Shown in pieces: positions 1 through 64,000 of a stretch of 64,000 nt of DNA. Each line of letters starts with the position of its first letter. The first letter of the stretch is position 1. A program made the position numbers and the translations under genes. The DNA lies in NCBI RefSeq assembly GCF_001644645.1, contig NZ_CP011390.1, forward strand, positions 3,158,001-3,222,000. The letters run 5' to 3'. This DNA is from Flavisolibacter tropicus. GTDB lineage: Bacteria; Bacteroidota; Bacteroidia; Chitinophagales; Chitinophagaceae. The notes beneath the pieces are model-generated. The model saw nothing but the letters and a program-made list of their open reading frames with translations, made no database searches and was not told where the DNA came from.

Positions 1-66
1 CACCACTGTCTTTCTTTCTGTGGACTGTCGTCTGTCGACCGTGGACTACACTTCACATCTCCGATC

Positions 67-74
67 TATCTTTG
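67..74 (+). promoter_or_regulatory. Bacteroidota -7 box of the EamA transporter gene
   Basis: TATCTTTG fits the Bacteroidota -7 consensus TAnnTTTG and lies 8 bp before an in-frame GTG at 83. No clear -33 TTG is visible at the usual spacing. A start point near 79-81 would give an almost leaderless message starting at the GTG. Confidence 0.45.
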
Positions 75-82
75 CGCCTACT

Positions 83-967
83 GTGACATCAAAAACAAAA
101 GCGCACCTGGCCGTATTAGGCACAAATCTCTTTTTTGCGGCCAACTATAGTTTGGTAAAACTGATTTCACCTGCCTTAATAAAACCTTTTGGCATCAACA
201 TTTTCCGTGTAGGTATTAGTTTACTGTTATTCTGGATAGTATGGTTATTTGGCAAGTCGAAAGCTGGTATTCGCAAAAATGATATTGGTCGTTTTTTGCT
301 TTGCGGGTTTATGGGTATTGCCATCAATCAAACTCTTTTTATAAAAGGCCTTACCCTTACCTCCACGGTACATGCTTCTCTATTAACATTAACCACGCCT
401 TTACTTATAACTATACTTGCTTTTTGGGTACTGAAAGAATCCCTTACCCTATTCAAAGCCGTTGGTCTGGCTTTAGGCATTGGCGGATCGGCCTTATTGA
501 TCCTTTCAAAGGAAAGCTCCTCGCATGCTACTAATTATTTATTAGGCGACATACTCATAGTCATCAACGCCATTTCATATGCGCTATATTTCATCCTGGT
601 GAAGCCGTTGATGCAGCACTACACTCCATTGCATGTTATAAGGTGGGTATTTACGTTTGGCTTTATGATGGTACTGCCCATAGGACTGTCAGATGTTATG
701 GCGGTAGACTTTAATGCTTTTGAGCCCGTTCACTTTCTTTCTTTGGCGGGCATTGTATTGACCGGTACTTTTTTGGCTTACTTTTTTACTACTTATGGCA
801 TTCAGCACTTGGGAGCTAGTATCACCGGCTCTTATATCTATACCCAACCGGTATTTGCCGTACTTATTGCCACATTCGTACTTCACGAAGGCCTTTCCTG
901 GCAGAAATTGGCTGCCGCTGTTTTGATTTTTAGTGGGGTCTTTCTGGTTAACTACCGTAAACGGTGA
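83..967 (+). CDS. EamA/DMT-family membrane exporter
   Basis: Multi-pass inner-membrane protein of the drug/metabolite transporter superfamily, about 294 residues, close to the family norm of 290-300. About ten hydrophobic segments are arranged as two EamA repeats: the first starts at the conserved N-terminal LxxxNLFFAANYSLVK stretch, and the second at the internal GDILIVINAISYALYFILVK segment. The substrate cannot be read from sequence; the family exports amino acids or metabolites. An ATG at 20 is also in frame, but the extra 21 residues come from repetitive GTCGAC-type intergenic sequence, and a TAnnTTTG box lies between it and the GTG at 83, so the GTG start is preferred. The gene stands alone, with no co-directional neighbour downstream. 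Confidence 0.85.
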   Translation: MTSKTKAHLAVLGTNLFFAANYSLVKLISPALIKPFGINIFRVGISLLLFWIVWLFGKSKAGIRKNDIGRFLLCGFMGIAINQTLFIKGLTLTSTVHASLLTLTTPLLITILAFWVLKESLTLFKAVGLALGIGGSALLILSKESSSHATNYLLGDILIVINAISYALYFILVKPLMQHYTPLHVIRWVFTFGFMMVLPIGLSDVMAVDFNAFEPVHFLSLAGIVLTGTFLAYFFTTYGIQHLGASITGSYIYTQPVFAVLIATFVLHEGLSWQKLAAAVLIFSGVFLVNYRKR

Positions 968-974
968 ATGTGAT

Positions 975-1205
975 TTCACGCAGAGAGCGCTTCGCGCTGT
1001 AATGTTTCGCGCAGAGGCGCAGAGGACGCAGAGGAATGTAGAACTAGGATTATTAGGATGGAGGAGGATGGGGAGGAGAAGGGTTGACAGGTTGATGAGG
1101 TGATAAGTTGACAAGGAAAGGAATAATGAACAAGGAACAAGGAATGAAGAAGTGAGGGAAATATTCAATGCTCAATACTCAACGATCAAAGTTCAATGGA
1201 GAGAA
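975..1205. repeat. Dispersed low-complexity intergenic repeats
   Basis: Non-coding stretch made of recurring short words: CGCAGAGGCGCAGAGGACGC, then GTTGACAGGTTGATGAGGTG, then a block of about 85 bp from 1120 that recurs in inverted orientation at 24232-24310 (shared words AACAAGGAACAAGGAATGA and TTCAATGCTCAA). No coding pattern is seen on either strand. Such text is common between genes in Chitinophagaceae; its function is unknown. Confidence 0.6.
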
Positions 1206-1221
1206 AAAGAATTGATAAATG

Positions 1222-1251
1222 AAAAAGCACTCCTTAAGTGGAGTGCTTTTC
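1222..1251. terminator. Bidirectional rho-independent terminator
   Basis: Perfect stem GCACTCC (1227-1233) / GGAGTGC (1240-1246) with a six-base loop, extended by an A-run on the left and a T-run on the right, so it can act in both directions. It lies between the convergent EamA gene and the SixA gene. Confidence 0.75.
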
Positions 1252-1365
1252 TTTTTATAGACATTCAATTTCTTCTCCTTTTCTCCTTAGCTCTGTGCGC
1301 AACCCTTTCTCCGCGTCTCTGCGTGACACCTGCTGCGTGCAGCGTAAAGCGTATAGCTTGAAGGG

Positions 1366-1863
1366 CTAGGTCAACGGATTCTTGGGATAGTCGAAGAACA
1401 GGAATTGTTTTTCTGCATCTTTGAATGCTTCCCACTTGTCAACAGCAGCGCTCACCGCAAAAATGCCACAGGTGGGCATATCGTCTATGCGTACATTGGT
1501 AAGTGTGTTTGCAAATTCAGTAATACCTGGGTTGTGCGAGAATAGGGCTACAATATCCTGTTTATCAGGCAAGGACGCTACCACCCGGTAGAAATTATCC
1601 AAAGAAGGCTCATAGAGTTCTTCTTTGATCAGAACATCGTCTTTAGCCACCTTGTATTCTTCTGCAAATAACCGGGCTGTTTTTTTAGCGCGCTTTGCCG
1701 GGCTGGATACAAACAGGTCAATCTTGATATTCTTTTCCTTCAGGCGTTCGGCCATGTCGGGCGCATCTTTTTTGCCCCGATCATTGAGCGGCCGCTCCAT
1801 ATCAGGTTGATCAAAACGATCCCAACTACTTTTAGCATGACGAACGACAAGAAGTGTTTTCAT
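1366..1863 (-). CDS. sixA: SixA-type phosphohistidine phosphatase
   Basis: Small histidine phosphatase of the phosphoglycerate-mutase-like superfamily, 165 residues. The N-terminal VRHAKS motif (about residues 7-12) carries the nucleophilic His that is phosphorylated during catalysis; the second catalytic His is probably in the FSHNPG segment near residue 109. E. coli SixA dephosphorylates phosphohistidine on HPt/phosphotransfer proteins, so a role in His-phosphate turnover is likely, but the target here is unknown. It starts 31 bp after the stop of the amidotransferase gene and probably shares its transcript. No signal peptide, so cytoplasmic. Confidence 0.85.
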   Translation of the reverse strand: MKTLLVVRHAKSSWDRFDQPDMERPLNDRGKKDAPDMAERLKEKNIKIDLFVSSPAKRAKKTARLFAEEYKVAKDDVLIKEELYEPSLDNFYRVVASLPDKQDIVALFSHNPGITEFANTLTNVRIDDMPTCGIFAVSAAVDKWEAFKDAEKQFLFFDYPKNPLT

Positions 1864-1894
1864 ACTTTAAAAGTCGGAAAAGAAACGCAGAAAT

Positions 1895-3742
1895 TTAATA
1901 GCCCCTTGTGTTTTTACCTTCCATATAATTCATAAAGGCTTTGTTCACCACGCGGTTTCCACCCTCTGTTGGGTAGTTACCGGTAAAGTACCAGTCGCCC
2001 AGGTTACTTGGGCAAGCCTCGTGCAATGATTCAATGGTCTGGTAGATCACATCAACCGGAATCGTCAGGTTAGCTGGCGTAATTAGTTGAGCGATCTTCT
2101 GGGTAATTTCTTCGTTGGTAAACAGCTTGTAAACTTTCTTCACCACGTTTACGGTATGCAACTGATCGTTTTTGATCAGCTCAACACATTCATTGTATAG
2201 CTCCTGTAGCAAGCCATCCTGCCCTCTTTCTTTCAGCAATTCAACAGCAGCATTAAAGGCAATGAAATCGCCCAGCTTACTCATGTCAATGCCATAGCAA
2301 TCCGGATAACGGATTTGCGGTGAAGAGGAAACAACAATGATACGCTTTGGATTCAAGCGCGCCAACATGCGAATAATACTTTCCTTCAGCGTGGTACCGC
2401 GTACAATAGAGTCGTCGATCACCACCAGCGTATCTTCATTTTTACGCACGGTACCGTAGGTGATATCATACACGTGTTGTACCATTTCGCTGCGGCTCAC
2501 ATCTTCGGTGATGAACGTACGCATCTTTACGTCCTTGATGGCAATCTTTTCTATCCGTACCTGCCGACTCACCATTTCTTTCAGCTTTTCCGGGTCTATG
2601 TCATTACCCCAGGAAAGAATGCGATCAATTTTGATCTGCTTCAGGTAGTCATCACAGCCTTTTACCAAACCGTAAAAAGCTACTTCTGCTGTATTGGGAA
2701 TAAATGAGAAGATGGTATTCTTTAGATCGTAGTTAATAGCATCCAGCACTTGCTTGCTGAGGTTATAACCCAATCTTGAGCGCTCTTTATAGATCTTTTC
2801 GTCGCTACCACGAGAGAAGTAGATCCGCTCAAAGGAGCAAGCCTTACGCTCTTTGGAGTCAACGATCTGCTCAATGCTGATCTCACCATCATTGGAAACG
2901 ATGAGGGCATGTCCGGGCATTAATTCTTTTACTTCGTTTTCGCCTACATTGAAGGTAGTGCGGATAGCTGCGCGTTCAGACGCCGCCACTACTACATCGT
3001 CATCAATATAATAATAGGATGGGCGAATACCGTGTGCATCGCGGAAAACGAATCCCACGCCGCTGCCGGTAACTCCACCTACATGGAAGCCGCCATCAAA
3101 AAGCGGTACGGCCTGACGCAATACGTTGGCTACGTCCATTGTCTGCGGGGAAACTTCATCCTCTTTTACTAAATAATGGTAAATCACTTCCAGCATAGCT
3201 GCCAAGTCACTCTGACGCTGAAACTCTCCGGGGTTGATACCTATCTGCTCAAACAGCTCTTCGGTATTAACCAGGTTAAAGTTGCCTGCTAACGCCAGAT
3301 TGCGAGCTGGTATAGTGTGGCGTTTTATAAAGGGGTGACAAAACTCAGCGTTGTTCTTACCCTGGGTACCATAGCGCAGGTGCCCAATCAGTATTTCGCC
3401 CATAAATGACATGTGGCCTTTCATTAGGCCTGCGTGGTTACTGATATCAGGGTTGAACTTTTGAAGTTCTTTGTACTCTTCACCTATCTGGCGAAACACA
3501 TCAGCAATCGGTTGATTGGCACTGCTGCGAATACGAGACAAGAAAGGATATCCCGGTTCAACGTTTAGCTTAACAGCAGCTACACCGGCACCATCCTGGC
3601 CACGGTTGTGTTGCTTCTCCATAAGTAGGTACATCTTGTTCAGACCCCACATTACGGTGCCGTATTTCTGTTGATAATGGGCGAAAGATTTGCGTAGTCT
3701 TATAAAGGCTAATCCGCATTCGTGTTTAATGGCGTCGCTCAT
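1895..3742 (-). CDS. purF: Amidophosphoribosyltransferase, long Bacteroidota type
   Basis: Class II (Ntn) glutamine amidotransferase fused to a type I phosphoribosyltransferase domain; such enzymes make phosphoribosylamine from PRPP and glutamine, the first step of purine synthesis. The start is set at the ATG at 3742, which places the catalytic Cys at residue 9 (MSDAIKHEC); the longer frame to 3796 begins with TTG and is less likely. The QHNRGQDGAG segment is the glutaminase substrate region, and VVIDDSIVRGTT (about residues 440-451) is the PRPP-binding loop. At about 615 residues it is longer than E. coli PurF (505), with an extended C-terminus of about 100 residues. Cys at residue 9 rather than 2 means any propeptide would be eight residues. 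It may be a second, diverged PurF paralogue. Confidence 0.85.
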   Translation of the reverse strand: MSDAIKHECGLAFIRLRKSFAHYQQKYGTVMWGLNKMYLLMEKQHNRGQDGAGVAAVKLNVEPGYPFLSRIRSSANQPIADVFRQIGEEYKELQKFNPDISNHAGLMKGHMSFMGEILIGHLRYGTQGKNNAEFCHPFIKRHTIPARNLALAGNFNLVNTEELFEQIGINPGEFQRQSDLAAMLEVIYHYLVKEDEVSPQTMDVANVLRQAVPLFDGGFHVGGVTGSGVGFVFRDAHGIRPSYYYIDDDVVVAASERAAIRTTFNVGENEVKELMPGHALIVSNDGEISIEQIVDSKERKACSFERIYFSRGSDEKIYKERSRLGYNLSKQVLDAINYDLKNTIFSFIPNTAEVAFYGLVKGCDDYLKQIKIDRILSWGNDIDPEKLKEMVSRQVRIEKIAIKDVKMRTFITEDVSRSEMVQHVYDITYGTVRKNEDTLVVIDDSIVRGTTLKESIIRMLARLNPKRIIVVSSSPQIRYPDCYGIDMSKLGDFIAFNAAVELLKERGQDGLLQELYNECVELIKNDQLHTVNVVKKVYKLFTNEEITQKIAQLITPANLTIPVDVIYQTIESLHEACPSNLGDWYFTGNYPTEGGNRVVNKAFMNYMEGKNTRGY

Positions 3743-3796
3743 GCTCTTGGTAAGAAGCCGCAAAGCTACGCCAAACTGTTTTAGTTGAAAACACAA

Positions 3797-6700
3797 TTAC
3801 TGATTTTGGGGCAAATTTGGCAGTCCTATAGGAACTGTCACCTTTATAATACAGCCCTGGCCTTCAGCCGTTATAATTTCAACCCTGCCGGCAAATAGCT
3901 CTACGCGGTTCTGTATATTAGCTAGCCCCAAACCTTTACGTACCCGGGCTAGGTCAAAGCCAATGCCATCGTCAGCGAACTTCAGAAAAATAGCAGATGC
4001 ATTGTTTTCTAGCGTGATTTCCACCTGCTGGGCGCGGGCGTGTTTTACCACGTTATTTAACTGTTCCTGAATAATACGGAAAAGCATGAGCTTCTGGTTA
4101 TCAGGAACTTTAGCTTCATTAAACCTTGAATCATCCAACTTAATTTCAAGTGTTTGAGTTCGGGCCAGGGTTTCAATCAGGTCGCTGATCGATTCTACCA
4201 ATCCCAGGTCACCCAGTGTAGGAGGCATCAGTGAACGGGAAATATCACGGATCTCATTGATGACATCAGACACGCTACGCAGTGCCAACCCTACCATCTC
4301 TTGCGATTCAGCATTTACCGTAGATTTTGCCAGGTCAAGATAGAGTTTCGTTGTCGTTAATTGCTGACCAATATTGTCGTGCAGTTCCTTTCCTATTTCA
4401 CGACGTTCTTTTTCCTGCCCATCAATCGTTGCCTGCGCCAGCAAGCGTTGATGATAGATCTCTTCAAACCGCAGCTTATTCTCCAATTTCTTCCGTTGTG
4501 TAATATCGGTCAGAGAAGTGATGATATGGAAAAGCTTGCCTTCTTCATTGAAAATAGGATTCACATCAACCATCATCCACTTTTGTTCAGAAGAATGCTC
4601 CATAAAGATGCCTAATACTATTCCGCGTACCGGCTTACCAGTCTTTATAACTCTGGCTACTGGGCGGTCGTGTGGGGCCACAGGGTTTCCCTGTTCATCA
4701 ACAGCCGTGGGTATAATATCCAAAAAGAACTTCCCTTTTAATTTTTCTTCGCTTCCACCCAACAATTCTGCAGCCAGATGGTTCACCATTTCAACTTTAC
4801 CTTCCTCATCCTGTAAAATCACTCCTACCTGTAAATCCTGGATCATATGGCGAAAGCGCTCTTCACTTTCTGCCAAAGCATCATTGGCCTTCTTACGAAG
4901 CGAATCATCGTGCAGGTAAATTACTATGCTATTGATATGGGGGTTATGCAATTGACTATGCCCGCGCACCATACACCAGGTCCAGTTGCCATTCTTTTTA
5001 CGAACACGAATTACTACAAACTGTATATCACTTGCCCGTTTATTGTCTTCCGTATCTGATAAAACATCTTTAATAATGGTATCCTGAAAAGATGAAAAGG
5101 CATACGCCACATCATCGGGATGCACAAAATCCAACGCACTTTTTCCTAGCATGTCTTCACTTTCGTAGCCTAAGACATTGTAGATTGATGGAAAAACAAA
5201 TCGGATAGTAGTGTCGGGATCAACGAGTAGCATTCCGTCAAGAGAGTTGGCAATCAGGCTGCGGTAAAAACTTTCACTTTGCAAAACCTTTTCCTCGGCA
5301 CGCTTACGATCTGTTATTTCGTGACTTATAAATAAATAACTCTTCCTGTCACCCTTTTCATCATAGATACAATTGATCGTTTTCCGGAAATAGCGGAATT
5401 CACCCTTTTTGTTTTTAATACTGGTTTCTCCTATCCAAAAACCCTTTTCAGCCAAAGCCTTTTGCACATCCTCTTCTGTTTCACTTACCAGTGCCGATTC
5501 AGCTATGTCATAACAAAACCGACCTATAGCTTCTTCCTCTTTACATTCATACACCTCTTCAGCCACTTTGTTCATCGACAAAACACTAAATTCCAAATCT
5601 GTCACAATGATACTGTCACGAACATTTTCCAACACCATAGCCTGGTATTGCAGCTGCTCTTCTTTTTTCTTTGTATCGTCTATATCTATTACCGATCCAA
5701 TGTAGCCAAGAAAAGTACCGTCTTCTAAAAAACGGGGAATACCTGTATCCTGTACCCAGCGGTATTGCCCATCGCCTCGCTTCAACTTATAAATTACAGT
5801 TACAGGTAAACGCTTTTTAAAATGTGCTTCAAACTGTACAAGTATGTCTTTAACTTGTTCAGGGTGTATCAAATTAGCCCAGGAAGAGCCTAACAACTCG
5901 CTTGTTGTATAGCCGGTATATTTTTCCAGGTAGCGATTTACATAAACAACCTTATCTTCCGGACTAATCATCCAGATGCCTACCGGCGCTGAGTCGGCCA
6001 ACTCCCTAAAGCGACCTTCGCTTTCCTGCAACAGCAACTCGGCTTCTTTGCGCTCCGTAATATCTGTACCACTAATGATATAACCCAGTGGCTCATCCTG
6101 ATCATCCTTCATCAGCTTAAAACCGGTTAACAAGGTAACCAGCTTTTGATCGGTTGGCCGAATAAAAGACATTTCTCCACGCCATCCTCCTTCCTTAAGA
6201 ATCTGCGCGCGCACTTCCTCTCGAGTAGTGTTATGATAATGTATATCTATATACTGACGAACATTCTTTCCAATTACTTGTTGAGCGCTTAAGCCATACA
6301 CTTTTTCAGCTGCAGTATTCCAGGTAAGGGGCTTAAAATCCAGATCGGCTGCGGTTAATACATCAGAGGTTTGTTCCACCAGGTCGGCCAGAAGACGTAC
6401 TTTCTTTTCTACTTCTTTTACCTGTGTAATATCACGCTGCGATCCCCATATCCGTTTTAAAAACCCATTTTCAACAATCCCAATCGCATTGTTTAAAAAA
6501 TAAACAGAGTTACCAAAGCGATCTTTTTCATGCGACTCGGCGCTGACTACTTTAAAGTCGTTGGTGATAAAGCCTTTAACGTATTCGATATTGGCTTCAT
6601 CGCTGAAGTCAACTAAGTTCTTTGTTACCAGGCCCACCATTTGGCTACCGTATTCATAGCCATACATTTGCGCTAAGGCATCGTTACATTCGGTAAGACA

Positions 6701-7273
6701 GCTTTCTTTAATGGCATCCAAAATTGCTTCTACAGAGGCTGTAACAGGCATTGGCTCCAATAGTTCCTGGCAAAAAATCCCCTCTGAATTTTGATCAATA
6801 AATCCCTTATATCGTTTAGCCGTAGCTGCCAGTTGCTCCTGTTTGGCATAGCGGCTGGTAATATCGATAAGTGTAATTTGATGCAGCACATCTGCTTCAT
6901 GCACTAAGGTCTGTACATGCATGTCTGCTGTCAGAATTTCCTGTGTTGTTTTTTGCAACTGTACAATCGTATTCCATGGAGCTCCTTCTTTACTGCGCTG
7001 TAAGGCTGCAGCTGTTTTTACTTTATCAGCAGGAATTAATATATCGGTAAAGGTGCGGAGGAGAAGTTCTTGTGCTGTTAATTGTAATAAAGCAGTAGCT
7101 GCTTTATTAGCCGAAACAATTTTCAAATTGCTTCTGAGTACCAAAATGGTAGGCAGCGGATGGGACTCAAAGAAAACTAATGGTTTTGATGATCCCTCAT
7201 ATTTTTTAGTACCGGAAAATATAGACACAGGCTTGGGATTAATGGACAGATTACCCTTTAAAATTATAGGCAT
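3797..7273 (-). CDS. Soluble seven-PAS sensor histidine kinase (NarL-type)
   Basis: About 1,158 residues. Seven PAS domains in tandem can be counted (each starts like FRELADSAPVGIW or FYRSLIANSLDGML and several end with the PAC-type ITERK or ITDRK). They are followed by a HisKA_3 dimerisation domain with the phospho-acceptor His near residue 965 (KELHDNIGQQL) and a HATPase_c domain with N-box NNVVKHA, G1 DDGIGFD and GLGLANI. There is no signal peptide or membrane segment, so it is cytoplasmic and probably senses a soluble or redox signal through one of the PAS pockets. HisKA_3 kinases usually pair with LuxR/NarL-type regulators, but none is encoded nearby. The ATG at 7273 is chosen over a TTG at 7294 that lies inside a large hairpin. 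Confidence 0.9.
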   Translation of the reverse strand: MPIILKGNLSINPKPVSIFSGTKKYEGSSKPLVFFESHPLPTILVLRSNLKIVSANKAATALLQLTAQELLLRTFTDILIPADKVKTAAALQRSKEGAPWNTIVQLQKTTQEILTADMHVQTLVHEADVLHQITLIDITSRYAKQEQLAATAKRYKGFIDQNSEGIFCQELLEPMPVTASVEAILDAIKESCLTECNDALAQMYGYEYGSQMVGLVTKNLVDFSDEANIEYVKGFITNDFKVVSAESHEKDRFGNSVYFLNNAIGIVENGFLKRIWGSQRDITQVKEVEKKVRLLADLVEQTSDVLTAADLDFKPLTWNTAAEKVYGLSAQQVIGKNVRQYIDIHYHNTTREEVRAQILKEGGWRGEMSFIRPTDQKLVTLLTGFKLMKDDQDEPLGYIISGTDITERKEAELLLQESEGRFRELADSAPVGIWMISPEDKVVYVNRYLEKYTGYTTSELLGSSWANLIHPEQVKDILVQFEAHFKKRLPVTVIYKLKRGDGQYRWVQDTGIPRFLEDGTFLGYIGSVIDIDDTKKKEEQLQYQAMVLENVRDSIIVTDLEFSVLSMNKVAEEVYECKEEEAIGRFCYDIAESALVSETEEDVQKALAEKGFWIGETSIKNKKGEFRYFRKTINCIYDEKGDRKSYLFISHEITDRKRAEEKVLQSESFYRSLIANSLDGMLLVDPDTTIRFVFPSIYNVLGYESEDMLGKSALDFVHPDDVAYAFSSFQDTIIKDVLSDTEDNKRASDIQFVVIRVRKKNGNWTWCMVRGHSQLHNPHINSIVIYLHDDSLRKKANDALAESEERFRHMIQDLQVGVILQDEEGKVEMVNHLAAELLGGSEEKLKGKFFLDIIPTAVDEQGNPVAPHDRPVARVIKTGKPVRGIVLGIFMEHSSEQKWMMVDVNPIFNEEGKLFHIITSLTDITQRKKLENKLRFEEIYHQRLLAQATIDGQEKERREIGKELHDNIGQQLTTTKLYLDLAKSTVNAESQEMVGLALRSVSDVINEIRDISRSLMPPTLGDLGLVESISDLIETLARTQTLEIKLDDSRFNEAKVPDNQKLMLFRIIQEQLNNVVKHARAQQVEITLENNASAIFLKFADDGIGFDLARVRKGLGLANIQNRVELFAGRVEIITAEGQGCIIKVTVPIGLPNLPQNQ

Positions 7274-7280
7274 ATAGCCA

Positions 7281-7326
7281 GATTCCCCTGACAAGTCAGA
7301 AAAATTTTTGACTTGTCAGGGGAATC
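7281..7326. repeat. 18-bp perfect hairpin just upstream of the PAS kinase start
   Basis: Inverted repeat with 18-bp perfect arms (7281-7298 and 7309-7326, core TCCCCTGACAAGTC) around a loop GAAAAATTTT. On the minus strand it lies between the parvulin stop (7354) and the kinase ATG (7273), ending 7 bp before that ATG. There is no T-run after the stem on the minus strand, so it is a poor intrinsic terminator; a role in mRNA stability or translation initiation is possible. Confidence 0.7.
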
Positions 7327-7353
7327 TTTATTTAAAACGTTCAAAACTGCTTT

Positions 7354-8724
7354 CTAGTTTGTAGCCAGCTTTGCTGCACCTTTCCATTTTTCCAATTGCT
7401 GACAATTGCCAATGGTAGGATCCACCATGATGTAGTGTGTAGAGATGCGGTTAGACATCCACTTGTCCAACACCTGCATCTTCTTTTCTTCTAAAGCAGC
7501 TGTTGCAATTTTATTATAGTCATCACGCATGTTCATACGGTGTGGCTCTGTACGTGATTTCAGGTATAAGATACGCACTCCTTTTTTGCCTCTTTCGTCA
7601 GCAAAATTTATTGGCTGGGAGTACTCGCCCAATTTTAATTTATCTAGTTGAGCCACTACATCCTTGTCCAATTCGTCAATGGTCAGGTAAGTAGAGCCTG
7701 TAGTTTTACTTGTAATGAATGGTCCGGAAAACTTCGCTGCTTCATCTTCACTGTAGCGGCCGGCAGCAGTGCTAAAGTCAAGCGTTCCGGCAATTAACTT
7801 GGCGCGTACAGAGTCTAACTTAGAGCGTCCTGCGGCCAGTTCCGCATCCGTGACCGGAGGCACACGCAGAATATGTTTTACAATGGCGTCATCTCCATTG
7901 CGTTGTACCATTTGAATAATGTGATAACCAAACTTGGATTTGATCACTGGAGAGATCTCTCCTTCTTTTAAACGGAATGCAGCAGAAAGAAATGCAGGAT
8001 CCCAGGTCTTTTCTGTTCTATTGATCTGGTACTGCCCACCTCTGTCTTTAGAACCGGGGTCTTCAGAATATTGCTTTGCCAATTGATCAAAAGAAGTGAT
8101 ACGCATCTCTACTTGTTTCTTGTAATTGTTCAATTCGTCAATTACATATTTTTCAAGATCGCGAGAGGCTTTTGGGAAAACAGCGATCTGGCCAATTTCC
8201 ACTTCTGTCTCAAAGAAAGGCAGGCTATCTTTTGGTATACGGTCAAAATAAGCTTTTGCTTCTGTAGGAGTAATGCGTACGCTTTCAACGATCTTGCGCT
8301 GCATGGCTTGTGCCAGTTTGTTCTCTCTTACTGATTCGCGGGCATCGTCTTTAATCTGGTAAATAGTTTTTCCAGCTATGGTTTCCAGCTGCTGCTGTGA
8401 TCCATAGGCGTTTATAAAGTAGCGAATACGCTGATCCAGTTCGGCTTCTATTTCTTCGTCTGAAACAGGCAGTGAATCTTTTTCAGCTTGCAGCATCAAT
8501 AATTTCGACACCAAGGCTTGCTCTAATATCTGGCATTCAGCGTCTGCTGGCACTGGATTACCCTGGCGGGCCGCATCGGCAATAGCATTTTTAATATCTG
8601 AGTATAAAATAATCCGGTCGCCCACAACACCTACAATCTTGTCTGCTACTGCTTTTTGTGTTTGTGCGGTAGCGAAAGATGTAATACCTACAAGTCCGAG
8701 CAAGAAGGAAAAAACTTTTTTCAT
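7354..8724 (-). CDS. Periplasmic SurA/PpiC-type peptidyl-prolyl isomerase
   Basis: About 456 residues with a Sec signal peptide (MKKVFSFLLGLVGITSFATA, cleavage likely before Q), an N-terminal SurA-like chaperone domain (from VADKIVGVVGDRIILYSDI), and two parvulin domains, roughly residues 170-275 and 280-390. The first has the classic tail AFRLKEGEISPV..KFGYHIIQ. It is expected to help fold and deliver outer-membrane beta-barrel proteins, as SurA does in E. coli. The start is the ATG at 8724; a TTG two codons upstream is unlikely. Not part of the infB operon, from which it is separated by a terminator. Confidence 0.88.
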   Translation of the reverse strand: MKKVFSFLLGLVGITSFATAQTQKAVADKIVGVVGDRIILYSDIKNAIADAARQGNPVPADAECQILEQALVSKLLMLQAEKDSLPVSDEEIEAELDQRIRYFINAYGSQQQLETIAGKTIYQIKDDARESVRENKLAQAMQRKIVESVRITPTEAKAYFDRIPKDSLPFFETEVEIGQIAVFPKASRDLEKYVIDELNNYKKQVEMRITSFDQLAKQYSEDPGSKDRGGQYQINRTEKTWDPAFLSAAFRLKEGEISPVIKSKFGYHIIQMVQRNGDDAIVKHILRVPPVTDAELAAGRSKLDSVRAKLIAGTLDFSTAAGRYSEDEAAKFSGPFITSKTTGSTYLTIDELDKDVVAQLDKLKLGEYSQPINFADERGKKGVRILYLKSRTEPHRMNMRDDYNKIATAALEEKKMQVLDKWMSNRISTHYIMVDPTIGNCQQLEKWKGAAKLATN

Positions 8725-8944
8725 ATACAATGATAGACGTCAAAAATAGGTGTTCCCAGCAGAAATCCCTGCCGAAAGCATTATGGATTAACAAAGTTTT
8801 GCTGACCGCGGATTTTTGAGATTAGCGGGATTAATGGGATTAAGTGTCTGTAGATGGATGTATTCTTTCTCTATCAGACTTTCTGTTATAGCGGGGCCTG
8901 CATGTGGGGCTGGGGGAGGAACGCTGTTTTTATCCATGAACAGG

Positions 8945-8978
8945 CATAAAAAAAGGTCAGAACCATTGTTCTGACCTT
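8945..8978 (-). terminator. Rho-independent terminator of infB
   Basis: Perfect 11-bp stem AAGGTCAGAAC (8953-8963) / GTTCTGACCTT (8968-8978), loop CATT, followed on the minus strand by a run of T (complement of the A-run 8948-8954). It starts 20 bp after the infB stop. Confidence 0.85.
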
Positions 8979-8998
8979 GAGAATGTTTATTGTATGTA

Positions 8999-11900
8999 TT
9001 ACAATGTACGTTTGATCTCTTCCAATTCGAAGGCTTCGATGATGTCGCCCACTTTGATATCGTTGAAGTTCTTCACTGTCAAACCGCACTCCATACCAGA
9101 CTGAACATCTTTTGCATCGTCTTTATAACGCTTCAATGAGCCCAGTTCAGCATTTTGACCTTCGCCTTTTGGATATTCTACGATACCATCGCGAATAACA
9201 CGGATCTTGTTGTTGCGGCTGATCTTTCCATCCAACACGAAACAACCGGCAACGGTAGCTTTATCAAAGCGGTATACTTCGCGTACTTCCACATTGGCCA
9301 CGATCTTCTCCTGCACTTTCGGCTCCAACATACCCTCCATCGCGCTCTTGATTTCATCAATAGCCGCGTAGATTACTGAGTATGTTTTGATCTGGATACC
9401 GGCGCCATCTGCCAGGCGGTTGGCCTGCATAGACGGACGTACGTTAAATCCAATGATCACCGCATCTGATGCTTCTGCCAGTACAACGTCACTTTCGTTG
9501 ATCTGACCTACACCTTTATGGATCACACTCACCAGGATCTCCTGGGTAGAAAGTTTTTGTAAAGAGTCACTCAACGCTTCTACTGAACCGTCCACGTCAC
9601 CTTTGATGATCACTTTCAGTTCTTTGAAGTTTCCAAGTGCTAAGCGGCGACCGATCTCATCCAGGGTAATGTGCTTCTTCGCACGCATACCTTGTTCACG
9701 AAGGATCTGGGCACGGCGGTTAGCTATATCTTTTGCTTCTGCTTCATCCGCATACACTTTAAACTTCTCACCGGCTTGTGGCGCACCGTTTAAGCCAAGG
9801 ATCAGTACTGGAGTTGATGGTCCGGCTTCATCCACACGTTTGTTACGTTCGTTGAACATCGCTTTTACACGACCAAAGTGTTGACCACTCACTACAATGT
9901 CTCCATTATTCAGCGTACCATTCTGTACCAGGATGGTAGCTACGTAACCGCGACCTTTATCCAAGGAAGCTTCAACAATGCTACCGCTAGCCTCACGGTC
10001 TGGGTTGGCTTTCAGATCAAGAATTTCCGCTTCCAGTAATATTTTCTCCAATAACAGATCTACGTTGGTACCTTTCTTAGCCGATAATTCCTGGCTTTGA
10101 TACTTACCACCCCACTCTTCCACCAATAAGTTCATACCCGCTAGCTGCTCATAGATCTTTTGTGGATTAGCGCCGTCTTTATCAATTTTGTTGATGGCAA
10201 ATATCATTGGTACACCGGCTGCCTGTGCGTGGCTGATGGCTTCACGTGTTTGTGGCATAATCGCATCATCAGCGGCAATTACAATAACAGCAATATCGGT
10301 AACCTTAGCACCGCGGGCACGCATGGCCGTAAAGGCTTCGTGACCAGGCGTATCTAAGAAGGTAATATCTTTTCCATTCGGAAGGTTTACCTGGTAGGCA
10401 CCAATGTGCTGGGTGATACCACCCGCTTCACCAGCTACTACCGTTGCGCTACGGATGTAGTCAAGCAATGAAGTTTTACCATGGTCTACGTGACCCATGA
10501 TGGTTACAATTGGCGAGCGAGGCTCCCTTTCGTGATCACCATCTTCCTCTTCTACTTCCTCCATCTCCATTTGCTTCTCCATATCGATGAACTCTACATC
10601 ATACCCGAACTCACTTGCCACCAGTTCAATTACCTCGGCATCCAGGCGCTGGTTGATAGACACCATGATACCCAAGCTCATACACTTACTGATCACCTCT
10701 GCAAAGGAAACATCCATCAGGTTAGCCAATTCGCTCACTGAGATAAACTCGGTTACCTGCAGTTTGCTGCCTTCAGCTCCTTCTGCCATTTCAGCCATTT
10801 CGTGGCGCTTGTCGCGGCGAAGCCTTTTCGTGCTCTTACCACCACGGCCGGTACCACCAGAAAGTTTGGCTTGTGTTTCCTGTATTTTCCGTTGAATTTC
10901 TTTTTCGTCGATTTGTTTGTCTTCGCGTCTTTGGAAGCCACCACCTTGGCGCTGACCTTGACCAAAGCGGCCACCGCCTTGTCCAAAGCGACCACCACCT
11001 TGTTGCTGGCCACCTTCTGGTCTACGCTGAACAGTAAAGCGTCCACCGCCGCCGCCACTTTGTTGCTGGCCTTGCTGTGCTTGGGTTTGGGCTTGGCCCT
11101 GCCCCTGTTGTTGACCTTGTTGCTGGCCGCTGGGGCGTACCTCTTTCTTTTCAATAGGAATGCGCTTGCGTTTACGCTTTTCATCCAATTTCGGACGCGT
11201 ATCGCTGTCTACAGGCAATTGAATTTTACCCAGGATCTTAGGCCCTGTAAGCTTTTCAGCCTGTATATTCTCTATTACTGGTGGAGCCTCTTCAACAGGC
11301 TGTTGTGGTTCTTCAATCACTTCTGGCTGCGCTTCCGCTGCCGGCATAATAACTTCTGGTTCTGGAGCAGGCGCTTCTTCTACCGGTTCAGGCTTCACTT
11401 CAGGCTCTGGTTGCGGAGCAGGAGCAGGAATAGGTGTTTCTGCTTTTACCTCAGGCTCTTGAACTGCAGGCGCAGGCTTTTTCGTTATACCCTTTTTAGG
11501 GCGTGTTGACGAATCTATAGCCGACAGGTCAATTTTATTGATCACTTTAGGCCCTTCAATTCCAGGCGTTTCCAACTTAACTACAGCTGGCTCCTCTTTA
11601 ACAGGCTCTGGCGGTGCTTGAGGCACTTCAGGCTCTGGTTCAGGAGTAGGTGGCGCCTGTACTTCTACAGGAGCTGGAACTTCAGGCTCAGGCTCTGGTT
11701 CCGGAGCAGGCGGAGGTGTTGCAACCTCTGGTTCGGCAGGGGCTACTTCTTCTTTTTTAACAGGCGCTTTCTTTTCTTCTTTACGGAAATGCACCTCTTC
11801 TTCATCCTTCCGCTTACGGGCATCGAGGGCTGCACCTTTCGGCAAGTCGATCTGCTCGCTTTTCAGCTTCGCTACTTTATCGCTTTGGAACTCAGCCTGC

Positions 11901-12052
11901 AAAGCCCTATACATATCTTCGGTCAACTTGGCCGTTGGCTTCAACTCATCTTTGTCGAAACCTTTGTTTACCAAAAAGTCCACCAGCGTGTCTTTACCGA
12001 TGTTGAACTCTTTAGCGGCTGCCATTAACCGGGGTGTTGATACTTCTGCCAT
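8999..12052 (-). CDS. infB: Translation initiation factor IF-2
   Basis: 1,017 residues. The N-terminal IF2_N segment ([12 protein letters not shown]) is followed by a long region of Pro/Glu/Ala (about residues 85-300), then a Gln/Gly/Arg-rich stretch (about 300-375) that is probably disordered. A second IF2_N-like helix bundle ([18 protein letters not shown]) comes before the GTPase domain with G1 GHVDHGKTS (about residue 520), G3 DTPGHEAF and G4 NKID. C-terminal EF-Tu-like domain II, IF-2 and fMet-tRNA-binding domains follow. IF-2 carries initiator tRNA to the 30S subunit and promotes subunit joining. It is the last gene of the rimP-nusA-infB operon, 177 bp after nusA, and ends at a strong terminator. 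The repetitive N-terminal third gives long shadow frames that are not genes. Confidence 0.97.
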
Positions 12053-12229
12053 TAACTGTTTTTATTATTCTAAATCGTTTACCTGGCTTATTAGGACCAG
12101 GATTTGGGTTATTCTATTTTGTTCTTCTTAAATGCTGATTACTCAGACACTTGGTACTATTCTTTCAACAGGCTGGATATAAGAGACGCCAAACTTGAAG
12201 CTTAGGCTGCCTCTTATTAAAGAACGAAC

Positions 12230-13477
12230 TTATCCTTTTTCGAATTCTGCCTGTAAGATCTTTCTAACATCCTGGATGGTTTCTTTTTCCAGGTCAGTTC
12301 TACGCTCTAATTCTTCTGCGCTCAACTCTAATACGCTTCTTGCAGTGTCGCAACCCACGCGTTTTAATTCATCAATGACCCAAGGTTCAATTTCATCGCT
12401 GAATTCTTCCAGGTCAATATCAAACTCTTCTTCCTGGCCCTCATTGTCTCTGTATACGTCTATATCATAACCTGTCAATTCACAGGCCAGCTTGATGTTT
12501 ACACCACGACGACCAATAGCTAAAGACACCTGGTCAGGTTTCAGATATACACTGGCGTGTTTCTCTTCCTGCTCCAGTTCCATAGTAGTGATCTTAGCTG
12601 GCGTTAAGGCCCGCTGAATTAAAAGTTGTGTATTGCTGGTCCAGTTGATAACGTCAATATTCTCATTCTTTAACTCACGTACAATACCATGGATACGGCT
12701 ACCTTTCATACCTACACAGGCTCCTACCGGATCTATACGATCGTCGTAAGATTCAACAGCCACTTTTGCTCTTTCACCTGGGTCGCGAACGATCCTTTTA
12801 ATAACGATTAAGCCATCGAAGATTTCTGGTACTTCTATTTCCAACAATTTTGCCAAGAAATCAGGTGATGTACGGGAAAGTATAATAACAGGGCTATTAT
12901 TTTTCATATCCACCTTTTTCACGACAGCACGGATATTTTCACCCTTCTTAAAATAGTCCTGTGGTATTTGTTCGCTCTTAGGCAGGATTAATTCGTTGCC
13001 TTCTTCATCCAAAAGTAAAATCTCTTTTTTCCACACCTGGTATACCTCAGCACTAATGATCTCACCAATGCGGTCGGCATATTTTTTAGCCAGTACGTTC
13101 TTCTTCAAATCAGAGATACGGCTAGCCAAGGTTTGCTTAGCAGCCAAAATAGCGCGACGGCCAAATTCTTCCAGGTTTACCTCTTCATATACTTCCTCAC
13201 CTACTTCATAGTCGGGAGAAATTTTAATGGCATCTTTATATTCAATCTCCTCTAAGGTATTATACACGTCGTCATTATCTACAACTGTACGACGGCGGAA
13301 AATTTCCAAGTCACCTTTTTCTGCGTTTACGATCACATCAAAGGTTTCATCACTACCGTATTTTTTCCGGATCAGTGTTCTGAATACATCTTCAACCACA
13401 CGCATTAGCGTAGGACGGTCAATGTTTTCGGCATCCTTGAAATCCTGAAATGCCTCTATCAGATTGATACTTGCCAT
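12230..13477 (-). CDS. nusA: Transcription termination/antitermination factor NusA
   Basis: 415 residues from the ATG at 13477 (MASINLIEAFQDFK). The N-terminal RNA-polymerase-binding domain is followed by an S1 domain (about 135-200) and two KH domains. KH1 includes PVGACVGMKGSRIHGIVREL, and KH2 includes VSLAIGRRGVNIKLA. A short acidic C-terminal tail with a helix-hairpin-helix-like segment completes it. NusA binds the beta flap region and nascent RNA and modulates pausing, termination and antitermination. An in-frame upstream ATG at 13519 would add 14 residues encoded by GCTTCACGC-type repeat sequence and is rejected. Second gene of the operon. Confidence 0.96.
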   Translation of the reverse strand: MASINLIEAFQDFKDAENIDRPTLMRVVEDVFRTLIRKKYGSDETFDVIVNAEKGDLEIFRRRTVVDNDDVYNTLEEIEYKDAIKISPDYEVGEEVYEEVNLEEFGRRAILAAKQTLASRISDLKKNVLAKKYADRIGEIISAEVYQVWKKEILLLDEEGNELILPKSEQIPQDYFKKGENIRAVVKKVDMKNNSPVIILSRTSPDFLAKLLEIEVPEIFDGLIVIKRIVRDPGERAKVAVESYDDRIDPVGACVGMKGSRIHGIVRELKNENIDVINWTSNTQLLIQRALTPAKITTMELEQEEKHASVYLKPDQVSLAIGRRGVNIKLACELTGYDIDVYRDNEGQEEEFDIDLEEFSDEIEPWVIDELKRVGCDTARSVLELSAEELERRTDLEKETIQDVRKILQAEFEKG

Positions 13478-13484
13478 ATTCTTG

Positions 13485-13566
13485 GTTTTTAGCTTCACGC
13501 TGCAGGCTTCACGCTTCACGCATAGGGCCCCAAAGGCTTTCAGCGTATAGCTTGTAGCTTGCAGCT
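13485..13566. repeat. Dispersed GCTTGCAGC-type repeat within the operon
   Basis: Spacer between rimP and nusA built from short imperfect repeats (GCTTCACGC, AGCTTGTAGCTTGCAGCT). The same words recur at 1330-1362, 24320-24352 and 27965-27998. Non-coding; its presence inside a housekeeping operon explains the unusually wide spacing. Confidence 0.6.
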
Positions 13567-13569
13567 ATT

Positions 13570-14040
13570 TTAAAACTTTACTTGAATTTTTGTTGCTTTT
13601 ATATCAGTAAATAATACAGTTTCCTGGTTTACTACTTTCTTTTTGCCCTTTCCTTCTTCCGTTTCCATCACAATGGCCGCATCGCTTACCTCTAAAAGTT
13701 TTCCTTCTTTTTTTGAGGTATCATTCAGCAGCACCTCCACAGAGCGCCCAATATTCTTCTTATACTGACGGGTATTTTTCAGGGGTTCATCTAAACCCGG
13801 AGAAGAAACTTCCAGTGAGAAATCATCGGCCGGGAAAAGTCCGCTTTCTTCTAATTGCTTGTACAGCGCCCGGTTATAGCTTACTATGGCAGACAGAGGT
13901 AAGCCTTCGTCGCTATCAATAAACACCTTTACATTGTTAGTAGGTTTTATTCGCACTTCCACCAGAAAATGCGCCGGCTGCTGTTCCAGCAACCCGTTGA
14001 TCATTTGGGTGATTGTCTGAATTTGAGTCTCTGTTTGCAT
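13570..14040 (-). CDS. rimP: Ribosome maturation factor RimP
   Basis: 156 residues, the usual length, with the N-terminal RimP domain (FLVEVRIKPTNNVKVFIDSD) and the conserved SLEVSSPGLDEPLK motif near residue 80, then a C-terminal SH3-like domain. RimP is needed for late 30S subunit assembly. It is first in the rimP-nusA-infB operon, an order conserved in most bacteria. The start ATG at 14040 lies 10 bp after a strong hairpin in the leader. Confidence 0.95.
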   Translation of the reverse strand: MQTETQIQTITQMINGLLEQQPAHFLVEVRIKPTNNVKVFIDSDEGLPLSAIVSYNRALYKQLEESGLFPADDFSLEVSSPGLDEPLKNTRQYKKNIGRSVEVLLNDTSKKEGKLLEVSDAAIVMETEEGKGKKKVVNQETVLFTDIKATKIQVKF

Positions 14041-14050
14041 AGTATAAAAG

Positions 14051-14078
14051 AAGAAGGGAACGTCCTCGTTCCCTTCTT
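14051..14078 (-). promoter_or_regulatory. Terminator-like hairpin in the rimP leader
   Basis: Perfect 12-bp stem AAGAAGGGAACG (14051-14062) / CGTTCCCTTCTT (14067-14078), loop TCCT. Read on the minus strand it is followed by TTCTTTTATAC and then the rimP ATG. It lies between the predicted promoter (14096-14127) and rimP, with no gene upstream on that strand for it to terminate. A transcription attenuator controlling the rimP-nusA-infB operon is an inference. Confidence 0.6.
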
Positions 14079-14095
14079 TCTATCAATTTCCTTTG

Positions 14096-14127
14096 CAAAG
14101 GTAAGCAATACGTTAATTAACTTCCAA
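14096..14127 (-). promoter_or_regulatory. Promoter of the rimP-nusA-infB operon
   Basis: On the minus strand TTG (complement of 14125-14127), 21-bp spacer, then TACCTTTG (complement of 14096-14103), matching the Bacteroidota -33 TTG / -7 TAnnTTTG pattern. A start near 14090 would give a leader of about 50 nt that contains the hairpin at 14051-14078. Confidence 0.65.
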
Positions 14128-14153
14128 ATAGAAATTGAATAAAAGCCATACTA

Positions 14154-14161
14154 TAACTTTG
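14154..14161 (+). promoter_or_regulatory. -7 box for the DUF4834 gene
   Basis: TAACTTTG fits TAnnTTTG, with a TTG at 14135-14137 (spacer 16 bp, a little short). It lies only 8 bp before the ATG at 14169, so the mRNA should be leaderless or nearly so. Confidence 0.5.
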
Positions 14162-14168
14162 TTTTACC

Positions 14169-14411
14169 ATGTTGCAATTTATTTTATACTTCATACTAGC
14201 CTATTTTTTATATCAGCTGATCTTCAAGATCATTATACCGGTTTACCGCACTACCCGCCAGATTAAGAAAGGATTTCGGGAAATGCAGGAGCGGATGAAC
14301 GGCCAGCCTGGAGAGCAACCCAATCCTTTTCAAAATACCACAGCGTCCAATCAACCAGATAAAGGCAAGCAAGTGGGTGATTATATAGATTTTGAAGAAA
14401 TAAAAGAATAA
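14169..14411 (+). CDS. DUF4834 family small membrane protein
   Basis: 80 residues. One N-terminal transmembrane helix (FILYFILAYFLYQLIFKIIIPVY, about residues 4-26) is followed by a basic region (RQIKKGF) and a short hydrophilic tail ending in the conserved IDFEEIKE. This matches the DUF4834 family of Bacteroidota, of unknown function. It is transcribed divergently from rimP and followed by a tRNA gene. Confidence 0.8.
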   Translation: MLQFILYFILAYFLYQLIFKIIIPVYRTTRQIKKGFREMQERMNGQPGEQPNPFQNTTASNQPDKGKQVGDYIDFEEIKE

Positions 14412-14469
14412 TACTGAATTTCCCTATTTTTGCACTCCTTTAAAATTTTGTTCTGCTACAGCAGGGCGC

Positions 14470-14543
14470 GGATCCTTAGCTCAGATGGTTAGAGCATCTG
14501 ACTCATAATCAGAGGGTCGCTGGTTCGATCCCAGCAGGATCCA
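14470..14543 (+). tRNA. tRNA with CAU anticodon (Met elongator or Ile2)
   Basis: 74-nt cloverleaf: acceptor GGATCCT/AGGATCC, D-arm GCTC..GAGC, anticodon stem TCTGA/TCAGA with loop CTCATAA (anticodon CAT), T-arm GCTGG/CCAGC with TTCGATC. Discriminator A; CCA is not encoded. The T-arm and acceptor bases resemble bacterial tRNA-Ile2 (lysidine-modified CAU) as well as elongator tRNA-Met. It is not an initiator, since the first pair G1-C72 is matched. Confidence 0.93.
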
Positions 14544-14552
14544 CTCAGAATC

Positions 14553-14583
14553 AAGGACTTACAGCAATGTAGGTCCTTTTTTA
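14553..14583 (+). terminator. Terminator after the CAU tRNA
   Basis: Stem AAGGACTTACA (14553-14563) / TGTAGGTCCTT (14568-14578), with one G-U pair and loop GCAA, followed by TTTTTTA. It starts 10 bp after the tRNA 3' end. Confidence 0.85.
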
Positions 14584-14961
14584 TTTCTGTTTGCCCTAAA
14601 TCACCTATTATAAAGAACGCCTAAGATATTAGGGTTGCAGATTTTAGGGGTTATAAAGTTTGATTGCTTGCCTGCAATTAATTTCGATCCAGAGCTGCAA
14701 GGCTAACCAATTAAATACACTTATTCCTTTCATATAGCATTGAATAACATACTGCAATGTATCTGTAATATTTTTTCTACAAAGCTTTGCTAATGTGCCA
14801 TCCTTTTTACTTTTGTTGTTGGTCTAAAAAACCCAACAACGGCCATTGCTAAGAAAAGATAACCTACTCGTCCAACAGCAGCTTTTTTTACCACTAAACC
14901 ATTCAACCCTTTTTAATGAAATCAGTACTACCTTACATCATACTTTCAAATAAATTAACCC
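14584..14961. other. Gene-free spacer before the PAS kinase
   Basis: AT-rich, no supported gene. Contains a small inverted repeat GTTGTTGG (14815-14822) / CCAACAAC (14833-14840) resembling the ends of the REP family further along, and a 20-codon reading frame (ATG at 14916) whose stop overlaps the kinase start. Confidence 0.5.
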
Positions 14962-14967
14962 TTGCCA

Positions 14968-16659
14968 GTGCCGTCTGAAACCTCACACCAAAAATCCAAC
15001 TTACCATTCATACAAGGTGGTGGCGAAATGGGAGAATTAATCCGCCATTTCAATTGGGATAACGTTTGTATTGGCCCCCCTGGCCAATGGCCACTGAGCC
15101 TGCGTATTACCATTGGCAATTTACTTAACTCCGCCTTTCCCATGTTCTTGTTTTGGGGCAGCGAACTTACCTGCTTTTATAACGATGCATTCCGACCAAG
15201 TCTTGGCATTGATGGCAAACATCCCGCGATAGGTAAAAAGGGTAAAGAGGTCTGGCCGGAGATATGGAACTTTATCGGTCCTTTAATTGAGGGTGTAATG
15301 ACAACAGGGAAGCCTGTTTGGTTTGAAGACCAGTTGGTGCCTTTTTACCGAAACGGCAGAATGGAAGATATTTACTGGACGTTCAGCTACAGTGCAGTGG
15401 TAGGAGACGATGGGACCATTCAAGGAGTACTGGTGGTGTGTACCGAAACAACAGAAAAAGTACTAAACCTTAAAAAGCTACATGAAAGCGAATCACAATT
15501 TCGAAACATGGTGGCGCAGGCCCCTGTGGCCATTGCCTTTACGCTTGGTGAGGATTTGGTTGTTGAAAGCGTCAATACACCAATGATTAGCGCTATGAGA
15601 AAGACTTCTGAAAGCGAGATCGTTGGAAAAACACTGCTTCAGGTGTTACCCGAATTAGAAGGCCAAGCCATTTTAGAAATTGTGCGAAATGTACTCAGAA
15701 CTGGAGAATCTTTTAAAGGTTTCGCAGTGCCTATAAAATTTCTAATAGACGGACAATTACAAGATGAGTACTTTGATCTTTCCTATACACCTATTATTGA
15801 AGAAGGGCGAATCTCGGGCGTATTACATCTTGCCATCAAAGTAACAGAACAGGTTATGTCAAGAAAGAAGCTGGAAGAAAGCGAAGCCTACCTGCAACAT
15901 AGAGTAGAAGAAAGAACAAGAGAATTGGCCAACGCCAACAAAGAACTCCAACGTTCCAATTCTCAGCTCGAAGAATTTGCTCATGCCGCCTCGCATGATT
16001 TGAAAGAACCCATTCGCAAAATTCATTTTTTTACGGACCGGCTGAAGAACCAGTTATCCGATAAGATGAGTCCTGAAGATATGCGGATGTTTGGCAGGGT
16101 AGAACACGCCAGCCAGCGTATGAATTCATTGATTGACGATCTGCTGCTTTACTCACATGTCAGCCAAAGACCGCATGAAAAAAAGACTATCGACCTAAAT
16201 GAGAAGATGAAACGACTACTGGAAGATTTAGAGTTGGATATAGCGGAGAAAGCGGCAGTAATAACCATTGGCGAACTGCCTGTCATACAGGGTCATCCAA
16301 GGCAGTTGCAACAACTTTTTCAAAACTTATTAACCAATGCACTGAAATACAGTCGTGCGGATGTGGCACCACATATAGAGATTACAGCAAAATTGGTCAG
16401 CGGAACAAGACACGATTTGTTACCAGATAAGCGTTACCACCTGATAATAGTAAGCGACAACGGCATTGGCTTTGAGCAGGAGCAGGCCGAAAAAATCTTT
16501 CAGATGTTTCATCGCTTACATGGTAAAACTGAATATGAAGGCACTGGTGTTGGGCTGGCCATTGCAAGAAAAGTAGCAGAAAATCATGGAGGTAAGCTCA
16601 CCGCTCAAAGTGAGCCGGGAAAGGGAGCCATTTTTAATTTGTATTTGCCAGTTGAATAA
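14968..16659 (+). CDS. PAS-domain sensor histidine kinase
   Basis: About 563 residues, two N-terminal PAS-like domains (about residues 45-155 and 170-290), a coiled linker rich in Glu/Arg (SEAYLQHRVEERTRELANANKE), then HisKA with phospho-acceptor His near residue 343 (HAASHDLKEPIRK) and HATPase_c with N-box LLTNALKYSR, G1 DNGIGFE and G2 GTGVGLAIARK. Phytochrome-like HisKA type. No transmembrane segment, so cytoplasmic. No response regulator adjoins it. The start is uncertain: GTG at 14968 or TTG at 14962; no ATG is in frame before residue 21 (ATG at 15028). Confidence 0.88.
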   Translation: MPSETSHQKSNLPFIQGGGEMGELIRHFNWDNVCIGPPGQWPLSLRITIGNLLNSAFPMFLFWGSELTCFYNDAFRPSLGIDGKHPAIGKKGKEVWPEIWNFIGPLIEGVMTTGKPVWFEDQLVPFYRNGRMEDIYWTFSYSAVVGDDGTIQGVLVVCTETTEKVLNLKKLHESESQFRNMVAQAPVAIAFTLGEDLVVESVNTPMISAMRKTSESEIVGKTLLQVLPELEGQAILEIVRNVLRTGESFKGFAVPIKFLIDGQLQDEYFDLSYTPIIEEGRISGVLHLAIKVTEQVMSRKKLEESEAYLQHRVEERTRELANANKELQRSNSQLEEFAHAASHDLKEPIRKIHFFTDRLKNQLSDKMSPEDMRMFGRVEHASQRMNSLIDDLLLYSHVSQRPHEKKTIDLNEKMKRLLEDLELDIAEKAAVITIGELPVIQGHPRQLQQLFQNLLTNALKYSRADVAPHIEITAKLVSGTRHDLLPDKRYHLIIVSDNGIGFEQEQAEKIFQMFHRLHGKTEYEGTGVGLAIARKVAENHGGKLTAQSEPGKGAIFNLYLPVE

Positions 16660-16890
16660 ATTAATAACTAGAAAGACCTGTTTTTTCTTTACCACCGCGT
16701 TTCTGCCGCCAAAGCCTAACAGTTATTAACAGATGAGATCAATCCTGTAATCAACTTAAATAAGCGACAGTGAATCCCCGCAAAACCTTTTACCTTTAAG
16801 GAATTAGGGTTTCCGTTAATTGAAAGTACCAAGCAAATCATATAGTATTTGCTTCTGAAATTTTATTTATTTACCTGATTATTCAGAAAT

Positions 16891-18459
16891 ATGCGTAGGC
16901 TGGGTGCATGGGCAGTAAATAATAAACAGTGCATTATTAAATTGCTGCTCCCACTACTTTTTGTTTTTAGTTCTTGCAACGATTCAAACAGAAAAGGGGG
17001 CAAAGCAGTTTCCGTCATAGACACCAATAAGAATGGTGAAATCAGAGGCACACTTGTACAACAAAGCACAGACAGCTTTCTTAATATACTGCGCAACGCA
17101 CAGAAGGTATATGTTGGTGATTTCGACACCATGCTGAAACGCCGTATTATTCGGGTACTCGTCCCTTATAGCCGCACCCTTTTTTTTAATGATAAGGGAA
17201 AAGAATGTGGGGTTACCGCAGATAACTTCCGGCAATTTGAGATATATCTCAACAAGAAGTACTACAAGAAGCCAGTAAGTATTCCTTTCACCGTGGCCTT
17301 TATTCCCACTCCACGCGACCAATTGATCCATCATCTACAACAAGGACTGGGTGACATTGCCGCTGGAAACCTTACGGCAACAGAAGCGCGATTAAAGCAG
17401 GTTGATTTTGTAGCACCAAAAGAACAAGGCAGCGTATCTGAAATTGTTATTAACCGCACAAAAGACCCAGCAATAACAAATGTAGAACAGCTGTCAGGCA
17501 AAACCATTCATGTACGCAAATCTTCCAGCTACTTTGAGAGCCTGCAAAACTTAAACAACAGACTTAAGTTAGAGGGTAAGTCACCTGTCCTGCTAAACAT
17601 CGTTTCTGATGATCTGGAAGATGAGGATCTGATGGAAATGCTCAACGCCGGTGTGATTTCAGATATTATAGTTGACGACTGGAAGGCGAAAATGTGGGCA
17701 CAGATCTTACCCGGAATAAGAGTAAACGAACAGGCCGCTATGAGTAGCGGAGGGTACATTGGTTGCGCTTTCCGTAAAAACAGCCCCTTGCTCGCTGCTG
17801 AATTAAACGACTTCTATTACAATTATGAGAGAAACCTGGCGAGTATGCCCTACCGCCTAAAGAAATATTATAAGAAGGTGAAAGAGCTGCAGGATCCTAC
17901 TAACTCCGGCAATACCAATCGCTACAACGAGATCATCCAGTTGTTCGAAAAATATGGGGACAAATACGACTTCGATCCATTGATGCTGGCTGCCATGGGA
18001 TTCCAGGAGTCAAAACTTGACCAAAGTAAGCGAAGCCCGGTAGGCGCCGTTGGCGTAATGCAACTCATGCCTACCACCGGTGCCGAAATGAAGGTAGGCG
18101 ACATCAACATTACAGAGGCCAACATTCATGCTGGAACTAAGTACATGGACCAACTCATGACAACTTATTTCCAGGATGCTCACTTCGACCTATTCAATAG
18201 ATCGCTATTTGCATTTGCCTCTTACAACGCAGGCCCCAACAAAATAGCTAGTTTACGAAAGCTGGCTGCTGAGCGCGGCCTCAACCCGGACATATGGCTA
18301 AACAATGTTGAAATTGTAACCTCTGAAAAGGTAGGGTTGGAAACCACCACTTATGTTCGAAATGTTATGAAGTACTACTACTCCTACAAGCTAATGCTGG
18401 AGCGCAGTAAGGAAAAATCTAAAGCACTAACCGGCAGTGTAGCCGAAAAGAGCAATTAG
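16891..18459 (+). CDS. MltF-like lytic transglycosylase lipoprotein
   Basis: 522 residues. The N-terminal lipoprotein signal ends in FVFSSC (lipidated Cys at about residue 29). A periplasmic solute-binding (SBP_bac_3-like) domain covers about residues 60-330, and a C-terminal SLT lysozyme-like domain about 345-500. Catalytic Glu lies in MGFQESKLDQ, followed by the typical GAVGVMQLMP and the AFASYNAGP motif. This architecture matches E. coli MltF, which cleaves peptidoglycan glycan strands non-hydrolytically and has a regulatory ABC-type domain. Expected to be anchored in the envelope facing the periplasm. A terminator-like hairpin follows at 18502. Confidence 0.9.
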   Translation: MRRLGAWAVNNKQCIIKLLLPLLFVFSSCNDSNRKGGKAVSVIDTNKNGEIRGTLVQQSTDSFLNILRNAQKVYVGDFDTMLKRRIIRVLVPYSRTLFFNDKGKECGVTADNFRQFEIYLNKKYYKKPVSIPFTVAFIPTPRDQLIHHLQQGLGDIAAGNLTATEARLKQVDFVAPKEQGSVSEIVINRTKDPAITNVEQLSGKTIHVRKSSSYFESLQNLNNRLKLEGKSPVLLNIVSDDLEDEDLMEMLNAGVISDIIVDDWKAKMWAQILPGIRVNEQAAMSSGGYIGCAFRKNSPLLAAELNDFYYNYERNLASMPYRLKKYYKKVKELQDPTNSGNTNRYNEIIQLFEKYGDKYDFDPLMLAAMGFQESKLDQSKRSPVGAVGVMQLMPTTGAEMKVGDINITEANIHAGTKYMDQLMTTYFQDAHFDLFNRSLFAFASYNAGPNKIASLRKLAAERGLNPDIWLNNVEIVTSEKVGLETTTYVRNVMKYYYSYKLMLERSKEKSKALTGSVAEKSN

Positions 18460-18501
18460 ACAACGACTTTTGAGGCTGGAAAGATGTGTTAAACCCAAAT
18501 A

Positions 18502-18533
18502 AAAAAGGCTTACACATAGTGGCAAGCCTTTTT
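18502..18533 (+). terminator. Terminator after the lytic transglycosylase
   Basis: AAAAAGGCTT (18502-18511) / AAGCCTTTTT (18524-18533) with a 12-base loop and T-run, 42 bp after the stop codon. The A/T flanks also permit activity from the other side. Confidence 0.75.
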
Positions 18534-18709
18534 ACTTTATAGATAGCAATCGTTCTCTGATGTAGTTCGCTTATATCAGCTCACTTAGCTGATTTCTTCC
18601 TAAAATTCAGGTTCACTCCTCATTGCTCCCAATGACAGTTCACTTCCTTTAAAACCTAAGTAGCGTTCCGCATCTGGCGTTGTCCGGCTCTCCTATTTCC
18701 ATCATTTAG

Positions 18710-19870
18710 TTATTGGATTGATTCGACCACAACATCGTTTGTAATAAGAAAAGACTTCAATATTGACATTAGCTGATCAATCTCTTCTTTTGTATTCTCT
18801 TTACTGAAGGAGAAGCGAATTGTAATGCATTCATCCGTTTTTTGAAGTGCCTTCATCACATGCGACCCGCCGCCACTGCTACAAGCACTTCCGCCCGACA
18901 CGCAGACGCCTTTCAGATCGAGATGAAATAGCAGATCTTCACTTTCTTTCGTTTTCGGGAAACAAACACTCAACACAGTATATAATGATTCTTCCGGGCC
19001 ATTGAAAGAGATACGAGGAATGGCTTGCACCAACAGTTCCTTCAAATACGTCTTCAAACTAGCAATGTACTGGCTATCCGACTCGTACGATCCCATAGCT
19101 AACTCTAGCGCCTTGGCAAAACCAACTATCCCATAAACATTCTCCGTACCCGCACGTAGGCTTCGTTCTTGACCACCTCCGTAAAGAAGTGGCTGAATCT
19201 TTAACAATGGATGCACATATAGAATGCCGACACCTTTCGGACCATGAAATTTATGACCAGCTCCTGAAACAAAATGAACGCCTATCTCTGAAAGATTAAG
19301 TGGATAATGTCCAACTGTTTGAACGCAATCAGAGTGAAAGATAGCACCATGCTGTTCACACAAAGCACCTACAGTTTTGATATTCAGAAGGCTGCCAATC
19401 TCGTTGTTTGCATGCATCAGTGAAACCAAACATTTATGCCCCTGGCTGGTTTGTTCCATTAATAGCTGTTCGAAACTAGTATAGTCAATACTACCATCGG
19501 TCTTTAATGCTACGTAGAATACAGGAATTTTATTTTGTTGGCCATAGTATTCTACGGTATGCAATACCGCATGATGTTCGATGGGCGAAGTAATGATACA
19601 GGTACAACCCAAATCGCGGATAGCCGCACTAATAGCCGTATTGTTGCTTTCTGTTCCCCCGCTTGTAAAATAGATGGCAGAAGCCTTAACGCCCAATAAC
19701 TGCGAAACAGACTTACGTGCCGTTTCAATGGCCATGCGGGTTGTACGTCCGATAGAATAAGTAGAAGAGGGATTACCGAAATGGTTGGTCAAAAAAGGTA
19801 GCATAGCTTCCAACACTTGCGGATTTAAACGCGTGGTAGCAGCATTGTCGAAATAGATTGTATGACTCAT
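18710..19870 (-). CDS. Cysteine desulfurase (NifS/IscS family)
   Basis: 386 residues, class V PLP aminotransferase fold. Visible: N-terminal YFDNAATTRLNP, TSGGTESNN, the PLP Lys in SGAGHKFHGPKG (about residue 206), and the catalytic Cys loop in GVCVSGGSACSSGG (about 325-336), of the short-loop group I (IscS/NifS) type. It removes sulfur from cysteine for Fe-S cluster or tRNA thiolation pathways. No isc or suf partner genes are adjacent, so which pathway it serves is open. Confidence 0.92.
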   Translation of the reverse strand: MSHTIYFDNAATTRLNPQVLEAMLPFLTNHFGNPSSTYSIGRTTRMAIETARKSVSQLLGVKASAIYFTSGGTESNNTAISAAIRDLGCTCIITSPIEHHAVLHTVEYYGQQNKIPVFYVALKTDGSIDYTSFEQLLMEQTSQGHKCLVSLMHANNEIGSLLNIKTVGALCEQHGAIFHSDCVQTVGHYPLNLSEIGVHFVSGAGHKFHGPKGVGILYVHPLLKIQPLLYGGGQERSLRAGTENVYGIVGFAKALELAMGSYESDSQYIASLKTYLKELLVQAIPRISFNGPEESLYTVLSVCFPKTKESEDLLFHLDLKGVCVSGGSACSSGGGSHVMKALQKTDECITIRFSFSKENTKEEIDQLMSILKSFLITNDVVVESIQ

Positions 19871-20705
19871 AATTTTTTTTATATCAGTTTAAATCGAGGT
19901 ACTAGTTATTATCCCTTCTTTACTACGCCATTAATCAATTCCTTAATGACGTGATTGATGTTATCCATACAAAGGAAAGAATTCGATCAATCCGTTTAGC
20001 TTTTCAATTTAATAAGAAAGGGTAAGTAGACACAAACCCTTTTACACGATGAGAAAAACACCAAATGCACATACTTACGGCCTAACCAGCCTACTATTTT
20101 ATTAGAGGTAAAGATTTTTTAAATCCATTGATTACGCTTTGCCATTATTGTATTCAGCTTTTACCTTATCCAACAGTGCTTTATAGTTTGAAATTTTGAA
20201 ACGCATGACTCAAATCGAATTCATTTACTATAGCATATCCTTTGGCATTACTGATTTATGGTAAAATATGGCGGGGATCATTATGACAGTTTCCATAAAG
20301 TAGAAGCGGTGACATTCAATTCAATTGTATAAAACATTCAATTGAATGTTTTAGAAATTCATTTGCGCGCTTAAGTTCCTACAATGGCGAGTGAGCATTT
20401 TTTTAAAGTGGACGAATTACTAAAAACACTTGACCAATATGCCTTTTGGGATTATTTGTATGTTGGAGATTTTCTGAATAGGAGGCTGAAAGTCAGGAGT
20501 ACATTACATATAGAAAAAGGGAGGATACACTTCAAATGAACCAGCCTATCGCAAGCCCTAATTAAAGTAGCGGAGTCTTGTTGTGCATAGGTGCTCACCG
20601 CCTCAGGTTGACCGGCGGCCTGCGCTTGTGCATCAAGGAAAAAGTGGAAAAGATAGAAGAAGCAAGGCAACGAAGAACAATAAGTCTCTAATCCTGTTAA
20701 TCACA
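19871..20705. other. 835-bp gene-free region with a 22-bp palindrome
   Basis: No convincing gene on either strand. Its one clear feature is a perfect 22-bp palindrome at 20331-20352 (AAAACATTCAA and its exact complement), just after a related CATTCAATTCAATTG. Short frames exist at 20452-20670 (minus), but they lack a recognisable family or start context. Confidence 0.5.
20331..20352. promoter_or_regulatory. Perfect 22-bp palindrome, possible operator
   Basis: Two 11-bp halves AAAACATTCAA/TTGAATGTTTT without spacer, preceded by CATTCAATTCAATTG. It is typical in size for a dimeric regulator site but is far (about 460 bp) from the nearest start codon, that of the cysteine desulfurase. Function unknown. 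Confidence 0.35.
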
Positions 20706-22508
20706 CTAATCCAAACAATCCGCGATCAACTGCTTAGACAAGGACTTAAACCGGTTACCCAACGGCGGCTTCTCGCGGTGATCGATCGATACTACCAACA
20801 CTTGTGGCTTCTTTTCTAAGCGTGCGTTTGCACAAGCTTCTGGCAACAGTTGTTCAAACGCACCCGGTTGGGTAACAGCATAAGCTGTTGCACCCAGCGA
20901 TTCAGCAAACTGCACCAGGTCAGGCGCTCCAAGGTCATAATAAGGATCATCCATCTTATCAAACTGGTTGGCCACCGTCATTTCACCATGATGCACCATA
21001 CCATAAAAGTTGTCGTACAACACGATGTACACCACGCCTACGCTATAGCGGGCCGCCACTTGCAGCTCCACCCCATTCATTAAAAAAGCACCATCACCAG
21101 TAACACAGATACAAGTGGTATCAGTACTTCCCAATTGCCCGCCAATGACGGCGCCACTGGCCCAGCCCATAGAGGAAAAACCACAAGGCACATAGGCTTT
21201 GGCGGGCGCCTCTAGCTGCATAAAATGCGAGAAGTAACCGGTACAATTACCCATATCCACAAAAAAGGAATAGGCATTGTCTTTAGCCAGGTGGCTTAAC
21301 TGGTGAAATATAGATTGAGGTTTCAGCGGTACACAGTCCGCCTCCAGTTTGTCAGCATCGTCAAATGGTAAACACCGGTTCTTAAATAGCTGCAACTGCA
21401 ACAGGCGCTCGCCGGTCCGTTGTGGATACATATTTCCCACTCTTTCCTCTATAGAGAACAAGCCCGTTAAAAAGCTTTCAATGTCTGTTTGTAAGCGATG
21501 TGTTGTCCGGTATGCACGCCCTATCACCTTTGCATTTAGATCTACATGTATAAATGCCTGTGTTGCTTGCAACGCCTCGCTCCAGCGGCCAGTAGCCCAC
21601 TCGTTTAGCGAACTGCCCAACACCAACACCACATCAGGCGCGGCCTCTTCAAAATAGGTTTCACTATAGCGGGAAGCTCCCATTCCAAATACACCTAGCG
21701 AGGCCAGCGTAGACTCGGGAAACAATCCCTTACCCTTAGGACTGGTTATTACACCAATGCCGTATGAATGCGCAAACGCTTCAAACTGGGCTGCCAACTC
21801 CACATTTTTAAAGGCCTCCCGGCAACCAGCACCCAATAGAATAACTGGCCTTTCAGCTTCCTGCAACAGTTGATAAACATCATAAACTATAGCTTCCACC
21901 AACAATGGCTTTGGCTGCAAATAGCTGTCATATACCCGCTGTTCTGGAAATAGTACGTGGCTAATAGTTGCCGATGCAATATTGAGTGGAATAGACAGAT
22001 GCACTGCCTGCCGCGGACTGGCAAACGCCGTTTGTAACGCACGCGAAAACAACAAAGGGAAATTAGCGGCACTCACGGCCGTTTCACTAAACCCACAGGC
22101 CCTACCCAATACATCTGTAATGTTCACGCCCATATCTATACTGTCCTGAATAGCGCCTTTGCCGGCAGTATCAGTAGCTGTTTGTCCCGTTATAAGCAAC
22201 AGCGGCACGCCATCGGTGTGCGCACTTACCAGCCCCGTCAGGGCATTGGTAGCACCGGGGCCTGCCGTAGAAAATACCACGCCTAGCTTACCGCTAGTGC
22301 GGGCATAGCCATCGGCCATAAAGGCCGCCCCTTCTTCATGCCTACTGATGATAAACCGAATGCTTGGGTGCTCTCGCAACAGTTTTAAAAAAGGATGAAT
22401 GTAACCGCCGGGTATACCAAATACATATTCCACACCCTCCAGCTCCAAATATTTGATCACTAGTTCAGCTACCGTTATGTTTTGTAGGTCTTTATAGGTA
22501 TGCATCAT
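20706..22508 (-). CDS. Thiamine diphosphate-dependent enzyme, acetolactate-synthase-like
   Basis: About 600 residues with the three-domain POX/ALS fold. The N-terminal pyrimidine-binding domain has VFGIPGGYIHP and RHEEGAAFMADGYAR (catalytic Glu). The central domain resembles TPP_enzyme_M. The C-terminal PP-binding domain has the metal motif GDGAFLMNGVELQ, with DN later in LYDNFYGM. Such enzymes decarboxylate pyruvate or another 2-oxo acid; the exact substrate cannot be read, and no small regulatory ilvN subunit is present, arguing against biosynthetic acetolactate synthase. It lies 29 bp downstream of a nitroreductase gene and probably forms a two-gene operon with it. An ATG at 22556 would overlap the nitroreductase and add a non-conserved extension, so 22508 (MMHTYKDL) is preferred. 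Confidence 0.85.
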   Translation of the reverse strand: MMHTYKDLQNITVAELVIKYLELEGVEYVFGIPGGYIHPFLKLLREHPSIRFIISRHEEGAAFMADGYARTSGKLGVVFSTAGPGATNALTGLVSAHTDGVPLLLITGQTATDTAGKGAIQDSIDMGVNITDVLGRACGFSETAVSAANFPLLFSRALQTAFASPRQAVHLSIPLNIASATISHVLFPEQRVYDSYLQPKPLLVEAIVYDVYQLLQEAERPVILLGAGCREAFKNVELAAQFEAFAHSYGIGVITSPKGKGLFPESTLASLGVFGMGASRYSETYFEEAAPDVVLVLGSSLNEWATGRWSEALQATQAFIHVDLNAKVIGRAYRTTHRLQTDIESFLTGLFSIEERVGNMYPQRTGERLLQLQLFKNRCLPFDDADKLEADCVPLKPQSIFHQLSHLAKDNAYSFFVDMGNCTGYFSHFMQLEAPAKAYVPCGFSSMGWASGAVIGGQLGSTDTTCICVTGDGAFLMNGVELQVAARYSVGVVYIVLYDNFYGMVHHGEMTVANQFDKMDDPYYDLGAPDLVQFAESLGATAYAVTQPGAFEQLLPEACANARLEKKPQVLVVSIDHREKPPLGNRFKSLSKQLIADCLD

Positions 22509-22537
22509 TGTTATTGAAATAAAAAAGGAATGAATGG

Positions 22538-23296
22538 TTATAGTGTTGGCAGCCATTGAATAGCTACCGAACGTCTATTGCGGGAGTTAACACCCTCCAG
22601 CCCTGCCGGCTTGCTGGATACGCCTATCAGCACCACTCCAAACAGTTTTTGTTTACGCGACAGCTTCAGGTCTTTACGCAGCCAGGGAAAGGCATGGTTG
22701 TAGGAAAACTGAATACAGGAGTCTACCCCGCGTTGTTTAGCGGCCAGCGTCAGTCCATAAGTAAAATTGGCCAATGAGGCTTTCACCGCGTTTTGCGCCA
22801 CCCGGTAATCGCGCCGGCTACGCAAAGCCAGCTGTATAAAAGCAGCCAGTTTCTTTACCGGCGACTTCACCGCACCCATGCGGTGCCAGAAAAGCGACAA
22901 GGCCGCCAGTGATAACTGGTTAAATTCCTTGAGCGTAGGCTTGTCGTAATAAATAGCAATGACCCGTGGCGTGCCTTTTACCACTACCTGCTGCTGATAC
23001 GTTTGCATTACCTGCTGGTTCACCTCCCACGAAGTTTTTTGATGACTGCTGGCATGGCTTAACAGTGCTACACGCAGCGATGGCAATACCGACTCCCAAC
23101 CCAATGCCTCATACCGGTCGCGAAACTGCTGCGACGCCTTTTCACTTAATACCGCTACCCGCCAAGGCTGCATATTGCCGGCCGATGGCGCCCAGGAGGC
23201 ATCGTCAATAATGGCCTGTACAATGGAATCAGGAATAGGCGTATTCATAAAATGGCGTACAGACGCCCGCGCACGAATCGTTTCTGATGCAGTCAT
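22538..23296 (-). CDS. Nitroreductase family protein
   Basis: 252 residues. FMN-binding nitroreductase fold: N-terminal SVRHFMNTPIPDSIVQAII followed by the WAPSAGNMQPWRV motif, and a C-terminal GVVLIGVSSKPAG segment. Family members use NAD(P)H and FMN to reduce nitro groups, quinones or related acceptors; an insertion of about 30 residues in the middle (HRMGAVKSPVKKLAAFIQLAL) is less usual. Probably co-transcribed with the downstream ThDP enzyme, which suggests a shared pathway, though which one is not visible. Confidence 0.85.
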   Translation of the reverse strand: MTASETIRARASVRHFMNTPIPDSIVQAIIDDASWAPSAGNMQPWRVAVLSEKASQQFRDRYEALGWESVLPSLRVALLSHASSHQKTSWEVNQQVMQTYQQQVVVKGTPRVIAIYYDKPTLKEFNQLSLAALSLFWHRMGAVKSPVKKLAAFIQLALRSRRDYRVAQNAVKASLANFTYGLTLAAKQRGVDSCIQFSYNHAFPWLRKDLKLSRKQKLFGVVLIGVSSKPAGLEGVNSRNRRSVAIQWLPTL

Positions 23297-24417
23297 TGGT
23301 GGTGGTGTTTGTGGTTTAAAATGGGCTGAATAATTCAGTGGCTACCAGCCGTTACCAAAAGAAGAAAAACCCTAAGCCCACTCCTAGCGAAGCCGGCATA
23401 AACTGCCAAACGTTTATACACAACTGTAATTAAACTGGTATCTATTGCGAGACGCTTTTTTGTTATATATCTCGCCGGTATTTGAGATTTGAAGTGTGAG
23501 GTTTGAAATCAGGTGGCTCGCAGAGCACGCATAGAGAGAGAAACCACAGAAACACAAGAAAAAGAAGGGTCACAGAGAAAAGGTGGCCCGCAAATGGCGC
23601 AGATATCGTTTCCGGTTTCAAGTTTCTGGTTTCTTGTTTCAACTTCAGCTTTCATCCCGATTGCTAATCATAACGCTGCGGGCCTTTGTCATCCCGAACG
23701 CATTGAGGGATCTCAGTGATTCACAAATAAAGTCGGACTGCTATTGTAAATTCTCTCCGCTGTCATCCTGAACTCGATCCTGAGCTAGTTTACCCTGAGC
23801 ACAGTCGAAGGGAAGGAAGCATCCGATCTCACACCAAAAGAATAGCCAAAACACACAAAGACACGTACCCTAATGACCACCTAGCCCTTTCTCCTAATCC
23901 CAAAACCTCCCCAAATCCCGGTTCAGCCAGTCCATCCTCCACTGCTGCTCCATGGTTCCTTCATGGTAGCTTCCTAGTAAAGCCATAGTAACGTCATAGT
24001 AACCTGTGGGTAGCCTGTAGGTTCACCCGTATCTCACCCGTATCTCACCCGTATCTCGGCCGATCCTTCGGCCCTACCTAACCCGTACCACTACCGTATA
24101 TCAGTCTATGACCCCCCCGTAGAAATAGTAAAAAAGTCTAATAAGAAAGGCTAGAAATGCCCCAAAGAGAAGAGCCCTAAAGATACAAAACCACTCCCAC
24201 TCATCCTTCTTCTCTCCTCTCTAATGAACATTGCTCATTGAAAATTGAGCATTGAACATTTCCTCCACTTCTTCCTTCATCATTCCTTGTTCCTTGTTCA
24301 ATATTCAAATCGGCTGTTTTGCATGCAGCGTGCAGCTTGAAGCGTGTAGCTTACTTCATACAGCGCCTGGCCTCCCTTCTCCCATTCCGAATTAAGGTAT
24401 CTTTATCGCTGATCAAC
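23297..24417. other. 1.1-kb intergenic repeat region
   Basis: No gene seen. It consists of low-complexity intergenic repeat words: CACAGAGAAAAGG/GGCGCAGAT text near 23510-23600, a three-fold 11-bp tandem repeat at 24024-24056, the inverted partner of the 1120-1205 repeat at 24232-24310, and GCAGCTTGAAGCGTGTAGC near 24330. Apparent short frames here have no family resemblance. Confidence 0.6.
24024..24056. repeat. Tandem repeat 3 x 11 bp
   Basis: Three exact adjacent copies of CACCCGTATCT, followed by CGGCCGATCCTTCGGCC, itself a partial palindrome. Non-coding. Confidence 0.9.
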
Positions 24418-24711
24418 ATGAAAAAATCGTCTTCTATAGTATTGACATCTGTATTGGCGCTGGCTATTGCTGCCTGCAACGACAAGGAAGATCAATGGAT
24501 CACCGGCGATGAAAACGGCCAGGTGCGTGACACCGCTACCAGCAGTGGCCACTACCGCTACTATGGTGGCTTCTGGTACCCTATCTATGGCGGCCGCATT
24601 AACCCCGGCCGATACAATGGCGCCAGCGCACACGATATTGTTAACCCCGGCTTTCGCTCCAGCACCGTCCGTACAGGAGGGTTTGGCAGATCCGGCTCCT
24701 TCGGCAGTTAA
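24418..24711 (+). CDS. Small YgiB-like lipoprotein
   Basis: 97 residues from the ATG at 24418. Lipoprotein signal peptide with lipobox ALAIAAC (Cys about residue 19). The mature part is short, rich in Gly, Tyr and Arg, and ends in the low-complexity GGFGRSGSFGS. It is only 2 bp from the glutathionylspermidine-synthase-like gene. In E. coli, ygiB (DUF1190 lipoprotein with a similar Gly/Arg/Ser tail) directly precedes ygiC of the same synthase family, so this is probably the same pair; the similarity is by layout and composition and is weak at sequence level. Confidence 0.7.
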   Translation: MKKSSSIVLTSVLALAIAACNDKEDQWITGDENGQVRDTATSSGHYRYYGGFWYPIYGGRINPGRYNGASAHDIVNPGFRSSTVRTGGFGRSGSFGS

Positions 24712-24713
24712 AC

Positions 24714-25838
24714 ATGAAAAGACTTTCTATTACCCCACGACCGCACTGGCAGACAACCGTGCAAGAGCAAGGCTTTGTTTTTTATAAGGATTATTATAAC
24801 GAAACGGCAGCCTATGAGTTTTCGGCCGATGAAGTAGACCAACTGGAAAGTGCTACCGCAGAAATCTTTGATATGTGCCTGGCTGTGGTGGAGCATGTGA
24901 TTCAACACCAGCTGTGGGATCAGTTCTTTATTCCCAAAGCCTACGCCGAGTTGATCACGCACTCGTGGAAAGAAGATGCCATTTCTTTTTACGGCCGTAT
25001 GGACCTGGCCTATGATGGCAAGAACATTAAGCTATTGGAGTTTAATGCAGACACGCCTACCTCCCTACTGGAAGCCAGCGTGATTCAATGGTACTGGCTG
25101 CAGGAGCATAACAAAGCACTGGACCAGTTCAACTCTATTCATGAAAAGTTGATGGCCCACATGAAGGTGTGCCAGGAATATTTTCTACCCGGCAAACTAT
25201 TCTTTGCCTGCTCGCATGACAGTGAAGAGGATTTTATTACCACCAAGTACCTGGAGGATGTGGCCCAGCAGACAGGCATTGACACCGCCTTCCTCTACAT
25301 AAATGAAGTGGGTGTGGATGACCGCGAACTGTTTTGTACCCCGCAAGGCGAGATCATGCGCAATATCTTTAAACTCTATCCTTGGGAGTGGATGTTTGGC
25401 GAGGAGTTTGGCCGCTACCTGGCCATTAACCAATATGGCATGAATTGGATAGAGCCGCCCTACAAAGCCATCCTGAGCAACAAGATGGTGCTTAAATACC
25501 TGCATGATCTTTTCCCCAACTCGCCCTATATTCTTCCCTGTGCGTACGGCCAGCCCCTATCGGACAGCTATGTACGCAAACCGGTGTATAGCCGCGAAGG
25601 CGCCAACGCCATGATCGTGCATAAAAATGTGGTGCTGGAAGAAACCAGTGGTGAGTATGGTGAGGAGGGATATATTTTCCAGGAATATTTTCCCATTCCC
25701 AAACACAATGGGCAAACACCTGTTATTGGCAGCTGGCTGATTGGTGGTGTACCTGCGGGCATGGGCATACGCGAATCCAGTGGTTTAATTACCGGCAACA
25801 CCAGCTTGTTTTGTCCCCATTACTTTGTGCCCCGATAA
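24714..25838 (+). CDS. Glutathionylspermidine synthase-like ATP-grasp protein (YgiC type)
   Basis: 374 residues, the length of E. coli YgiC and YjfC. GSP_synth family features are seen: FYGRMDLAYDG, LLEFNADTPTSLLEA (nucleotide and Mg-binding region), WEWMFGEEFG, NWIEPPYKAILSNK, and the ending GLITGNTSLFCPHYF. The C-terminal ligase half of bifunctional Gsp synthetase joins glutathione to spermidine, but the stand-alone YgiC proteins have no proven substrate, and a peptide or envelope substrate is possible. It follows the lipoprotein gene almost without a gap, so they are one operon. Confidence 0.9.
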   Translation: MKRLSITPRPHWQTTVQEQGFVFYKDYYNETAAYEFSADEVDQLESATAEIFDMCLAVVEHVIQHQLWDQFFIPKAYAELITHSWKEDAISFYGRMDLAYDGKNIKLLEFNADTPTSLLEASVIQWYWLQEHNKALDQFNSIHEKLMAHMKVCQEYFLPGKLFFACSHDSEEDFITTKYLEDVAQQTGIDTAFLYINEVGVDDRELFCTPQGEIMRNIFKLYPWEWMFGEEFGRYLAINQYGMNWIEPPYKAILSNKMVLKYLHDLFPNSPYILPCAYGQPLSDSYVRKPVYSREGANAMIVHKNVVLEETSGEYGEEGYIFQEYFPIPKHNGQTPVIGSWLIGGVPAGMGIRESSGLITGNTSLFCPHYFVPR

Positions 25839-25879
25839 TCGGCACAGCTTTTATAGTTCTTTTAAAGGCTTGTTAACGT

Positions 25880-25906
25880 TTGGTTGACTGAATACCAATA
25901 CTTTTG
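25880..25906 (+). promoter_or_regulatory. Promoter of the beta-barrel protein gene
   Basis: TTG at 25880-25882 and TACTTTTG at 25899-25906 (TAnnTTTG), spacer 16 bp. The ATG is 17 bp after the -7 box. Confidence 0.5.
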
Positions 25907-25923
25907 CCGCATCAACAAATACT

Positions 25924-26652
25924 ATGAGAAGAGTTTTTCTTTTTGTTTTAGCTATCATCGCAGCAGGCAGTGTTATGGCGCAAACTGATTCAGCGTCTCG
26001 CAGCAACATGATAAGTCATAAAAACATGCCGCGTTCCGGCGATCATTTTATGCTTCAATTTGGTTACCTGGGCTGGAATGGTACACCGGACTCTATTAAC
26101 ACCAGTGGCTTTCCCCGTACAGGTAATGTTTATTTCCTGTTTGATTTCCCTTTTAAAACCAGTCCGCAGTGGAGTGCAGCTATAGGAGCCGGTATTGGTA
26201 GCGACAACATGTACTTTAAAGAAACAAGTGTTGGTATCAAAGACATCACCTCTTCCCTGGTATTTAAAAATTTGGCTGATACCAATAGTTTCAAAAAATA
26301 TAAACTGTCTACTGTTTACCTGGAAGCACCTGTAGAATTGCGTTTTACAGCTCGCCCCGACGACAACAAGCATAGCTTTAAAGCGGCACTGGGTGTTAAA
26401 GCAGGCTTATTAATGAGCGCTATGGTAAAAGGAAAGAACCTGGAAAACAAAGCCGGTAATACCATCAACAGCTATACAATGAAGGAGAAGAGTAAGACCT
26501 TCTTCAACAAGAACCGTATTGCGGCCACTGCTCGCCTGGGTTATGGCCCGCTGAGCCTGTTTGGCTCTTACCAGTTCACTACTTTATTTAAAGAGGGCGT
26601 AGCCCCTGATATACGTCCATTTTCTATAGGACTTACCTTAAGTGGCCTATAA
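25924..26652 (+). CDS. Outer-membrane beta-barrel protein (porin family)
   Basis: 242 residues with a clear Sec signal peptide (MRRVFLFVLAIIAAGSVMAQ). The mature part has alternating amphipathic strands, e.g. FMLQFGYLGWNG, WSAAIGAGIGS, TVYLEAPVELRFTA, FKAALGVKAGLLMSA, RIAATARLGYGPLSLFGSY, and ends in an aliphatic strand PFSIGLTLSGL. It fits the PorT/OmpW-like barrels of Bacteroidota; no specific function can be assigned. Single gene between its own promoter and terminator. Confidence 0.8.
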   Translation: MRRVFLFVLAIIAAGSVMAQTDSASRSNMISHKNMPRSGDHFMLQFGYLGWNGTPDSINTSGFPRTGNVYFLFDFPFKTSPQWSAAIGAGIGSDNMYFKETSVGIKDITSSLVFKNLADTNSFKKYKLSTVYLEAPVELRFTARPDDNKHSFKAALGVKAGLLMSAMVKGKNLENKAGNTINSYTMKEKSKTFFNKNRIAATARLGYGPLSLFGSYQFTTLFKEGVAPDIRPFSIGLTLSGL

Positions 26653-26670
26653 AGAAATTATGGCTTAATT

Positions 26671-26704
26671 TTTAAAGCGAACTCGTAAGGGTTCGCTTTT
26701 TAAT
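26671..26704 (+). terminator. Terminator overlapping the hflX promoter
   Basis: Stem AAAGCGAAC (26674-26682) / GTTCGCTTT (26691-26699) with an eight-base loop and a T-run. The T-run merges into TAATTTTG, the -7 box of hflX. Confidence 0.8.
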
Positions 26705-26708
26705 TTTG
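26701..26708 (+). promoter_or_regulatory. -7 box of hflX
   Basis: TAATTTTG matches TAnnTTTG exactly, 10 bp before the ATG at 26718. It overlaps the T-tract of the preceding terminator. Confidence 0.55.
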
Positions 26709-26717
26709 CACCACATT

Positions 26718-27908
26718 ATGATCGAGAAAAAGAATATAGTAAAACACGAAGAACGGGCGGTACTGGTTGGCGTAATTCAAAAAGACCAAACCGAGCACCA
26801 GGTAAAGGAATATCTTGACGAGCTGGCTTTCTTAGCCGAAACGGCCGGCGCAGTAACGATAAAGAAGTTCATGCAAAAACTGGCTCATCCTGACAGTCGC
26901 ACCTTTGTAGGAAAAGGAAAGCTGCAGGAAATAGCGGAATATGCGAAGCTGCACGACGTCAGCATGCTCATATTTGATGATGAGCTATCGGGTGCACAAA
27001 TCTCCAATATCGAAAAGGAAACCAATACCAAGACCATTGACCGGTCCGATCTGATCCTGGACATTTTTGCCCGCCGGGCCAAAACGGCGCAAGCCAAAGC
27101 CCAGGTAGAACTGGCGCAATACCAATACATTCTTCCCCGCCTGCGCGGTATGTGGAAGCACCTGGAGCGTTTGGGTGGAGGTATTGGTACAAGAGGTCCG
27201 GGTGAAACCGAGATTGAAACCGACCGTCGTATTGTGCGCGACAAGATCTCGCTATTGCGCAAGCGCTTGGCCGAAATAGACAAGCAGGCCTTTACCCAAC
27301 GTAAAGACCGCGGCGAGTTTATCCGTGTGGCACTGGTAGGTTATACAAACGTAGGCAAGAGCACCATCATGAACCTCTTAAGTAAGAGCGATGTGCTGGC
27401 GGAGAACAAACTCTTTGCCACACTGGATACCACCACGCGCAAGATCGTATACGAGAACACGCCCTTCCTGTTAAGTGATACAGTTGGATTCATCCGCAAG
27501 TTACCTCACCATCTGGTTGAAAGCTTTAAGAGCACACTGGATGAAGTGCGTGAAGCAGATATACTACTTCATGTAGTGGACATAGCGCATGCTAATTATG
27601 AAGACCAGATTGGTGTGGTAAATAAAACCTTACAGGAACTGAAAGCTTTTGACAAGCCTGTTCTAACAATTTTCAACAAGATGGATCTGTACATCAAACA
27701 CACGTTTGACGAGTGGTTGGAAGAAAGCACCAAGGAAGAAATCTTAAAAGACCTGAAGGAGCGCTGGCAGGATGCCACACAAGGCAATGCCATTTTCATA
27801 TCGGCCCTGGAGCGCACGCATATTGATGACCTGCGCACCGCTATCCTTGAAAAGGTGCGCGAAATGTATAAGATCCGATATCCGTATAAGACGGCATTCT
27901 TCTACTAG
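26718..27908 (+). CDS. hflX: Ribosome-associated GTPase HflX
   Basis: 396 residues from the ATG at 26718 (MIEKKNIVKHEE); a TTG at 26706 is too close to the promoter. The N-terminal HflX domain (ALVGVIQ..LAFLAETAGA, GKGKLQEI) is followed by a coiled-coil linker (ending around TERRIVRDKI-like GPGETEIETDRR) and a GTPase domain with G1 GYTNVGKST (about residue 208), G3 DTVGFIRKLP and G4 NKMD. HflX binds and splits stalled or heat-stressed 70S ribosomes in E. coli. Single gene here. Confidence 0.95.
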   Translation: MIEKKNIVKHEERAVLVGVIQKDQTEHQVKEYLDELAFLAETAGAVTIKKFMQKLAHPDSRTFVGKGKLQEIAEYAKLHDVSMLIFDDELSGAQISNIEKETNTKTIDRSDLILDIFARRAKTAQAKAQVELAQYQYILPRLRGMWKHLERLGGGIGTRGPGETEIETDRRIVRDKISLLRKRLAEIDKQAFTQRKDRGEFIRVALVGYTNVGKSTIMNLLSKSDVLAENKLFATLDTTTRKIVYENTPFLLSDTVGFIRKLPHHLVESFKSTLDEVREADILLHVVDIAHANYEDQIGVVNKTLQELKAFDKPVLTIFNKMDLYIKHTFDEWLEESTKEEILKDLKERWQDATQGNAIFISALERTHIDDLRTAILEKVREMYKIRYPYKTAFFY

Positions 27909-27954
27909 TCTGAACCGGGATTTGGGGAGATGAAGGGATTAGGAAGAAGAGACG

Positions 27955-28003
27955 CCAGGCTGTTTCGCTTGTAGCTTAAAGCTTGTAGCTTGCAGCTTTC
28001 CTT
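27955..28003. repeat. GCTTGTAGCTT-type dispersed repeat
   Basis: Tandem-like words TAGCTTAAAGCTTGTAGCTTGCAGCTTTC, related to those at 13545-13566 and 24320-24352. Non-coding spacer between hflX and the Rieske gene. Confidence 0.55.
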
Positions 28004-28085
28004 TCACGTCTCACTTGTTCAATCGCTCTCCGTTTTCAACGGGTGAACTTGTAAACAGGTGAACTCGTAAACTACAAAAACACAC

Positions 28086-28439
28086 ATGGATTTTAAAAAG
28101 AGGAACTGGGTTCGCGTTGCCCTATCGGTGGAAGAACTAGGCATTGATGAAAAACAAGTAATAGAGGCCGATGCGGATGGCAAAATGGTTTGTATTGGTA
28201 AATATGATGGGAACCTGTTTGCGTTTGCACAGAAATGTCCGCATGCAGGTGGCTTTTTTAAAGAGGGTATTATTGACAATGCGGGCAACGTACTATGTCC
28301 ACGTCACCGCTATAAGTTTTGTGTAAAGAACGGCCGCAATGTGAGTGGTGAGGGCTATTATTTAAAGCATTGGCCGGTGGAAGTAAGGGAAGAAGGCGTG
28401 TTTGTGGGACTAGAGGCTGGAGGCTGGAAACTTTTCTAA
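28086..28439 (+). CDS. Rieske [2Fe-2S] domain protein
   Basis: 117 residues, a stand-alone Rieske domain. Cluster ligands are visible as KCPHAGG (Cys and His, near residue 57) and LCPRHRYKF (Cys and His, near residue 76). Stand-alone forms are ferredoxin-like electron carriers for oxygenases or small redox proteins of Bacteroidota. No signal peptide, so cytoplasmic. No oxygenase is encoded nearby. Confidence 0.9.
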   Translation: MDFKKRNWVRVALSVEELGIDEKQVIEADADGKMVCIGKYDGNLFAFAQKCPHAGGFFKEGIIDNAGNVLCPRHRYKFCVKNGRNVSGEGYYLKHWPVEVREEGVFVGLEAGGWKLF

Positions 28440-28518
28440 AAAATCTTTTGATTTTTTTTGTTGAAAATGAACAAGTAAAAGAGGTTTCCCCTATTTTTGC
28501 CATCCCAAAACGGGAAAT

Positions 28519-28592
28519 TCCTCCTTAGCTCAGTTGGTTAGAGCATCTGACTGTTAATCAGAGGGTCGTTGGTTCAAGTCCAACAGGGGGAG
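28519..28592 (+). tRNA. tRNA-Asn (GUU)
   Basis: 74-nt cloverleaf: acceptor TCCTCCT/AGGGGGA (one T-G pair), D-arm GCTC..GAGC, anticodon stem TCTGA/TCAGA with loop CTGTTAA (anticodon GTT), T-arm GTTGG/CCAAC with TTCAAGT. Discriminator G; CCA not encoded. Confidence 0.95.
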
Positions 28593-28595
28593 CAG

Positions 28596-28629
28596 AAAAA
28601 AGCCTTGGTAGTGATACCGAGGCTTTTTT
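28596..28629 (+). terminator. Terminator after tRNA-Asn
   Basis: AAAAAAGCCTTGGTA / TACCGAGGCTTTTTT, loop GTGA, one G-U pair, starting 4 bp after the tRNA. Confidence 0.85.
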
Positions 28630-28697
28630 GTTTTTGCGACTTCTCAAGAAAAGACCTGCACTAATATCTTCTTTGTGGAAAGCCTTGTCTTATTTCA

Positions 28698-28745
28698 GTT
28701 GTTGGTGCGGCTACCGCACAAGAGCCAAGAAGAACACCAATAGCA
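28698..28745 (-). repeat. REP-type palindrome copy 1 (degenerate, inverted)
   Basis: GTTGTTGGTG..GAACACCAATAGC: outer stem of the REP family partly decayed on the right side. Orientation opposite to the copy at 29402. Confidence 0.65.
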
Positions 28746-28822
28746 AAAAGGAGATTCAGCGAAAAAGAAATGACAAGAAAACACTTCAATAACCGATAAG
28801 GAATTTTTATATTTAAGAAACC

Positions 28823-29356
28823 ATGGCCATGGTCTTCAAACAGACTGCTATATACGCCCTGCTTCTATTGAATTGCTTTCTGATTGCTTGCGGAAAAGAT
28901 GATAACAAACCTTCGGATAAGAGTTCTAATAAAGTCTCTGCAACCATTCAATTACCCAACACAGCCCCCTTTACATTTACTGTTTCCGGTGAGGCAGTAA
29001 AAATAAATCCTACATATCCTGGTGCATCCGAATACCATATCAACGCACAAGATTCAGCGAACAGGACCCTATTTATGCATATACCTATTGTTACGGCGCC
29101 CGGAACCTACCCGATAACAGCAAGTTCAGTAGTAGTAGGTAATGGAGAAGGTTCATTGTCATATAACAACGACCTTAATGGCACAGGCCTCAGTAATAGT
29201 TTCACAACCATATATCCTTCTGCAACAGCGAAAGGAAGCGTTACTATAACCGTAATCAATACCAAACGCATTGAAGGCACTTTCACCGCCCGGGCAAAAA
29301 ATAGTCTTGGCGAAGAAGCGGTCATTACCAATGGGAGCTTTATAGGAAACTTATAA
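28823..29356 (+). CDS. Lipoprotein of unknown function
   Basis: 177 residues with a lipoprotein signal (LLNCFLIAC, Cys near residue 24) followed by a Ser/Lys/Asp-rich linker. The mature part is predicted all-beta: TFTVSGEAVKI near the start and the ending KGSVTITVINTKRIEGTFTARAKN..VITNGSF. That ending is shared by several uncharacterised Bacteroidota lipoproteins (DUF6252-like); the assignment is tentative. An in-frame ATG at 28829 is an equally good start. Stands alone just upstream of the REP-RAYT segment. Confidence 0.7.
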   Translation: MAMVFKQTAIYALLLLNCFLIACGKDDNKPSDKSSNKVSATIQLPNTAPFTFTVSGEAVKINPTYPGASEYHINAQDSANRTLFMHIPIVTAPGTYPITASSVVVGNGEGSLSYNNDLNGTGLSNSFTTIYPSATAKGSVTITVINTKRIEGTFTARAKNSLGEEAVITNGSFIGNL

Positions 29357-29401
29357 TTGCTACAGCCAGGTTTACCTTGCTATTCGTAGGGTAAGATAAA
29401 T

Positions 29402-29460
29402 TTTTACGCCGTTGTTGGTGTTTCTCCTAGCCCTTGTGACGCGGCTGCACCAACAACAAC
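29402..29460 (+). repeat. REP-type palindrome copy 2
   Basis: TTTACGCC, then arm GTTGTTGGTG (29411-29420), a 27-base middle with an inner AGCC/GGCT stem, and arm CACCAACAAC (29448-29457). It lies about 50 bp upstream of the RAYT start and faces the inverted copy at 30132. Confidence 0.85.
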
Positions 29461-29487
29461 TACCAAGTATAGGTATTTTACTAAAAT

Positions 29488-29508
29488 AGTATCTTGGCTG
29501 AAGATACT
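29488..29508 (+). promoter_or_regulatory. Hairpin abutting the RAYT start codon
   Basis: AGTATCTT (29488-29495) / AAGATACT (29501-29508) with loop GGCTG; the ATG begins at the next base. The same stem with a different loop sits before the RAYT remnant at 35795-35813. In IS200-type elements a hairpin over the start codon region represses transposase translation; the same role here is inference. Confidence 0.6.
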
Positions 29509-30086
29509 ATGGCTACCCTACTTACTGAATACCCGCAGTTTTTTACCGCTACCTGCTTGGAGTGGAAGCGATTACTCCAGCCCGACAAATACAAAAATCT
29601 GGTAGTGAAAAGCATGCGGTTTTTAGTAGACAATAACCGCGTGAGAATTTATGGATTCGTCATCATGAATAGCCACTTGCATCTAATCTGGCAAATGAAG
29701 GGCGGCCACCGACCACAAGATGTACAAAGAGATTTCCTAAAGTTCACCGGCCAGCAAATCAAACAAGACCTGTTGCTAAACCATCCTGAGGTCTTGGAAC
29801 ACTTTAAAGTACAGGCACGCGACCGCCACTACCAGCTTTGGGAACGCAATGCCTTGTCCGTGGAACTGCGAAGAGAAAATGTCCTGACATAGAAGCCCCC
29901 AGCCATGGTTCGTGTCCCCACGAACCACACATGTAATTACACGTCGGTGCTATACTGTTATATAACTATCAATTCCCCGTTCGGGCAGGGCTGTGCAGCC
30001 TGTCGGAAGCTTATCACTTTTCGTCCGCTCATTTTTATGAAACGGGTATCGATAACTGGGGCTTTCTCACCCATTACAAAAACTGA
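29509..30086 (+). pseudogene. Broken REP-associated tyrosine transposase (RAYT, Y1/HUH family)
   Basis: N-terminal part 29509-29892 encodes the Transposase_17-type HUH domain, with the metal-binding His pair in MNSHLHLIWQ and then FLKFTGQQIKQDLL and YQLWERNALSVEL. Reading stops at a TAG at 29890, where family members usually have Gln (ENVLTQK). An 80-bp palindromic element is inserted directly after. The missing C-terminus is found beyond it in another frame at 29988-30086, encoding PVRAGL, then AYHFSSAHFYETG, and ending in GFLTHYKN-stop. These match the usual NPVRAGL..YSSA..FYE.G..GFLTH ending, so the gene was once complete. It is bracketed by inverted REP palindromes at 29402 and 30132, the layout known for RAYTs that mobilise REP sequences. 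Confidence 0.85.
29896..29975 (+). repeat. 80-bp palindromic insertion element, copy 1
   Basis: Begins CCCCCAGCC, contains the 9-bp stem TGGTTCGTG / CACGAACCA with loop TCCC, and ends TATATAACTATCAATTC. It matches 39615-39694 with about three differences over 80 bases. It separates the two halves of the RAYT gene and appears to replace about eight codons. Non-coding. Confidence 0.8.
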
Positions 30087-30131
30087 AGTGGCAGGAAGGA
30101 TTACTATATCAGCGCTATACAGAAGTTATGT

Positions 30132-30186
30132 GTTGTTGGTGCAGCTGCCACACAAGTGCTAAGAGGAACACCAACAACGGCGGAAA
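30132..30186 (-). repeat. REP-type palindrome copy 3 (inverted)
   Basis: GTTGTTGGTG (30132-30141) / CACCAACAAC (30169-30178) followed by GGCGGAAAA, the reverse complement of the usual TTTACGCC-type flank. Base changes in the middle keep the inner AGC/GCT pairing. Confidence 0.85.
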
Positions 30187-30219
30187 AAAATGAAAAGCCT
30201 GCTTGAAACAGGCTTTTCA
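30184..30219 (-). terminator. Terminator of the TonB-dependent receptor gene
   Basis: Stem TGAAAAGCCTG (30191-30201) / CAGGCTTTTCA (30209-30219), loop of seven bases, with an A-run at 30184-30190 giving a T-tract on the minus strand. It begins 6 bp after the receptor stop codon. Confidence 0.8.
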
Positions 30220-30225
30220 TTTTTA

Positions 30226-32874
30226 TTATTTTAAACTATACCGTATACCTCCATAGAACATACGTCCAATAACTGGCCCCCAGATCATAGATGCATCAAA
30301 ATAAGGGCTAAATGGTTGGTCCGCTGAAATTATTACGTCCTTTTGAAAGTAGTTGGTCAGATTCTCTCCACCCAAGTACAAGTCCACATTACTGTTTTTA
30401 CCCAGTGTTTTGCTAACCTGGGCATTCATGAGTACATAAGCTGGTGAAGAAACATCAAGTTGATATGCAACTGGATTGCTAGCAGTGGAAGGGATTCTTT
30501 TCCTTCCATTGTAGTTCACGGTGTAATCCAGCTTCCACCCATTGATTTCATATCCTATATTGGCAAAACCGCGGTTCTTAGCCGTGAATGGCCTTTCCAA
30601 CAGACTACCGCTAAAGGTTGTGTTTACATCAAAATAACGGTACGCTAGCCGCACATTAAGCTTGCGTAAAGGTTCTACTGTCAGCTCTGTTTGAAAGCTA
30701 TTGGAAAAGGATTTCCCATTTAAGTTGTAAAAGGATACTGTTCTGGGATCTTCCAGATCCACCACTACCTGATCTTGGAAATCGTTGCGGAAGTACTCTA
30801 CACTTAACGAGCTGTTTCGGTTAAACAGTTTGAACTTTTGGTCCACACTGATGCCTTTGTTCCAGGCTACCTCTGGATTTAACCCATAGGCTTTACCCAC
30901 AGTGGCCGGCAAAATGTTGACAGTTCGTGCACTCACCAACACACTGTTGTTTTCGGCAAAAATGTTGGCCGTGCGCTGGCCTCGACCTATACTACCGCGT
31001 ATCGTTGTTCCTTTAATGGGTTCATACCTTATGTTGAGTCTTGGTGTTGTAAACCAGCCGTACAAGTTGTTATAATCCTCACGGATGCCAGCTACAACAT
31101 CTAACCTATCCAACGGACTGTACGTGTACTCAAAAAAGCCACCAGGAACCGTTTCCCTACGGTTGTAGTTTATCCCGTTAAATTGTTCTTTGTATTGGTC
31201 GGAGACAAAGCTCAACCCTGTTCTAAACTTATGTTGGCTATTACCGATGATGGATTGGTAAATGAGGTTGGAATAAAAGTTCTGTTGTTCACCGTTATAA
31301 GTGGTTAACCCAAAGTAAGAATCTTGGTCATGATTGAACGCAGAAAGCTGTAGGCCAATGCTTTTGTACTTCTTTTCAGGAAACACATAACCGATCTTTC
31401 CAAAGGCTTCTATACGGCTGGTGTTAATTCCCAGACCATATACATCCGTGGTCAACTTGTGCTTGGAAGGATCAAAGGTCACCTGACCACCTGTTTTCTG
31501 ATCCTCCAGCATCTTAACTCCAAATTGAGTCATCAGTCCTTTATTGTTGTCATAACTCCAGCGGTTGACCGCACTAAACAGATTCCCTGTAGGCAGATCC
31601 TTAAAGCCATCGCCATTGAAGTCAAGGGACTTATTTTTCAAAAATGCATCATGGAGTAGCAACGTAGTAGCCCACTTCTTTCCCACCTTTTGCGTGAGAT
31701 TCAGGTTGAGATCGGTTTTGCCGAAGTCGTTTACATATACGTTGGCAAAGAGCCGTTCACTGGTAACAGGCTTTTTTAGTTCCAAGTTGATTTGTCCTGC
31801 AATGCTTTCAAACCCGTTGGCTACCGATCCTATTCCCTTGATCAACTGGATGGACTCGATCCAGGTACCAGGAATGGAATTAAGGCCTTGCGAGGTGGCC
31901 AGTCCCCTGGGGCCCGGAAGGTTTTCCACCGTCAACTGGGTGTAATTACCCGACAGGCCTAGCAGCTGGATTTGCTTGGAGCCAGTCACTGCATCATTGT
32001 AGGATACATCCACCGAAGGGTTGGTTTCAAAGCTTTCGCTTAGGTTACAGCAAGCCGCTTTTAACAGCTCCTTTCTGGTCATGATAGCGGTGCGGAACGG
32101 ATCGTAAGCGTTAATGTAGGTAGCTGGCCTTCCGCCCGCTGTTACTTTTACTTCATTGAGTTGTTTGCCTTGGGCTAAGATGATCTTTAACTCCTTAGTC
32201 GGCACTACTGCTAGCGTATCGGGTTGATACCCTGCGTAGCTGACTACCAGCCGACTACTGTTGGCTGTGTTTGCAATGGTAAATACACCCGCAGAATCGG
32301 TGGCCGTCCCAATAGTTGTGCCCAGCCAGATTACGCTGGCTCCTACCAAGGGCTTAAAGCCCCCTTTCTGGTCTTCCTCCAGCACTACACCCACAATGGT
32401 GTGCTGACTTGTCGGGTAAGCTTTAATTGAGTTGAAAACACTATCTGGTACCGTGGTTAAAGAACTGCTCTGGAGGGTAACAGAAGTGTTTTGTGTGGTC
32501 ATATCCTCCATTCTTTCTATCTCCCGATAACGGCAGCAAGCGGGGAGAGAATTATATACCGCATCGCTAGCTTTTTTCAGGTAGGTATCGTGGCCAGCAG
32601 CTGCGATACGGTTATGAACTTTATCCAGCGTAACACGTAATGGATCAAGGGTGAGTGTAAGTAGCTTGGAATCCACATTCCACGCCGCAGTTTTTACACC
32701 TTTACCTTTTGCAGCCTCTTCGATGCGGTGTTTACACATCTCACACACACCAAAGACTTTAAAAGTTACAGTAGAATCAGTTTGAGGGGTTTTAGTCACA
32801 TCCTGCGCGGAGGCATTTGTTGAGAAAAGTAGGAATACACTTCCCAACAGAAGTGACCATATAATGGATTTCAT
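30226..32874 (-). CDS. TonB-dependent receptor with N-terminal HMA copper domain
   Basis: About 882 residues from the ATG at 32874. Signal peptide (MKSIIWSLLLGSVFLLFSTNASAQ region), then a heavy-metal-associated domain with Cys44 and Cys47 in GVCEMCKHR. A carboxypeptidase-regulatory-like beta-sandwich (VGVVLEEDQKGGFKPLVGASV, about 160-240) follows, then a TonB plug (SQGLNSIPGTWIESIQLIKG) and a 22-strand barrel ending in GRMFYGGIRYSLK. The two extra CC pairs, in LPACCRYRE and KAACCNLSE, are further possible metal ligands. Probably takes up, or responds to, copper across the outer membrane. Next to an HYC_CC_PP gene and copA fragment on the same strand, which supports a copper role. A TTG start at 32928 is less likely. 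Confidence 0.9.
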   Translation of the reverse strand: MKSIIWSLLLGSVFLLFSTNASAQDVTKTPQTDSTVTFKVFGVCEMCKHRIEEAAKGKGVKTAAWNVDSKLLTLTLDPLRVTLDKVHNRIAAAGHDTYLKKASDAVYNSLPACCRYREIERMEDMTTQNTSVTLQSSSLTTVPDSVFNSIKAYPTSQHTIVGVVLEEDQKGGFKPLVGASVIWLGTTIGTATDSAGVFTIANTANSSRLVVSYAGYQPDTLAVVPTKELKIILAQGKQLNEVKVTAGGRPATYINAYDPFRTAIMTRKELLKAACCNLSESFETNPSVDVSYNDAVTGSKQIQLLGLSGNYTQLTVENLPGPRGLATSQGLNSIPGTWIESIQLIKGIGSVANGFESIAGQINLELKKPVTSERLFANVYVNDFGKTDLNLNLTQKVGKKWATTLLLHDAFLKNKSLDFNGDGFKDLPTGNLFSAVNRWSYDNNKGLMTQFGVKMLEDQKTGGQVTFDPSKHKLTTDVYGLGINTSRIEAFGKIGYVFPEKKYKSIGLQLSAFNHDQDSYFGLTTYNGEQQNFYSNLIYQSIIGNSQHKFRTGLSFVSDQYKEQFNGINYNRRETVPGGFFEYTYSPLDRLDVVAGIREDYNNLYGWFTTPRLNIRYEPIKGTTIRGSIGRGQRTANIFAENNSVLVSARTVNILPATVGKAYGLNPEVAWNKGISVDQKFKLFNRNSSLSVEYFRNDFQDQVVVDLEDPRTVSFYNLNGKSFSNSFQTELTVEPLRKLNVRLAYRYFDVNTTFSGSLLERPFTAKNRGFANIGYEINGWKLDYTVNYNGRKRIPSTASNPVAYQLDVSSPAYVLMNAQVSKTLGKNSNVDLYLGGENLTNYFQKDVIISADQPFSPYFDASMIWGPVIGRMFYGGIRYSLK

Positions 32875-32964
32875 GAAAAAATGAATTTGAGTGATTGAAT
32901 ATAATACTGGAGCTGTCACGTACAACATTGGGTACGTGATGGTTCATAAAGTCAATCACTTCAA

Positions 32965-33344
32965 TCAAATTCGATAAACGCAGTTTTTGATAAATAATGG
33001 TACAGGCGAGACAACCAGTGGTGGGCCTGTCGCATACTCGTTGACTGGAATCTTCTGGGTAGGAATCAACAAGTAACACGCTGCTGCTTGGACAGTTGAG
33101 GTGAGATCTTTATGTACAGTGATCCATTTAGTCCCAGGTTCCTGATCGGATTTTATTTTGAATTCCAGCTGTTTACTGTCGCAACAGCGCTTGAAAGCGC
33201 CGTCTTTTTGGGGCAGTCTTTATTATGCGCCGCAGAAAACGAAATCTTATCCAACTTACCGCAGCAATAATGCAGATGAAGCGTCGCTCCCGCAGAAGCA
33301 ACTCCGTACACCAGTATTACAAATAGGGTAAGTAGCTTTTTCAT
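32965..33344 (-). pseudogene. Frameshifted HYC_CC_PP family protein
   Basis: The gene starts at the ATG at 33344 (MKKLLTLFVILVYGVASAG signal peptide) and has the hallmark LHLHYCCGKL segment. It runs out of frame after DCPKK. In the next frame the expected continuation is present: GAFKRCCDSKQLEFKIK, then a Pro-rich hydrophobic tail to the stop at 32965. The shift maps to the five-base T-run at 33205-33209 (A-run on the coding strand); one extra base would restore a protein of about 126 residues with HYC, CC and PP elements. A sequencing error or genuine decay cannot be told apart here. It lies between the HMA-TonB receptor and the copA remnant. Confidence 0.75.
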
Positions 33345-33565
33345 TTCTTCTTCAAAGTTAAGACAGACCAATTTAGCAGTGCATGACTTGGATCAGTCTA
33401 AAGTTTATTTACAACAACTTTTCTTAGGCATCAGAAACAATATGATCTTCTTTACCCATTTCATACAGATCGTTTTTATTAGTTTGTAAAAGCAAATTTC
33501 TTACGGTTATAACAATTGCAGTAGAACTTTTCAACGGTTTTATGGTGTTTTACAAAAGCAAATTC

Positions 33566-34213
33566 TTACCTAAAGCTTGTTCTTAATAGTTGGGCATTAA
33601 AAGCAACCACGATTGTACTTAAACTCATTAATACGGCACCCATGGCAGGACTTAAGGTAAAGTGGGGGGGGTACAAGACACCAGCAGCTAGCGGAATGGC
33701 AACTATGTTATATCCCACCGCCCATACCAGGTTTTGGATCATCTTTCGATACGTAGCGCGTCCAAAAGCAATCATTTCTACTACATCTTTGGGATCACTG
33801 TTGACCAATACTATATCGGCGGTTTCAGCTGCCACATCCGTTCCAGAACCAACCGAAATGCCCACATCTGCTTGTGCCAGGGCAGGAGCATCGTTTACCC
33901 CATCGCCTGTCATGGCTGTTACCTCTCCCTTATCCTGAAACTCTATAACCTTTTGCTGCTTTTCATGTGGCAGTACATTAGCCAGATAACCATCCATTCC
34001 TAGTTTGTTAGCAACAGCTCCTGCAATACGCTCGTTATCCCCTGTTAACAAGAATGATTTAATCCCCATCTGTTTGAGGGTAGTGATCGCATTTGGGGCC
34101 GTTTCACGAATGCTATCCGCCAGCGTAATAACGCCAGCTGGCTCATTATCAATTAAGAGGGCACTAACAGTTTCGATGTCCTGATTACTTATGTCTGAAA
34201 TAGTGGGTATAGG
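33566..34213 (-). pseudogene. copA: C-terminal remnant of copper-exporting P1B-ATPase CopA
   Basis: Encodes only the last 215 or so residues of a CopA-type ATPase: P-domain segments LLTGDNERIAG and TGDGVNDAPAL and the two C-terminal transmembrane helices (VGYNIVAIPLAAGVL, MSLSTIVVAFNAQLLR). The frame remains open past the ATG at 34069 to about 34213 (through DNEPAGVITLADSIRE), where homology stops exactly at REP-family sequence. The metal-binding domain, the CPC membrane motif, the A-domain and the phosphorylation site DKTGT are all absent, so it cannot be a functional pump. Confidence 0.85.
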
Positions 34214-34216
34214 TAA

Positions 34217-34243
34217 TTTTTACGCCATTGTTGGTATTCCTCC
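34217..34243 (+). repeat. REP-type half copy at the copA breakpoint
   Basis: TTTTTACGCCATTGTTGGTA, then TTCCTCC: left half of the REP unit only, directly joined to copA on one side and a full copy on the other. Confidence 0.7.
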
Positions 34244-34246
34244 AAG

Positions 34247-34302
34247 TTTTACGCCGTTGTTGGTGTTCCTCCTAGCCCTTGTGCCGCGGCTGCACCAACA
34301 AC
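34247..34302 (+). repeat. REP-type palindrome copy 4
   Basis: Full unit with arms GTTGTTGGTG (34256-34265) and CACCAACAAC (34293-34302), nearly identical to the copy at 50729. Confidence 0.85.
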
Positions 34303-34350
34303 TGAAATATGACGAGATGTTCCAGCTATAAATTATTTACCTGCAGCTGT

Positions 34351-34407
34351 GTTGTTGGTGGGCTGATCACATGACCTTCGCCTCAACACCAACAAAGGCG
34401 TAAAAAA
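34351..34407 (-). repeat. REP-type palindrome copy 5 (inverted, diverged middle)
   Basis: GTTGTTGGTG (34351-34360) / CACCAACAA (34386-34394) followed by GGCGTAAAAAA. The middle differs from other copies, but ends and flank are conserved. Confidence 0.75.
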
Positions 34408-34580
34408 GACTAAAGCATAAGAGATGTACACTTTTCATGTGGCGGATACAAAGAAACCCAATGATATAAAAAGATAGGTACTTCTAATACATACAAGTTT
34501 TTTCCCCGTTGTTGACCTTGAAACTGGCGCATTCCATGATAAAAACACAGAAAAAGATGTGTTAAGCAGTTACCATTTAT

Positions 34581-35684
34581 TTATTCTACAAAATACATAT
34601 TTAAATCGCCTTTTCCCTTCGCATTTATCTTCCCCCTTGGAATACAATTGTATCTCCCCTTAATTAATTCATAGGTGGTTTCGGAAATATTGATCTTTCC
34701 AACTTCACCATTGGTTTCCATCCTGCTGGCGGTATTTACAGTATCTCCAAAAAGATCATAGGCGTATTTCTTTTTACCAACAACGGCGGCTACAACGGGG
34801 CCAGAATGAATTCCTGCCCGCATTTTCCATTGTAGCTCATTCTTTTTGTTTCGCTCTTCTAAATACCTGAACATTTGTTTAGCGGCTTCTACACAATGGA
34901 ACGCATGGTCCTCATTTATTTCCGGCACTCCACATGCAGCAAAGTAAGCATCCCCAATGGTTTCTATCTTTTCCATTTGGAGTCGTTCCATAATATCGTC
35001 AAAGTGACCAAATATCTCATTCAGCTCATCCACAAGTTTAGTGGGAGAAATGGATGAAGACATTTGTGTAAAATCTTGAAAATCGGTGAACAGGATGGAA
35101 ACATTCTCAAATAATTTGGTGGTAGCCTTTCCCTGGCTCTTAAGTTCATCGGCCACCTGTTTTGGTAAAATGTTCAGCAATAACTCATCTGACTTTTTCT
35201 TTTCTTCTAAAATGAGGAGTTCTGCTTTTTTCTTCTCTGATATATCCCGGATAATGCCACTATAATATCTTTTGCCATCGTTATCCCAACTTCCAAGCGT
35301 AAGTTCAATAGGGAATTCTTCGCCGTTCTTCTTTACAGCGTTCAATTCAAGGACATGTCCAAGTACAGGGGGCTCCTTTCTTTGATTCATTCTTTCTATA
35401 CCTTCATCATGCCGTTGATGTAATGCGCGAGGAATAATCAATGTCAAAGGTTGGCCAACTGCCTCTTCCGCAGAATAACCAAATATGTATTCTGCTCCTT
35501 TATTCCAGAATACAATTTTTTTGGTTTCATCAGATGTAATGATCGCATCATTTTTAGAACTGGCTATTACCTGGAATCTTTTGTTTTGCTCCTCAACAAG
35601 GTTTGCGATCTCATTTAATTTGGAAAGATGATAATCGATGTTTCCGTAATAGTTGACGTCTTTTTGGGAATTCTCTTCAGCCAT
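34581..35684 (-). CDS. PAS-linked class III nucleotide cyclase
   Basis: 367 residues: a PAS domain (about 40-160, ending RDISEKKKAE), a helical linker with LLLNILPKQVADEL, and a class III cyclase domain (about 180-367). Metal-binding Asp residues are in SILFTDFQDFT and IGDAY, and transition-state Asn and Arg in DTVNTASRME. The substrate-selecting positions are mixed: Glu in KIETIGDAY, as in guanylate cyclases, but Asp in YDLFGDTVN, as in adenylate cyclases, so cAMP versus cGMP cannot be decided. No membrane segment; cytoplasmic. It lies between REP copies and is not in an operon. Confidence 0.9.
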   Translation of the reverse strand: MAEENSQKDVNYYGNIDYHLSKLNEIANLVEEQNKRFQVIASSKNDAIITSDETKKIVFWNKGAEYIFGYSAEEAVGQPLTLIIPRALHQRHDEGIERMNQRKEPPVLGHVLELNAVKKNGEEFPIELTLGSWDNDGKRYYSGIIRDISEKKKAELLILEEKKKSDELLLNILPKQVADELKSQGKATTKLFENVSILFTDFQDFTQMSSSISPTKLVDELNEIFGHFDDIMERLQMEKIETIGDAYFAACGVPEINEDHAFHCVEAAKQMFRYLEERNKKNELQWKMRAGIHSGPVVAAVVGKKKYAYDLFGDTVNTASRMETNGEVGKINISETTYELIKGRYNCIPRGKINAKGKGDLNMYFVE

Positions 35685-35707
35685 GAACTGAGTAGTTAAT
35701 AGTTGTA

Positions 35708-35764
35708 TTTTTTCGCCATTGTTGATGTCCCTTCCAACTCTTGGACTGTAGCTTCACCAACAAC
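35708..35764 (+). repeat. REP-type palindrome copy 6 (diverged)
   Basis: TTTTTCGCC, arm ATTGTTGATG (35718-35727), right arm CACCAACAAC (35755-35764). Mutations in the left arm; directly upstream of a RAYT remnant, as copy 2 is for the main RAYT gene. Confidence 0.75.
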
Positions 35765-35794
35765 AATACTAAATGCAGGTATTCTACTAAAATG

Positions 35795-35880
35795 GTATCT
35801 TAACGTAAGATACAATACCTGCCCTAATTAGGAAATACCCGCAGTCTTTTACCGCTACTGGCTTATCCTATCATAAAAGC
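35795..35880 (+). pseudogene. 5' remnant of a second RAYT gene
   Basis: Hairpin GTATCTT/AAGATAC (35795-35813), then a frame aligned with the RAYT start at 29509: the ATG has become ATA, and the next codons read PALIRKYPQSFTATGL, matching MATLLTEYPQFFTATCL of the first copy. Homology is lost after about 20 codons. Confidence 0.7.
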
Positions 35881-36050
35881 GAAGAAAAAAAATGTGCTAC
35901 GCCATTTCTTTAAATGGATAGGTAGTTGACAAATGGTTTGCAAAAACCTACCTCCTACAATAAAGCTATTGCTGTGGATTAAAGTATTTGGTAATTATTT
36001 TTTAAAAAGTATTTTGGCTGTCAATTCCCCAGCATTAATCTACCACCTGA

Positions 36051-39000
36051 ATGAGCCCTATTAAAGCAGTTTTCGCTTCGTTACTTTCTATAATCTCCGT
36101 TACATTAATTGCACAACAACCAAGGTTGGTATTACCAATAGGACATACCAATAATGTGCAGTTTGAGTCCATCAGCCCAAATGGAAAATACGTCGTCACC
36201 GTTTCCTCAGATAAAACCGCCAAGCTCTGGGAAATAAATACCGGCAGGCTATTAAATACATTTACTGGTTTTACCGGCGTAGTGAACAGTGTTGAGTTTA
36301 GCCCCGATGGAACGAAGATCATCACGGGTGCCAAAGATGGAAAAGTAAGGATATGGGATGTATCTACCGGTGCCTTATTACAAGATCTGAAGGGACACAA
36401 ACAGGAGATCGCCTCAGTAAAATTCAGTCCGGATGGTCAGTATGCAGTATCCGCATCTATTGACCAGAGCGCAAAGATCTGGAATGTTGCAACCGGGGCG
36501 CTGATTCATTCCCTTGAAGGGCATCGATCTTTTGTATCAATGGCTTCTTTCAGCACTACCGGCGATTATGTGCTGACGGCTTCATGGGATTTTACGGCTA
36601 AAATATGGGATACTAAAACAGGACAGCTGGTACGCACATTGACTGATTCAACCAAGCTCGTTAATCTTCCGTTGAACTTCGCTTATTTTTCCCCAGGAGA
36701 CAAATATGTTATTACGGCTTCAAAAGATAATAGTTTGTCTATCTGGGATGCACAATCAGGAAAACGAATCAGGGAGCAACGAAAACATACCGATGAGATC
36801 CGTTCGGCATGTTTTATTAATAAAGGAAAGTATTTTGTCACTTCTTCTTATGATCATACTGCCAAAGTATGGGAAACAAGCACAGGCGATCTTGTATATG
36901 ACCTGGTGGGGCATAGCGACAAGGTATATATGTCTTCGCCAAGTGCAGATGGCAAGTACCTGGTAACGGCCTCAGCAGACGCTACAGCCAGTATCTGGGA
37001 TATGACAAACGGAAAGCTGGCGCGTACACTAGCAGGGCATCTTTCTGATGTTATGTCGGCCTTTTTCACACCTGACGGTAAAAAGGTCGTTACTTCATCC
37101 TGGGACAGAACAGCAAGAGTTTGGAATTTTTCTAATGGTAAAACAATTTCCGTTCTGAAAGGACATTCCTTTCATTCTACATCACTTTGCCTGGATGATA
37201 AAGGGCAAAAGCTCTATACAAATACGTATGATAATGGTGGCGAGTCAAGGGTATGGGACCTTTCTACCTTGAAACTGATCAAAGCGTTTGATTATTCAGT
37301 CTTCAAAAAATCGAATGTTTATTTCAGCTCGGATATTAACGCCGGTAATCTGAGCCATGATGGAAAACTGTTTGCAGCTTGTCCGGAGGTGCTGGAAACA
37401 GCATCGGGAAAATTAAAATTTAGGCTCCAGCTCAACGACTCAGCATCTTACTCGGAAGGTATTTTCAGTCATAGTGGTTCACTTATAGCGGCCAATACAT
37501 TCATCTATAAGGAGAAGGATCCTGTTATCGCTTGCCGGATATGGGATGCTGCTAACGGCAAATTATTGCATACGCTCAAAGGACACAGAGATATGTTAGG
37601 AAGGATTGGCTTTTCACCGGACGACAAGAAAATTGTGACCACTTCATGGGATGGAACGGCAAAGGTTTGGGAAACAGCCACGGGTAAATTATTATTTACA
37701 CTTTCAGGTCATACAAATAAAGTTATGAACGTCGTCTACAGTCCGGATGGTAAGTATATCGCCACGGGTTCAGATGATAAAAATGTAATGTTATGGTCGG
37801 CCACCACGGGTAAATTACTGCATACACTAATCGGTCATCCATGGGTGATAACAGAGCTGCATTTTAGTGCGGATAGTAAATATTTACTAAGCACCTGTGG
37901 CGGCCGTGGTTCGAATGCTATTTTATGGGAGGCCGAAACAGGCAGACTTATTTACAAGATAGGAGATGAACAGAACTCTGTTTCTAATGCCGCTTTCAGT
38001 ACAAAGGGTGAATATGTTCTTATTTCGCATCATAACAGCCTTGCAGAGATCTATGAAACAACAACCGGTAAATTAGTACACCAATTAAAGGGACATACCG
38101 ACGAAATATATAGCACGACAGCTGATAAGGATGATAAGTTTGTGTATACCGTTTCCAGGGATGATCAATTGAAGTGCTGGGACCTAAAGTCAGGTGGTCT
38201 CCTTTATACTTTTTTTGCAGCTGACAGTATGGACTATTTTGTCCAGACCCCTTCTGGCTATTACCAGTCTTCCCAAAATGCGGCAAAATTACTTCACTAT
38301 GTTACGAATGATTTAAAGGTGCTCAGTTTTGAACAACTCGATGTTAAATATAATCGCCCCGATAAAGTACTGGAGACAATTGGCAATTCCGATTCTACCC
38401 TTATCAAAAGCTATAGAAAGGCATGGGAGAAAAGGATAAAGAGACTTGGAATTGACACCACTGCTTTTAGGGAAGGTTTCAGTGTTCCGGAATGTGATTT
38501 TGTAAACAGGGATGATATAGCGTTTGAACAAAAAAATGAAAAACTAGTACTGCATATTAAAGCATCCGATAATGATTTCAACCTTGATCGTTTCAATGTA
38601 TGGATCAATGAGGTGCCGGTATTTGGCCAGCGTGGCATTGACCTGAAACAAAAACAATCTCACTCTTTAGACACGTTGCTGACGGTTGTTCTTTCCGAAG
38701 GCAACAATAACATAGAGACCTCAATAACCAATGTAAACGGAATAGAAAGCTATCGCCTACCGATAGCAGTAGCCTATATGCCTGCAACCCCGCAGGCAGA
38801 AAAGCTGCATTTCATCGGTATTGGCCTGGACCATTTCAACGAGCCAAAACACGACCTTAATTATTCGGTTAAAGATGTAAGAGACTTAGCCATCAGTCTT
38901 AAGAAAAAGTATGGTGCTGCAATCCAAATGGATACGCTATTTAATGAAGCAGTAACTACTACAAGTATAGCAGCACTGAAAACCAAATTGTTGAGCAGCG

Positions 39001-39596
39001 CTGTAAACGACAAGGTCATTGTGGCTTACTCCGGTCACGGCTTGCTATCAAAGGACTTTGATTATCACCTGTCTACTTATGACGTAAACTTTTCCAGACC
39101 AGAAGAAGGTGGTCTTCCGTATGATGAACTGGAAGCACTGCTGGATGGTATACCGGCACGTAAAAAGCTTATGCTTATTGATGCCTGTCACTCAGGGGAA
39201 GTCGATAAAGAAGAATTTCAAAAGATTGCCCAGGCCAATGAAGCGGCCGCTACGAGCAAGGGAGCAAGAGGCACCACACCCTTAGTGTTGAATTCCAGGA
39301 AAGATGGCATGAAGAACTCCTTTGAATTGATGCAGCAGCTCTTTGTTAATGTAGGTCGTTCTACCGGAGCTACGGTAATTTCAGCAGCTGGTGGCACCCA
39401 GTTTGCCTTGGAGCGTGGGGACTTAAAAAACGGCGTGTTTACCTATTCGATTTTAGAGTATATGCAAGCACATCCAACGGCAAGCGTGAGTGAGTTAAAA
39501 GCGTATGTGAACCAACGGGTACCTCAGCTCACCAAAGGTGCACAACAGCCTACTACCCGCAATGAAACCAAACAGGCAGATTGGCAGGTGTGGTAG
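36051..39596 (+). CDS. Secreted WD40-repeat protein with C-terminal caspase domain
   Basis: 1,181 residues. An N-terminal signal sequence (AVFASLLSIISVTLIAQ) is followed by about 14 WD40 repeats (repeating GH.....V.FSPDGKY..T.S.D.TAKIWD) over residues 30-720, forming probably two beta-propellers. After a linker of about 170 residues comes a peptidase C14 (caspase/metacaspase-like) domain from about residue 905, with the catalytic His in VAYSGHG (about 996) and Cys in LIDACHSG (about 1046). Both catalytic residues are intact. Substrate and trigger are unknown; the WD40 part probably binds a protein or ligand. The signal peptide indicates action outside the cytoplasm. It lies directly upstream of the Rhs island on the same strand, with no terminator seen between. 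Confidence 0.88.
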   Translation: MSPIKAVFASLLSIISVTLIAQQPRLVLPIGHTNNVQFESISPNGKYVVTVSSDKTAKLWEINTGRLLNTFTGFTGVVNSVEFSPDGTKIITGAKDGKVRIWDVSTGALLQDLKGHKQEIASVKFSPDGQYAVSASIDQSAKIWNVATGALIHSLEGHRSFVSMASFSTTGDYVLTASWDFTAKIWDTKTGQLVRTLTDSTKLVNLPLNFAYFSPGDKYVITASKDNSLSIWDAQSGKRIREQRKHTDEIRSACFINKGKYFVTSSYDHTAKVWETSTGDLVYDLVGHSDKVYMSSPSADGKYLVTASADATASIWDMTNGKLARTLAGHLSDVMSAFFTPDGKKVVTSSWDRTARVWNFSNGKTISVLKGHSFHSTSLCLDDKGQKLYTNTYDNGGESRVWDLSTLKLIKAFDYSVFKKSNVYFSSDINAGNLSHDGKLFAACPEVLETASGKLKFRLQLNDSASYSEGIFSHSGSLIAANTFIYKEKDPVIACRIWDAANGKLLHTLKGHRDMLGRIGFSPDDKKIVTTSWDGTAKVWETATGKLLFTLSGHTNKVMNVVYSPDGKYIATGSDDKNVMLWSATTGKLLHTLIGHPWVITELHFSADSKYLLSTCGGRGSNAILWEAETGRLIYKIGDEQNSVSNAAFSTKGEYVLISHHNSLAEIYETTTGKLVHQLKGHTDEIYSTTADKDDKFVYTVSRDDQLKCWDLKSGGLLYTFFAADSMDYFVQTPSGYYQSSQNAAKLLHYVTNDLKVLSFEQLDVKYNRPDKVLETIGNSDSTLIKSYRKAWEKRIKRLGIDTTAFREGFSVPECDFVNRDDIAFEQKNEKLVLHIKASDNDFNLDRFNVWINEVPVFGQRGIDLKQKQSHSLDTLLTVVLSEGNNNIETSITNVNGIESYRLPIAVAYMPATPQAEKLHFIGIGLDHFNEPKHDLNYSVKDVRDLAISLKKKYGAAIQMDTLFNEAVTTTSIAALKTKLLSSAVNDKVIVAYSGHGLLSKDFDYHLSTYDVNFSRPEEGGLPYDELEALLDGIPARKKLMLIDACHSGEVDKEEFQKIAQANEAAATSKGARGTTPLVLNSRKDGMKNSFELMQQLFVNVGRSTGATVISAAGGTQFALERGDLKNGVFTYSILEYMQAHPTASVSELKAYVNQRVPQLTKGAQQPTTRNETKQADWQVW

Positions 39597-39614
39597 GGCG
39601 TTAGGCTCCCTTTC

Positions 39615-39746
39615 CCCCCAGCCGTGGTTCGTGTCCCCACGAACCACACTTGTAACTACACGTCGGTGCTATACTGTTATATAACTATCAATTCAGGTAA
39701 CCAACCATACAACAGGCGCCATATAGTTTCGTGGAGACACGAACCT
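39615..39746 (+). repeat. Palindromic insertion element copy 2, longer form
   Basis: The first 80 bp (39615-39694) match 29896-29975. A further 50 bp follow, ending in a second hairpin TTCGTG/CACGAA (39728-39743) that is an inverted relative of the first one. The two hairpins in opposite orientation bracket a 125-bp unit, as in a BIME or MITE. It sits at the 5' breakpoint of the Rhs-A gene. Confidence 0.75.
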
Positions 39747-41582
39747 AGGCGATTGGAGGATTACAAACCCATTGGTGGGACAGGTGCGTCTGCCTTTGGT
39801 ATAAATTACGGAAGCCAAGGCAGTGATGTCGCCGGGAAGCCGTTGTATAACGGAAATATTTCAACTACCACACTGGCGTTAAGTAAGTTCCGGGGCGGTG
39901 ATCCGGTGGGCTACAGCTATGGTTACGACCAGTTAAACCGGTTAAAAGAGATGCGCCAACACAACTTAACTGCGGCGACAACTACCTGGGGTAGTGCCTC
40001 CGCTGGGGAGCCCTATAAAGAAAGCTATAGCTATGATGCTAATGGCAATATACTTAGCCTTTTGCGCAATGGTACAACCCAGGCCGGTAAACCCCTGCAA
40101 ATGGACCAACTGACATACAACTACCTGCCCAATACCAATAAACTCGCTTATGTCGCAGATGCCATTGGGGATAATAATTACACAGAAGATATCGATAACC
40201 AGGCGGTTGGCAATTACCGCTATGATAAGATTGGTAATTTGATTGGCGATGTCAAGGAAGGTCTTACGGACATCCAGTGGTCGGTGTATGGCAAGATTCG
40301 TAGTATCACCAAAGCTGGTGGCTCTACCATTTCTTACAGCTATGATGCAGCGGGTAACCGCATTGCTAAGTCAGTGACTACTGGCGGGGTTACTACCACT
40401 ACTTATTACATCCGCGATGCCCAAGGTAATACGCTGGCCGTGTACGAGGGCACAGCCAAAAAAGAGCAGTACCTCTATGGTTCTTCCCGACTAGGGGTGT
40501 ATGATCCCGCCCTTGACCAGCGCAGCTACGAGCTGACCAACCACCTGGGTAACGTGCTGGCTGTGGTCAGCGAACACAAGGTGACGACCGCCTCCGGCAA
40601 CGAGGCCGATGTGCTCAGTCAGCAGGACTACTATCCCTTCGGGATGGAGATGCCAGAAGGGAAATGGGGCAACAGCTACCGCTATGGCTTTAATGGCAAA
40701 GAAAAGGATGGAGAAACGGACACCCAGGATTACGGCATGCGGATTTATAATCCAGCACTAGGCCGCTTCTTGAGCGTGGATCCAATAACAAAGAATTATC
40801 CTATGTTAACGCCTTATCAATTCGCATCAAATAGCCCAATTTCAGGTGTGGATTTAGATGGCTTAGAATATTATTATGCAGCAGATGGAAATTTTATTGC
40901 AAAGTCCAGAGACAATAATACACAAGTACGGGTAATTCAGTCCAAAGATGTGGCGACAGCCTGGCAATTGCTTCGAAGAAAAGAAGGTGCAACTGTAGTG
41001 GACTTAAATAAGATCAGTATAGATGTTGGTATAAGTAATGCAGAACTAAATACGAGAGCATTCTTGAGTACATTAAAGCAAACTGAAAATCATGGAAATG
41101 ATCCATTACCTTATAATGCAATGCATGGCTTTATTAAAGGTAAATTAAAAACGTTTACCGATAAGAGCTATGAAGAGGCGCCCGAAGAATATAAAAATCA
41201 TCCTTATGAAGGAAAAAAAGGTGGTACCGCCGCAGGTGCATATCAATTGCTACGGCCTACATTCAATGCGCAAAAGAAATCTAATCCATTAGTTAAAGAT
41301 TTCGGACCCAATGGCCAAGATTATGCAGTTCTTGGAATATTAAATACGCCTGGAATCGATGCTTTGGAACCAATTAAAGCTGGAGATTTAAACACTGCTA
41401 TAAAGCGTTTAATTAAAGACAAATGGGGAAACACTCAATTCGCTTCACTGCCAGGAGGAGGACAGGAAGCATCGGATATGACAATGGATAAGTTAAAAGA
41501 ATTGTTTAAGAAAAATGTTTCAAACGAGCTAAATGGAAAGTCTAATATATCATTGCCAAAAGGCGAAACATTACCTAAATAA
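39624..41582 (+). CDS. 5'-truncated Rhs protein A with GH104 lysozyme-like toxin tip
   Basis: 652 codons, but the first 43 are translated repeat element; true Rhs sequence begins near 39755. It carries YD/Rhs repeats (SYDANGNILSLLRNG, RYDKIGNLIGDV, SYDAAGNRIAKS) and the Rhs-associated core, from YELTNHLGNVLAVVSEHK through QQDYYPFGM to LGRFLSVDP and SGVDLDGLE (about residue 415). The variable tip resembles phage lambda endolysin R (GH104): RAFLSTLKQTENHGND with likely catalytic Glu488, TAAGAYQLLRPTF, KDFGPNGQDYAVL and the ending DKWGNTQFASLPGGG. Predicted to cleave peptidoglycan. The N-terminal half of a normal Rhs protein (signal, secretion region) is missing. A lipoprotein gene follows 10 bp downstream. 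It may be unexpressed. Confidence 0.8.
   Translation: MVRVPTNHTCNYTSVLYCYITINSGNQPYNRRHIVSWRHEPRRLEDYKPIGGTGASAFGINYGSQGSDVAGKPLYNGNISTTTLALSKFRGGDPVGYSYGYDQLNRLKEMRQHNLTAATTTWGSASAGEPYKESYSYDANGNILSLLRNGTTQAGKPLQMDQLTYNYLPNTNKLAYVADAIGDNNYTEDIDNQAVGNYRYDKIGNLIGDVKEGLTDIQWSVYGKIRSITKAGGSTISYSYDAAGNRIAKSVTTGGVTTTTYYIRDAQGNTLAVYEGTAKKEQYLYGSSRLGVYDPALDQRSYELTNHLGNVLAVVSEHKVTTASGNEADVLSQQDYYPFGMEMPEGKWGNSYRYGFNGKEKDGETDTQDYGMRIYNPALGRFLSVDPITKNYPMLTPYQFASNSPISGVDLDGLEYYYAADGNFIAKSRDNNTQVRVIQSKDVATAWQLLRRKEGATVVDLNKISIDVGISNAELNTRAFLSTLKQTENHGNDPLPYNAMHGFIKGKLKTFTDKSYEEAPEEYKNHPYEGKKGGTAAGAYQLLRPTFNAQKKSNPLVKDFGPNGQDYAVLGILNTPGIDALEPIKAGDLNTAIKRLIKDKWGNTQFASLPGGGQEASDMTMDKLKELFKKNVSNELNGKSNISLPKGETLPK
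39755..40647 (+). repeat. Outer inverted repeat, left arm (Rhs core)
   Basis: About 893 bp repeated in opposite orientation at 49757-50649, same length. The encoded ~297 residues appear identical; a patch of synonymous differences is visible around 40481-40500, so the arms are not fully homogenised. Left boundary GGAGGATTAC, right boundary at GGGATGG just after the DYYPFGM codons. Confidence 0.88.
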
Positions 41583-41592
41583 TTAAAATAAA

Positions 41593-42207
41593 ATGAATAA
41601 AGGCATCTGTTCAATATTAATTTTAGTGGCTATTTTGGGGGAAGCGTGTAAAAACCAAACTATAGGTGGGGACAACAAATATAAAAAGTCAAAAGTTGAT
41701 TCGTCAATTATTGTGCAAAGTTCAGATGATGAGAATTATAGTGATTCGATAGCTATTTACTTTACCTCAATCGCCTCTGATTCATCATATTCATTATCAA
41801 TTAAAACATATTCAGAGAGTAAGAAGCTTAAACAATATCCCTGTGTGATTAAACAAGAGTTGGTTTTCAAAGTTCAAGATAGTGTCATAAGTAAAAAGCT
41901 AGTGCCACTTAGTAATGTTCTAGTAGAAAATGATAAAAGAAGGTTTTTAAAATATGTAATAAATGGAGTAGCTATAGATAGCATAAATGAACAAAAGATT
42001 TATATGCTTTACCTATATGCAGCAAATGGAGAGGCTGAGAACTATTATTATTATGACATGAAAGGCAAACTATTATTCTCTCAAAACTGTAATAAGACTG
42101 GGTGTAAAGTTGAAGCATTTAATTTTGATAAGAAAGCTGCCATAGATTACACAAATCATTCAAATGATTTAAAAATTAAAAATATTGAGGGAATTTGCAT
42201 TTATTGA
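41593..42207 (+). CDS. Lipoprotein, candidate immunity to tip A
   Basis: 204 residues, AT-rich. Lipoprotein signal with lipobox ILGEAC (Cys about residue 19). The mature part is mainly beta, with many Ser, Tyr and Lys; no known family recognised. It starts 10 bp after the Rhs-A stop, the usual position of immunity genes in polymorphic toxin loci. An envelope-anchored inhibitor fits a toxin that attacks peptidoglycan. Function is inferred from position and localisation only. Confidence 0.7.
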   Translation: MNKGICSILILVAILGEACKNQTIGGDNKYKKSKVDSSIIVQSSDDENYSDSIAIYFTSIASDSSYSLSIKTYSESKKLKQYPCVIKQELVFKVQDSVISKKLVPLSNVLVENDKRRFLKYVINGVAIDSINEQKIYMLYLYAANGEAENYYYYDMKGKLLFSQNCNKTGCKVEAFNFDKKAAIDYTNHSNDLKIKNIEGICIY

Positions 42208-42311
42208 TTTTAAAGTCTTGTGTTCTAAAACTTCACTAAACATAAAATTCATTTTATTGTTTTAATTTCTAAGATGAACCAACTCCTTCCCACTTTTATA
42301 TTTATTACCTA

Positions 42312-43610
42312 ATGTTTTTGGCCCAATGTTGCCTGATTAAAAGCAACATTGGGCCAAAAAGAGCAGTACCTCTATGGCTCCTCCAGGTTGAGGTGTATGA
42401 TCCCTCGCTAGACCAGCGCAGCTACGAGTTGACCAACCACCTGGACAACGTGCTGGCTGTGGTGAGTGGACATAAGGTGGCAACCGCCTCCGGCAACGAA
42501 GTGAATATACTTAGTCAACAGGATTACTATCCCTTCGGGATGGGCCTACCCGAACGGAAATGGGGCAACAGTTACCGCTATGGCTTTAATGGCAAAGAAA
42601 ACGATAAAGAATCAGGCACACAGGATTATGGGCTAAGGATTTATAATCCGGCACTAGGCAGGTTCCTAAGCGTCGATCCCTTGACGAAATCATATCCCAT
42701 GTTAACACCATACCAGTTTGCCAGCAATAGCCCAATAGACGGGATTGATTTGGATGGTTTGGAATATCTTTCTTTTCATAAATCAATGTACCGAATGGAG
42801 TATCAAGTTATGCGACAGGATATTAAAATGGGTGACGGTACAAAGCAAACAGTAACGACTTCAAGTACAGTCGTGAACACTGTATATTCAAACATCCCTG
42901 CAGCCTTACAGGACTCAAAAGCCGCTAGCTTTAAATTTGTTGGAGGGGGGCCTGTAACTACAATGGGAAGAGATTATGATCCAAATGTTGATGGTGCATG
43001 GCAAGTTGATTGGTCAAAGTATTATGCCAATGGTCCGTCATTTTATGGTGCAGCAGAAGGGGGTAAGTCAACAAATGGGATTCAGAGTTTAAAAGGAAAT
43101 GCTTCGATGCAGCGACAAGTACTTGCGCAAAATATTAATGGTGTTGGCGGTGCTTTTGGCGCAAATGGCGCTGGCGGTATGATAGTTAATCGAAGAAGTG
43201 TAGCAACATGGAAAGCGCTTACTCTAGAAGGTGATCTGCGCAATGGGTTTTATAATGCAACGCAAATGGTAGATTACTACATGAATAATAACATGATTGG
43301 CAATTCTGGGAAAGATTTATCAGGAGGTGCAGATAGAGCTATGTTGATAAACTTCCTTAGTGATGGTTATTTGCCAACAGCTGAAACTGATAAATTTAAA
43401 GGACCAGAATTTACTAGTTTTAGAAGGAACGCTTATGAAAAGCAATTAACTGTTGCGTGGCATGGCTTGGAAATTATGCAAGCTCAAAACATAACAATAA
43501 GAGAAGAAACAAAATCTTCAATTAGGTCAATTGTTGGAAAATATCTGCAAGACGGAGGTAACACCACTCCTACAAATGCTATAAATGAAAAATTGGACGG
43601 AATTAAATAG
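42312..43610 (+). CDS. 5'-truncated Rhs fragment with toxin tip B (left copy)
   Basis: 432 codons. The first 30 are out of the Rhs frame (a one-base shift near 42355-42390), so the real Rhs part begins at YDPSLDQRSYELTNHL. The Rhs core end (QQDYYPFGMGLPERK, RFLSVDP, GIDLDGLE) is followed by a tip of about 280 residues with no recognised family. It is rich in Asn, Gly and Met, with GGAFGANGAGGMIVNRRSVATWKAL and a helical C-terminus (EKQLTVAWHGLEIMQAQNI). It has no promoter or N-terminal domains of its own and is probably a silent cassette. An identical copy lies inverted at 46700-47881. Confidence 0.7.
   Translation: MFLAQCCLIKSNIGPKRAVPLWLLQVEVYDPSLDQRSYELTNHLDNVLAVVSGHKVATASGNEVNILSQQDYYPFGMGLPERKWGNSYRYGFNGKENDKESGTQDYGLRIYNPALGRFLSVDPLTKSYPMLTPYQFASNSPIDGIDLDGLEYLSFHKSMYRMEYQVMRQDIKMGDGTKQTVTTSSTVVNTVYSNIPAALQDSKAASFKFVGGGPVTTMGRDYDPNVDGAWQVDWSKYYANGPSFYGAAEGGKSTNGIQSLKGNASMQRQVLAQNINGVGGAFGANGAGGMIVNRRSVATWKALTLEGDLRNGFYNATQMVDYYMNNNMIGNSGKDLSGGADRAMLINFLSDGYLPTAETDKFKGPEFTSFRRNAYEKQLTVAWHGLEIMQAQNITIREETKSSIRSIVGKYLQDGGNTTPTNAINEKLDGIK
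42315..42360. repeat. 18-bp perfect hairpin at an Rhs junction
   Basis: Arms 42315-42332 (TTTTTGGCCCAATGTTGC) and 42343-42360, loop of 10 bases. The right arm runs straight into Rhs codons (CCAAAAAGAGCAGTACCTC, equivalent to KKEQYLYG), so the hairpin marks a rearrangement junction; it could also act as a terminator. Confidence 0.7.
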
Positions 43611-44320
43611 TTTAACAATGAGACAATTATTTATTTTTTTTAGTTTGTTTGTTTTATGGATTGGTTGCTCCTCAACTAATCACGATGACAGAATTGGGCT
43701 TATATATAGGTCAGTCAGTATGATGAAAACGCTTGATACTACAGGTCTTAAAGCTATTGTTGATACCTCTTACTATTATGAAATCTACGGTTCTGAAGGA
43801 TTTAATAATATAGTACAGTTTACAAGTAAAAAGATTAATGCTTGTGGTATTCCAGCAAAAAATAAACTTAGCTCAACTGAAAACACTCAATTGCATTATA
43901 CTGAATTTATTATGCCATTTTGCCGCGACCATGTAGATAGTTTAACAAATGAGAGCTTTGATTTAGTTTTTCGTTTTTTCGACTATGAGAGTAGCGAAAA
44001 AATTGGTTTTATCAATATTAATAAGTCACCATCCCAGCTAAACAAACCAAAACCAACTAGATCATTACCCCAATAACTATTTCTACATGCAATTAACTTT
44101 CCCATCAAGTTTTCCTTTATTCTAACAGGTATATAGCCTTGATATGTGGGTACGAAAGACCTAAAAGCTTGGATTGATGCAATAGAGCAATGAGTTGCCT
44201 TGCAGGTATGAACTGTTAACAATTATGCAACGTACCGGCCGTGGTCAGTGAGCACAAGGTGACTACCACATCCGGCAGTGAAGCCGGCGTGCTCAGCCAA
44301 CAGGACTACTCTCCCTTCGG
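42408..44320 (+). repeat. Inner inverted repeat, left arm (tip B, immunity B and Rhs end)
   Basis: 1,913 bp matching 45990-47902 in opposite orientation; both arms have exactly the same length and no difference was found in the segments compared. Outer limit at CTAGACCAGCG, inner limit at CTCCCTTCGG inside the DYSPFG codons. The arm contains Rhs tip B, its partner gene, a 150-bp spacer and a second Rhs core fragment (VVSEHKVTTTSGSEAGVLSQQDYSPFG). Confidence 0.92.
43618..44076 (+). CDS. Lipoprotein, candidate immunity to tip B (left copy)
   Basis: 152 residues from the ATG at 43618 (MRQLFIFFSLFVLWIGC, lipobox Cys at 17); an earlier in-frame ATG overlaps the toxin gene. Mature part alpha/beta, no known family. 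Starts 8 bp after the tip B stop. Identical to the inverted copy at 46234-46692. Confidence 0.7.
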   Translation: MRQLFIFFSLFVLWIGCSSTNHDDRIGLIYRSVSMMKTLDTTGLKAIVDTSYYYEIYGSEGFNNIVQFTSKKINACGIPAKNKLSSTENTQLHYTEFIMPFCRDHVDSLTNESFDLVFRFFDYESSEKIGFININKSPSQLNKPKPTRSLPQ

Positions 44321-44325
44321 AATAA

Positions 44326-44430
44326 AAGCCCGAAGGAATAGTAGTCTTGGGCACTTGTCACATTGGCTTTATAACAATCCACATCTCCATCGTTATCTAT
44401 ATCTACATCCACTCTCTTATCTTACTGGGA
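44326..44430 (-). pseudogene. Remnant of a different Rhs core
   Basis: On the minus strand this reads DVDIDNDGDVDCYKANVTSAQDYYSFGL, the Rhs core stretch just before and including DYYPFG, but of another sequence lineage than cores A to D. It meets the left inner arm head to head at the TTCGG of both DY.PFG motifs (44303-44346 forms an imperfect palindrome). Confidence 0.6.
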
Positions 44431-44470
44431 CCAGTAGTTTTGTATGGATTTGTAAATGGTTAAAGCTGCG

Positions 44471-45028
44471 TCAATTCTTTCTTTCGATTAGTAACAGTAG
44501 TGAAGAGTTCTCAAGTAATAGTCCCATCTTCTTTTGCTTTTTTATAATGCATAGCTTGTAAGTGTAAAAATTAGGACGGTTGCTTTTCAACTCATAAAAG
44601 CTTAGAGATGCTTCCTTGTTGCCAAGTAATTTCATGAAAGACCTTCCAACAAAACATTTGTTCTGATCTACACGAGCCGGCTCACAGCTTAATTCATCGC
44701 CTGGATAACGCAGAGATATTTCGTTGTCCTCAGTTTTTTTGAATGTTTTACATTCCCCAATAAAAACTGTATCAGCATAGCTTTCCGACTTTTTAAGAGC
44801 CTTGGAGAAGAAAAGCATCTTACCCTGTATGTAGATAGCATTTCCGATGAAAAGTTTTTCCTGAGCTTTAAAATCTATATCGACAGGATTTGCAACACCC
44901 AATTGAAGATTGGTATTGACGACTTTTGTTATTACCCATTTTTGTTTTCCTTGTGAGAGAACTACAAAAGGTATAAGCAAAACCAATATCAACAATCTTA
45001 AAGCTTTAATAAATATTCTTTGCCTCAT
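44471..45028 (-). CDS. Exported protein, candidate immunity to tip C
   Basis: 185 residues with an N-terminal signal peptide (ALRLLILVLLIPFVVLSQG, no lipobox Cys). The mature part is largely beta with two Cys pairs (IGECKTF, LSCEPA, NKCFVG). No known family. It starts 6 bp after the stop of the GH24-tipped Rhs gene on the same strand. Periplasmic location suits protection against a muramidase. Confidence 0.7.
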   Translation of the reverse strand: MRQRIFIKALRLLILVLLIPFVVLSQGKQKWVITKVVNTNLQLGVANPVDIDFKAQEKLFIGNAIYIQGKMLFFSKALKKSESYADTVFIGECKTFKKTEDNEISLRYPGDELSCEPARVDQNKCFVGRSFMKLLGNKEASLSFYELKSNRPNFYTYKLCIIKKQKKMGLLLENSSLLLLIERKN

Positions 45029-45034
45029 ATAATT

Positions 45035-46069
45035 TTATCTATTTTTTTCATCCGGTATTTTCCCTGCAGTGCCTTGGGACGAGATGGGGTCGGGACCTCC
45101 TGTTTGTCCATTTACCGCGTCCTTTGCAGTCTGCTTAGTGGTCTTGTTATTTATAACATCAAAGTGGATGTAAACTCCTTCTGAGTAGAGCAAATTTTCT
45201 GCATACCGGCGTTTTTTTATGCCTTCACCTCCTGCCATGTATTCCAGAAAAAAGTTCTCTCCGCTGTACTTGGTTCCGTCTTGTGTATAATGCGACATCT
45301 TTCCTGGGCCCATATTGAATGATGCGTCGTATAAAGCGTTCTTTTGATTTTCACTCAAAGTATACCCTTTTAATAAGTTGTCCGCTTTTTGAAAAATATC
45401 TTTTGAGTCTTTTCTAAACAAAGCTTCAGCATCTGCCGCAGAAATTTTTCCACCGACGGTATATGGCTCAACTTTCTTAATTAGGTGGCCGAAGCCTATC
45501 GTTGGATTGCCTAAGTGGTCGTTATAGCCAACATGATTGCCTTCCTTATCAGTATTCACTCCTTCATATGCTTTTTTAAACGAAACAATAGTTGGGTCAG
45601 GTATTTGATTTCCGTAGTAGTAGGTTGTTTTTCCACCATGATTTGACTGTATCAATACACCGTCACCAAGAGGCCCTGCTTCTGGCAGGCTAATTTTTGT
45701 CTTTGTTATTTTATCTTCAGTAAAGTCATAGATGTAAATCTGTTTCTCTTTGCCATCCAAATCAACACTTCTAATGACATCGTTTTCGGCATAGCAATAT
45801 GGGCTATTCCAAGCAAATGATTTAAACAGCGGGTCAACACTCAGGAACCTTCCTAACCTAGGATTATAAACCCTAAAGCCATAATCGTATTGATTTCCAA
45901 CACCGCTTACTTCCTGATCCTGCTCTTTTCCGTTGAAGCCGTAGCGGTATTGATTTGTAGTTGTATAAGTTCTGCTTGGCAGGCCCATCCCGAAGGGAGA
46001 GTAGTCCTGTTGGCTGAGCACGCCGGCTTCACTGCCGGATGTGGTAGTCACCTTGTGCTCACTGACCAC
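45035..46069 (-). CDS. 5'-truncated Rhs fragment with GH24 lysozyme tip (tip C)
   Basis: 344 codons from a start inside the Rhs core (VSEHKVTTTSGSEAG). Core end: QQDYSPFGM, RFLSVDPLFKSF, SVDLDGKE (to about residue 107). The tip is a T4-lysozyme-like GH24 domain (about 160-290), with the catalytic triad positions visible: Glu169 (AYEG), Asp184 (GYNDHLG) and Thr190 (PTIGFGH). KRRYAENLLY follows. It should hydrolyse peptidoglycan glycan strands. A tail of about 45 residues rich in Lys, Thr and Gly follows. The gene is joined at its 5' end to the inner inverted repeat, so there is no complete Rhs carrier. Confidence 0.8.
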   Translation of the reverse strand: MVSEHKVTTTSGSEAGVLSQQDYSPFGMGLPSRTYTTTNQYRYGFNGKEQDQEVSGVGNQYDYGFRVYNPRLGRFLSVDPLFKSFAWNSPYCYAENDVIRSVDLDGKEKQIYIYDFTEDKITKTKISLPEAGPLGDGVLIQSNHGGKTTYYYGNQIPDPTIVSFKKAYEGVNTDKEGNHVGYNDHLGNPTIGFGHLIKKVEPYTVGGKISAADAEALFRKDSKDIFQKADNLLKGYTLSENQKNALYDASFNMGPGKMSHYTQDGTKYSGENFFLEYMAGGEGIKKRRYAENLLYSEGVYIHFDVINNKTTKQTAKDAVNGQTGGPDPISSQGTAGKIPDEKNR

Positions 46070-46233
46070 GGCCGGTACGTTGCATAATTGTTAACAGTTC
46101 ATACCTGCAAGGCAACTCATTGCTCTATTGCATCAATCCAAGCTTTTAGGTCTTTCGTACCCACATATCAAGGCTATATACCTGTTAGAATAAAGGAAAA
46201 CTTGATGGGAAAGTTAATTGCATGTAGAAATAG

Positions 46234-46692
46234 TTATTGGGGTAATGATCTAGTTGGTTTTGGTTTGTTTAGCTGGGATGGTGACTTATTAATATTGATA
46301 AAACCAATTTTTTCGCTACTCTCATAGTCGAAAAAACGAAAAACTAAATCAAAGCTCTCATTTGTTAAACTATCTACATGGTCGCGGCAAAATGGCATAA
46401 TAAATTCAGTATAATGCAATTGAGTGTTTTCAGTTGAGCTAAGTTTATTTTTTGCTGGAATACCACAAGCATTAATCTTTTTACTTGTAAACTGTACTAT
46501 ATTATTAAATCCTTCAGAACCGTAGATTTCATAATAGTAAGAGGTATCAACAATAGCTTTAAGACCTGTAGTATCAAGCGTTTTCATCATACTGACTGAC
46601 CTATATATAAGCCCAATTCTGTCATCGTGATTAGTTGAGGAGCAACCAATCCATAAAACAAACAAACTAAAAAAAATAAATAATTGTCTCAT
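46234..46692 (-). CDS. Lipoprotein, candidate immunity to tip B (right copy)
   Basis: Identical 152-residue protein to the one encoded at 43618-44076, inside the right arm of the inner inverted repeat. Lipobox Cys at residue 17 (LFVLWIGC). Starts 8 bp after the stop of the right tip B copy. Confidence 0.7.
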   Translation of the reverse strand: MRQLFIFFSLFVLWIGCSSTNHDDRIGLIYRSVSMMKTLDTTGLKAIVDTSYYYEIYGSEGFNNIVQFTSKKINACGIPAKNKLSSTENTQLHYTEFIMPFCRDHVDSLTNESFDLVFRFFDYESSEKIGFININKSPSQLNKPKPTRSLPQ

Positions 46693-46699
46693 TGTTAAA

Positions 46700-47881
46700 C
46701 TATTTAATTCCGTCCAATTTTTCATTTATAGCATTTGTAGGAGTGGTGTTACCTCCGTCTTGCAGATATTTTCCAACAATTGACCTAATTGAAGATTTTG
46801 TTTCTTCTCTTATTGTTATGTTTTGAGCTTGCATAATTTCCAAGCCATGCCACGCAACAGTTAATTGCTTTTCATAAGCGTTCCTTCTAAAACTAGTAAA
46901 TTCTGGTCCTTTAAATTTATCAGTTTCAGCTGTTGGCAAATAACCATCACTAAGGAAGTTTATCAACATAGCTCTATCTGCACCTCCTGATAAATCTTTC
47001 CCAGAATTGCCAATCATGTTATTATTCATGTAGTAATCTACCATTTGCGTTGCATTATAAAACCCATTGCGCAGATCACCTTCTAGAGTAAGCGCTTTCC
47101 ATGTTGCTACACTTCTTCGATTAACTATCATACCGCCAGCGCCATTTGCGCCAAAAGCACCGCCAACACCATTAATATTTTGCGCAAGTACTTGTCGCTG
47201 CATCGAAGCATTTCCTTTTAAACTCTGAATCCCATTTGTTGACTTACCCCCTTCTGCTGCACCATAAAATGACGGACCATTGGCATAATACTTTGACCAA
47301 TCAACTTGCCATGCACCATCAACATTTGGATCATAATCTCTTCCCATTGTAGTTACAGGCCCCCCTCCAACAAATTTAAAGCTAGCGGCTTTTGAGTCCT
47401 GTAAGGCTGCAGGGATGTTTGAATATACAGTGTTCACGACTGTACTTGAAGTCGTTACTGTTTGCTTTGTACCGTCACCCATTTTAATATCCTGTCGCAT
47501 AACTTGATACTCCATTCGGTACATTGATTTATGAAAAGAAAGATATTCCAAACCATCCAAATCAATCCCGTCTATTGGGCTATTGCTGGCAAACTGGTAT
47601 GGTGTTAACATGGGATATGATTTCGTCAAGGGATCGACGCTTAGGAACCTGCCTAGTGCCGGATTATAAATCCTTAGCCCATAATCCTGTGTGCCTGATT
47701 CTTTATCGTTTTCTTTGCCATTAAAGCCATAGCGGTAACTGTTGCCCCATTTCCGTTCGGGTAGGCCCATCCCGAAGGGATAGTAATCCTGTTGACTAAG
47801 TATATTCACTTCGTTGCCGGAGGCGGTTGCCACCTTATGTCCACTCACCACAGCCAGCACGTTGTCCAGGTGGTTGGTCAA
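46700..47881 (-). CDS. 5'-truncated Rhs fragment with toxin tip B (right copy)
   Basis: 393 codons, identical in protein sequence to the left tip B copy from LTNHLDNVLAVVSGHK onwards. The start at 47881 is a TTG inside the core and is arbitrary; the Rhs frame stays open further upstream (to about 47945, EQHIYYSSRLGGYDPALDQ), then Rhs homology ends. No promoter or secretion signal. Tip family unknown. Confidence 0.7.
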   Translation of the reverse strand: MTNHLDNVLAVVSGHKVATASGNEVNILSQQDYYPFGMGLPERKWGNSYRYGFNGKENDKESGTQDYGLRIYNPALGRFLSVDPLTKSYPMLTPYQFASNSPIDGIDLDGLEYLSFHKSMYRMEYQVMRQDIKMGDGTKQTVTTSSTVVNTVYSNIPAALQDSKAASFKFVGGGPVTTMGRDYDPNVDGAWQVDWSKYYANGPSFYGAAEGGKSTNGIQSLKGNASMQRQVLAQNINGVGGAFGANGAGGMIVNRRSVATWKALTLEGDLRNGFYNATQMVDYYMNNNMIGNSGKDLSGGADRAMLINFLSDGYLPTAETDKFKGPEFTSFRRNAYEKQLTVAWHGLEIMQAQNITIREETKSSIRSIVGKYLQDGGNTTPTNAINEKLDGIK

Positions 47882-48023
47882 CTCGTAGCTGCGCTGGTCT
47901 AGGGCAGGGTCATAGCCCCCCAGGCGGGAGGAGTAATAGATATGCTGCTCGAACGCTTGTGGACATAAACCCCGACTAGCGACTGTTTTTATTCTTGGAA
48001 TTTCGGAAAAATTGGCTTTACAG

Positions 48024-48659
48024 TCATTCAGGTAATTCCTTTGCTGTTATGCGTGGATGCTTGTAATTAACAAACCCCTTCTTTAAAGAGTCAAGCCAGA
48101 TATGATATAATTCATTCTGAGAAAGGCCCTTATCAATTTCACTGTTCCTTCCACTCTGATGCTTAAAAATAGAGCTATCTGCATTTAGCAGATATAAGTA
48201 AAGTGCATAATCATAATTGTCAGAAGCTGGCACTTCATAAGATTTACAAATGATAGTGTCATTCAAAGAAATATATAGTATATCCTTGTATTCTTCAGTG
48301 TGAGTAGTATAAACCCTATTACGCCCAGGCTTACCGCCATGAAAATTATTAGTCGAATAAACATAGATAGGATTATCGTAGCCTACGCTAAAGCTATCTT
48401 CTAAAGTTAATGTTACTGTTCTCTCAGGTTTATAGTATTTAATGTAAACAGGAAACTCGTTACTATATTTTACTTCAACAGATTGATTTTTATCTATTCT
48501 CTTTAAACTGTCAATACCCTTCAACTTAAATAGGTTGAAGTTATTAAAATAAACAGGTTTCTCTTTTTTATCTGTCATCTTAATGCTATTACACTGGGAA
48601 AAGATCAAACACCAAAATACAATGGATAAATTGAACCTTATTAAGGGAGCCTTCCACAT
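48024..48659 (-). CDS. Lipoprotein, candidate immunity to tip D
   Basis: 211 residues, AT-rich. N-terminal lipoprotein-like signal (IVFWCLIFSQC, Cys about residue 23). The mature part is mostly beta with many Tyr, Asn and Lys, no known family. Starts 12 bp after the Rhs-D stop codon. Immunity role inferred from position. Confidence 0.7.
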   Translation of the reverse strand: MWKAPLIRFNLSIVFWCLIFSQCNSIKMTDKKEKPVYFNNFNLFKLKGIDSLKRIDKNQSVEVKYSNEFPVYIKYYKPERTVTLTLEDSFSVGYDNPIYVYSTNNFHGGKPGRNRVYTTHTEEYKDILYISLNDTIICKSYEVPASDNYDYALYLYLLNADSSIFKHQSGRNSEIDKGLSQNELYHIWLDSLKKGFVNYKHPRITAKELPE

Positions 48660-48671
48660 AAATTAATTATT

Positions 48672-50699
48672 TTAATCATTCACTGTAGATATATTGCCTG
48701 CTGTTTTCTTTTCAGTGCTAAATTGAACACCGCCCATGCTCGTGGTAGTTCCGTCCGGTGTTACTTTTAGGTACTTACCTTGATTTGCGCCATTCCCATC
48801 CGATTGACTCATCATCCAATTTAGGATACCTCCATAAAATCTACCATTCTTCAAGTTACTAGAATAACTGTAAGATTTATGACCATAAACTGTGGTATTC
48901 ATATCCTTACTTATTAACTGCAAAACCTGTGTACACTTATTTGCGTTGCAATGTCCCATTAAGGTTTGACTTCCTTCGGATCTGAACTTACCTAATAGCT
49001 GGAATAAATGTGATGTTTTTTCATTGTAATTAGTAGGAACACCGTTAGCATCTACTTGAAGCTGATTTTCACCAAACTCAAGTTTATGGGGCTGACCGTC
49101 AGTCCTCTTTTCAAAATGCTGGGTACCATGAAAGTCTATAATAGCATCCTTAAATGAAACATTATTTTCAATAGCATAAGTAATACCTTTGAAAACCATT
49201 TCTTCTAAGTTTCCAGCACCTATCGCTGCAAAGTTCTCGCTCTTTGCATCCAGCCCATTAAAGAATTCTGCATCATATGAGTATGCTGACATTGCTTCAA
49301 TTGTTTCATGTTCCTCATCTTTATTTACCAACTTTTCATTAGGAATAAAAGCTACATTAATTATTGCTTTTTTGTTAACCTCATAAATGGAAGATGTTGA
49401 TGCTCCAGTTCTAAGATCATAGGTATGTTTATAAATCTGACCAGCACCTAAAGGTTTTAATTCAGGTGCAAAACGGAAAGTTGTAGGCTTATTACTGCCA
49501 TTTACAAATATTGCAACCCACTCTTCCAAGCCGTCTAGATCAATTGCCATTATAGGTTTATTGCCTGCAAATTGATAAGGGGTATAGAATGGATAATTTT
49601 TTGTCAAAGGGTCAATACTCAAGAACTTTCCTAGCCGGGGATCATAGACTCTGAACCCATAATCATATTGTGCTCCTGAGCCCTTTACTTCAGGATCATG
49701 CTCTTTGCCGTTAAAGCCATAGCGGTAACTGTTTCCCCATTTCCGATCGGGTAGGCCCATCCCGAAGGGATAGTAGTCTTGCTGGCTGAGCACATCGGCT
49801 TCATTGCCGGAGGCGGTGGTCACCTTGTGTTCGCTCACCACTGCCAGCACGTTGCCCAGGTGGTTGGTCAGCTCGTAGCTACGCTGGTCAAGGGCGGGAT
49901 CATACACACCCAGCCGCGAAGAGCCATAAAGGTATTGCTCTTTTTTGGCTGTGCCCTCGTACACGGCCAGCGTATTACCTTGGGCATCGCGGATGTAATA
50001 AGTAGTGGTAGTAACCCCGCCAGTAGTCACTGACTTAGCAATGCGGTTACCCGCTGCATCATAGCTGTAAGAAATGGTAGAGCCACCAGCTTTGGTGATA
50101 CTACGAATCTTGCCATACACCGACCACTGGATGTCCGTAAGACCTTCCTTGACATCGCCAATCAAATTACCAATCTTATCATAGCGGTAATTGCCAACCG
50201 CCTGGTTATCGATATCTTCTGTGTAATTATTATCCCCAATGGCATCTGCGACATAAGCAAGTTTATTGGTATTGGGCAGGTAGTTGTATGTCAGTTGGTC
50301 CATTTGCAGGGGTTTACCGGCCTGGGTTGTACCATTGCGCAAAAGGCTAAGTATATTGCCATTAGCATCATAGCTATAGCTTTCTTTATAGGGCTCCCCA
50401 GCGGAGGCACTACCCCAGGTAGTTGTCGCCGCAGTTAAGTTGTGTTGGCGCATCTCTTTTAACCGGTTTAACTGGTCGTAACCATAGCTGTAGCCCACCG
50501 GATCACCGCCCCGGAACTTACTCAACGCCAGTGTGGTAGTTGAAATATTTCCGTTATACAACGGCTTCCCGGCGACATCACTGCCTTGGCTTCCGTAATT
50601 TATACCAAAGGCAGACGCACCTGTCCCACCAATGGGTTTGTAATCCTCCGCGTAATAACCCAGAGAGAATGCCAGCACATCTCGCGCATTATCGCGCAT
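48672..50699 (-). CDS. 5'-truncated Rhs protein D with unknown toxin tip
   Basis: 675 codons from the ATG at 50699. The frame is open further upstream through KKDGWSNTAND to the edge of a REP palindrome (50729), so the rest of the gene was lost there. The Rhs core (about residues 17-315) is identical to Rhs-A. The core end has an alternative form (EVKGSGAQYDYGFRVYDPRLGKFLSIDPL). The tip, about 285 residues, is not recognised. IIDFHGTQHF and TLMGHCNANKC could be the His and Cys of a clan CD (caspase/clostripain-like) peptidase, but this rests on two short motifs. Followed by a lipoprotein gene. Confidence 0.75.
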   Translation of the reverse strand: MRDNARDVLAFSLGYYAEDYKPIGGTGASAFGINYGSQGSDVAGKPLYNGNISTTTLALSKFRGGDPVGYSYGYDQLNRLKEMRQHNLTAATTTWGSASAGEPYKESYSYDANGNILSLLRNGTTQAGKPLQMDQLTYNYLPNTNKLAYVADAIGDNNYTEDIDNQAVGNYRYDKIGNLIGDVKEGLTDIQWSVYGKIRSITKAGGSTISYSYDAAGNRIAKSVTTGGVTTTTYYIRDAQGNTLAVYEGTAKKEQYLYGSSRLGVYDPALDQRSYELTNHLGNVLAVVSEHKVTTASGNEADVLSQQDYYPFGMGLPDRKWGNSYRYGFNGKEHDPEVKGSGAQYDYGFRVYDPRLGKFLSIDPLTKNYPFYTPYQFAGNKPIMAIDLDGLEEWVAIFVNGSNKPTTFRFAPELKPLGAGQIYKHTYDLRTGASTSSIYEVNKKAIINVAFIPNEKLVNKDEEHETIEAMSAYSYDAEFFNGLDAKSENFAAIGAGNLEEMVFKGITYAIENNVSFKDAIIDFHGTQHFEKRTDGQPHKLEFGENQLQVDANGVPTNYNEKTSHLFQLLGKFRSEGSQTLMGHCNANKCTQVLQLISKDMNTTVYGHKSYSYSSNLKNGRFYGGILNWMMSQSDGNGANQGKYLKVTPDGTTTSMGGVQFSTEKKTAGNISTVND
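49757..50649 (-). repeat. Outer inverted repeat, right arm (Rhs core)
   Basis: Reverse complement of 39755-40647, 893 bp. Together with the left arm it encloses about 9.1 kb containing all four tip types. Confidence 0.88.
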
Positions 50700-50728
50700 A
50701 TCGTTTGCCGTATTGCTCCAACCATCTT

Positions 50729-50784
50729 TTTTACGCCGTTGTTGGTGTTCCTCCTAGCCCTTGCGCCGCGGCTGCACCAACAAC
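50729..50784 (+). repeat. REP-type palindrome copy 7 at the Rhs-D breakpoint
   Basis: TTTACGCC, arms GTTGTTGGTG (50738-50747) and CACCAACAAC (50775-50784). Almost identical to 34247-34302 and in the same orientation. The Rhs-D reading frame ends exactly at its edge. Confidence 0.85.
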
Positions 50785-50904
50785 TTATCCTAAGTACAGG
50801 TAACTTTCCACTCCCATCTGGCACAAGTACACCACGCAGTCAAAAGCCTGCCCTGCATACCTGTGCCCGATGAAGAGGAAAGATTAATTCGATCTCTAAC
50901 CGGC

Positions 50905-52389
50905 TTAATTTTTCCGGCTCACAAAATTCATGACTAGTCTAACACCAAAACTGCCCCAATCTTTATACGGCTTTTTGATAACAATTTTAGGTGTATAGGT
51001 AGATCCCTGTGAAGAATAAAATTGTAATATGTCGCCTGGTGCATCTTTGCTGAGATTATTATGAAATTCGTAAGTAACACCGAGACCCATGCTACCCAAT
51101 TTGAATAAGACACCAGGCGTTACGTTCAGGAATATATTACCCATAGATGATTCAGTGTAGTCTTTTCCAGCTAAGAAAAGCGAGAGACCGGCATCTGTAA
51201 ACAAAAGCATTCGGTCATTAAACAATCCCACTGTAGGGCCAAGACCGGCACTCATCATAACACCCTTTCTGTTTGCGGTTTCTGTTTTCAGCTCCACTTC
51301 GTTATTATTTTGGTAACTAACCTCATAGGTTGGCGAGTTCATAACATAAGCTACTTCAAAAAGCCAGTGAAAATATTTAGAGGATCGATTACTGAACTGC
51401 AAAGCGATCTTTTGAAATTGTTTGTCATTCACGTTATCTGTTTTGTAATCCAGCCCTGTGTAGCCAAATTGAAACATCGTGTATTTGTCAAACGCTTGGC
51501 CGATAGCTTTCAACTGTTGGTAGCGTTCAATGTCTGCTTTCATGGCTGCAGATTCGGGCAAAAGACCCGTAGAATTACCGCATCCGCCCATATATAAATT
51601 GTATTCATTGATTGCTTTCTTCCAATCGGCCTCTTCTCCGCTTTCTTTAGCCGCAGCAATCAATTTCTCCACTTTGGCCATGGCACTGAAGCAATACATT
51701 GTCGGATCATATGATTGATTGCTCTCCTTCTTGTTTGAATTGCTTCCGGTTTGATAAGGCGCTGCCAGCTCACGCATGCTGCCATTTGTATATTCCCCAA
51801 CGTACAATGGTGACAACTTTTCAATTCGTGAATAGGTCTGCTTGTATTTGTCGTCCACATACTCATTGAAATCAACCTGGAAAACAGAATACCCTTTTTT
51901 ACGATACTGATCAATGATCGCCTGGCGTACATTCACTAAAAACGTTGTTGATGATCGTACAGTCTGATACAATTCTGGTCCCGTGCCTTTTGCACCAACG
52001 CCATCAAAAAAGGCCCACTCTGACTTCACTGAAGACTTTGTAGTTATTTGATTGGCGTAAATAGAACTTGCTGCATTGAATTCATTTCTTTGTATTTGTT
52101 CGGTTTTGTTGCCGAATGCATTCGATAACATCGTTCTGTATTCTGAACTCGGACTGTTGGCATACTGTTTATAGGGTTCGCTGGCGTCGAGCCTGTAGAT
52201 ATAACTGCTAACGAGAAGGATCCTCAATTCACTGCTATTAGGCAATCCGAATTCTTGATAAAAGAAAACAACGTTGCGTTCATCCGGCCTGTTCTCCTGA
52301 CCAAAACTTTTTTGTGTTCCGAAAAAGGTCATAAATAGAACAGCGAGGGTCATCAATTTTGCTAGCCGTTTGGTTCTATGTTTCATCAT
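50905..52389 (-). CDS. Secreted protein with C-terminal beta-barrel-like region, unknown function
   Basis: 494 residues with a signal peptide (LAKLMTLAVLFMTFFGTQKSFGQ). The N-terminal two thirds are helical and hydrophilic, with no family recognised (NVVFFYQEFGLPNSSELRIL at the start, YMGGCGNSTGLLPES in the middle). The last 180 residues look like outer-membrane strands (KYFHWLFEVAYVM, GVMMSAGLGPTVGLF, MLLFTDAGLSLFLAG, SMGLGVTYEFHN) and end in FGVRLVMNFVSRKN. It adjoins the Rhs island but is separated from it by a REP copy; no functional link is visible. Confidence 0.75.
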   Translation of the reverse strand: MMKHRTKRLAKLMTLAVLFMTFFGTQKSFGQENRPDERNVVFFYQEFGLPNSSELRILLVSSYIYRLDASEPYKQYANSPSSEYRTMLSNAFGNKTEQIQRNEFNAASSIYANQITTKSSVKSEWAFFDGVGAKGTGPELYQTVRSSTTFLVNVRQAIIDQYRKKGYSVFQVDFNEYVDDKYKQTYSRIEKLSPLYVGEYTNGSMRELAAPYQTGSNSNKKESNQSYDPTMYCFSAMAKVEKLIAAAKESGEEADWKKAINEYNLYMGGCGNSTGLLPESAAMKADIERYQQLKAIGQAFDKYTMFQFGYTGLDYKTDNVNDKQFQKIALQFSNRSSKYFHWLFEVAYVMNSPTYEVSYQNNNEVELKTETANRKGVMMSAGLGPTVGLFNDRMLLFTDAGLSLFLAGKDYTESSMGNIFLNVTPGVLFKLGSMGLGVTYEFHNNLSKDAPGDILQFYSSQGSTYTPKIVIKKPYKDWGSFGVRLVMNFVSRKN

Positions 52390-52658
52390 GTACGTTTAAG
52401 GTTTTTATGATAGTAATTGGCTTAAAGATGCGGTCGAATAAAAAATTACACACGACTTGTGCAGTTTTTTTTATTATCGATAGGTCTCAGCACAGTCAGA
52501 TTAGAGTCCAAACGGGGTCCTCATCGCATAGCCTTGTGCGAAAGCATGAGCCTCGCTGCAAAAAAGATCGGTTTATTCTTCCTTGACGCATATATCCACC
52601 TGTAGTAAGGCTTTAAATCTGTATCTTTCCGCCTTTTCGTATACACCCTTTACCTACC

Positions 52659-53729
52659 ATGCAAAAAAGAAATTTAGCCCTTGATTACACCAAGGCCGTT
52701 CTTGTTGTGGGCATGATACTATCACATAGTATTCAGCTTGTAAAAACGGACCAGAATAATCTAACCAACAACCTTCTTAATTTATTTTCCACCTACATCA
52801 ACCTGGTAACCTTTTCAGGTTTCTTCTTCTGTTTTGGCTTTGTCTATTACCTGGCCTACTTCAAAAAGGATTTCACCCAAGTCAAGGGAAATATATTGGA
52901 GACCGGCTTAAAGACACTGGGGGCCTACTATGTTTCGGCATTTGCCTATAGACTCTTTTTTAGTGACAACTTTCCTGTAACAGCAAAAGGGTTGCTGAAT
53001 ATCCTGCTACTCTTCGATATACCAAGCCTAGCAGAGTTTTTATTATCCTTCTTTGCCGTCACCATTATTTGCTACCTGTTTTTTAATACCATCAAAAAAA
53101 GGCTTTCTAAAAAATGGCTTTTGGCAAGCGCCATCATATCGCTTCTTTCATCTTGCCTGGTACCTTATGATCTTATTCAAAACAACCATTTAGGTCTACT
53201 TATAGGAACGCACAACTTCCCCTGCTTCCCGGTTCTTCAATACTTACCTTATTTCCTGGCAGGCATCTACTTTGCACAACACAAAATTACCTTCAACAGA
53301 TATGCTCTTTTTGTATCACTCCTGGCAACGGGAGCGTTCATGGTCTACTTGCTTGTAAATAGAAGTTCCCCTCACCGTTTCCCTCCTTCCTTTTTTTGGA
53401 TCATAGGCGCTGCGGGAATTATCTATATCTATTATTTAGCAGCCTTGTGGCTCAACAAGCGGTTTACCCCAATCCACTACTTGCTTTCTATAGGAAACAA
53501 CACCTTATTTTACCTGCTGGTCAGTAATCTGATTCTCTTTACTACTCACAAACAAGTAGCTCTATTGGTAAATGGCAACGGCGTATGGGCAGTTTTGTAT
53601 GGGGTGGCCATACTGGCACTGATTCATTTTCTAATTAAGCTGGTACGGCCACAGGAAAAGATAGCAGCAAAACCGGAGCTGCAAGCTATCAAGATACCTG
53701 CCGCTCATTATGAAAAGTCTTATCCTTAA
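52659..53729 (+). CDS. Acyltransferase-3-like integral membrane protein
   Basis: 356 residues with about ten transmembrane segments. The N-terminal RNLALDYTKAVLVVGMILSHS resembles the start of acyltransferase family 3 (OafA/YrhL, R..xLDxxKxxxxxxVxxxH), with His22 as a candidate catalytic residue. Such enzymes acylate sugars or lipids at the envelope. A C-terminal cytoplasmic tail of about 30 residues follows. Substrate unknown; it could also be a fucose-4-O-acetylase-like protein. Upstream bases TATCTTTC are one mismatch from a -7 box. Confidence 0.7.
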   Translation: MQKRNLALDYTKAVLVVGMILSHSIQLVKTDQNNLTNNLLNLFSTYINLVTFSGFFFCFGFVYYLAYFKKDFTQVKGNILETGLKTLGAYYVSAFAYRLFFSDNFPVTAKGLLNILLLFDIPSLAEFLLSFFAVTIICYLFFNTIKKRLSKKWLLASAIISLLSSCLVPYDLIQNNHLGLLIGTHNFPCFPVLQYLPYFLAGIYFAQHKITFNRYALFVSLLATGAFMVYLLVNRSSPHRFPPSFFWIIGAAGIIYIYYLAALWLNKRFTPIHYLLSIGNNTLFYLLVSNLILFTTHKQVALLVNGNGVWAVLYGVAILALIHFLIKLVRPQEKIAAKPELQAIKIPAAHYEKSYP

Positions 53730-53917
53730 CAGGCCGGGTTGTTGAAATTCTTTGCTTCGATGGTCAAGAGGAATAGATGCTTAAGCGTTCAAGCAGTGTC
53801 TCAGCTTGCACGCAAGGCTATGCGACGAAGACCCTTCTGTAACCTAAAAAGACCTAATTTGAGCTGACACAAGTCGTAGAGAAGTGGAGCTTACTACCAA
53901 CATAACTTATACTACCA

Positions 53918-55123
53918 ATGAATTCAATTTTGTCTGGTATTGATATCCTATTGGCTAGCCCGCCTGCATGGAAAGACAGCCGAATTGGTTTAGTAACAAA
54001 CCATGCAGCTTGTACCGCCAACTTCAAACCTTCTCGGCAGGCCTTACTGGAGGCGGGGTTCAGGATCACCCGGTTGTTTTCTCCTGAACATGGGCTGGAT
54101 ACTATTGGCGTGGATGGAGAGGAAATGAAGGATGGGATTGATCCATTGACAGGACTTCCGGTTACGAGTCTGTATGGTAGTAAGTTGGCGCCCGATCAAA
54201 AAGACCTGGCCGAAGTGGACGTGATCCTATTCGATATTCCGGATATCGGTTGCCGGTTCTATACCTATCTATGGACAATGACCCATGTGATGGAAGCCTG
54301 TGCGGCTCATGAGAAGCACCTGGTAATCGCCGACAGGCCCAATCCCTTATCGGGTAGATTAGACCTGGCAGAAGGCCCCTTGCTGGATGAGCACAACTGC
54401 AACAGCTTTATCGGAAGATGGAGCATTCCAATTAGACATAGCTGTACACTGGGCGAACTGGCGCTTTATTTCAAGTCAACAGGGAGCAGCCAAATCTTAC
54501 AGACAAACGCTGATTCTTTCCAATTGGATGTAATCCGCTGCCATAAATGGCAGCGGATACTATTCTATCCCCAATGCTACCATTCATTTGTGCCGACATC
54601 CCCAGCTATACCGGTTTTTGAGTCCGCACTATTGTATCCTGGTCTGGGCCTGCTAGAGGCTACCAATATCAGTGAAGGAAGAGGAACAGCAACACCATTC
54701 CGCGTTGCCGGTGCTCCCTGGATGGATGGCACTCGCGTAGCTTCCCTCATTAATGAACTACATCCAAACGGCGTAGTGGCCCGCCCCATCAATTTTACAC
54801 CCGCAGAAGGAAAATATGCCGGGCAAAAATGTAATGGCATTATGCTTCATGTTACGGATCCTGCTGTCTTCAGGCCGGTTGGACTTGGGTGGTTGCTGAT
54901 CCGCCTCATTAAAAAACTTCATCCTGCCTTTTTCACATGGGCACCCTATCCTACGTATGTAAATCATGCCGGGGCTCGACATCTCGATCTGCTGACAGGG
55001 TTAAAAGATGCTGAATCACTGGTTGCAGGCTTAAGCGAAAATGACATCGAAGACATTGGCAGTTATACGAATCCTGGAGATTGGCGGAACAGAGTAGCCC
55101 CTTATTTATTGTATCAGCCGTAA
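53918..55123 (+). CDS. namZ: NamZ-type exo-beta-N-acetylmuramidase (DUF1343, GH171)
   Basis: 401 residues. DUF1343 hallmarks: RIGLVTNHAACTANF near the start, FSPEHGLDTIGVDGEEMKDG, TGLPVTSLYG, the DVILFDIPDIGCRFYTY segment, and YPGLGLLEATNISEGRGTATPF. NamZ of Bacillus removes terminal N-acetylmuramic acid from peptidoglycan fragments; in Bacteroidota related proteins serve cell-wall recycling. Most are secreted, but no signal peptide is seen here, so this one may be cytoplasmic or its start may lie elsewhere. Confidence 0.88.
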   Translation: MNSILSGIDILLASPPAWKDSRIGLVTNHAACTANFKPSRQALLEAGFRITRLFSPEHGLDTIGVDGEEMKDGIDPLTGLPVTSLYGSKLAPDQKDLAEVDVILFDIPDIGCRFYTYLWTMTHVMEACAAHEKHLVIADRPNPLSGRLDLAEGPLLDEHNCNSFIGRWSIPIRHSCTLGELALYFKSTGSSQILQTNADSFQLDVIRCHKWQRILFYPQCYHSFVPTSPAIPVFESALLYPGLGLLEATNISEGRGTATPFRVAGAPWMDGTRVASLINELHPNGVVARPINFTPAEGKYAGQKCNGIMLHVTDPAVFRPVGLGWLLIRLIKKLHPAFFTWAPYPTYVNHAGARHLDLLTGLKDAESLVAGLSENDIEDIGSYTNPGDWRNRVAPYLLYQP

Positions 55124-55192
55124 GGCGTTAGTGAAGGAAGGCCCCTCTTTTTATTTTGCTTTGTGATTTATATTGAGATAACTGCTACAGAT

Positions 55193-55615
55193 TTACAAAG
55201 ATCTGAGTTTAATCAAAGTGCGCTCTCCATCTCCAAGCCAAAGCTCTCCTGCCTTCATATTCCACTCTGTGGATTTTGATAAGGCATCCAAAAACGTAGC
55301 TTCCAATGCTGCTGCAGTTTCATTCGAACATACAACCTTACTCAGGGAGTCAGGTGAAAACCGGATGGTTTGATGCTTGCCTGCAACAAAACCTGCTGAC
55401 AACCTGTTGCAACCCGTGCTGCCTGATATCTTGCCTGGTGTAAATTCAAAACTGGATTTAGCCGAGTCAGAAACCTGCTGCCCCTGGAGCTCAGCCAGTT
55501 TCCATTTGCTTCTGAACAGAACTTCCGTTTGCGATGTCAACTGTTTGGTATTACTGCAATAGTTCAGAAAAAGTAAGGTTGCTATAATTGCCGTTGACCA
55601 TAAACTCTTTTTCAT
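55193..55615 (-). CDS. META domain (HslJ-like) lipoprotein
   Basis: 140 residues. Lipoprotein signal (IATLLFLNYC, Cys about 20), then a single META domain: WKLAELQGQQV, ISGSTGCNRLSAGF, FLDALSKSTEW and the ending LWLGDGERTLIKL. E. coli HslJ, of this family, contributes to novobiocin resistance; role here unknown. Confidence 0.85.
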   Translation of the reverse strand: MKKSLWSTAIIATLLFLNYCSNTKQLTSQTEVLFRSKWKLAELQGQQVSDSAKSSFEFTPGKISGSTGCNRLSAGFVAGKHQTIRFSPDSLSKVVCSNETAAALEATFLDALSKSTEWNMKAGELWLGDGERTLIKLRSL

Positions 55616-55962
55616 AACAATTACATTGTGATAACTGATACTGAATTGCTGCCGGATTTATGTTTCAATGGAGTTATGGATAAGATTGGACAAGTAATCC
55701 TTGAGGCCGGTTTGCAAAAGAGACAGACTTGTTATGTAGAAGCCCATTCGCGCCTTTATTAAAGTTATGAACTTTTATGCCTTATTGTTGCACCTTTAGA
55801 GTTATGTGTTGTAACTGCACTAACAACCGAAATGGTAGCCAGCAACAAATGCCTTTTCACTACTTGAAGTCAAGCTATATCTTCATTTAATAACCTCGTG
55901 CAAGCAACGAAGCCCCGCTATAACAAAGAGCGCTAGTTCTTTCCGTTTGTTGGAATTACTTT
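55616..55962. other. Intergenic region with a decayed REP copy
   Basis: No gene seen. At 55808-55828 GTTGTAACTGCACTAACAAC looks like an internally deleted REP unit (inverted orientation). Confidence 0.4.
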
Positions 55963-56700
55963 TTACTTGCTCTCCCTTGCCAATATTTCAACCATAGCAC
56001 GCACTTCTTCTTCATCAGCTATATAAACATTTCCATAATCACTAACCTGCGTATTAATATAAGTAAGTGGATTAGGTGCTATTTTCCGTGCAGACGCATG
56101 ATATTCCTTCGCTTTACTTTCTTTCTGGAGTTGGGCAATATTGGAAGATTTTATGCCTGCCCCGGGCATTATGGATATACGACCATTAGCCTGTTGTACC
56201 AGTTTACCCAACAATTCTCCAGCTTCAGGTGCAGCCGCTTTTTGCCCGGAAGTCAGTACGCGCTCACAGCCACAAGCAATAATGTCTTCCAGGGCCTTAA
56301 AGGGATCTGGTGTTCCATCAAAAGCCCGGTTGCAAGTGACACCCATAGGGCCAGCCCATTCTACAATTTTTTTCAGCCATTCGGTATCTATTTCACCGGT
56401 TATAGTTGCTGTACCAACAGATATACCATCACAACCCAACTCCTTGGAAATGGCGATATCCTTTTTAATGATAGCATACTCCTCATCGTCATAAAAATAG
56501 TTGCCGGAACGTGGACGTATGATCGGATATAAGCGGATGGCTATCCGCTCTCTTGCCTGCTTGATAGTACCATAACTGGGCGTAGTACCGCCTTCAATGG
56601 GGTTATCACAAAGTTCTACACGCTTCGCTCCTGCCCTTTCCGCTATTATGCATGATTGTACATTAAATGCACAGACTTCTAATATTGATCTTTCAGCCAT
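55963..56700 (-). CDS. cutC: CutC family protein
   Basis: 245 residues, TIM-barrel CutC family: LEVCAFNVQSCIIAERAGAKRVELC at the start, GGTTPSYGTIKQ, IIRPRSGNFxY-like motif, GISVGTATITGEID, TCNRAFDGTPDP, LTSGQKAAAPEAG and IMPGAGIKSSNI. CutC was linked to copper tolerance in E. coli, but that link is disputed and the enzymatic role is unknown. A single gene here, not near the copper cluster at 30-34 kb. Confidence 0.92.
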   Translation of the reverse strand: MAERSILEVCAFNVQSCIIAERAGAKRVELCDNPIEGGTTPSYGTIKQARERIAIRLYPIIRPRSGNYFYDDEEYAIIKKDIAISKELGCDGISVGTATITGEIDTEWLKKIVEWAGPMGVTCNRAFDGTPDPFKALEDIIACGCERVLTSGQKAAAPEAGELLGKLVQQANGRISIMPGAGIKSSNIAQLQKESKAKEYHASARKIAPNPLTYINTQVSDYGNVYIADEEEVRAMVEILARESK

Positions 56701-56896
56701 TCCGCTATCTCATTGTTTACTGTTCAAATATATTTCACCTCTACTACCAAAAATGGAGAATAGTAAAACGTTATTCGTAACTTATCAATGATTAGCATCT
56801 CGACCCCGCCGTATCTTATTCCATTAGCAAAGCCACACGTAGGAGACACGATGAGACCGAAAATAGGCTAGAACATCTCATGCCTTCTTTACTAAA

Positions 56897-57169
56897 CTAT
56901 CTGACTTCAGGCTGATCCTGATCTCTGGAGTTACTATCAGGCCGTTTGCTATCGGTTGGCAATATGTTGCCTTGTATAGTGTTGCCCCTTTCCTCCCGGA
57001 ACGTATTTTGAGAAAAGGAGCGAGTAGCATTTCTACTTTCATTTCTATTAATAAGTCCCCTATCATTAATCGGCATATGCGCCTTCTTCTTTCTACGCAC
57101 AAGCGTGACGATTGCATACCCCATTATTAATATAAAAGCAACAAAGAAAAAAAACAATAAACTGAACAT
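56897..57169 (-). CDS. Small single-pass membrane protein
   Basis: About 90 residues from the ATG at 57169 (an earlier in-frame ATG at 57208 is possible). One transmembrane helix (MFSLLFFFFVAFILIMGYAIVTLV) with a following RRKKK stop-transfer signal and a polar tail rich in Asn, Arg and Asp. No family recognised. Confidence 0.5.
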   Translation of the reverse strand: MFSLLFFFFVAFILIMGYAIVTLVRRKKKAHMPINDRGLINRNESRNATRSFSQNTFREERGNTIQGNILPTDSKRPDSNSRDQDQPEVR

Positions 57170-57351
57170 AAATTGGATTTTATTATAGTAGCCTATCACA
57201 AAAACCATGCTTTCATATCCAATTGATATCACGCTGAAGATTAATAATACGGTGATGTAGAGCTATGCAAAAAGATAATGAATAATCACCTCTCTATCCC
57301 TGCAGCACATAAGCCAGGTGGTGAGGCTCAGCGAGTAAGAAAGCTCTTCAT

Positions 57352-58905
57352 TCATTCCTTTGATAGACGAAGTTGTTTGCCCTGCGTTTTATCCAAATAG
57401 GCATTAGGATTATGTTCCAATGCCCCTTTGGGCAACCATTGCCACCAACTACCCAGGTCTTTTTGAATAATATGGAGATAAAAAGAAGGCAACTGTGTTG
57501 TTTCCCCTTCAAAATATTGACGGAAAGGCCGATCTTCTACTAATTGTCGCCGCAGCTTTTTATAAAAACGCAGGCGCCCTAACCCTTCAGAAGAAATAGC
57601 ACGCATCACATTCATCCACTGGGTAGTGCCATTAGCGTTCGCCCGTAATCGTCTATAAATAGCTTTGGGTGAAAACGAATAGGCCGTGAGGTCAATAACC
57701 TTATCATAGAAGTCTACCCACTCATAATTCTTAGGCTTAAGATTCATGGCCAGGTGATTATTCAAAAAATGGAAGGGAAAGGGAAGCACCCTGCCTGATC
57801 GTTGATATTCAAGGTTAAGCGGGGCGGCTTGACCAAATGCAGTTAAAAGGGAGTACCCGGGAAAAGCGGCAGGCGATTGATCTACAAATCGTTTGGTCAG
57901 TTCAAAAGGATCTGCTCCTACATCACTATCCAACCCCAGGACAAAATTGGTTTGAACATAAGGCACATATTGAAACATCTTATTAACGTGGGCAGAAATA
58001 CGGTCTACCTTTTCTGCTCCGGTAATATGCGATGTTTTTGACTTATTACCGAGCTCGTACCACGATTCCACACCGGGAAGCAAGGCTTCAAAACCATTAC
58101 GTTTCATTTCAGCTAAATGGGCTTCCGTTAAAATGGACAAACTACTTTCTGCAATGAACCGAAAACTTCTGAGCGGCGCAGCGGAAGCAATGGCTTCCAT
58201 GTTATCCTTAAAGTGCACCCCAAAATTGGGATCGTGCCAAACTATAAGCGGCCTTTTGAACTGGGTCAGCAAAAAGCGCAGATCTGCCTTGATTACATCG
58301 AAGTCCATAGCTTGGTAGGGCACTACCGAATCAATACAGAAAGAACAAGTATAGGGGCACCCAAGGCTGCCAATCATTGGAACGATCTTCAGAAAAGGAG
58401 CTTTTTTCAGCGTAGGGGCTATAAACTTCCATCGTTCAATAACACCTGGCAAATGAGTAGGCTGTTGCTTTTCTGACAGGGTAATACCCAGTGGGCGTTG
58501 TGGGCCATAATTGGCTAATAGACCAACGATAGTGGATTTGTGTGTAAATCCTAAAACGTAATCAAAATATTGGATGGCGTCATCCGGATAGCAGCGGGCA
58601 TGCGGGCCTCCCAACACGGTAACGGCACCTCGGCTTTGAAAATAGTTGCTAAGTGCATAGGCTAATAAAGCCGCCTGGGTAAAAGCACAAATAAACACGA
58701 CATCAACTTTCTCCGGCATTTCGCTACGGAGATCTTCTCTACCCGTATAACAGATCATTGTTACCTTATGTCCCTGTTGTTCACACCAAGCAGCCACCAC
58801 CTGGGGCATAATACTAGCCAAATTAGCATACATGATCTGCGCCCAGAAAGTATTTGCTGGCCCTTTTCCAACCAAGTCAATGACACCAACCTTTAGTGAC
58901 TTCAT
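57352..58905 (-). CDS. B12-binding-type radical SAM protein
   Basis: 517 residues. The N-terminal region (about 1-130) resembles a cobalamin-binding Rossmann fold, including VDVVFICAFTQAALLAYAL and VTVLGGPHARCYPDDA, although the B12-ligating DxHxxG motif is not evident. The radical SAM domain follows, with the [4Fe-4S] motif GSLGCPYTCSFC (CxxxCxxC, about residue 187). Related proteins of the BchE/HpnP group modify lipids or tetrapyrroles; the substrate cannot be predicted. Single gene. Confidence 0.85.
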   Translation of the reverse strand: MKSLKVGVIDLVGKGPANTFWAQIMYANLASIMPQVVAAWCEQQGHKVTMICYTGREDLRSEMPEKVDVVFICAFTQAALLAYALSNYFQSRGAVTVLGGPHARCYPDDAIQYFDYVLGFTHKSTIVGLLANYGPQRPLGITLSEKQQPTHLPGVIERWKFIAPTLKKAPFLKIVPMIGSLGCPYTCSFCIDSVVPYQAMDFDVIKADLRFLLTQFKRPLIVWHDPNFGVHFKDNMEAIASAAPLRSFRFIAESSLSILTEAHLAEMKRNGFEALLPGVESWYELGNKSKTSHITGAEKVDRISAHVNKMFQYVPYVQTNFVLGLDSDVGADPFELTKRFVDQSPAAFPGYSLLTAFGQAAPLNLEYQRSGRVLPFPFHFLNNHLAMNLKPKNYEWVDFYDKVIDLTAYSFSPKAIYRRLRANANGTTQWMNVMRAISSEGLGRLRFYKKLRRQLVEDRPFRQYFEGETTQLPSFYLHIIQKDLGSWWQWLPKGALEHNPNAYLDKTQGKQLRLSKE

Positions 58906-59187
58906 AATGAGAGTATTAAGCTGGCTTTAACCTCAAAATCACTCTATATGGGGCGTACGGTGTGAGTTAGTTATAGAAGCAGTAAGCCGTAGAAGTAAGG
59001 ATTAGTAAATTACTAAAAGAAACAGATGAATCAAATAGTCCTTGTTTTAAATTCAAATGGCCAGTGCAAGTCTTCTATGCGCTTGGCAATGGAAGTAACC
59101 TTACTGCGGCACAAGTTGGCTTGGCTACAAAAGCCCGCCCATAAAGACCTGCACCAGAATTAGGAATGCGCCAGTCCGGCGCATTCA

Positions 59188-59496
59188 TTAAGCTGTTTGT
59201 ATAAGAATAAGTATAGTGGCTGCTATCAACACAAATGAGGCAATGACATATCCTCTTGCAGCTCTTTTCTGTTTAACCAATTGAACAATACAAAGTATTG
59301 GGATCACAACTAAAAGCAAAAGCATTGGAATGGACAGAAACTCAAACACCGCTCCAACGAAGGCATATTGATAAACATCAGAAATTAATACCTGGGCGGA
59401 TAGATAAAAGAGAAATACCAAAACGCTAAGTACCAGGATCACTTTAGAAGCTTTCCGATGCTCAACAAGGCTTATACGTTCATTTGTTTCACGCAT
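59188..59496 (-). CDS. Small membrane protein of unknown function
   Basis: 102 residues with three predicted transmembrane helices (VILVLSVLVFLFYLSAQVLI; FLSIPMLLLLVVIPILCIVQLV; GYVIASFVLIAATILILI) and a short charged N-terminus. No family recognised. Confidence 0.6.
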   Translation of the reverse strand: MRETNERISLVEHRKASKVILVLSVLVFLFYLSAQVLISDVYQYAFVGAVFEFLSIPMLLLLVVIPILCIVQLVKQKRAARGYVIASFVLIAATILILIQTA

Positions 59497-59552
59497 AGTA
59501 TAAGGTATTTATGTTGTACTAAACAGGAGTTCTGTTGCTTAAAAACTATAAG

Positions 59553-59596
59553 AAAGTTGAAGGGTTGGTAATCGCTTTTACCAACCCTTCAACTTT
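59553..59596 (-). terminator. Strong terminator of the fucose cluster
   Basis: Perfect 19-bp stem (59553-59571 / 59578-59596, core GTTGAAGGGTTGGTAA) with a six-base loop, followed on the minus strand by TTTCTTATAGTTTTT. The stem overlaps the last bases of the mutarotase gene. Confidence 0.85.
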
Positions 59597-60041
59597 AATC
59601 TGCATGAAACAGCTCATCCATTTCCGTCCAGATCTTATGTTTTTCCAATGCCTCTTTTAATGGCAATTGACAGGGATCTGTTTCACGCCACCAACGCTGC
59701 GTAACTGTATCTGCAGCCATTTTACTCATGTCCTTTTGGAAGTCATTTCCAGTGTATTCAAAATAGCTGAACAAAAAATATTGCTCATCTAATTTTTGAA
59801 GGTAGATAGAATAGTTTTGAATATTACATTCCTTGATCTTGCTGATCACCTGTGGCCAGGGCTTTGCATGCAACTGCTTATAATAATCCAGCTTTTCGGG
59901 TTTAACACCTGTAATCATACCATAGCGTACAGGGGTGATAGCAGAAGACTGTACTATTGTCGAAGGCTTTTCTTTTTGCTCCAGGTTACAACTGGCAAAC
60001 AAAAACACAAAGAATAATGCGATTAATTGATACTTCTTCAT
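59595..60041 (-). CDS. L-rhamnose/L-fucose mutarotase-like lipoprotein
   Basis: 148 residues. An N-terminal lipoprotein signal (LFFVFLFASC, Cys 18) is followed by a RhaM/RhaU-type domain: RYGMITGVKPEKLDYYKQLHAKPWPQV, IQNYSIYL, YFLFSYFEYTG and RWWRETDPCQLPL. This family interconverts anomers of 6-deoxy sugars. Its position at the end of a fuconate dehydratase cluster suggests L-fucose as substrate. The lipoprotein signal is notable, because most mutarotases of this type are cytoplasmic; it implies action in the periplasm. Confidence 0.85.
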   Translation of the reverse strand: MKKYQLIALFFVFLFASCNLEQKEKPSTIVQSSAITPVRYGMITGVKPEKLDYYKQLHAKPWPQVISKIKECNIQNYSIYLQKLDEQYFLFSYFEYTGNDFQKDMSKMAADTVTQRWWRETDPCQLPLKEALEKHKIWTEMDELFHAD

Positions 60042-60098
60042 TCGTTTTAATTTCTATTAAATAATTCTATTGATACAAAATGTAATAGGGTATAGTGC

Positions 60099-61751
60099 CT
60101 ATTGATAAAGCCAATACAGCAAGCACATAATACCTAACAGCAATAAGGATAAGAATTTATAATTCCCAATACCTTTCCAGGTTGCTCCTCTTAATGGGTC
60201 CATTGGAGATCTCCAATACAGCGCATCACTTTCTGGCGTGTGCTTAACCGGGTAAATAAAGGAGAACACTATCTGCATGAACATACAAGCCACAAATAAA
60301 TAAAAGGCCATCATCATAAAAGGTATGTTGGAGATTACTGTATCAGGCAAGAGTTTATTTACAGCAAATACAACAACACCCAGCAAAGAACCTATCCACA
60401 ATGTTAGTTGTGCGGCTTTGGCAGAAGCATTTTTCCAAAAGATCCCAAGAATAAATACAGTGGTGATAGGTGGTGCAATGTGCGCTATAACATCGTTAAG
60501 ACCATTGAACAAACTTTCGTATCGGTTTAAAAGCGGCAATAAGGAAATAGACACAACCAAGGCCACAGCTGCAGACACTTTACCAACGCTGACAAGTTTT
60601 CTATCACTTGCCGCCGGATTAAACCGCTTGTAAAGATCAAAACTTGCCAAGGTAGCAATTGAATTGAGCGCACCAGAAATTTGGCTCATCAAGCCAGATA
60701 ATAAGGCAGCCACCAAAATACCAACCAACCCTGTTGGCACCAGCTGTGTAATCATTAAAGTATAGATACCTTTTGTTTCGGTAATGGTTTTACCAGTTGC
60801 ATCTACTGTTTGCAAACTGCTGATATCGAACATCCCTTTTTGAGCCAGAACATAGGCCATTAAACCCGGCAACACAAAAATGAATACAGGTAATATTTTG
60901 ATAAATCCACAAAACAGTGAACCTACCCTTGCATGGTTTTCATCTTTTGCACCCAACACACGTTGAACAATGGTTTGATCGGCACACCAGTACCAGATTC
61001 CTAAAACAGGATAACCCAGGAAAACAGCATACCACGGCATACCACTTTTATCGCCACTTCCACGAAGCATGGAAAGTTTGTCAAGGCTGTTGGTTTGTTG
61101 GAGTGTTGCCGTCATGGCATCCCATCCGCCCACATTCTGAAAACAGATGACCGTAATAACAACAGCGCCTGTAAGAAGAACAATGGTTTGAATAGATTCT
61201 GTAATAACCACGGCACGCAAACCACCAATGATGGTGTATAAGCCAGTAAGCAAGGCAATCACCACGACACTTACATACATATTTACACCAAACAATGTTT
61301 TTAATACAATACCACCCGCAAGAAAGGAAAAGGCAATATGTATAACGATGGCCGAAACAATAGAAACAATAGCCAGCCAGTCCCTACATGCGCGGTTATA
61401 TCTTTTTTCCAAAAAATCAGGCAGTGTAGCCACCTTCGATTTTAAATAGAAGGGAACAAAAAACAAGGCCAGCAAAATGAGCGTAAAAGCGGCCATCCAC
61501 TCAAAATTGCCGTTGAGCAACCCTGTATCAAAACCCGATTGAGCAAGGCTTACCAAGTGAATACAGGAAATATTGGTGGCAAATAAAGCCAGCCCGATCA
61601 TAGGCCATTTCAGGCTTTTACCGGCAAGAAAGTATTCGTTTGAAGATGTTCCCTCTACTACTTTCTTTTTCTTTAGCCCAGCCCATAAACCAATAGCTAC
61701 AATACCGAGTATGTAGAGTACACTTATGGCAATATCGTACGATCCGATCAT
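60099..61751 (-). CDS. Sodium:solute symporter (SSS/SGLT family)
   Basis: 550 residues, about 14 transmembrane helices. SSS features: the N-terminal SNEYFLAGKSLKWPMIGLALFATNIS, GLYTIIGGLRAVVITESIQT, WYWCADQTIVQRVLGAKDENHA, and LVAALLSGLMSQISGALNSIATL. Similar to bacterial galactose- and fucose-type SGLT symporters. It is 10 bp after the fuconate dehydratase gene, so it likely imports L-fucose or a related 6-deoxy sugar. Inner membrane. Confidence 0.9.
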   Translation of the reverse strand: MIGSYDIAISVLYILGIVAIGLWAGLKKKKVVEGTSSNEYFLAGKSLKWPMIGLALFATNISCIHLVSLAQSGFDTGLLNGNFEWMAAFTLILLALFFVPFYLKSKVATLPDFLEKRYNRACRDWLAIVSIVSAIVIHIAFSFLAGGIVLKTLFGVNMYVSVVVIALLTGLYTIIGGLRAVVITESIQTIVLLTGAVVITVICFQNVGGWDAMTATLQQTNSLDKLSMLRGSGDKSGMPWYAVFLGYPVLGIWYWCADQTIVQRVLGAKDENHARVGSLFCGFIKILPVFIFVLPGLMAYVLAQKGMFDISSLQTVDATGKTITETKGIYTLMITQLVPTGLVGILVAALLSGLMSQISGALNSIATLASFDLYKRFNPAASDRKLVSVGKVSAAVALVVSISLLPLLNRYESLFNGLNDVIAHIAPPITTVFILGIFWKNASAKAAQLTLWIGSLLGVVVFAVNKLLPDTVISNIPFMMMAFYLFVACMFMQIVFSFIYPVKHTPESDALYWRSPMDPLRGATWKGIGNYKFLSLLLLGIMCLLYWLYQ

Positions 61752-61761
61752 GTTGTGGATT

Positions 61762-62988
61762 TTATTGGTTTTTTAGTTCACAGGTACTTCCGGCCACCTG
61801 GGGTGTTTGGTATACGCCGTTTTTAATTACTGCAGGATGCACAAAATGTTTCTGTAAATGGGGAATATGCTCAAGGAACAACGCCTCATGTCCCATGGCT
61901 ATATGATTAAACAATACCAGGTGCTGATGCAGCTGTCCCATATCGCCTACATGTGGCACCACAGGAATACCATATTTTTTACACATCAGGCTTACAGTAA
62001 TAAACTCACTTACGCCTCCTACCCGCACAGCATCCACCTGTATAAAACCAGCACAGTCCGCCTGCAGGTAATTTTTAAAGATGACCTTATTGGGTACATG
62101 TTCACCTAACGCCAGCTTGATTGGCGCAATGGTGTCAGCAAGTGTCATGTGTGCCAGCACATCATCAGGATGAGTAGGCTCTTCTATCCAGTAAGGCTGC
62201 ATTGACTGGAGTTCTTTACAAATGCTTAATGCCTGCGGCAAGGTCCATTGCTGGTTAGCATCGAGCATTACTTTTACATCACTACCTGCCACTTCCCGCA
62301 CAATATTGGAACGCCGGATGTCTCGCTGCGGATCCGCAGATCCTACTTTCAGCTTCATGGCCGTAAAACCTTCTTCAATTGCTTTTTTACAATTCGCCCG
62401 TACTTTTTCATCATCGTAACTAAACCAACCAATGGACGTATCGTACCCGGGATAACCGCTTTCGATAATACCACTCCGCTCCGATTTACTCCCTTGCTTA
62501 TCCTGAAGTAGCTGAATAGCCTCTGCCCGGGTTAATTCATCTTCAATATAAGAAAGATCTAGTGTGTTAACGATCTGCTCAGGCGAAAGATCGATTAGCA
62601 GTTTCCACAAAGGCACACCTCTTTTCTTAGCCCATAGGTCATAGCAGGCATTGGTAACTGAGGCCAGGGCCAAATGAACAACACCCTTGTGCGGACCCAG
62701 CCAGCGGAATTGCTGTTCATTAGATAATTGATTGAATACTTTTCCGAAATGATGCATCAGTTCTTCAATGTCCTTACCTTTTAACTGTTCTGCATAAAAC
62801 GCTGCAGCTTTGCAAACAAGATCATTTCCCTCGCCTAGCGTAAAAGCAAAGCCAGTTCCGGTAATACCAGAGTCATCAATAAGTTCTGTTACTGCGTACG
62901 AATACACAGGATCCCTGTGAATAGCATCGCTACCGGCACCTGAATCCAACTTAAATCTTCGGTCTTTTATATTAATCGCTGAAATCAT
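61762..62988 (-). CDS. L-fuconate dehydratase (enolase superfamily)
   Basis: 408 residues. Mandelate-racemase-type barrel: KLKVGSAD with catalytic Lys (about 213), metal ligand positions in VMLDANQQWT (Asp), YWIEEPTHPDD (Glu) and ALGEHVPNK (Glu), and the catalytic His in VPHVGDMGQLHQH. N-terminal segment DAIHRDPVYSYAVTELI and the GGVSEF motif match L-fuconate dehydratases, which convert L-fuconate to 2-keto-3-deoxy-L-fuconate in the non-phosphorylating fucose pathway. Overlaps no gene; tightly coupled to the symporter. Confidence 0.92.
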   Translation of the reverse strand: MISAINIKDRRFKLDSGAGSDAIHRDPVYSYAVTELIDDSGITGTGFAFTLGEGNDLVCKAAAFYAEQLKGKDIEELMHHFGKVFNQLSNEQQFRWLGPHKGVVHLALASVTNACYDLWAKKRGVPLWKLLIDLSPEQIVNTLDLSYIEDELTRAEAIQLLQDKQGSKSERSGIIESGYPGYDTSIGWFSYDDEKVRANCKKAIEEGFTAMKLKVGSADPQRDIRRSNIVREVAGSDVKVMLDANQQWTLPQALSICKELQSMQPYWIEEPTHPDDVLAHMTLADTIAPIKLALGEHVPNKVIFKNYLQADCAGFIQVDAVRVGGVSEFITVSLMCKKYGIPVVPHVGDMGQLHQHLVLFNHIAMGHEALFLEHIPHLQKHFVHPAVIKNGVYQTPQVAGSTCELKNQ

Positions 62989-63123
62989 TCAGTTTATATT
63001 TCAGATTAAAAAAGCGGAATGGTTTTCACATTACCATCCATTACTAAAACAATAATGCTTCAATCAGCATTTGGCTGTTAGGTGAACGTATAGGTAAGGG
63101 TGACAGGTTGTTACAAACTCCTT

Positions 63124-63927
63124 TTAGTTCACTTCGTTTCCAACTGGTTCTGCCACAGGCAACACAGATCTATACCCAAGTTCCGCCCCACCACTAATAG
63201 GCAAAATACAGCCGGTGATAAAACGGGCTTTGTCTGACAGCAAGAACACACAGGCGTCAGCAATTACATCGCCCTGCGGACAATAACCTAAAGGATGAAT
63301 ATTATTGAGGTATTCATTGATGAAGGCTGTAGAAGGTTGTTCTTCTGTCCACTTTTGTAAAGTAGGCGTCCATACTCCAGCAGGACTAACAGCATTTACA
63401 CGTACGTGAAACTTTGCATAGTCCAATGCCATAGATTTGGTTAAGGCATTCACAGCACCTTTAGTAGCCGTATAAGCTGCATGTAGCTCCTGCCCTATTT
63501 CACCAACAAGGCTGCTGGTATTTAAAATGCAGCCTCTTGTTTCTTTTAATGCTTTGATGCCATACTTAACTGTATAGTAAATACTTTTCAGATTGACATC
63601 CATCAGGTCATTCCATTCGTCTTCTGTCGTTTCATCAAGGGTTTTAGAAGGGCTTGCAATGCCGGCATTATTATGAATAGCGTCTATTTTACCAAACTGT
63701 GCGATTGCTTTTTGCATGGCCAGACTAACCTGTTCTTCATTGCGCACATCGCAACAAACTCCCAGGTGCTCCGGTCCCAATTCAGCCATAACCTTTGCCA
63801 ATTGCTTTTCACCAATGGCAAGAATGACAAGCTTTGCTCCTTCTGCAGCATATGCCTTTGCACACTCATACCCTATCCCTTCACTACCTCCAGTAAGAAC
63901 GATTACTTTATGATCTAGTTGTTTCAT
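63124..63927 (-). CDS. SDR-family dehydrogenase of the fucose pathway
   Basis: 267 residues, classical short-chain dehydrogenase: NAD-binding TGGSEGIGYE (about 13-22), HNNAGIA, catalytic Ser in LNTSSLVGEIG, and YTATK (Tyr and Lys). Cofactor selection is not clear from the first strand. By context it is either L-fucose dehydrogenase or 2-keto-3-deoxy-L-fuconate 4-dehydrogenase. It lies 135 bp upstream of the dehydratase, in the same direction. The likely promoter region is just before the ATG at 63927, at the edge of the window. Confidence 0.85.
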   Translation of the reverse strand: MKQLDHKVIVLTGGSEGIGYECAKAYAAEGAKLVILAIGEKQLAKVMAELGPEHLGVCCDVRNEEQVSLAMQKAIAQFGKIDAIHNNAGIASPSKTLDETTEDEWNDLMDVNLKSIYYTVKYGIKALKETRGCILNTSSLVGEIGQELHAAYTATKGAVNALTKSMALDYAKFHVRVNAVSPAGVWTPTLQKWTEEQPSTAFINEYLNNIHPLGYCPQGDVIADACVFLLSDKARFITGCILPISGGAELGYRSVLPVAEPVGNEVN

Positions 63928-64000
63928 TTACATGTTTAAAATTTTTCATCGCAAGGGCGATAAAAGTAGTTTTGAATGAGAACCGCTTCAATAGACTATA

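What the first reader, a model, noticed from the sequence alone, without database searches (positions are those of the whole stretch)
39615..50784. Palindromic Rhs toxin island built to exchange toxin tips by inversion
Seen: two nested inverted repeats (outer arms 893 bp of Rhs core, inner arms 1,913 bp) surround four distinct C-terminal tips, each with an adjacent exported partner. Known: inverted homologous arms allow inversion by recombination. Inference: because tip A and tip D both lie between the outer arms, inversion would join the left core to tip D with its immunity gene and the right core to tip A. It would thus swap toxins without loss of DNA. A toxin archive arranged as an invertible nested palindrome is, as far as I know, not a described Rhs layout.
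Basis: partly seen in the sequence, partly recalled or inferred. Interest (0 to 1): 0.88.

Follow-up and report, generated by a model that had tools for sequence, protein, structure and literature searches.

The report
Retired invertible Rhs toxin-tip island
The palindrome of Rhs toxin tips is real but looks retired, because its genome has no complete Rhs gene to carry the tips; related bacteria have opposed toxin tips beside a DNA-recombining enzyme, which points to a toxin-swapping switch that we did not find described in the papers we could search.

Summary
Inner arms are identical over exactly 1,913 bp, outer arms 97% alike over 955 bp, and four tips, each with an exported-looking partner, lie between them. 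"Built to exchange tips" is only partly right here. Both outer cores are 5'-truncated Rhs ends; the single-contig genome holds no other Rhs core or body, none of the recombinases found beside relatives' arrays, and its nearest tyrosine recombinase lies about 94 kb away. Inversion is possible but would join tips to stubs.

Relatives suggest what the layout is for. A tyrosine-recombinase family shares a stretch with an Rhs core or its site in 33 of 34 loci mapped. In 12 of 12 stretches that also hold a main gene, the orphan tip taken as nearest the enzyme is on the opposite strand (10 convergent, 2 divergent), and main and orphan match only from one short site, ATTAYTATCCNTTYGG, onward. Mixed strands: 15 of 20 multi-module recombinase stretches, 0 of 22 others. 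I infer a shufflon-like, lossless tip/immunity switch; no inversion was observed. The window island is most likely a recombinase-less remnant.

The parts
39597..39754 (+). left junction: unique sequence with two small hairpins between the WD40-repeat gene and the truncated core
   Evidence: read; homology to the right core starts at 39755
39755..40468 (+). left outer arm, part 1: truncated Rhs core body, 2 mismatches in 714 bp to 49936-50649
40469..40871 (+). left core end (29 mismatches in its first 241 bp to the right copy); holds the YPFGM-coding site near 40640
   Evidence: TIGR03696
40872..41582 (+). tip A, phage lambda lysozyme-like
   Evidence: PDB 1am7 and 3d3d, E 2e-6
41593..42207 (+). 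putative immunity lipoprotein A
   Evidence: lipobox-like N-terminus read by eye; adjacent, same strand
42356..42761 (+). left module B, core fragment; exact inner arm starts at 42408
42762..43610 (+). tip B (left copy)
   Evidence: homologous to an orphan tip of Flavisolibacter nicotianae, E 1.9e-66
43618..44076 (+). putative immunity lipoprotein B (left copy)
   Evidence: homologous to the partner of the same F. nicotianae orphan, E 9.1e-21
44223..44323 (+). core fragment of a lost left module C; exact inner arm ends at 44320, at the YPFG site
44302..44346 (.). centre of the palindrome: two YPFG-coding sites facing each other, 8 bp apart
   Evidence: sequence; compare the palindromic sites beside the recombinase in L189 and L190
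44471..45028 (-). putative immunity protein C (signal peptide-like N-terminus, no lipobox)
   Evidence: read by eye
45035..45760 (-). tip C, phage T4-type lysozyme
   Evidence: PF00959 E 2.8e-13; 58% identical over 214 aa to the tip of the full-length main Rhs of G749
45761..46087 (-). module C core fragment
   Evidence: TIGR03696
46234..46692 (-). putative immunity lipoprotein B (right copy)
   Evidence: inside the 1,913-bp exact inner arm
46700..47548 (-). tip B (right copy)
   Evidence: inside the exact inner arm
47549..47950 (-). right module B, core fragment
48024..48659 (-). putative immunity lipoprotein D
   Evidence: read by eye
48672..49523 (-). tip D, no family found; an HG...GHC pattern resembles caspase-like peptidases (recalled, a lead only)
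   Evidence: no Pfam hit, no relevant PDB hit
49524..49935 (-). right core end with the YPFGM-coding site
   Evidence: TIGR03696
49936..50753 (-). right outer arm, part 1 (49936-50649), and the truncated start of the right core ORF (open frame to 50753, ATG at 50699)

Best explanation
The island is the remnant of an inverted (convergent) Rhs toxin-tip array that has lost the delivery part of its main gene. Shown: two 5'-truncated core ends point at each other around four tip/partner pairs, and the genome holds no other Rhs core or body and none of the relatives' recombinase. Shown in relatives: a tyrosine recombinase lies with Rhs arrays; in each of the 12 stretches testable the main gene and the orphan taken as nearest the enzyme lie on opposite strands and share sequence only from one short site onward. 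Inferred: in those relatives the enzyme inverts the segment between two sites, exchanging tip plus immunity gene without loss, like a shufflon. Inferred: the window array descends from or parallels such a locus, lost the enzyme and the main gene body, and now persists as a store of tip and immunity genes; its long arms may still recombine by general homologous recombination, without making a deliverable toxin.
For: Truncation: in the whole genome the RHS repeat is found twice and the Rhs core domain five times, all in the island; a 1,900-aa Rhs body from a relative matches only its residues 1633/1649-1886 at the two outer cores; 9 of the 12 relatives' main open frames used here are 2,245-3,921 aa. 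Recombinase: PF00589, E 2.9e-9; 28 of 394 sampled family genomes hold it at E<=1e-35; of 34 mapped loci 28 have an Rhs core or site within 700 bp and 33 in the same stretch; 0 of 11 less related integrase loci of the genus have a core in about 1.5 kb on each side. Geometry: in 12 of 12 stretches with a main open frame of at least 1,000 aa and the enzyme, the nearest orphan is on the opposite strand to the main gene, 10 convergent and 2 divergent; mixed strands in 15 of 20 multi-module recombinase stretches against 0 of 22 multi-module loci among 77 others (Fisher 1.6e-7). Site: in the same 12 stretches main and opposed orphan share an exact run of 12-300 bp that begins 0-12 bases before CCNTTYGG, with 19-36% identity in the 100 bp upstream; over 46 orphans information is 0.02-0.48 bit at positions -30 to -9 and 0.70-1.55 bits at -8 to -1. 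Link to the window: tip B with its partner matches an orphan pair in a recombinase-bearing array; tip C matches the tip of a full-length Rhs in another; the exact left inner arm ends at the site and the centre is a pair of facing sites, comparable with the palindromic sites beside the enzyme in L189 and L190.
Against: Window orphans B and C start upstream of the site and carry extra core, unlike most recombinase-type orphans. The TTCTTTGA-type motif seen upstream of many relatives' orphans is absent beside the window modules (only one place, inside the immD gene). All tips and partners are intact reading frames, which does not look like long decay. Shorter Rhs-core open frames of about 600-1,250 aa also occur in relatives, some at contig ends, so a short core alone does not prove loss of function. 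Tips A and D and partners A, C and D have no homologue in any fetched locus at E<=1e-3, so their link to recombinase arrays is untested. No inversion was observed in any genome; contig ends lying on the site can also come from repeats. In 5 of 20 multi-module recombinase stretches strands were not mixed.
Confidence: 0.6

Rival explanations
1. Ordinary orphan cluster: an inverted duplication of Rhs ends and module B, made by homologous recombination, with no ancestry in a recombinase-driven switch.
For: Orphan modules with core homology, and loading of an orphan tip by homologous recombination, are described for Salmonella (PMC3967940, passages read). Window orphans begin upstream of the site; the relatives' recombinase and the upstream motif are absent. 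The exact inner arms suggest recent duplication or conversion.
Against: None of 22 multi-module loci without the recombinase, all from other named genomes except one F. nicotianae stretch, shows mixed strands, whereas five other genomes of the window's genus have opposed modules on one contig, four of them with the enzyme in the genome. The exact left inner arm ends at the site.
Confidence: 0.23
2. One reading: the island is an active inversion switch that swaps functional toxins by RecA-type recombination between its arms.
For: Arms of 714 bp (2 mismatches) and 1,913 bp (none) are good substrates (established knowledge). All tips and partners are open. Both cores lie downstream of co-oriented genes, so read-through transcription is conceivable.
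Against: Neither core has the Rhs N-terminal body, and the genome has no other Rhs core or body.
Confidence: 0.11
3. Assembly artefact (fold-back or collapsed repeat).
For: Long inverted repeats are a known source of misassembly; no reads were available.
Against: Outer arms differ at 31 unevenly placed, mostly synonymous positions, the arms end at different sequences on each side, the 1.66-kb centre is unique in the region compared, and the genome is one contig.
Confidence: 0.04

Closest known systems
Orphan rhs-CT/rhsI and cdiA-CT/cdiI modules (PMC3150448; PMC3967940; passages read)
   Same: Tip plus immunity modules with a piece of core downstream of a main gene; recombination in the core loads a new tip.
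   Different: In the passages read, exchange is by homologous recombination that deletes the old immunity gene unless the locus is first duplicated; no word beginning 'inver' occurs in either held text. Here modules are convergent, and in relatives a recombinase and a fixed site accompany them.
Shufflon of plasmids R64, R721, ColIb-P9 (described in PMC3414803, passages read)
   Same: Tyrosine recombinase with partial C-terminal segments between sites that can be joined to one constant N-terminal gene.
   Different: PilV adhesin tips rather than Rhs toxin tips; in the relatives the segments carry immunity genes. In the window no tyrosine recombinase lies within about 94 kb.
Phage tail-fibre inversion cassettes (Gin/Cin type; recalled, no call)
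   Same: Constant 5' part and two convergent alternative 3' ends, each with its helper gene.
   Different: Serine invertase and short crossover sites; here a tyrosine recombinase and toxin/immunity pairs.
rAID systems of gut Bacteroidales (PMC12247911, passages read)
   Same: Predicted tyrosine recombinase with an array of immunity genes in Bacteroidota, and conserved intergenic motifs.
   Different: rAID genes are co-oriented orphan immunity genes; inversion of toxin tips is not part of the passages read.
Polymorphic toxin systems (PMC3482391, passages read)
   Same: Toxin-plus-immunity cassettes displaced at the 3' end; XerC/D-type recombinases noted beside some polyimmunity loci.
   Different: No occurrence of inverted, inversion, integrase or shuffl- in the held part of the text (first 300,000 of 357,715 characters).

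Membership tests
Rhs polymorphic toxin | YD/RHS repeats and Rhs-associated core domain before a variable tip | tested here: met
   PF05593 and TIGR03696
Rhs polymorphic toxin | full-length body with N-terminus for delivery | tested here: not met
   only truncated cores in the whole genome
Rhs polymorphic toxin | cognate immunity gene after each tip | tested here: inconclusive
   adjacent exported-looking genes for all four tips (by eye); pair B conserved in F. nicotianae; neutralisation not testable here
Recombinase-linked opposed Rhs tip locus (as seen in relatives) | main gene and opposed orphan tip | tested here: inconclusive
   two facing arrays are present, but both cores are truncated
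Recombinase-linked opposed Rhs tip locus (as seen in relatives) | tyrosine recombinase of this family in the locus | tested here: not met
   no match at E<=1e-10 in the window's genome; 5 tyrosine recombinases genome-wide, the nearest about 94 kb from the island
Recombinase-linked opposed Rhs tip locus (as seen in relatives) | orphans begin at the ATTAYTATCCNTTYGG site | tested here: not met
   window B and C orphans begin upstream of it; the sites themselves are present, with small variations
Recombinase-linked opposed Rhs tip locus (as seen in relatives) | inversion occurs between sites | not testable with these tools
   no reads; no close pair of strains
Shufflon | site-specific recombinase gene beside the invertible segments | tested here: not met
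   no tyrosine recombinase in the window; serine recombinases were not searched for
rAID | recombinase followed by co-oriented orphan immunity genes | tested here: not met
   toxin tips present, convergent, no tyrosine recombinase in the window

The most novel reading that the evidence does not exclude
Bacteroidota hold a dedicated switch for Rhs toxins: a tyrosine recombinase that inverts tip-plus-immunity cassettes between short sites inside the conserved YYPFG(M/L) stretch of the Rhs core, so that a cell changes its toxin without losing either immunity gene. The window island is a fossil or recombinase-free offshoot of it.
Probability: 0.65. Interest if true: 0.82.

Novelty: new variant of a known kind. 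Interest (0 to 1): 0.64.

Why it matters
How a cell changes its polymorphic toxin without losing immunity to its siblings is an acknowledged problem: the CDI/Rhs paper read here in passages states that simple recombination would delete the immunity gene, and proposes prior duplication (PMC3150448). Opposed tips with a recombinase would solve this directly and reversibly, and would make toxin identity a phase-variable trait in soil bacteria. The window island itself is a caution: the same geometry can persist after the machine is gone.

Tried and rejected
Chance: rejected by 1,913 bp of identity and the nested arms. Full-length Rhs elsewhere in the genome: searched three ways, by RHS repeat, core domain and a relative's body, none; the DUF6443 search is uninformative because none of its controls rang. 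Synteny with relatives through the 494-aa neighbour: found in 1 of 24 genomes, its own, and not in genome contigs. Direct evidence of inversion between related species: recombinase loci were too diverged; of the 31 stretches compared, three pairs aligned over more than 1.5 kb and none across an array with an inverted middle. Structure of tip D: four attempts, machine busy, no model. Literature: nine searches listed no paper recognisable as about inversion of Rhs tips; listings only were seen, except passages of PMC3414803, PMC3967940, PMC3150448, PMC3482391 and PMC12247911. A survey of programmed gene-altering inversions (NAR 2023, recalled) is not held, so Rhs loci may be in its tables; the novelty claim is limited to the held library.

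Dropped or limited rows: site statistics used only core hits with CCNTTYGG in frame near their 5' end, 46 orphans and 12 main-gene rows, so positions 0 to 7 are selected for and positions before 0 are not; several orphans come from one locus and are not independent. The boundary test took, in each of the 12 stretches, the best-matching site pair of the main gene and one opposed orphan nearest the enzyme; one search had measured only 4 of them. The mixed-strand counts were made by eye; G339 was counted as not mixed although a short core fragment on the other strand lies at its contig end. F. nicotianae occurs among the 77 named loci (L102) as not mixed because its inverted orphans lie beyond the 10-kb flank. 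The genus loci were chosen after seeing strands; those without the enzyme are not used in the comparison.

Full report
What is there. The window lies in a single-contig genome of 5,940,863 bases. Read inward from both ends the order is core, tip A, partner A, [core, tip B, partner B], stub of a module C; and core, tip D, partner D, [core, tip B, partner B], [core, tip C, partner C]. It is two convergent arrays that share module B.

What the tips are. Tip A resembles phage lambda lysozyme (1am7, E 2e-6) and tip C is a phage T4-type lysozyme (PF00959, 2.8e-13). Tips B and D have no family. Three partners have a lipobox-like start and one a plain signal-like start (by eye). Cell-wall-cutting tips with exported partners make sense as antibacterial toxin/immunity pairs acting outside the cytoplasm (inference). 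Tip B with its partner is homologous to one orphan pair of F. nicotianae, and tip C is 58% identical over 214 aa to the tip on a 3,921-aa full-length Rhs in G749, a genome of another family. The other tips and partners found no homologue in the fetched loci at E<=1e-3.

Why it is probably not a working switch. In most relatives compared the core and tip end a long protein: 9 of the 12 main frames in recombinase loci are 2,245-3,921 aa, three are 1,177-1,250 aa. Here the left core begins at 39755 and the right one near 50740 (homology judged), and a 1,900-aa body of a relative finds only these two stubs in the genome; the RHS repeat and the core domain occur nowhere else. Neither stub begins with an export signal (by eye). 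The outer arms are nearly identical (2 of 714) far from the tips but differ at 29 of 241 positions next to them; 23 of 28 changed codons are synonymous: two core ends of different origin, shaped by purifying selection, joined to a recently shared or converted core. I read that as a footprint of past tip exchange by homologous recombination (inference).

What relatives show. Searching the genus with the core showed opposed modules on one contig in five other genomes (G006, G009, G010, G011, G012); four of these also hold the enzyme described next, G011 does not. Beside the F. nicotianae array is a tyrosine recombinase (PF00589, 2.9e-9). It has relatives in 28 of 394 sampled family genomes at E<=1e-35 and in 5 of 395 sampled across the phylum at E<=1e-30, four of them outside the family. 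In the 30 short family loci examined a core was detected in 24; of the other six, three are contigs that end at or within about 30 bp of the site (L152, L153, L159), two have a bare palindromic site (L164, L165) and one is cut by the contig end (L169). In the larger set of 34 loci, the whole yield (close group), an Rhs core or site lies within 700 bp in 28 and in the same stretch in 33; the exception, G363, is cut by a contig end. None of 11 less related integrase loci of the genus has a core in about 1.5 kb on each side. The basic layout is main Rhs with tip and partner, a facing orphan with its partner, and the enzyme (L173, L174, L175, L176, L180); with several facing orphans in G385 and F. 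nicotianae; with the enzyme between the facing tips in G636 and G749. In 12 of 12 stretches with a main frame of at least 1,000 aa, the orphan taken as nearest the enzyme opposes the main gene: convergent in ten, divergent in G415 and G358b.

The site. In those 12 stretches main gene and opposed orphan share an exact run of 12 to 300 bp that begins 0 to 12 bases before CCNTTYGG, while the 100 bp before it are 19-36% identical, near the random level. Over 46 orphans information is at most 0.48 bit at -30 to -9 and 0.70-1.55 bits at -8 to -1. The consensus ATTAYTATCCNTTYGG codes for YYPFG, close to the start of the Rhs-associated core. In two genomes with the enzyme but no orphan in the fetched 20 kb, two left half-sites stand head to head as a palindrome. 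Several contigs end on the site, one in a genome of four contigs; this fits active rearrangement, but repeats could also do it.

Controls. Among 77 named loci fetched with the window's core, 22 hold two or more modules, none mixed in strand and none of the 77 with the enzyme in its flanks at E<=1e-20; among multi-module stretches with the enzyme 15 of 20 are mixed (Fisher 1.6e-7). The two sets come from different samplings and partly different flank lengths, and species are related, so the p-value is indicative only.

Back to the window. The site is present, with small variations, in its cores; the exact left inner arm stops at it; and the centre at 44302-44346 is a pair of facing sites 8 bp apart. 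But its orphans start upstream of the site, the upstream motif is missing, the enzyme is gone, and the nearest of the genome's five tyrosine recombinases lies about 94 kb from the island, outside the window. I therefore call it a remnant or offshoot with moderate confidence and do not file it as a member of the recombinase-linked class.

Comparison with print. The passages read describe exchange by deletion or after duplication (PMC3150448, PMC3967940), cassettes and occasional XerC/D neighbours (PMC3482391), recombinase-linked immunity arrays (PMC12247911) and shufflons (PMC3414803). Nine searches of the held library listed nothing on inversion of Rhs tips. A large survey of programmed inversions was not available, so prior notice cannot be excluded.

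Noticed in passing
L028 and L029 (Flavisolibacter nicotianae contig, 60-100 kb): One full-length Rhs gene followed by seven co-oriented and two facing orphan modules, eight of the nine starting at about CCCTTCGGGATG, and a tyrosine recombinase at the far end.
   Followed up: yes
L189 10337-10354 and L190 9152-9169: Recombinase gene beside a bare palindromic site (TACTATCCC AAA GGGATAGTA) and no Rhs orphan in the fetched stretch, as if the array had been lost or excised.
   Followed up: partly
L179 (G414, contig of 1.23 Mb): The contig ends on the site beside the recombinase in a four-contig assembly, and the Rhs core search found nothing in this genome; the array may be missing from the assembly.
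   Followed up: no
L174-L192, upstream of orphan sites: A GTTCTTTGA-like motif stands some tens of bases upstream of many orphan sites (by eye); promoter or accessory recombinase site unknown.
   Followed up: partly
window 39597-39754: Two small hairpins at the left truncation point, possibly a repeated element (by eye).
   Followed up: no
window 42319-42354: A terminator-like hairpin after partner A directly abuts the core start of left module B (by eye).
   Followed up: no
window 36051-39596: WD40-repeat protein, with a C-terminal part that looks caspase-like by eye, ends 27 bases before the first start codon listed for the left core and reads into the island.
   Followed up: no
window 50905-52389: A 494-aa exported-looking protein found in 1 of 24 genomes searched, its own, with no Pfam family at its cut-off.
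   Followed up: partly
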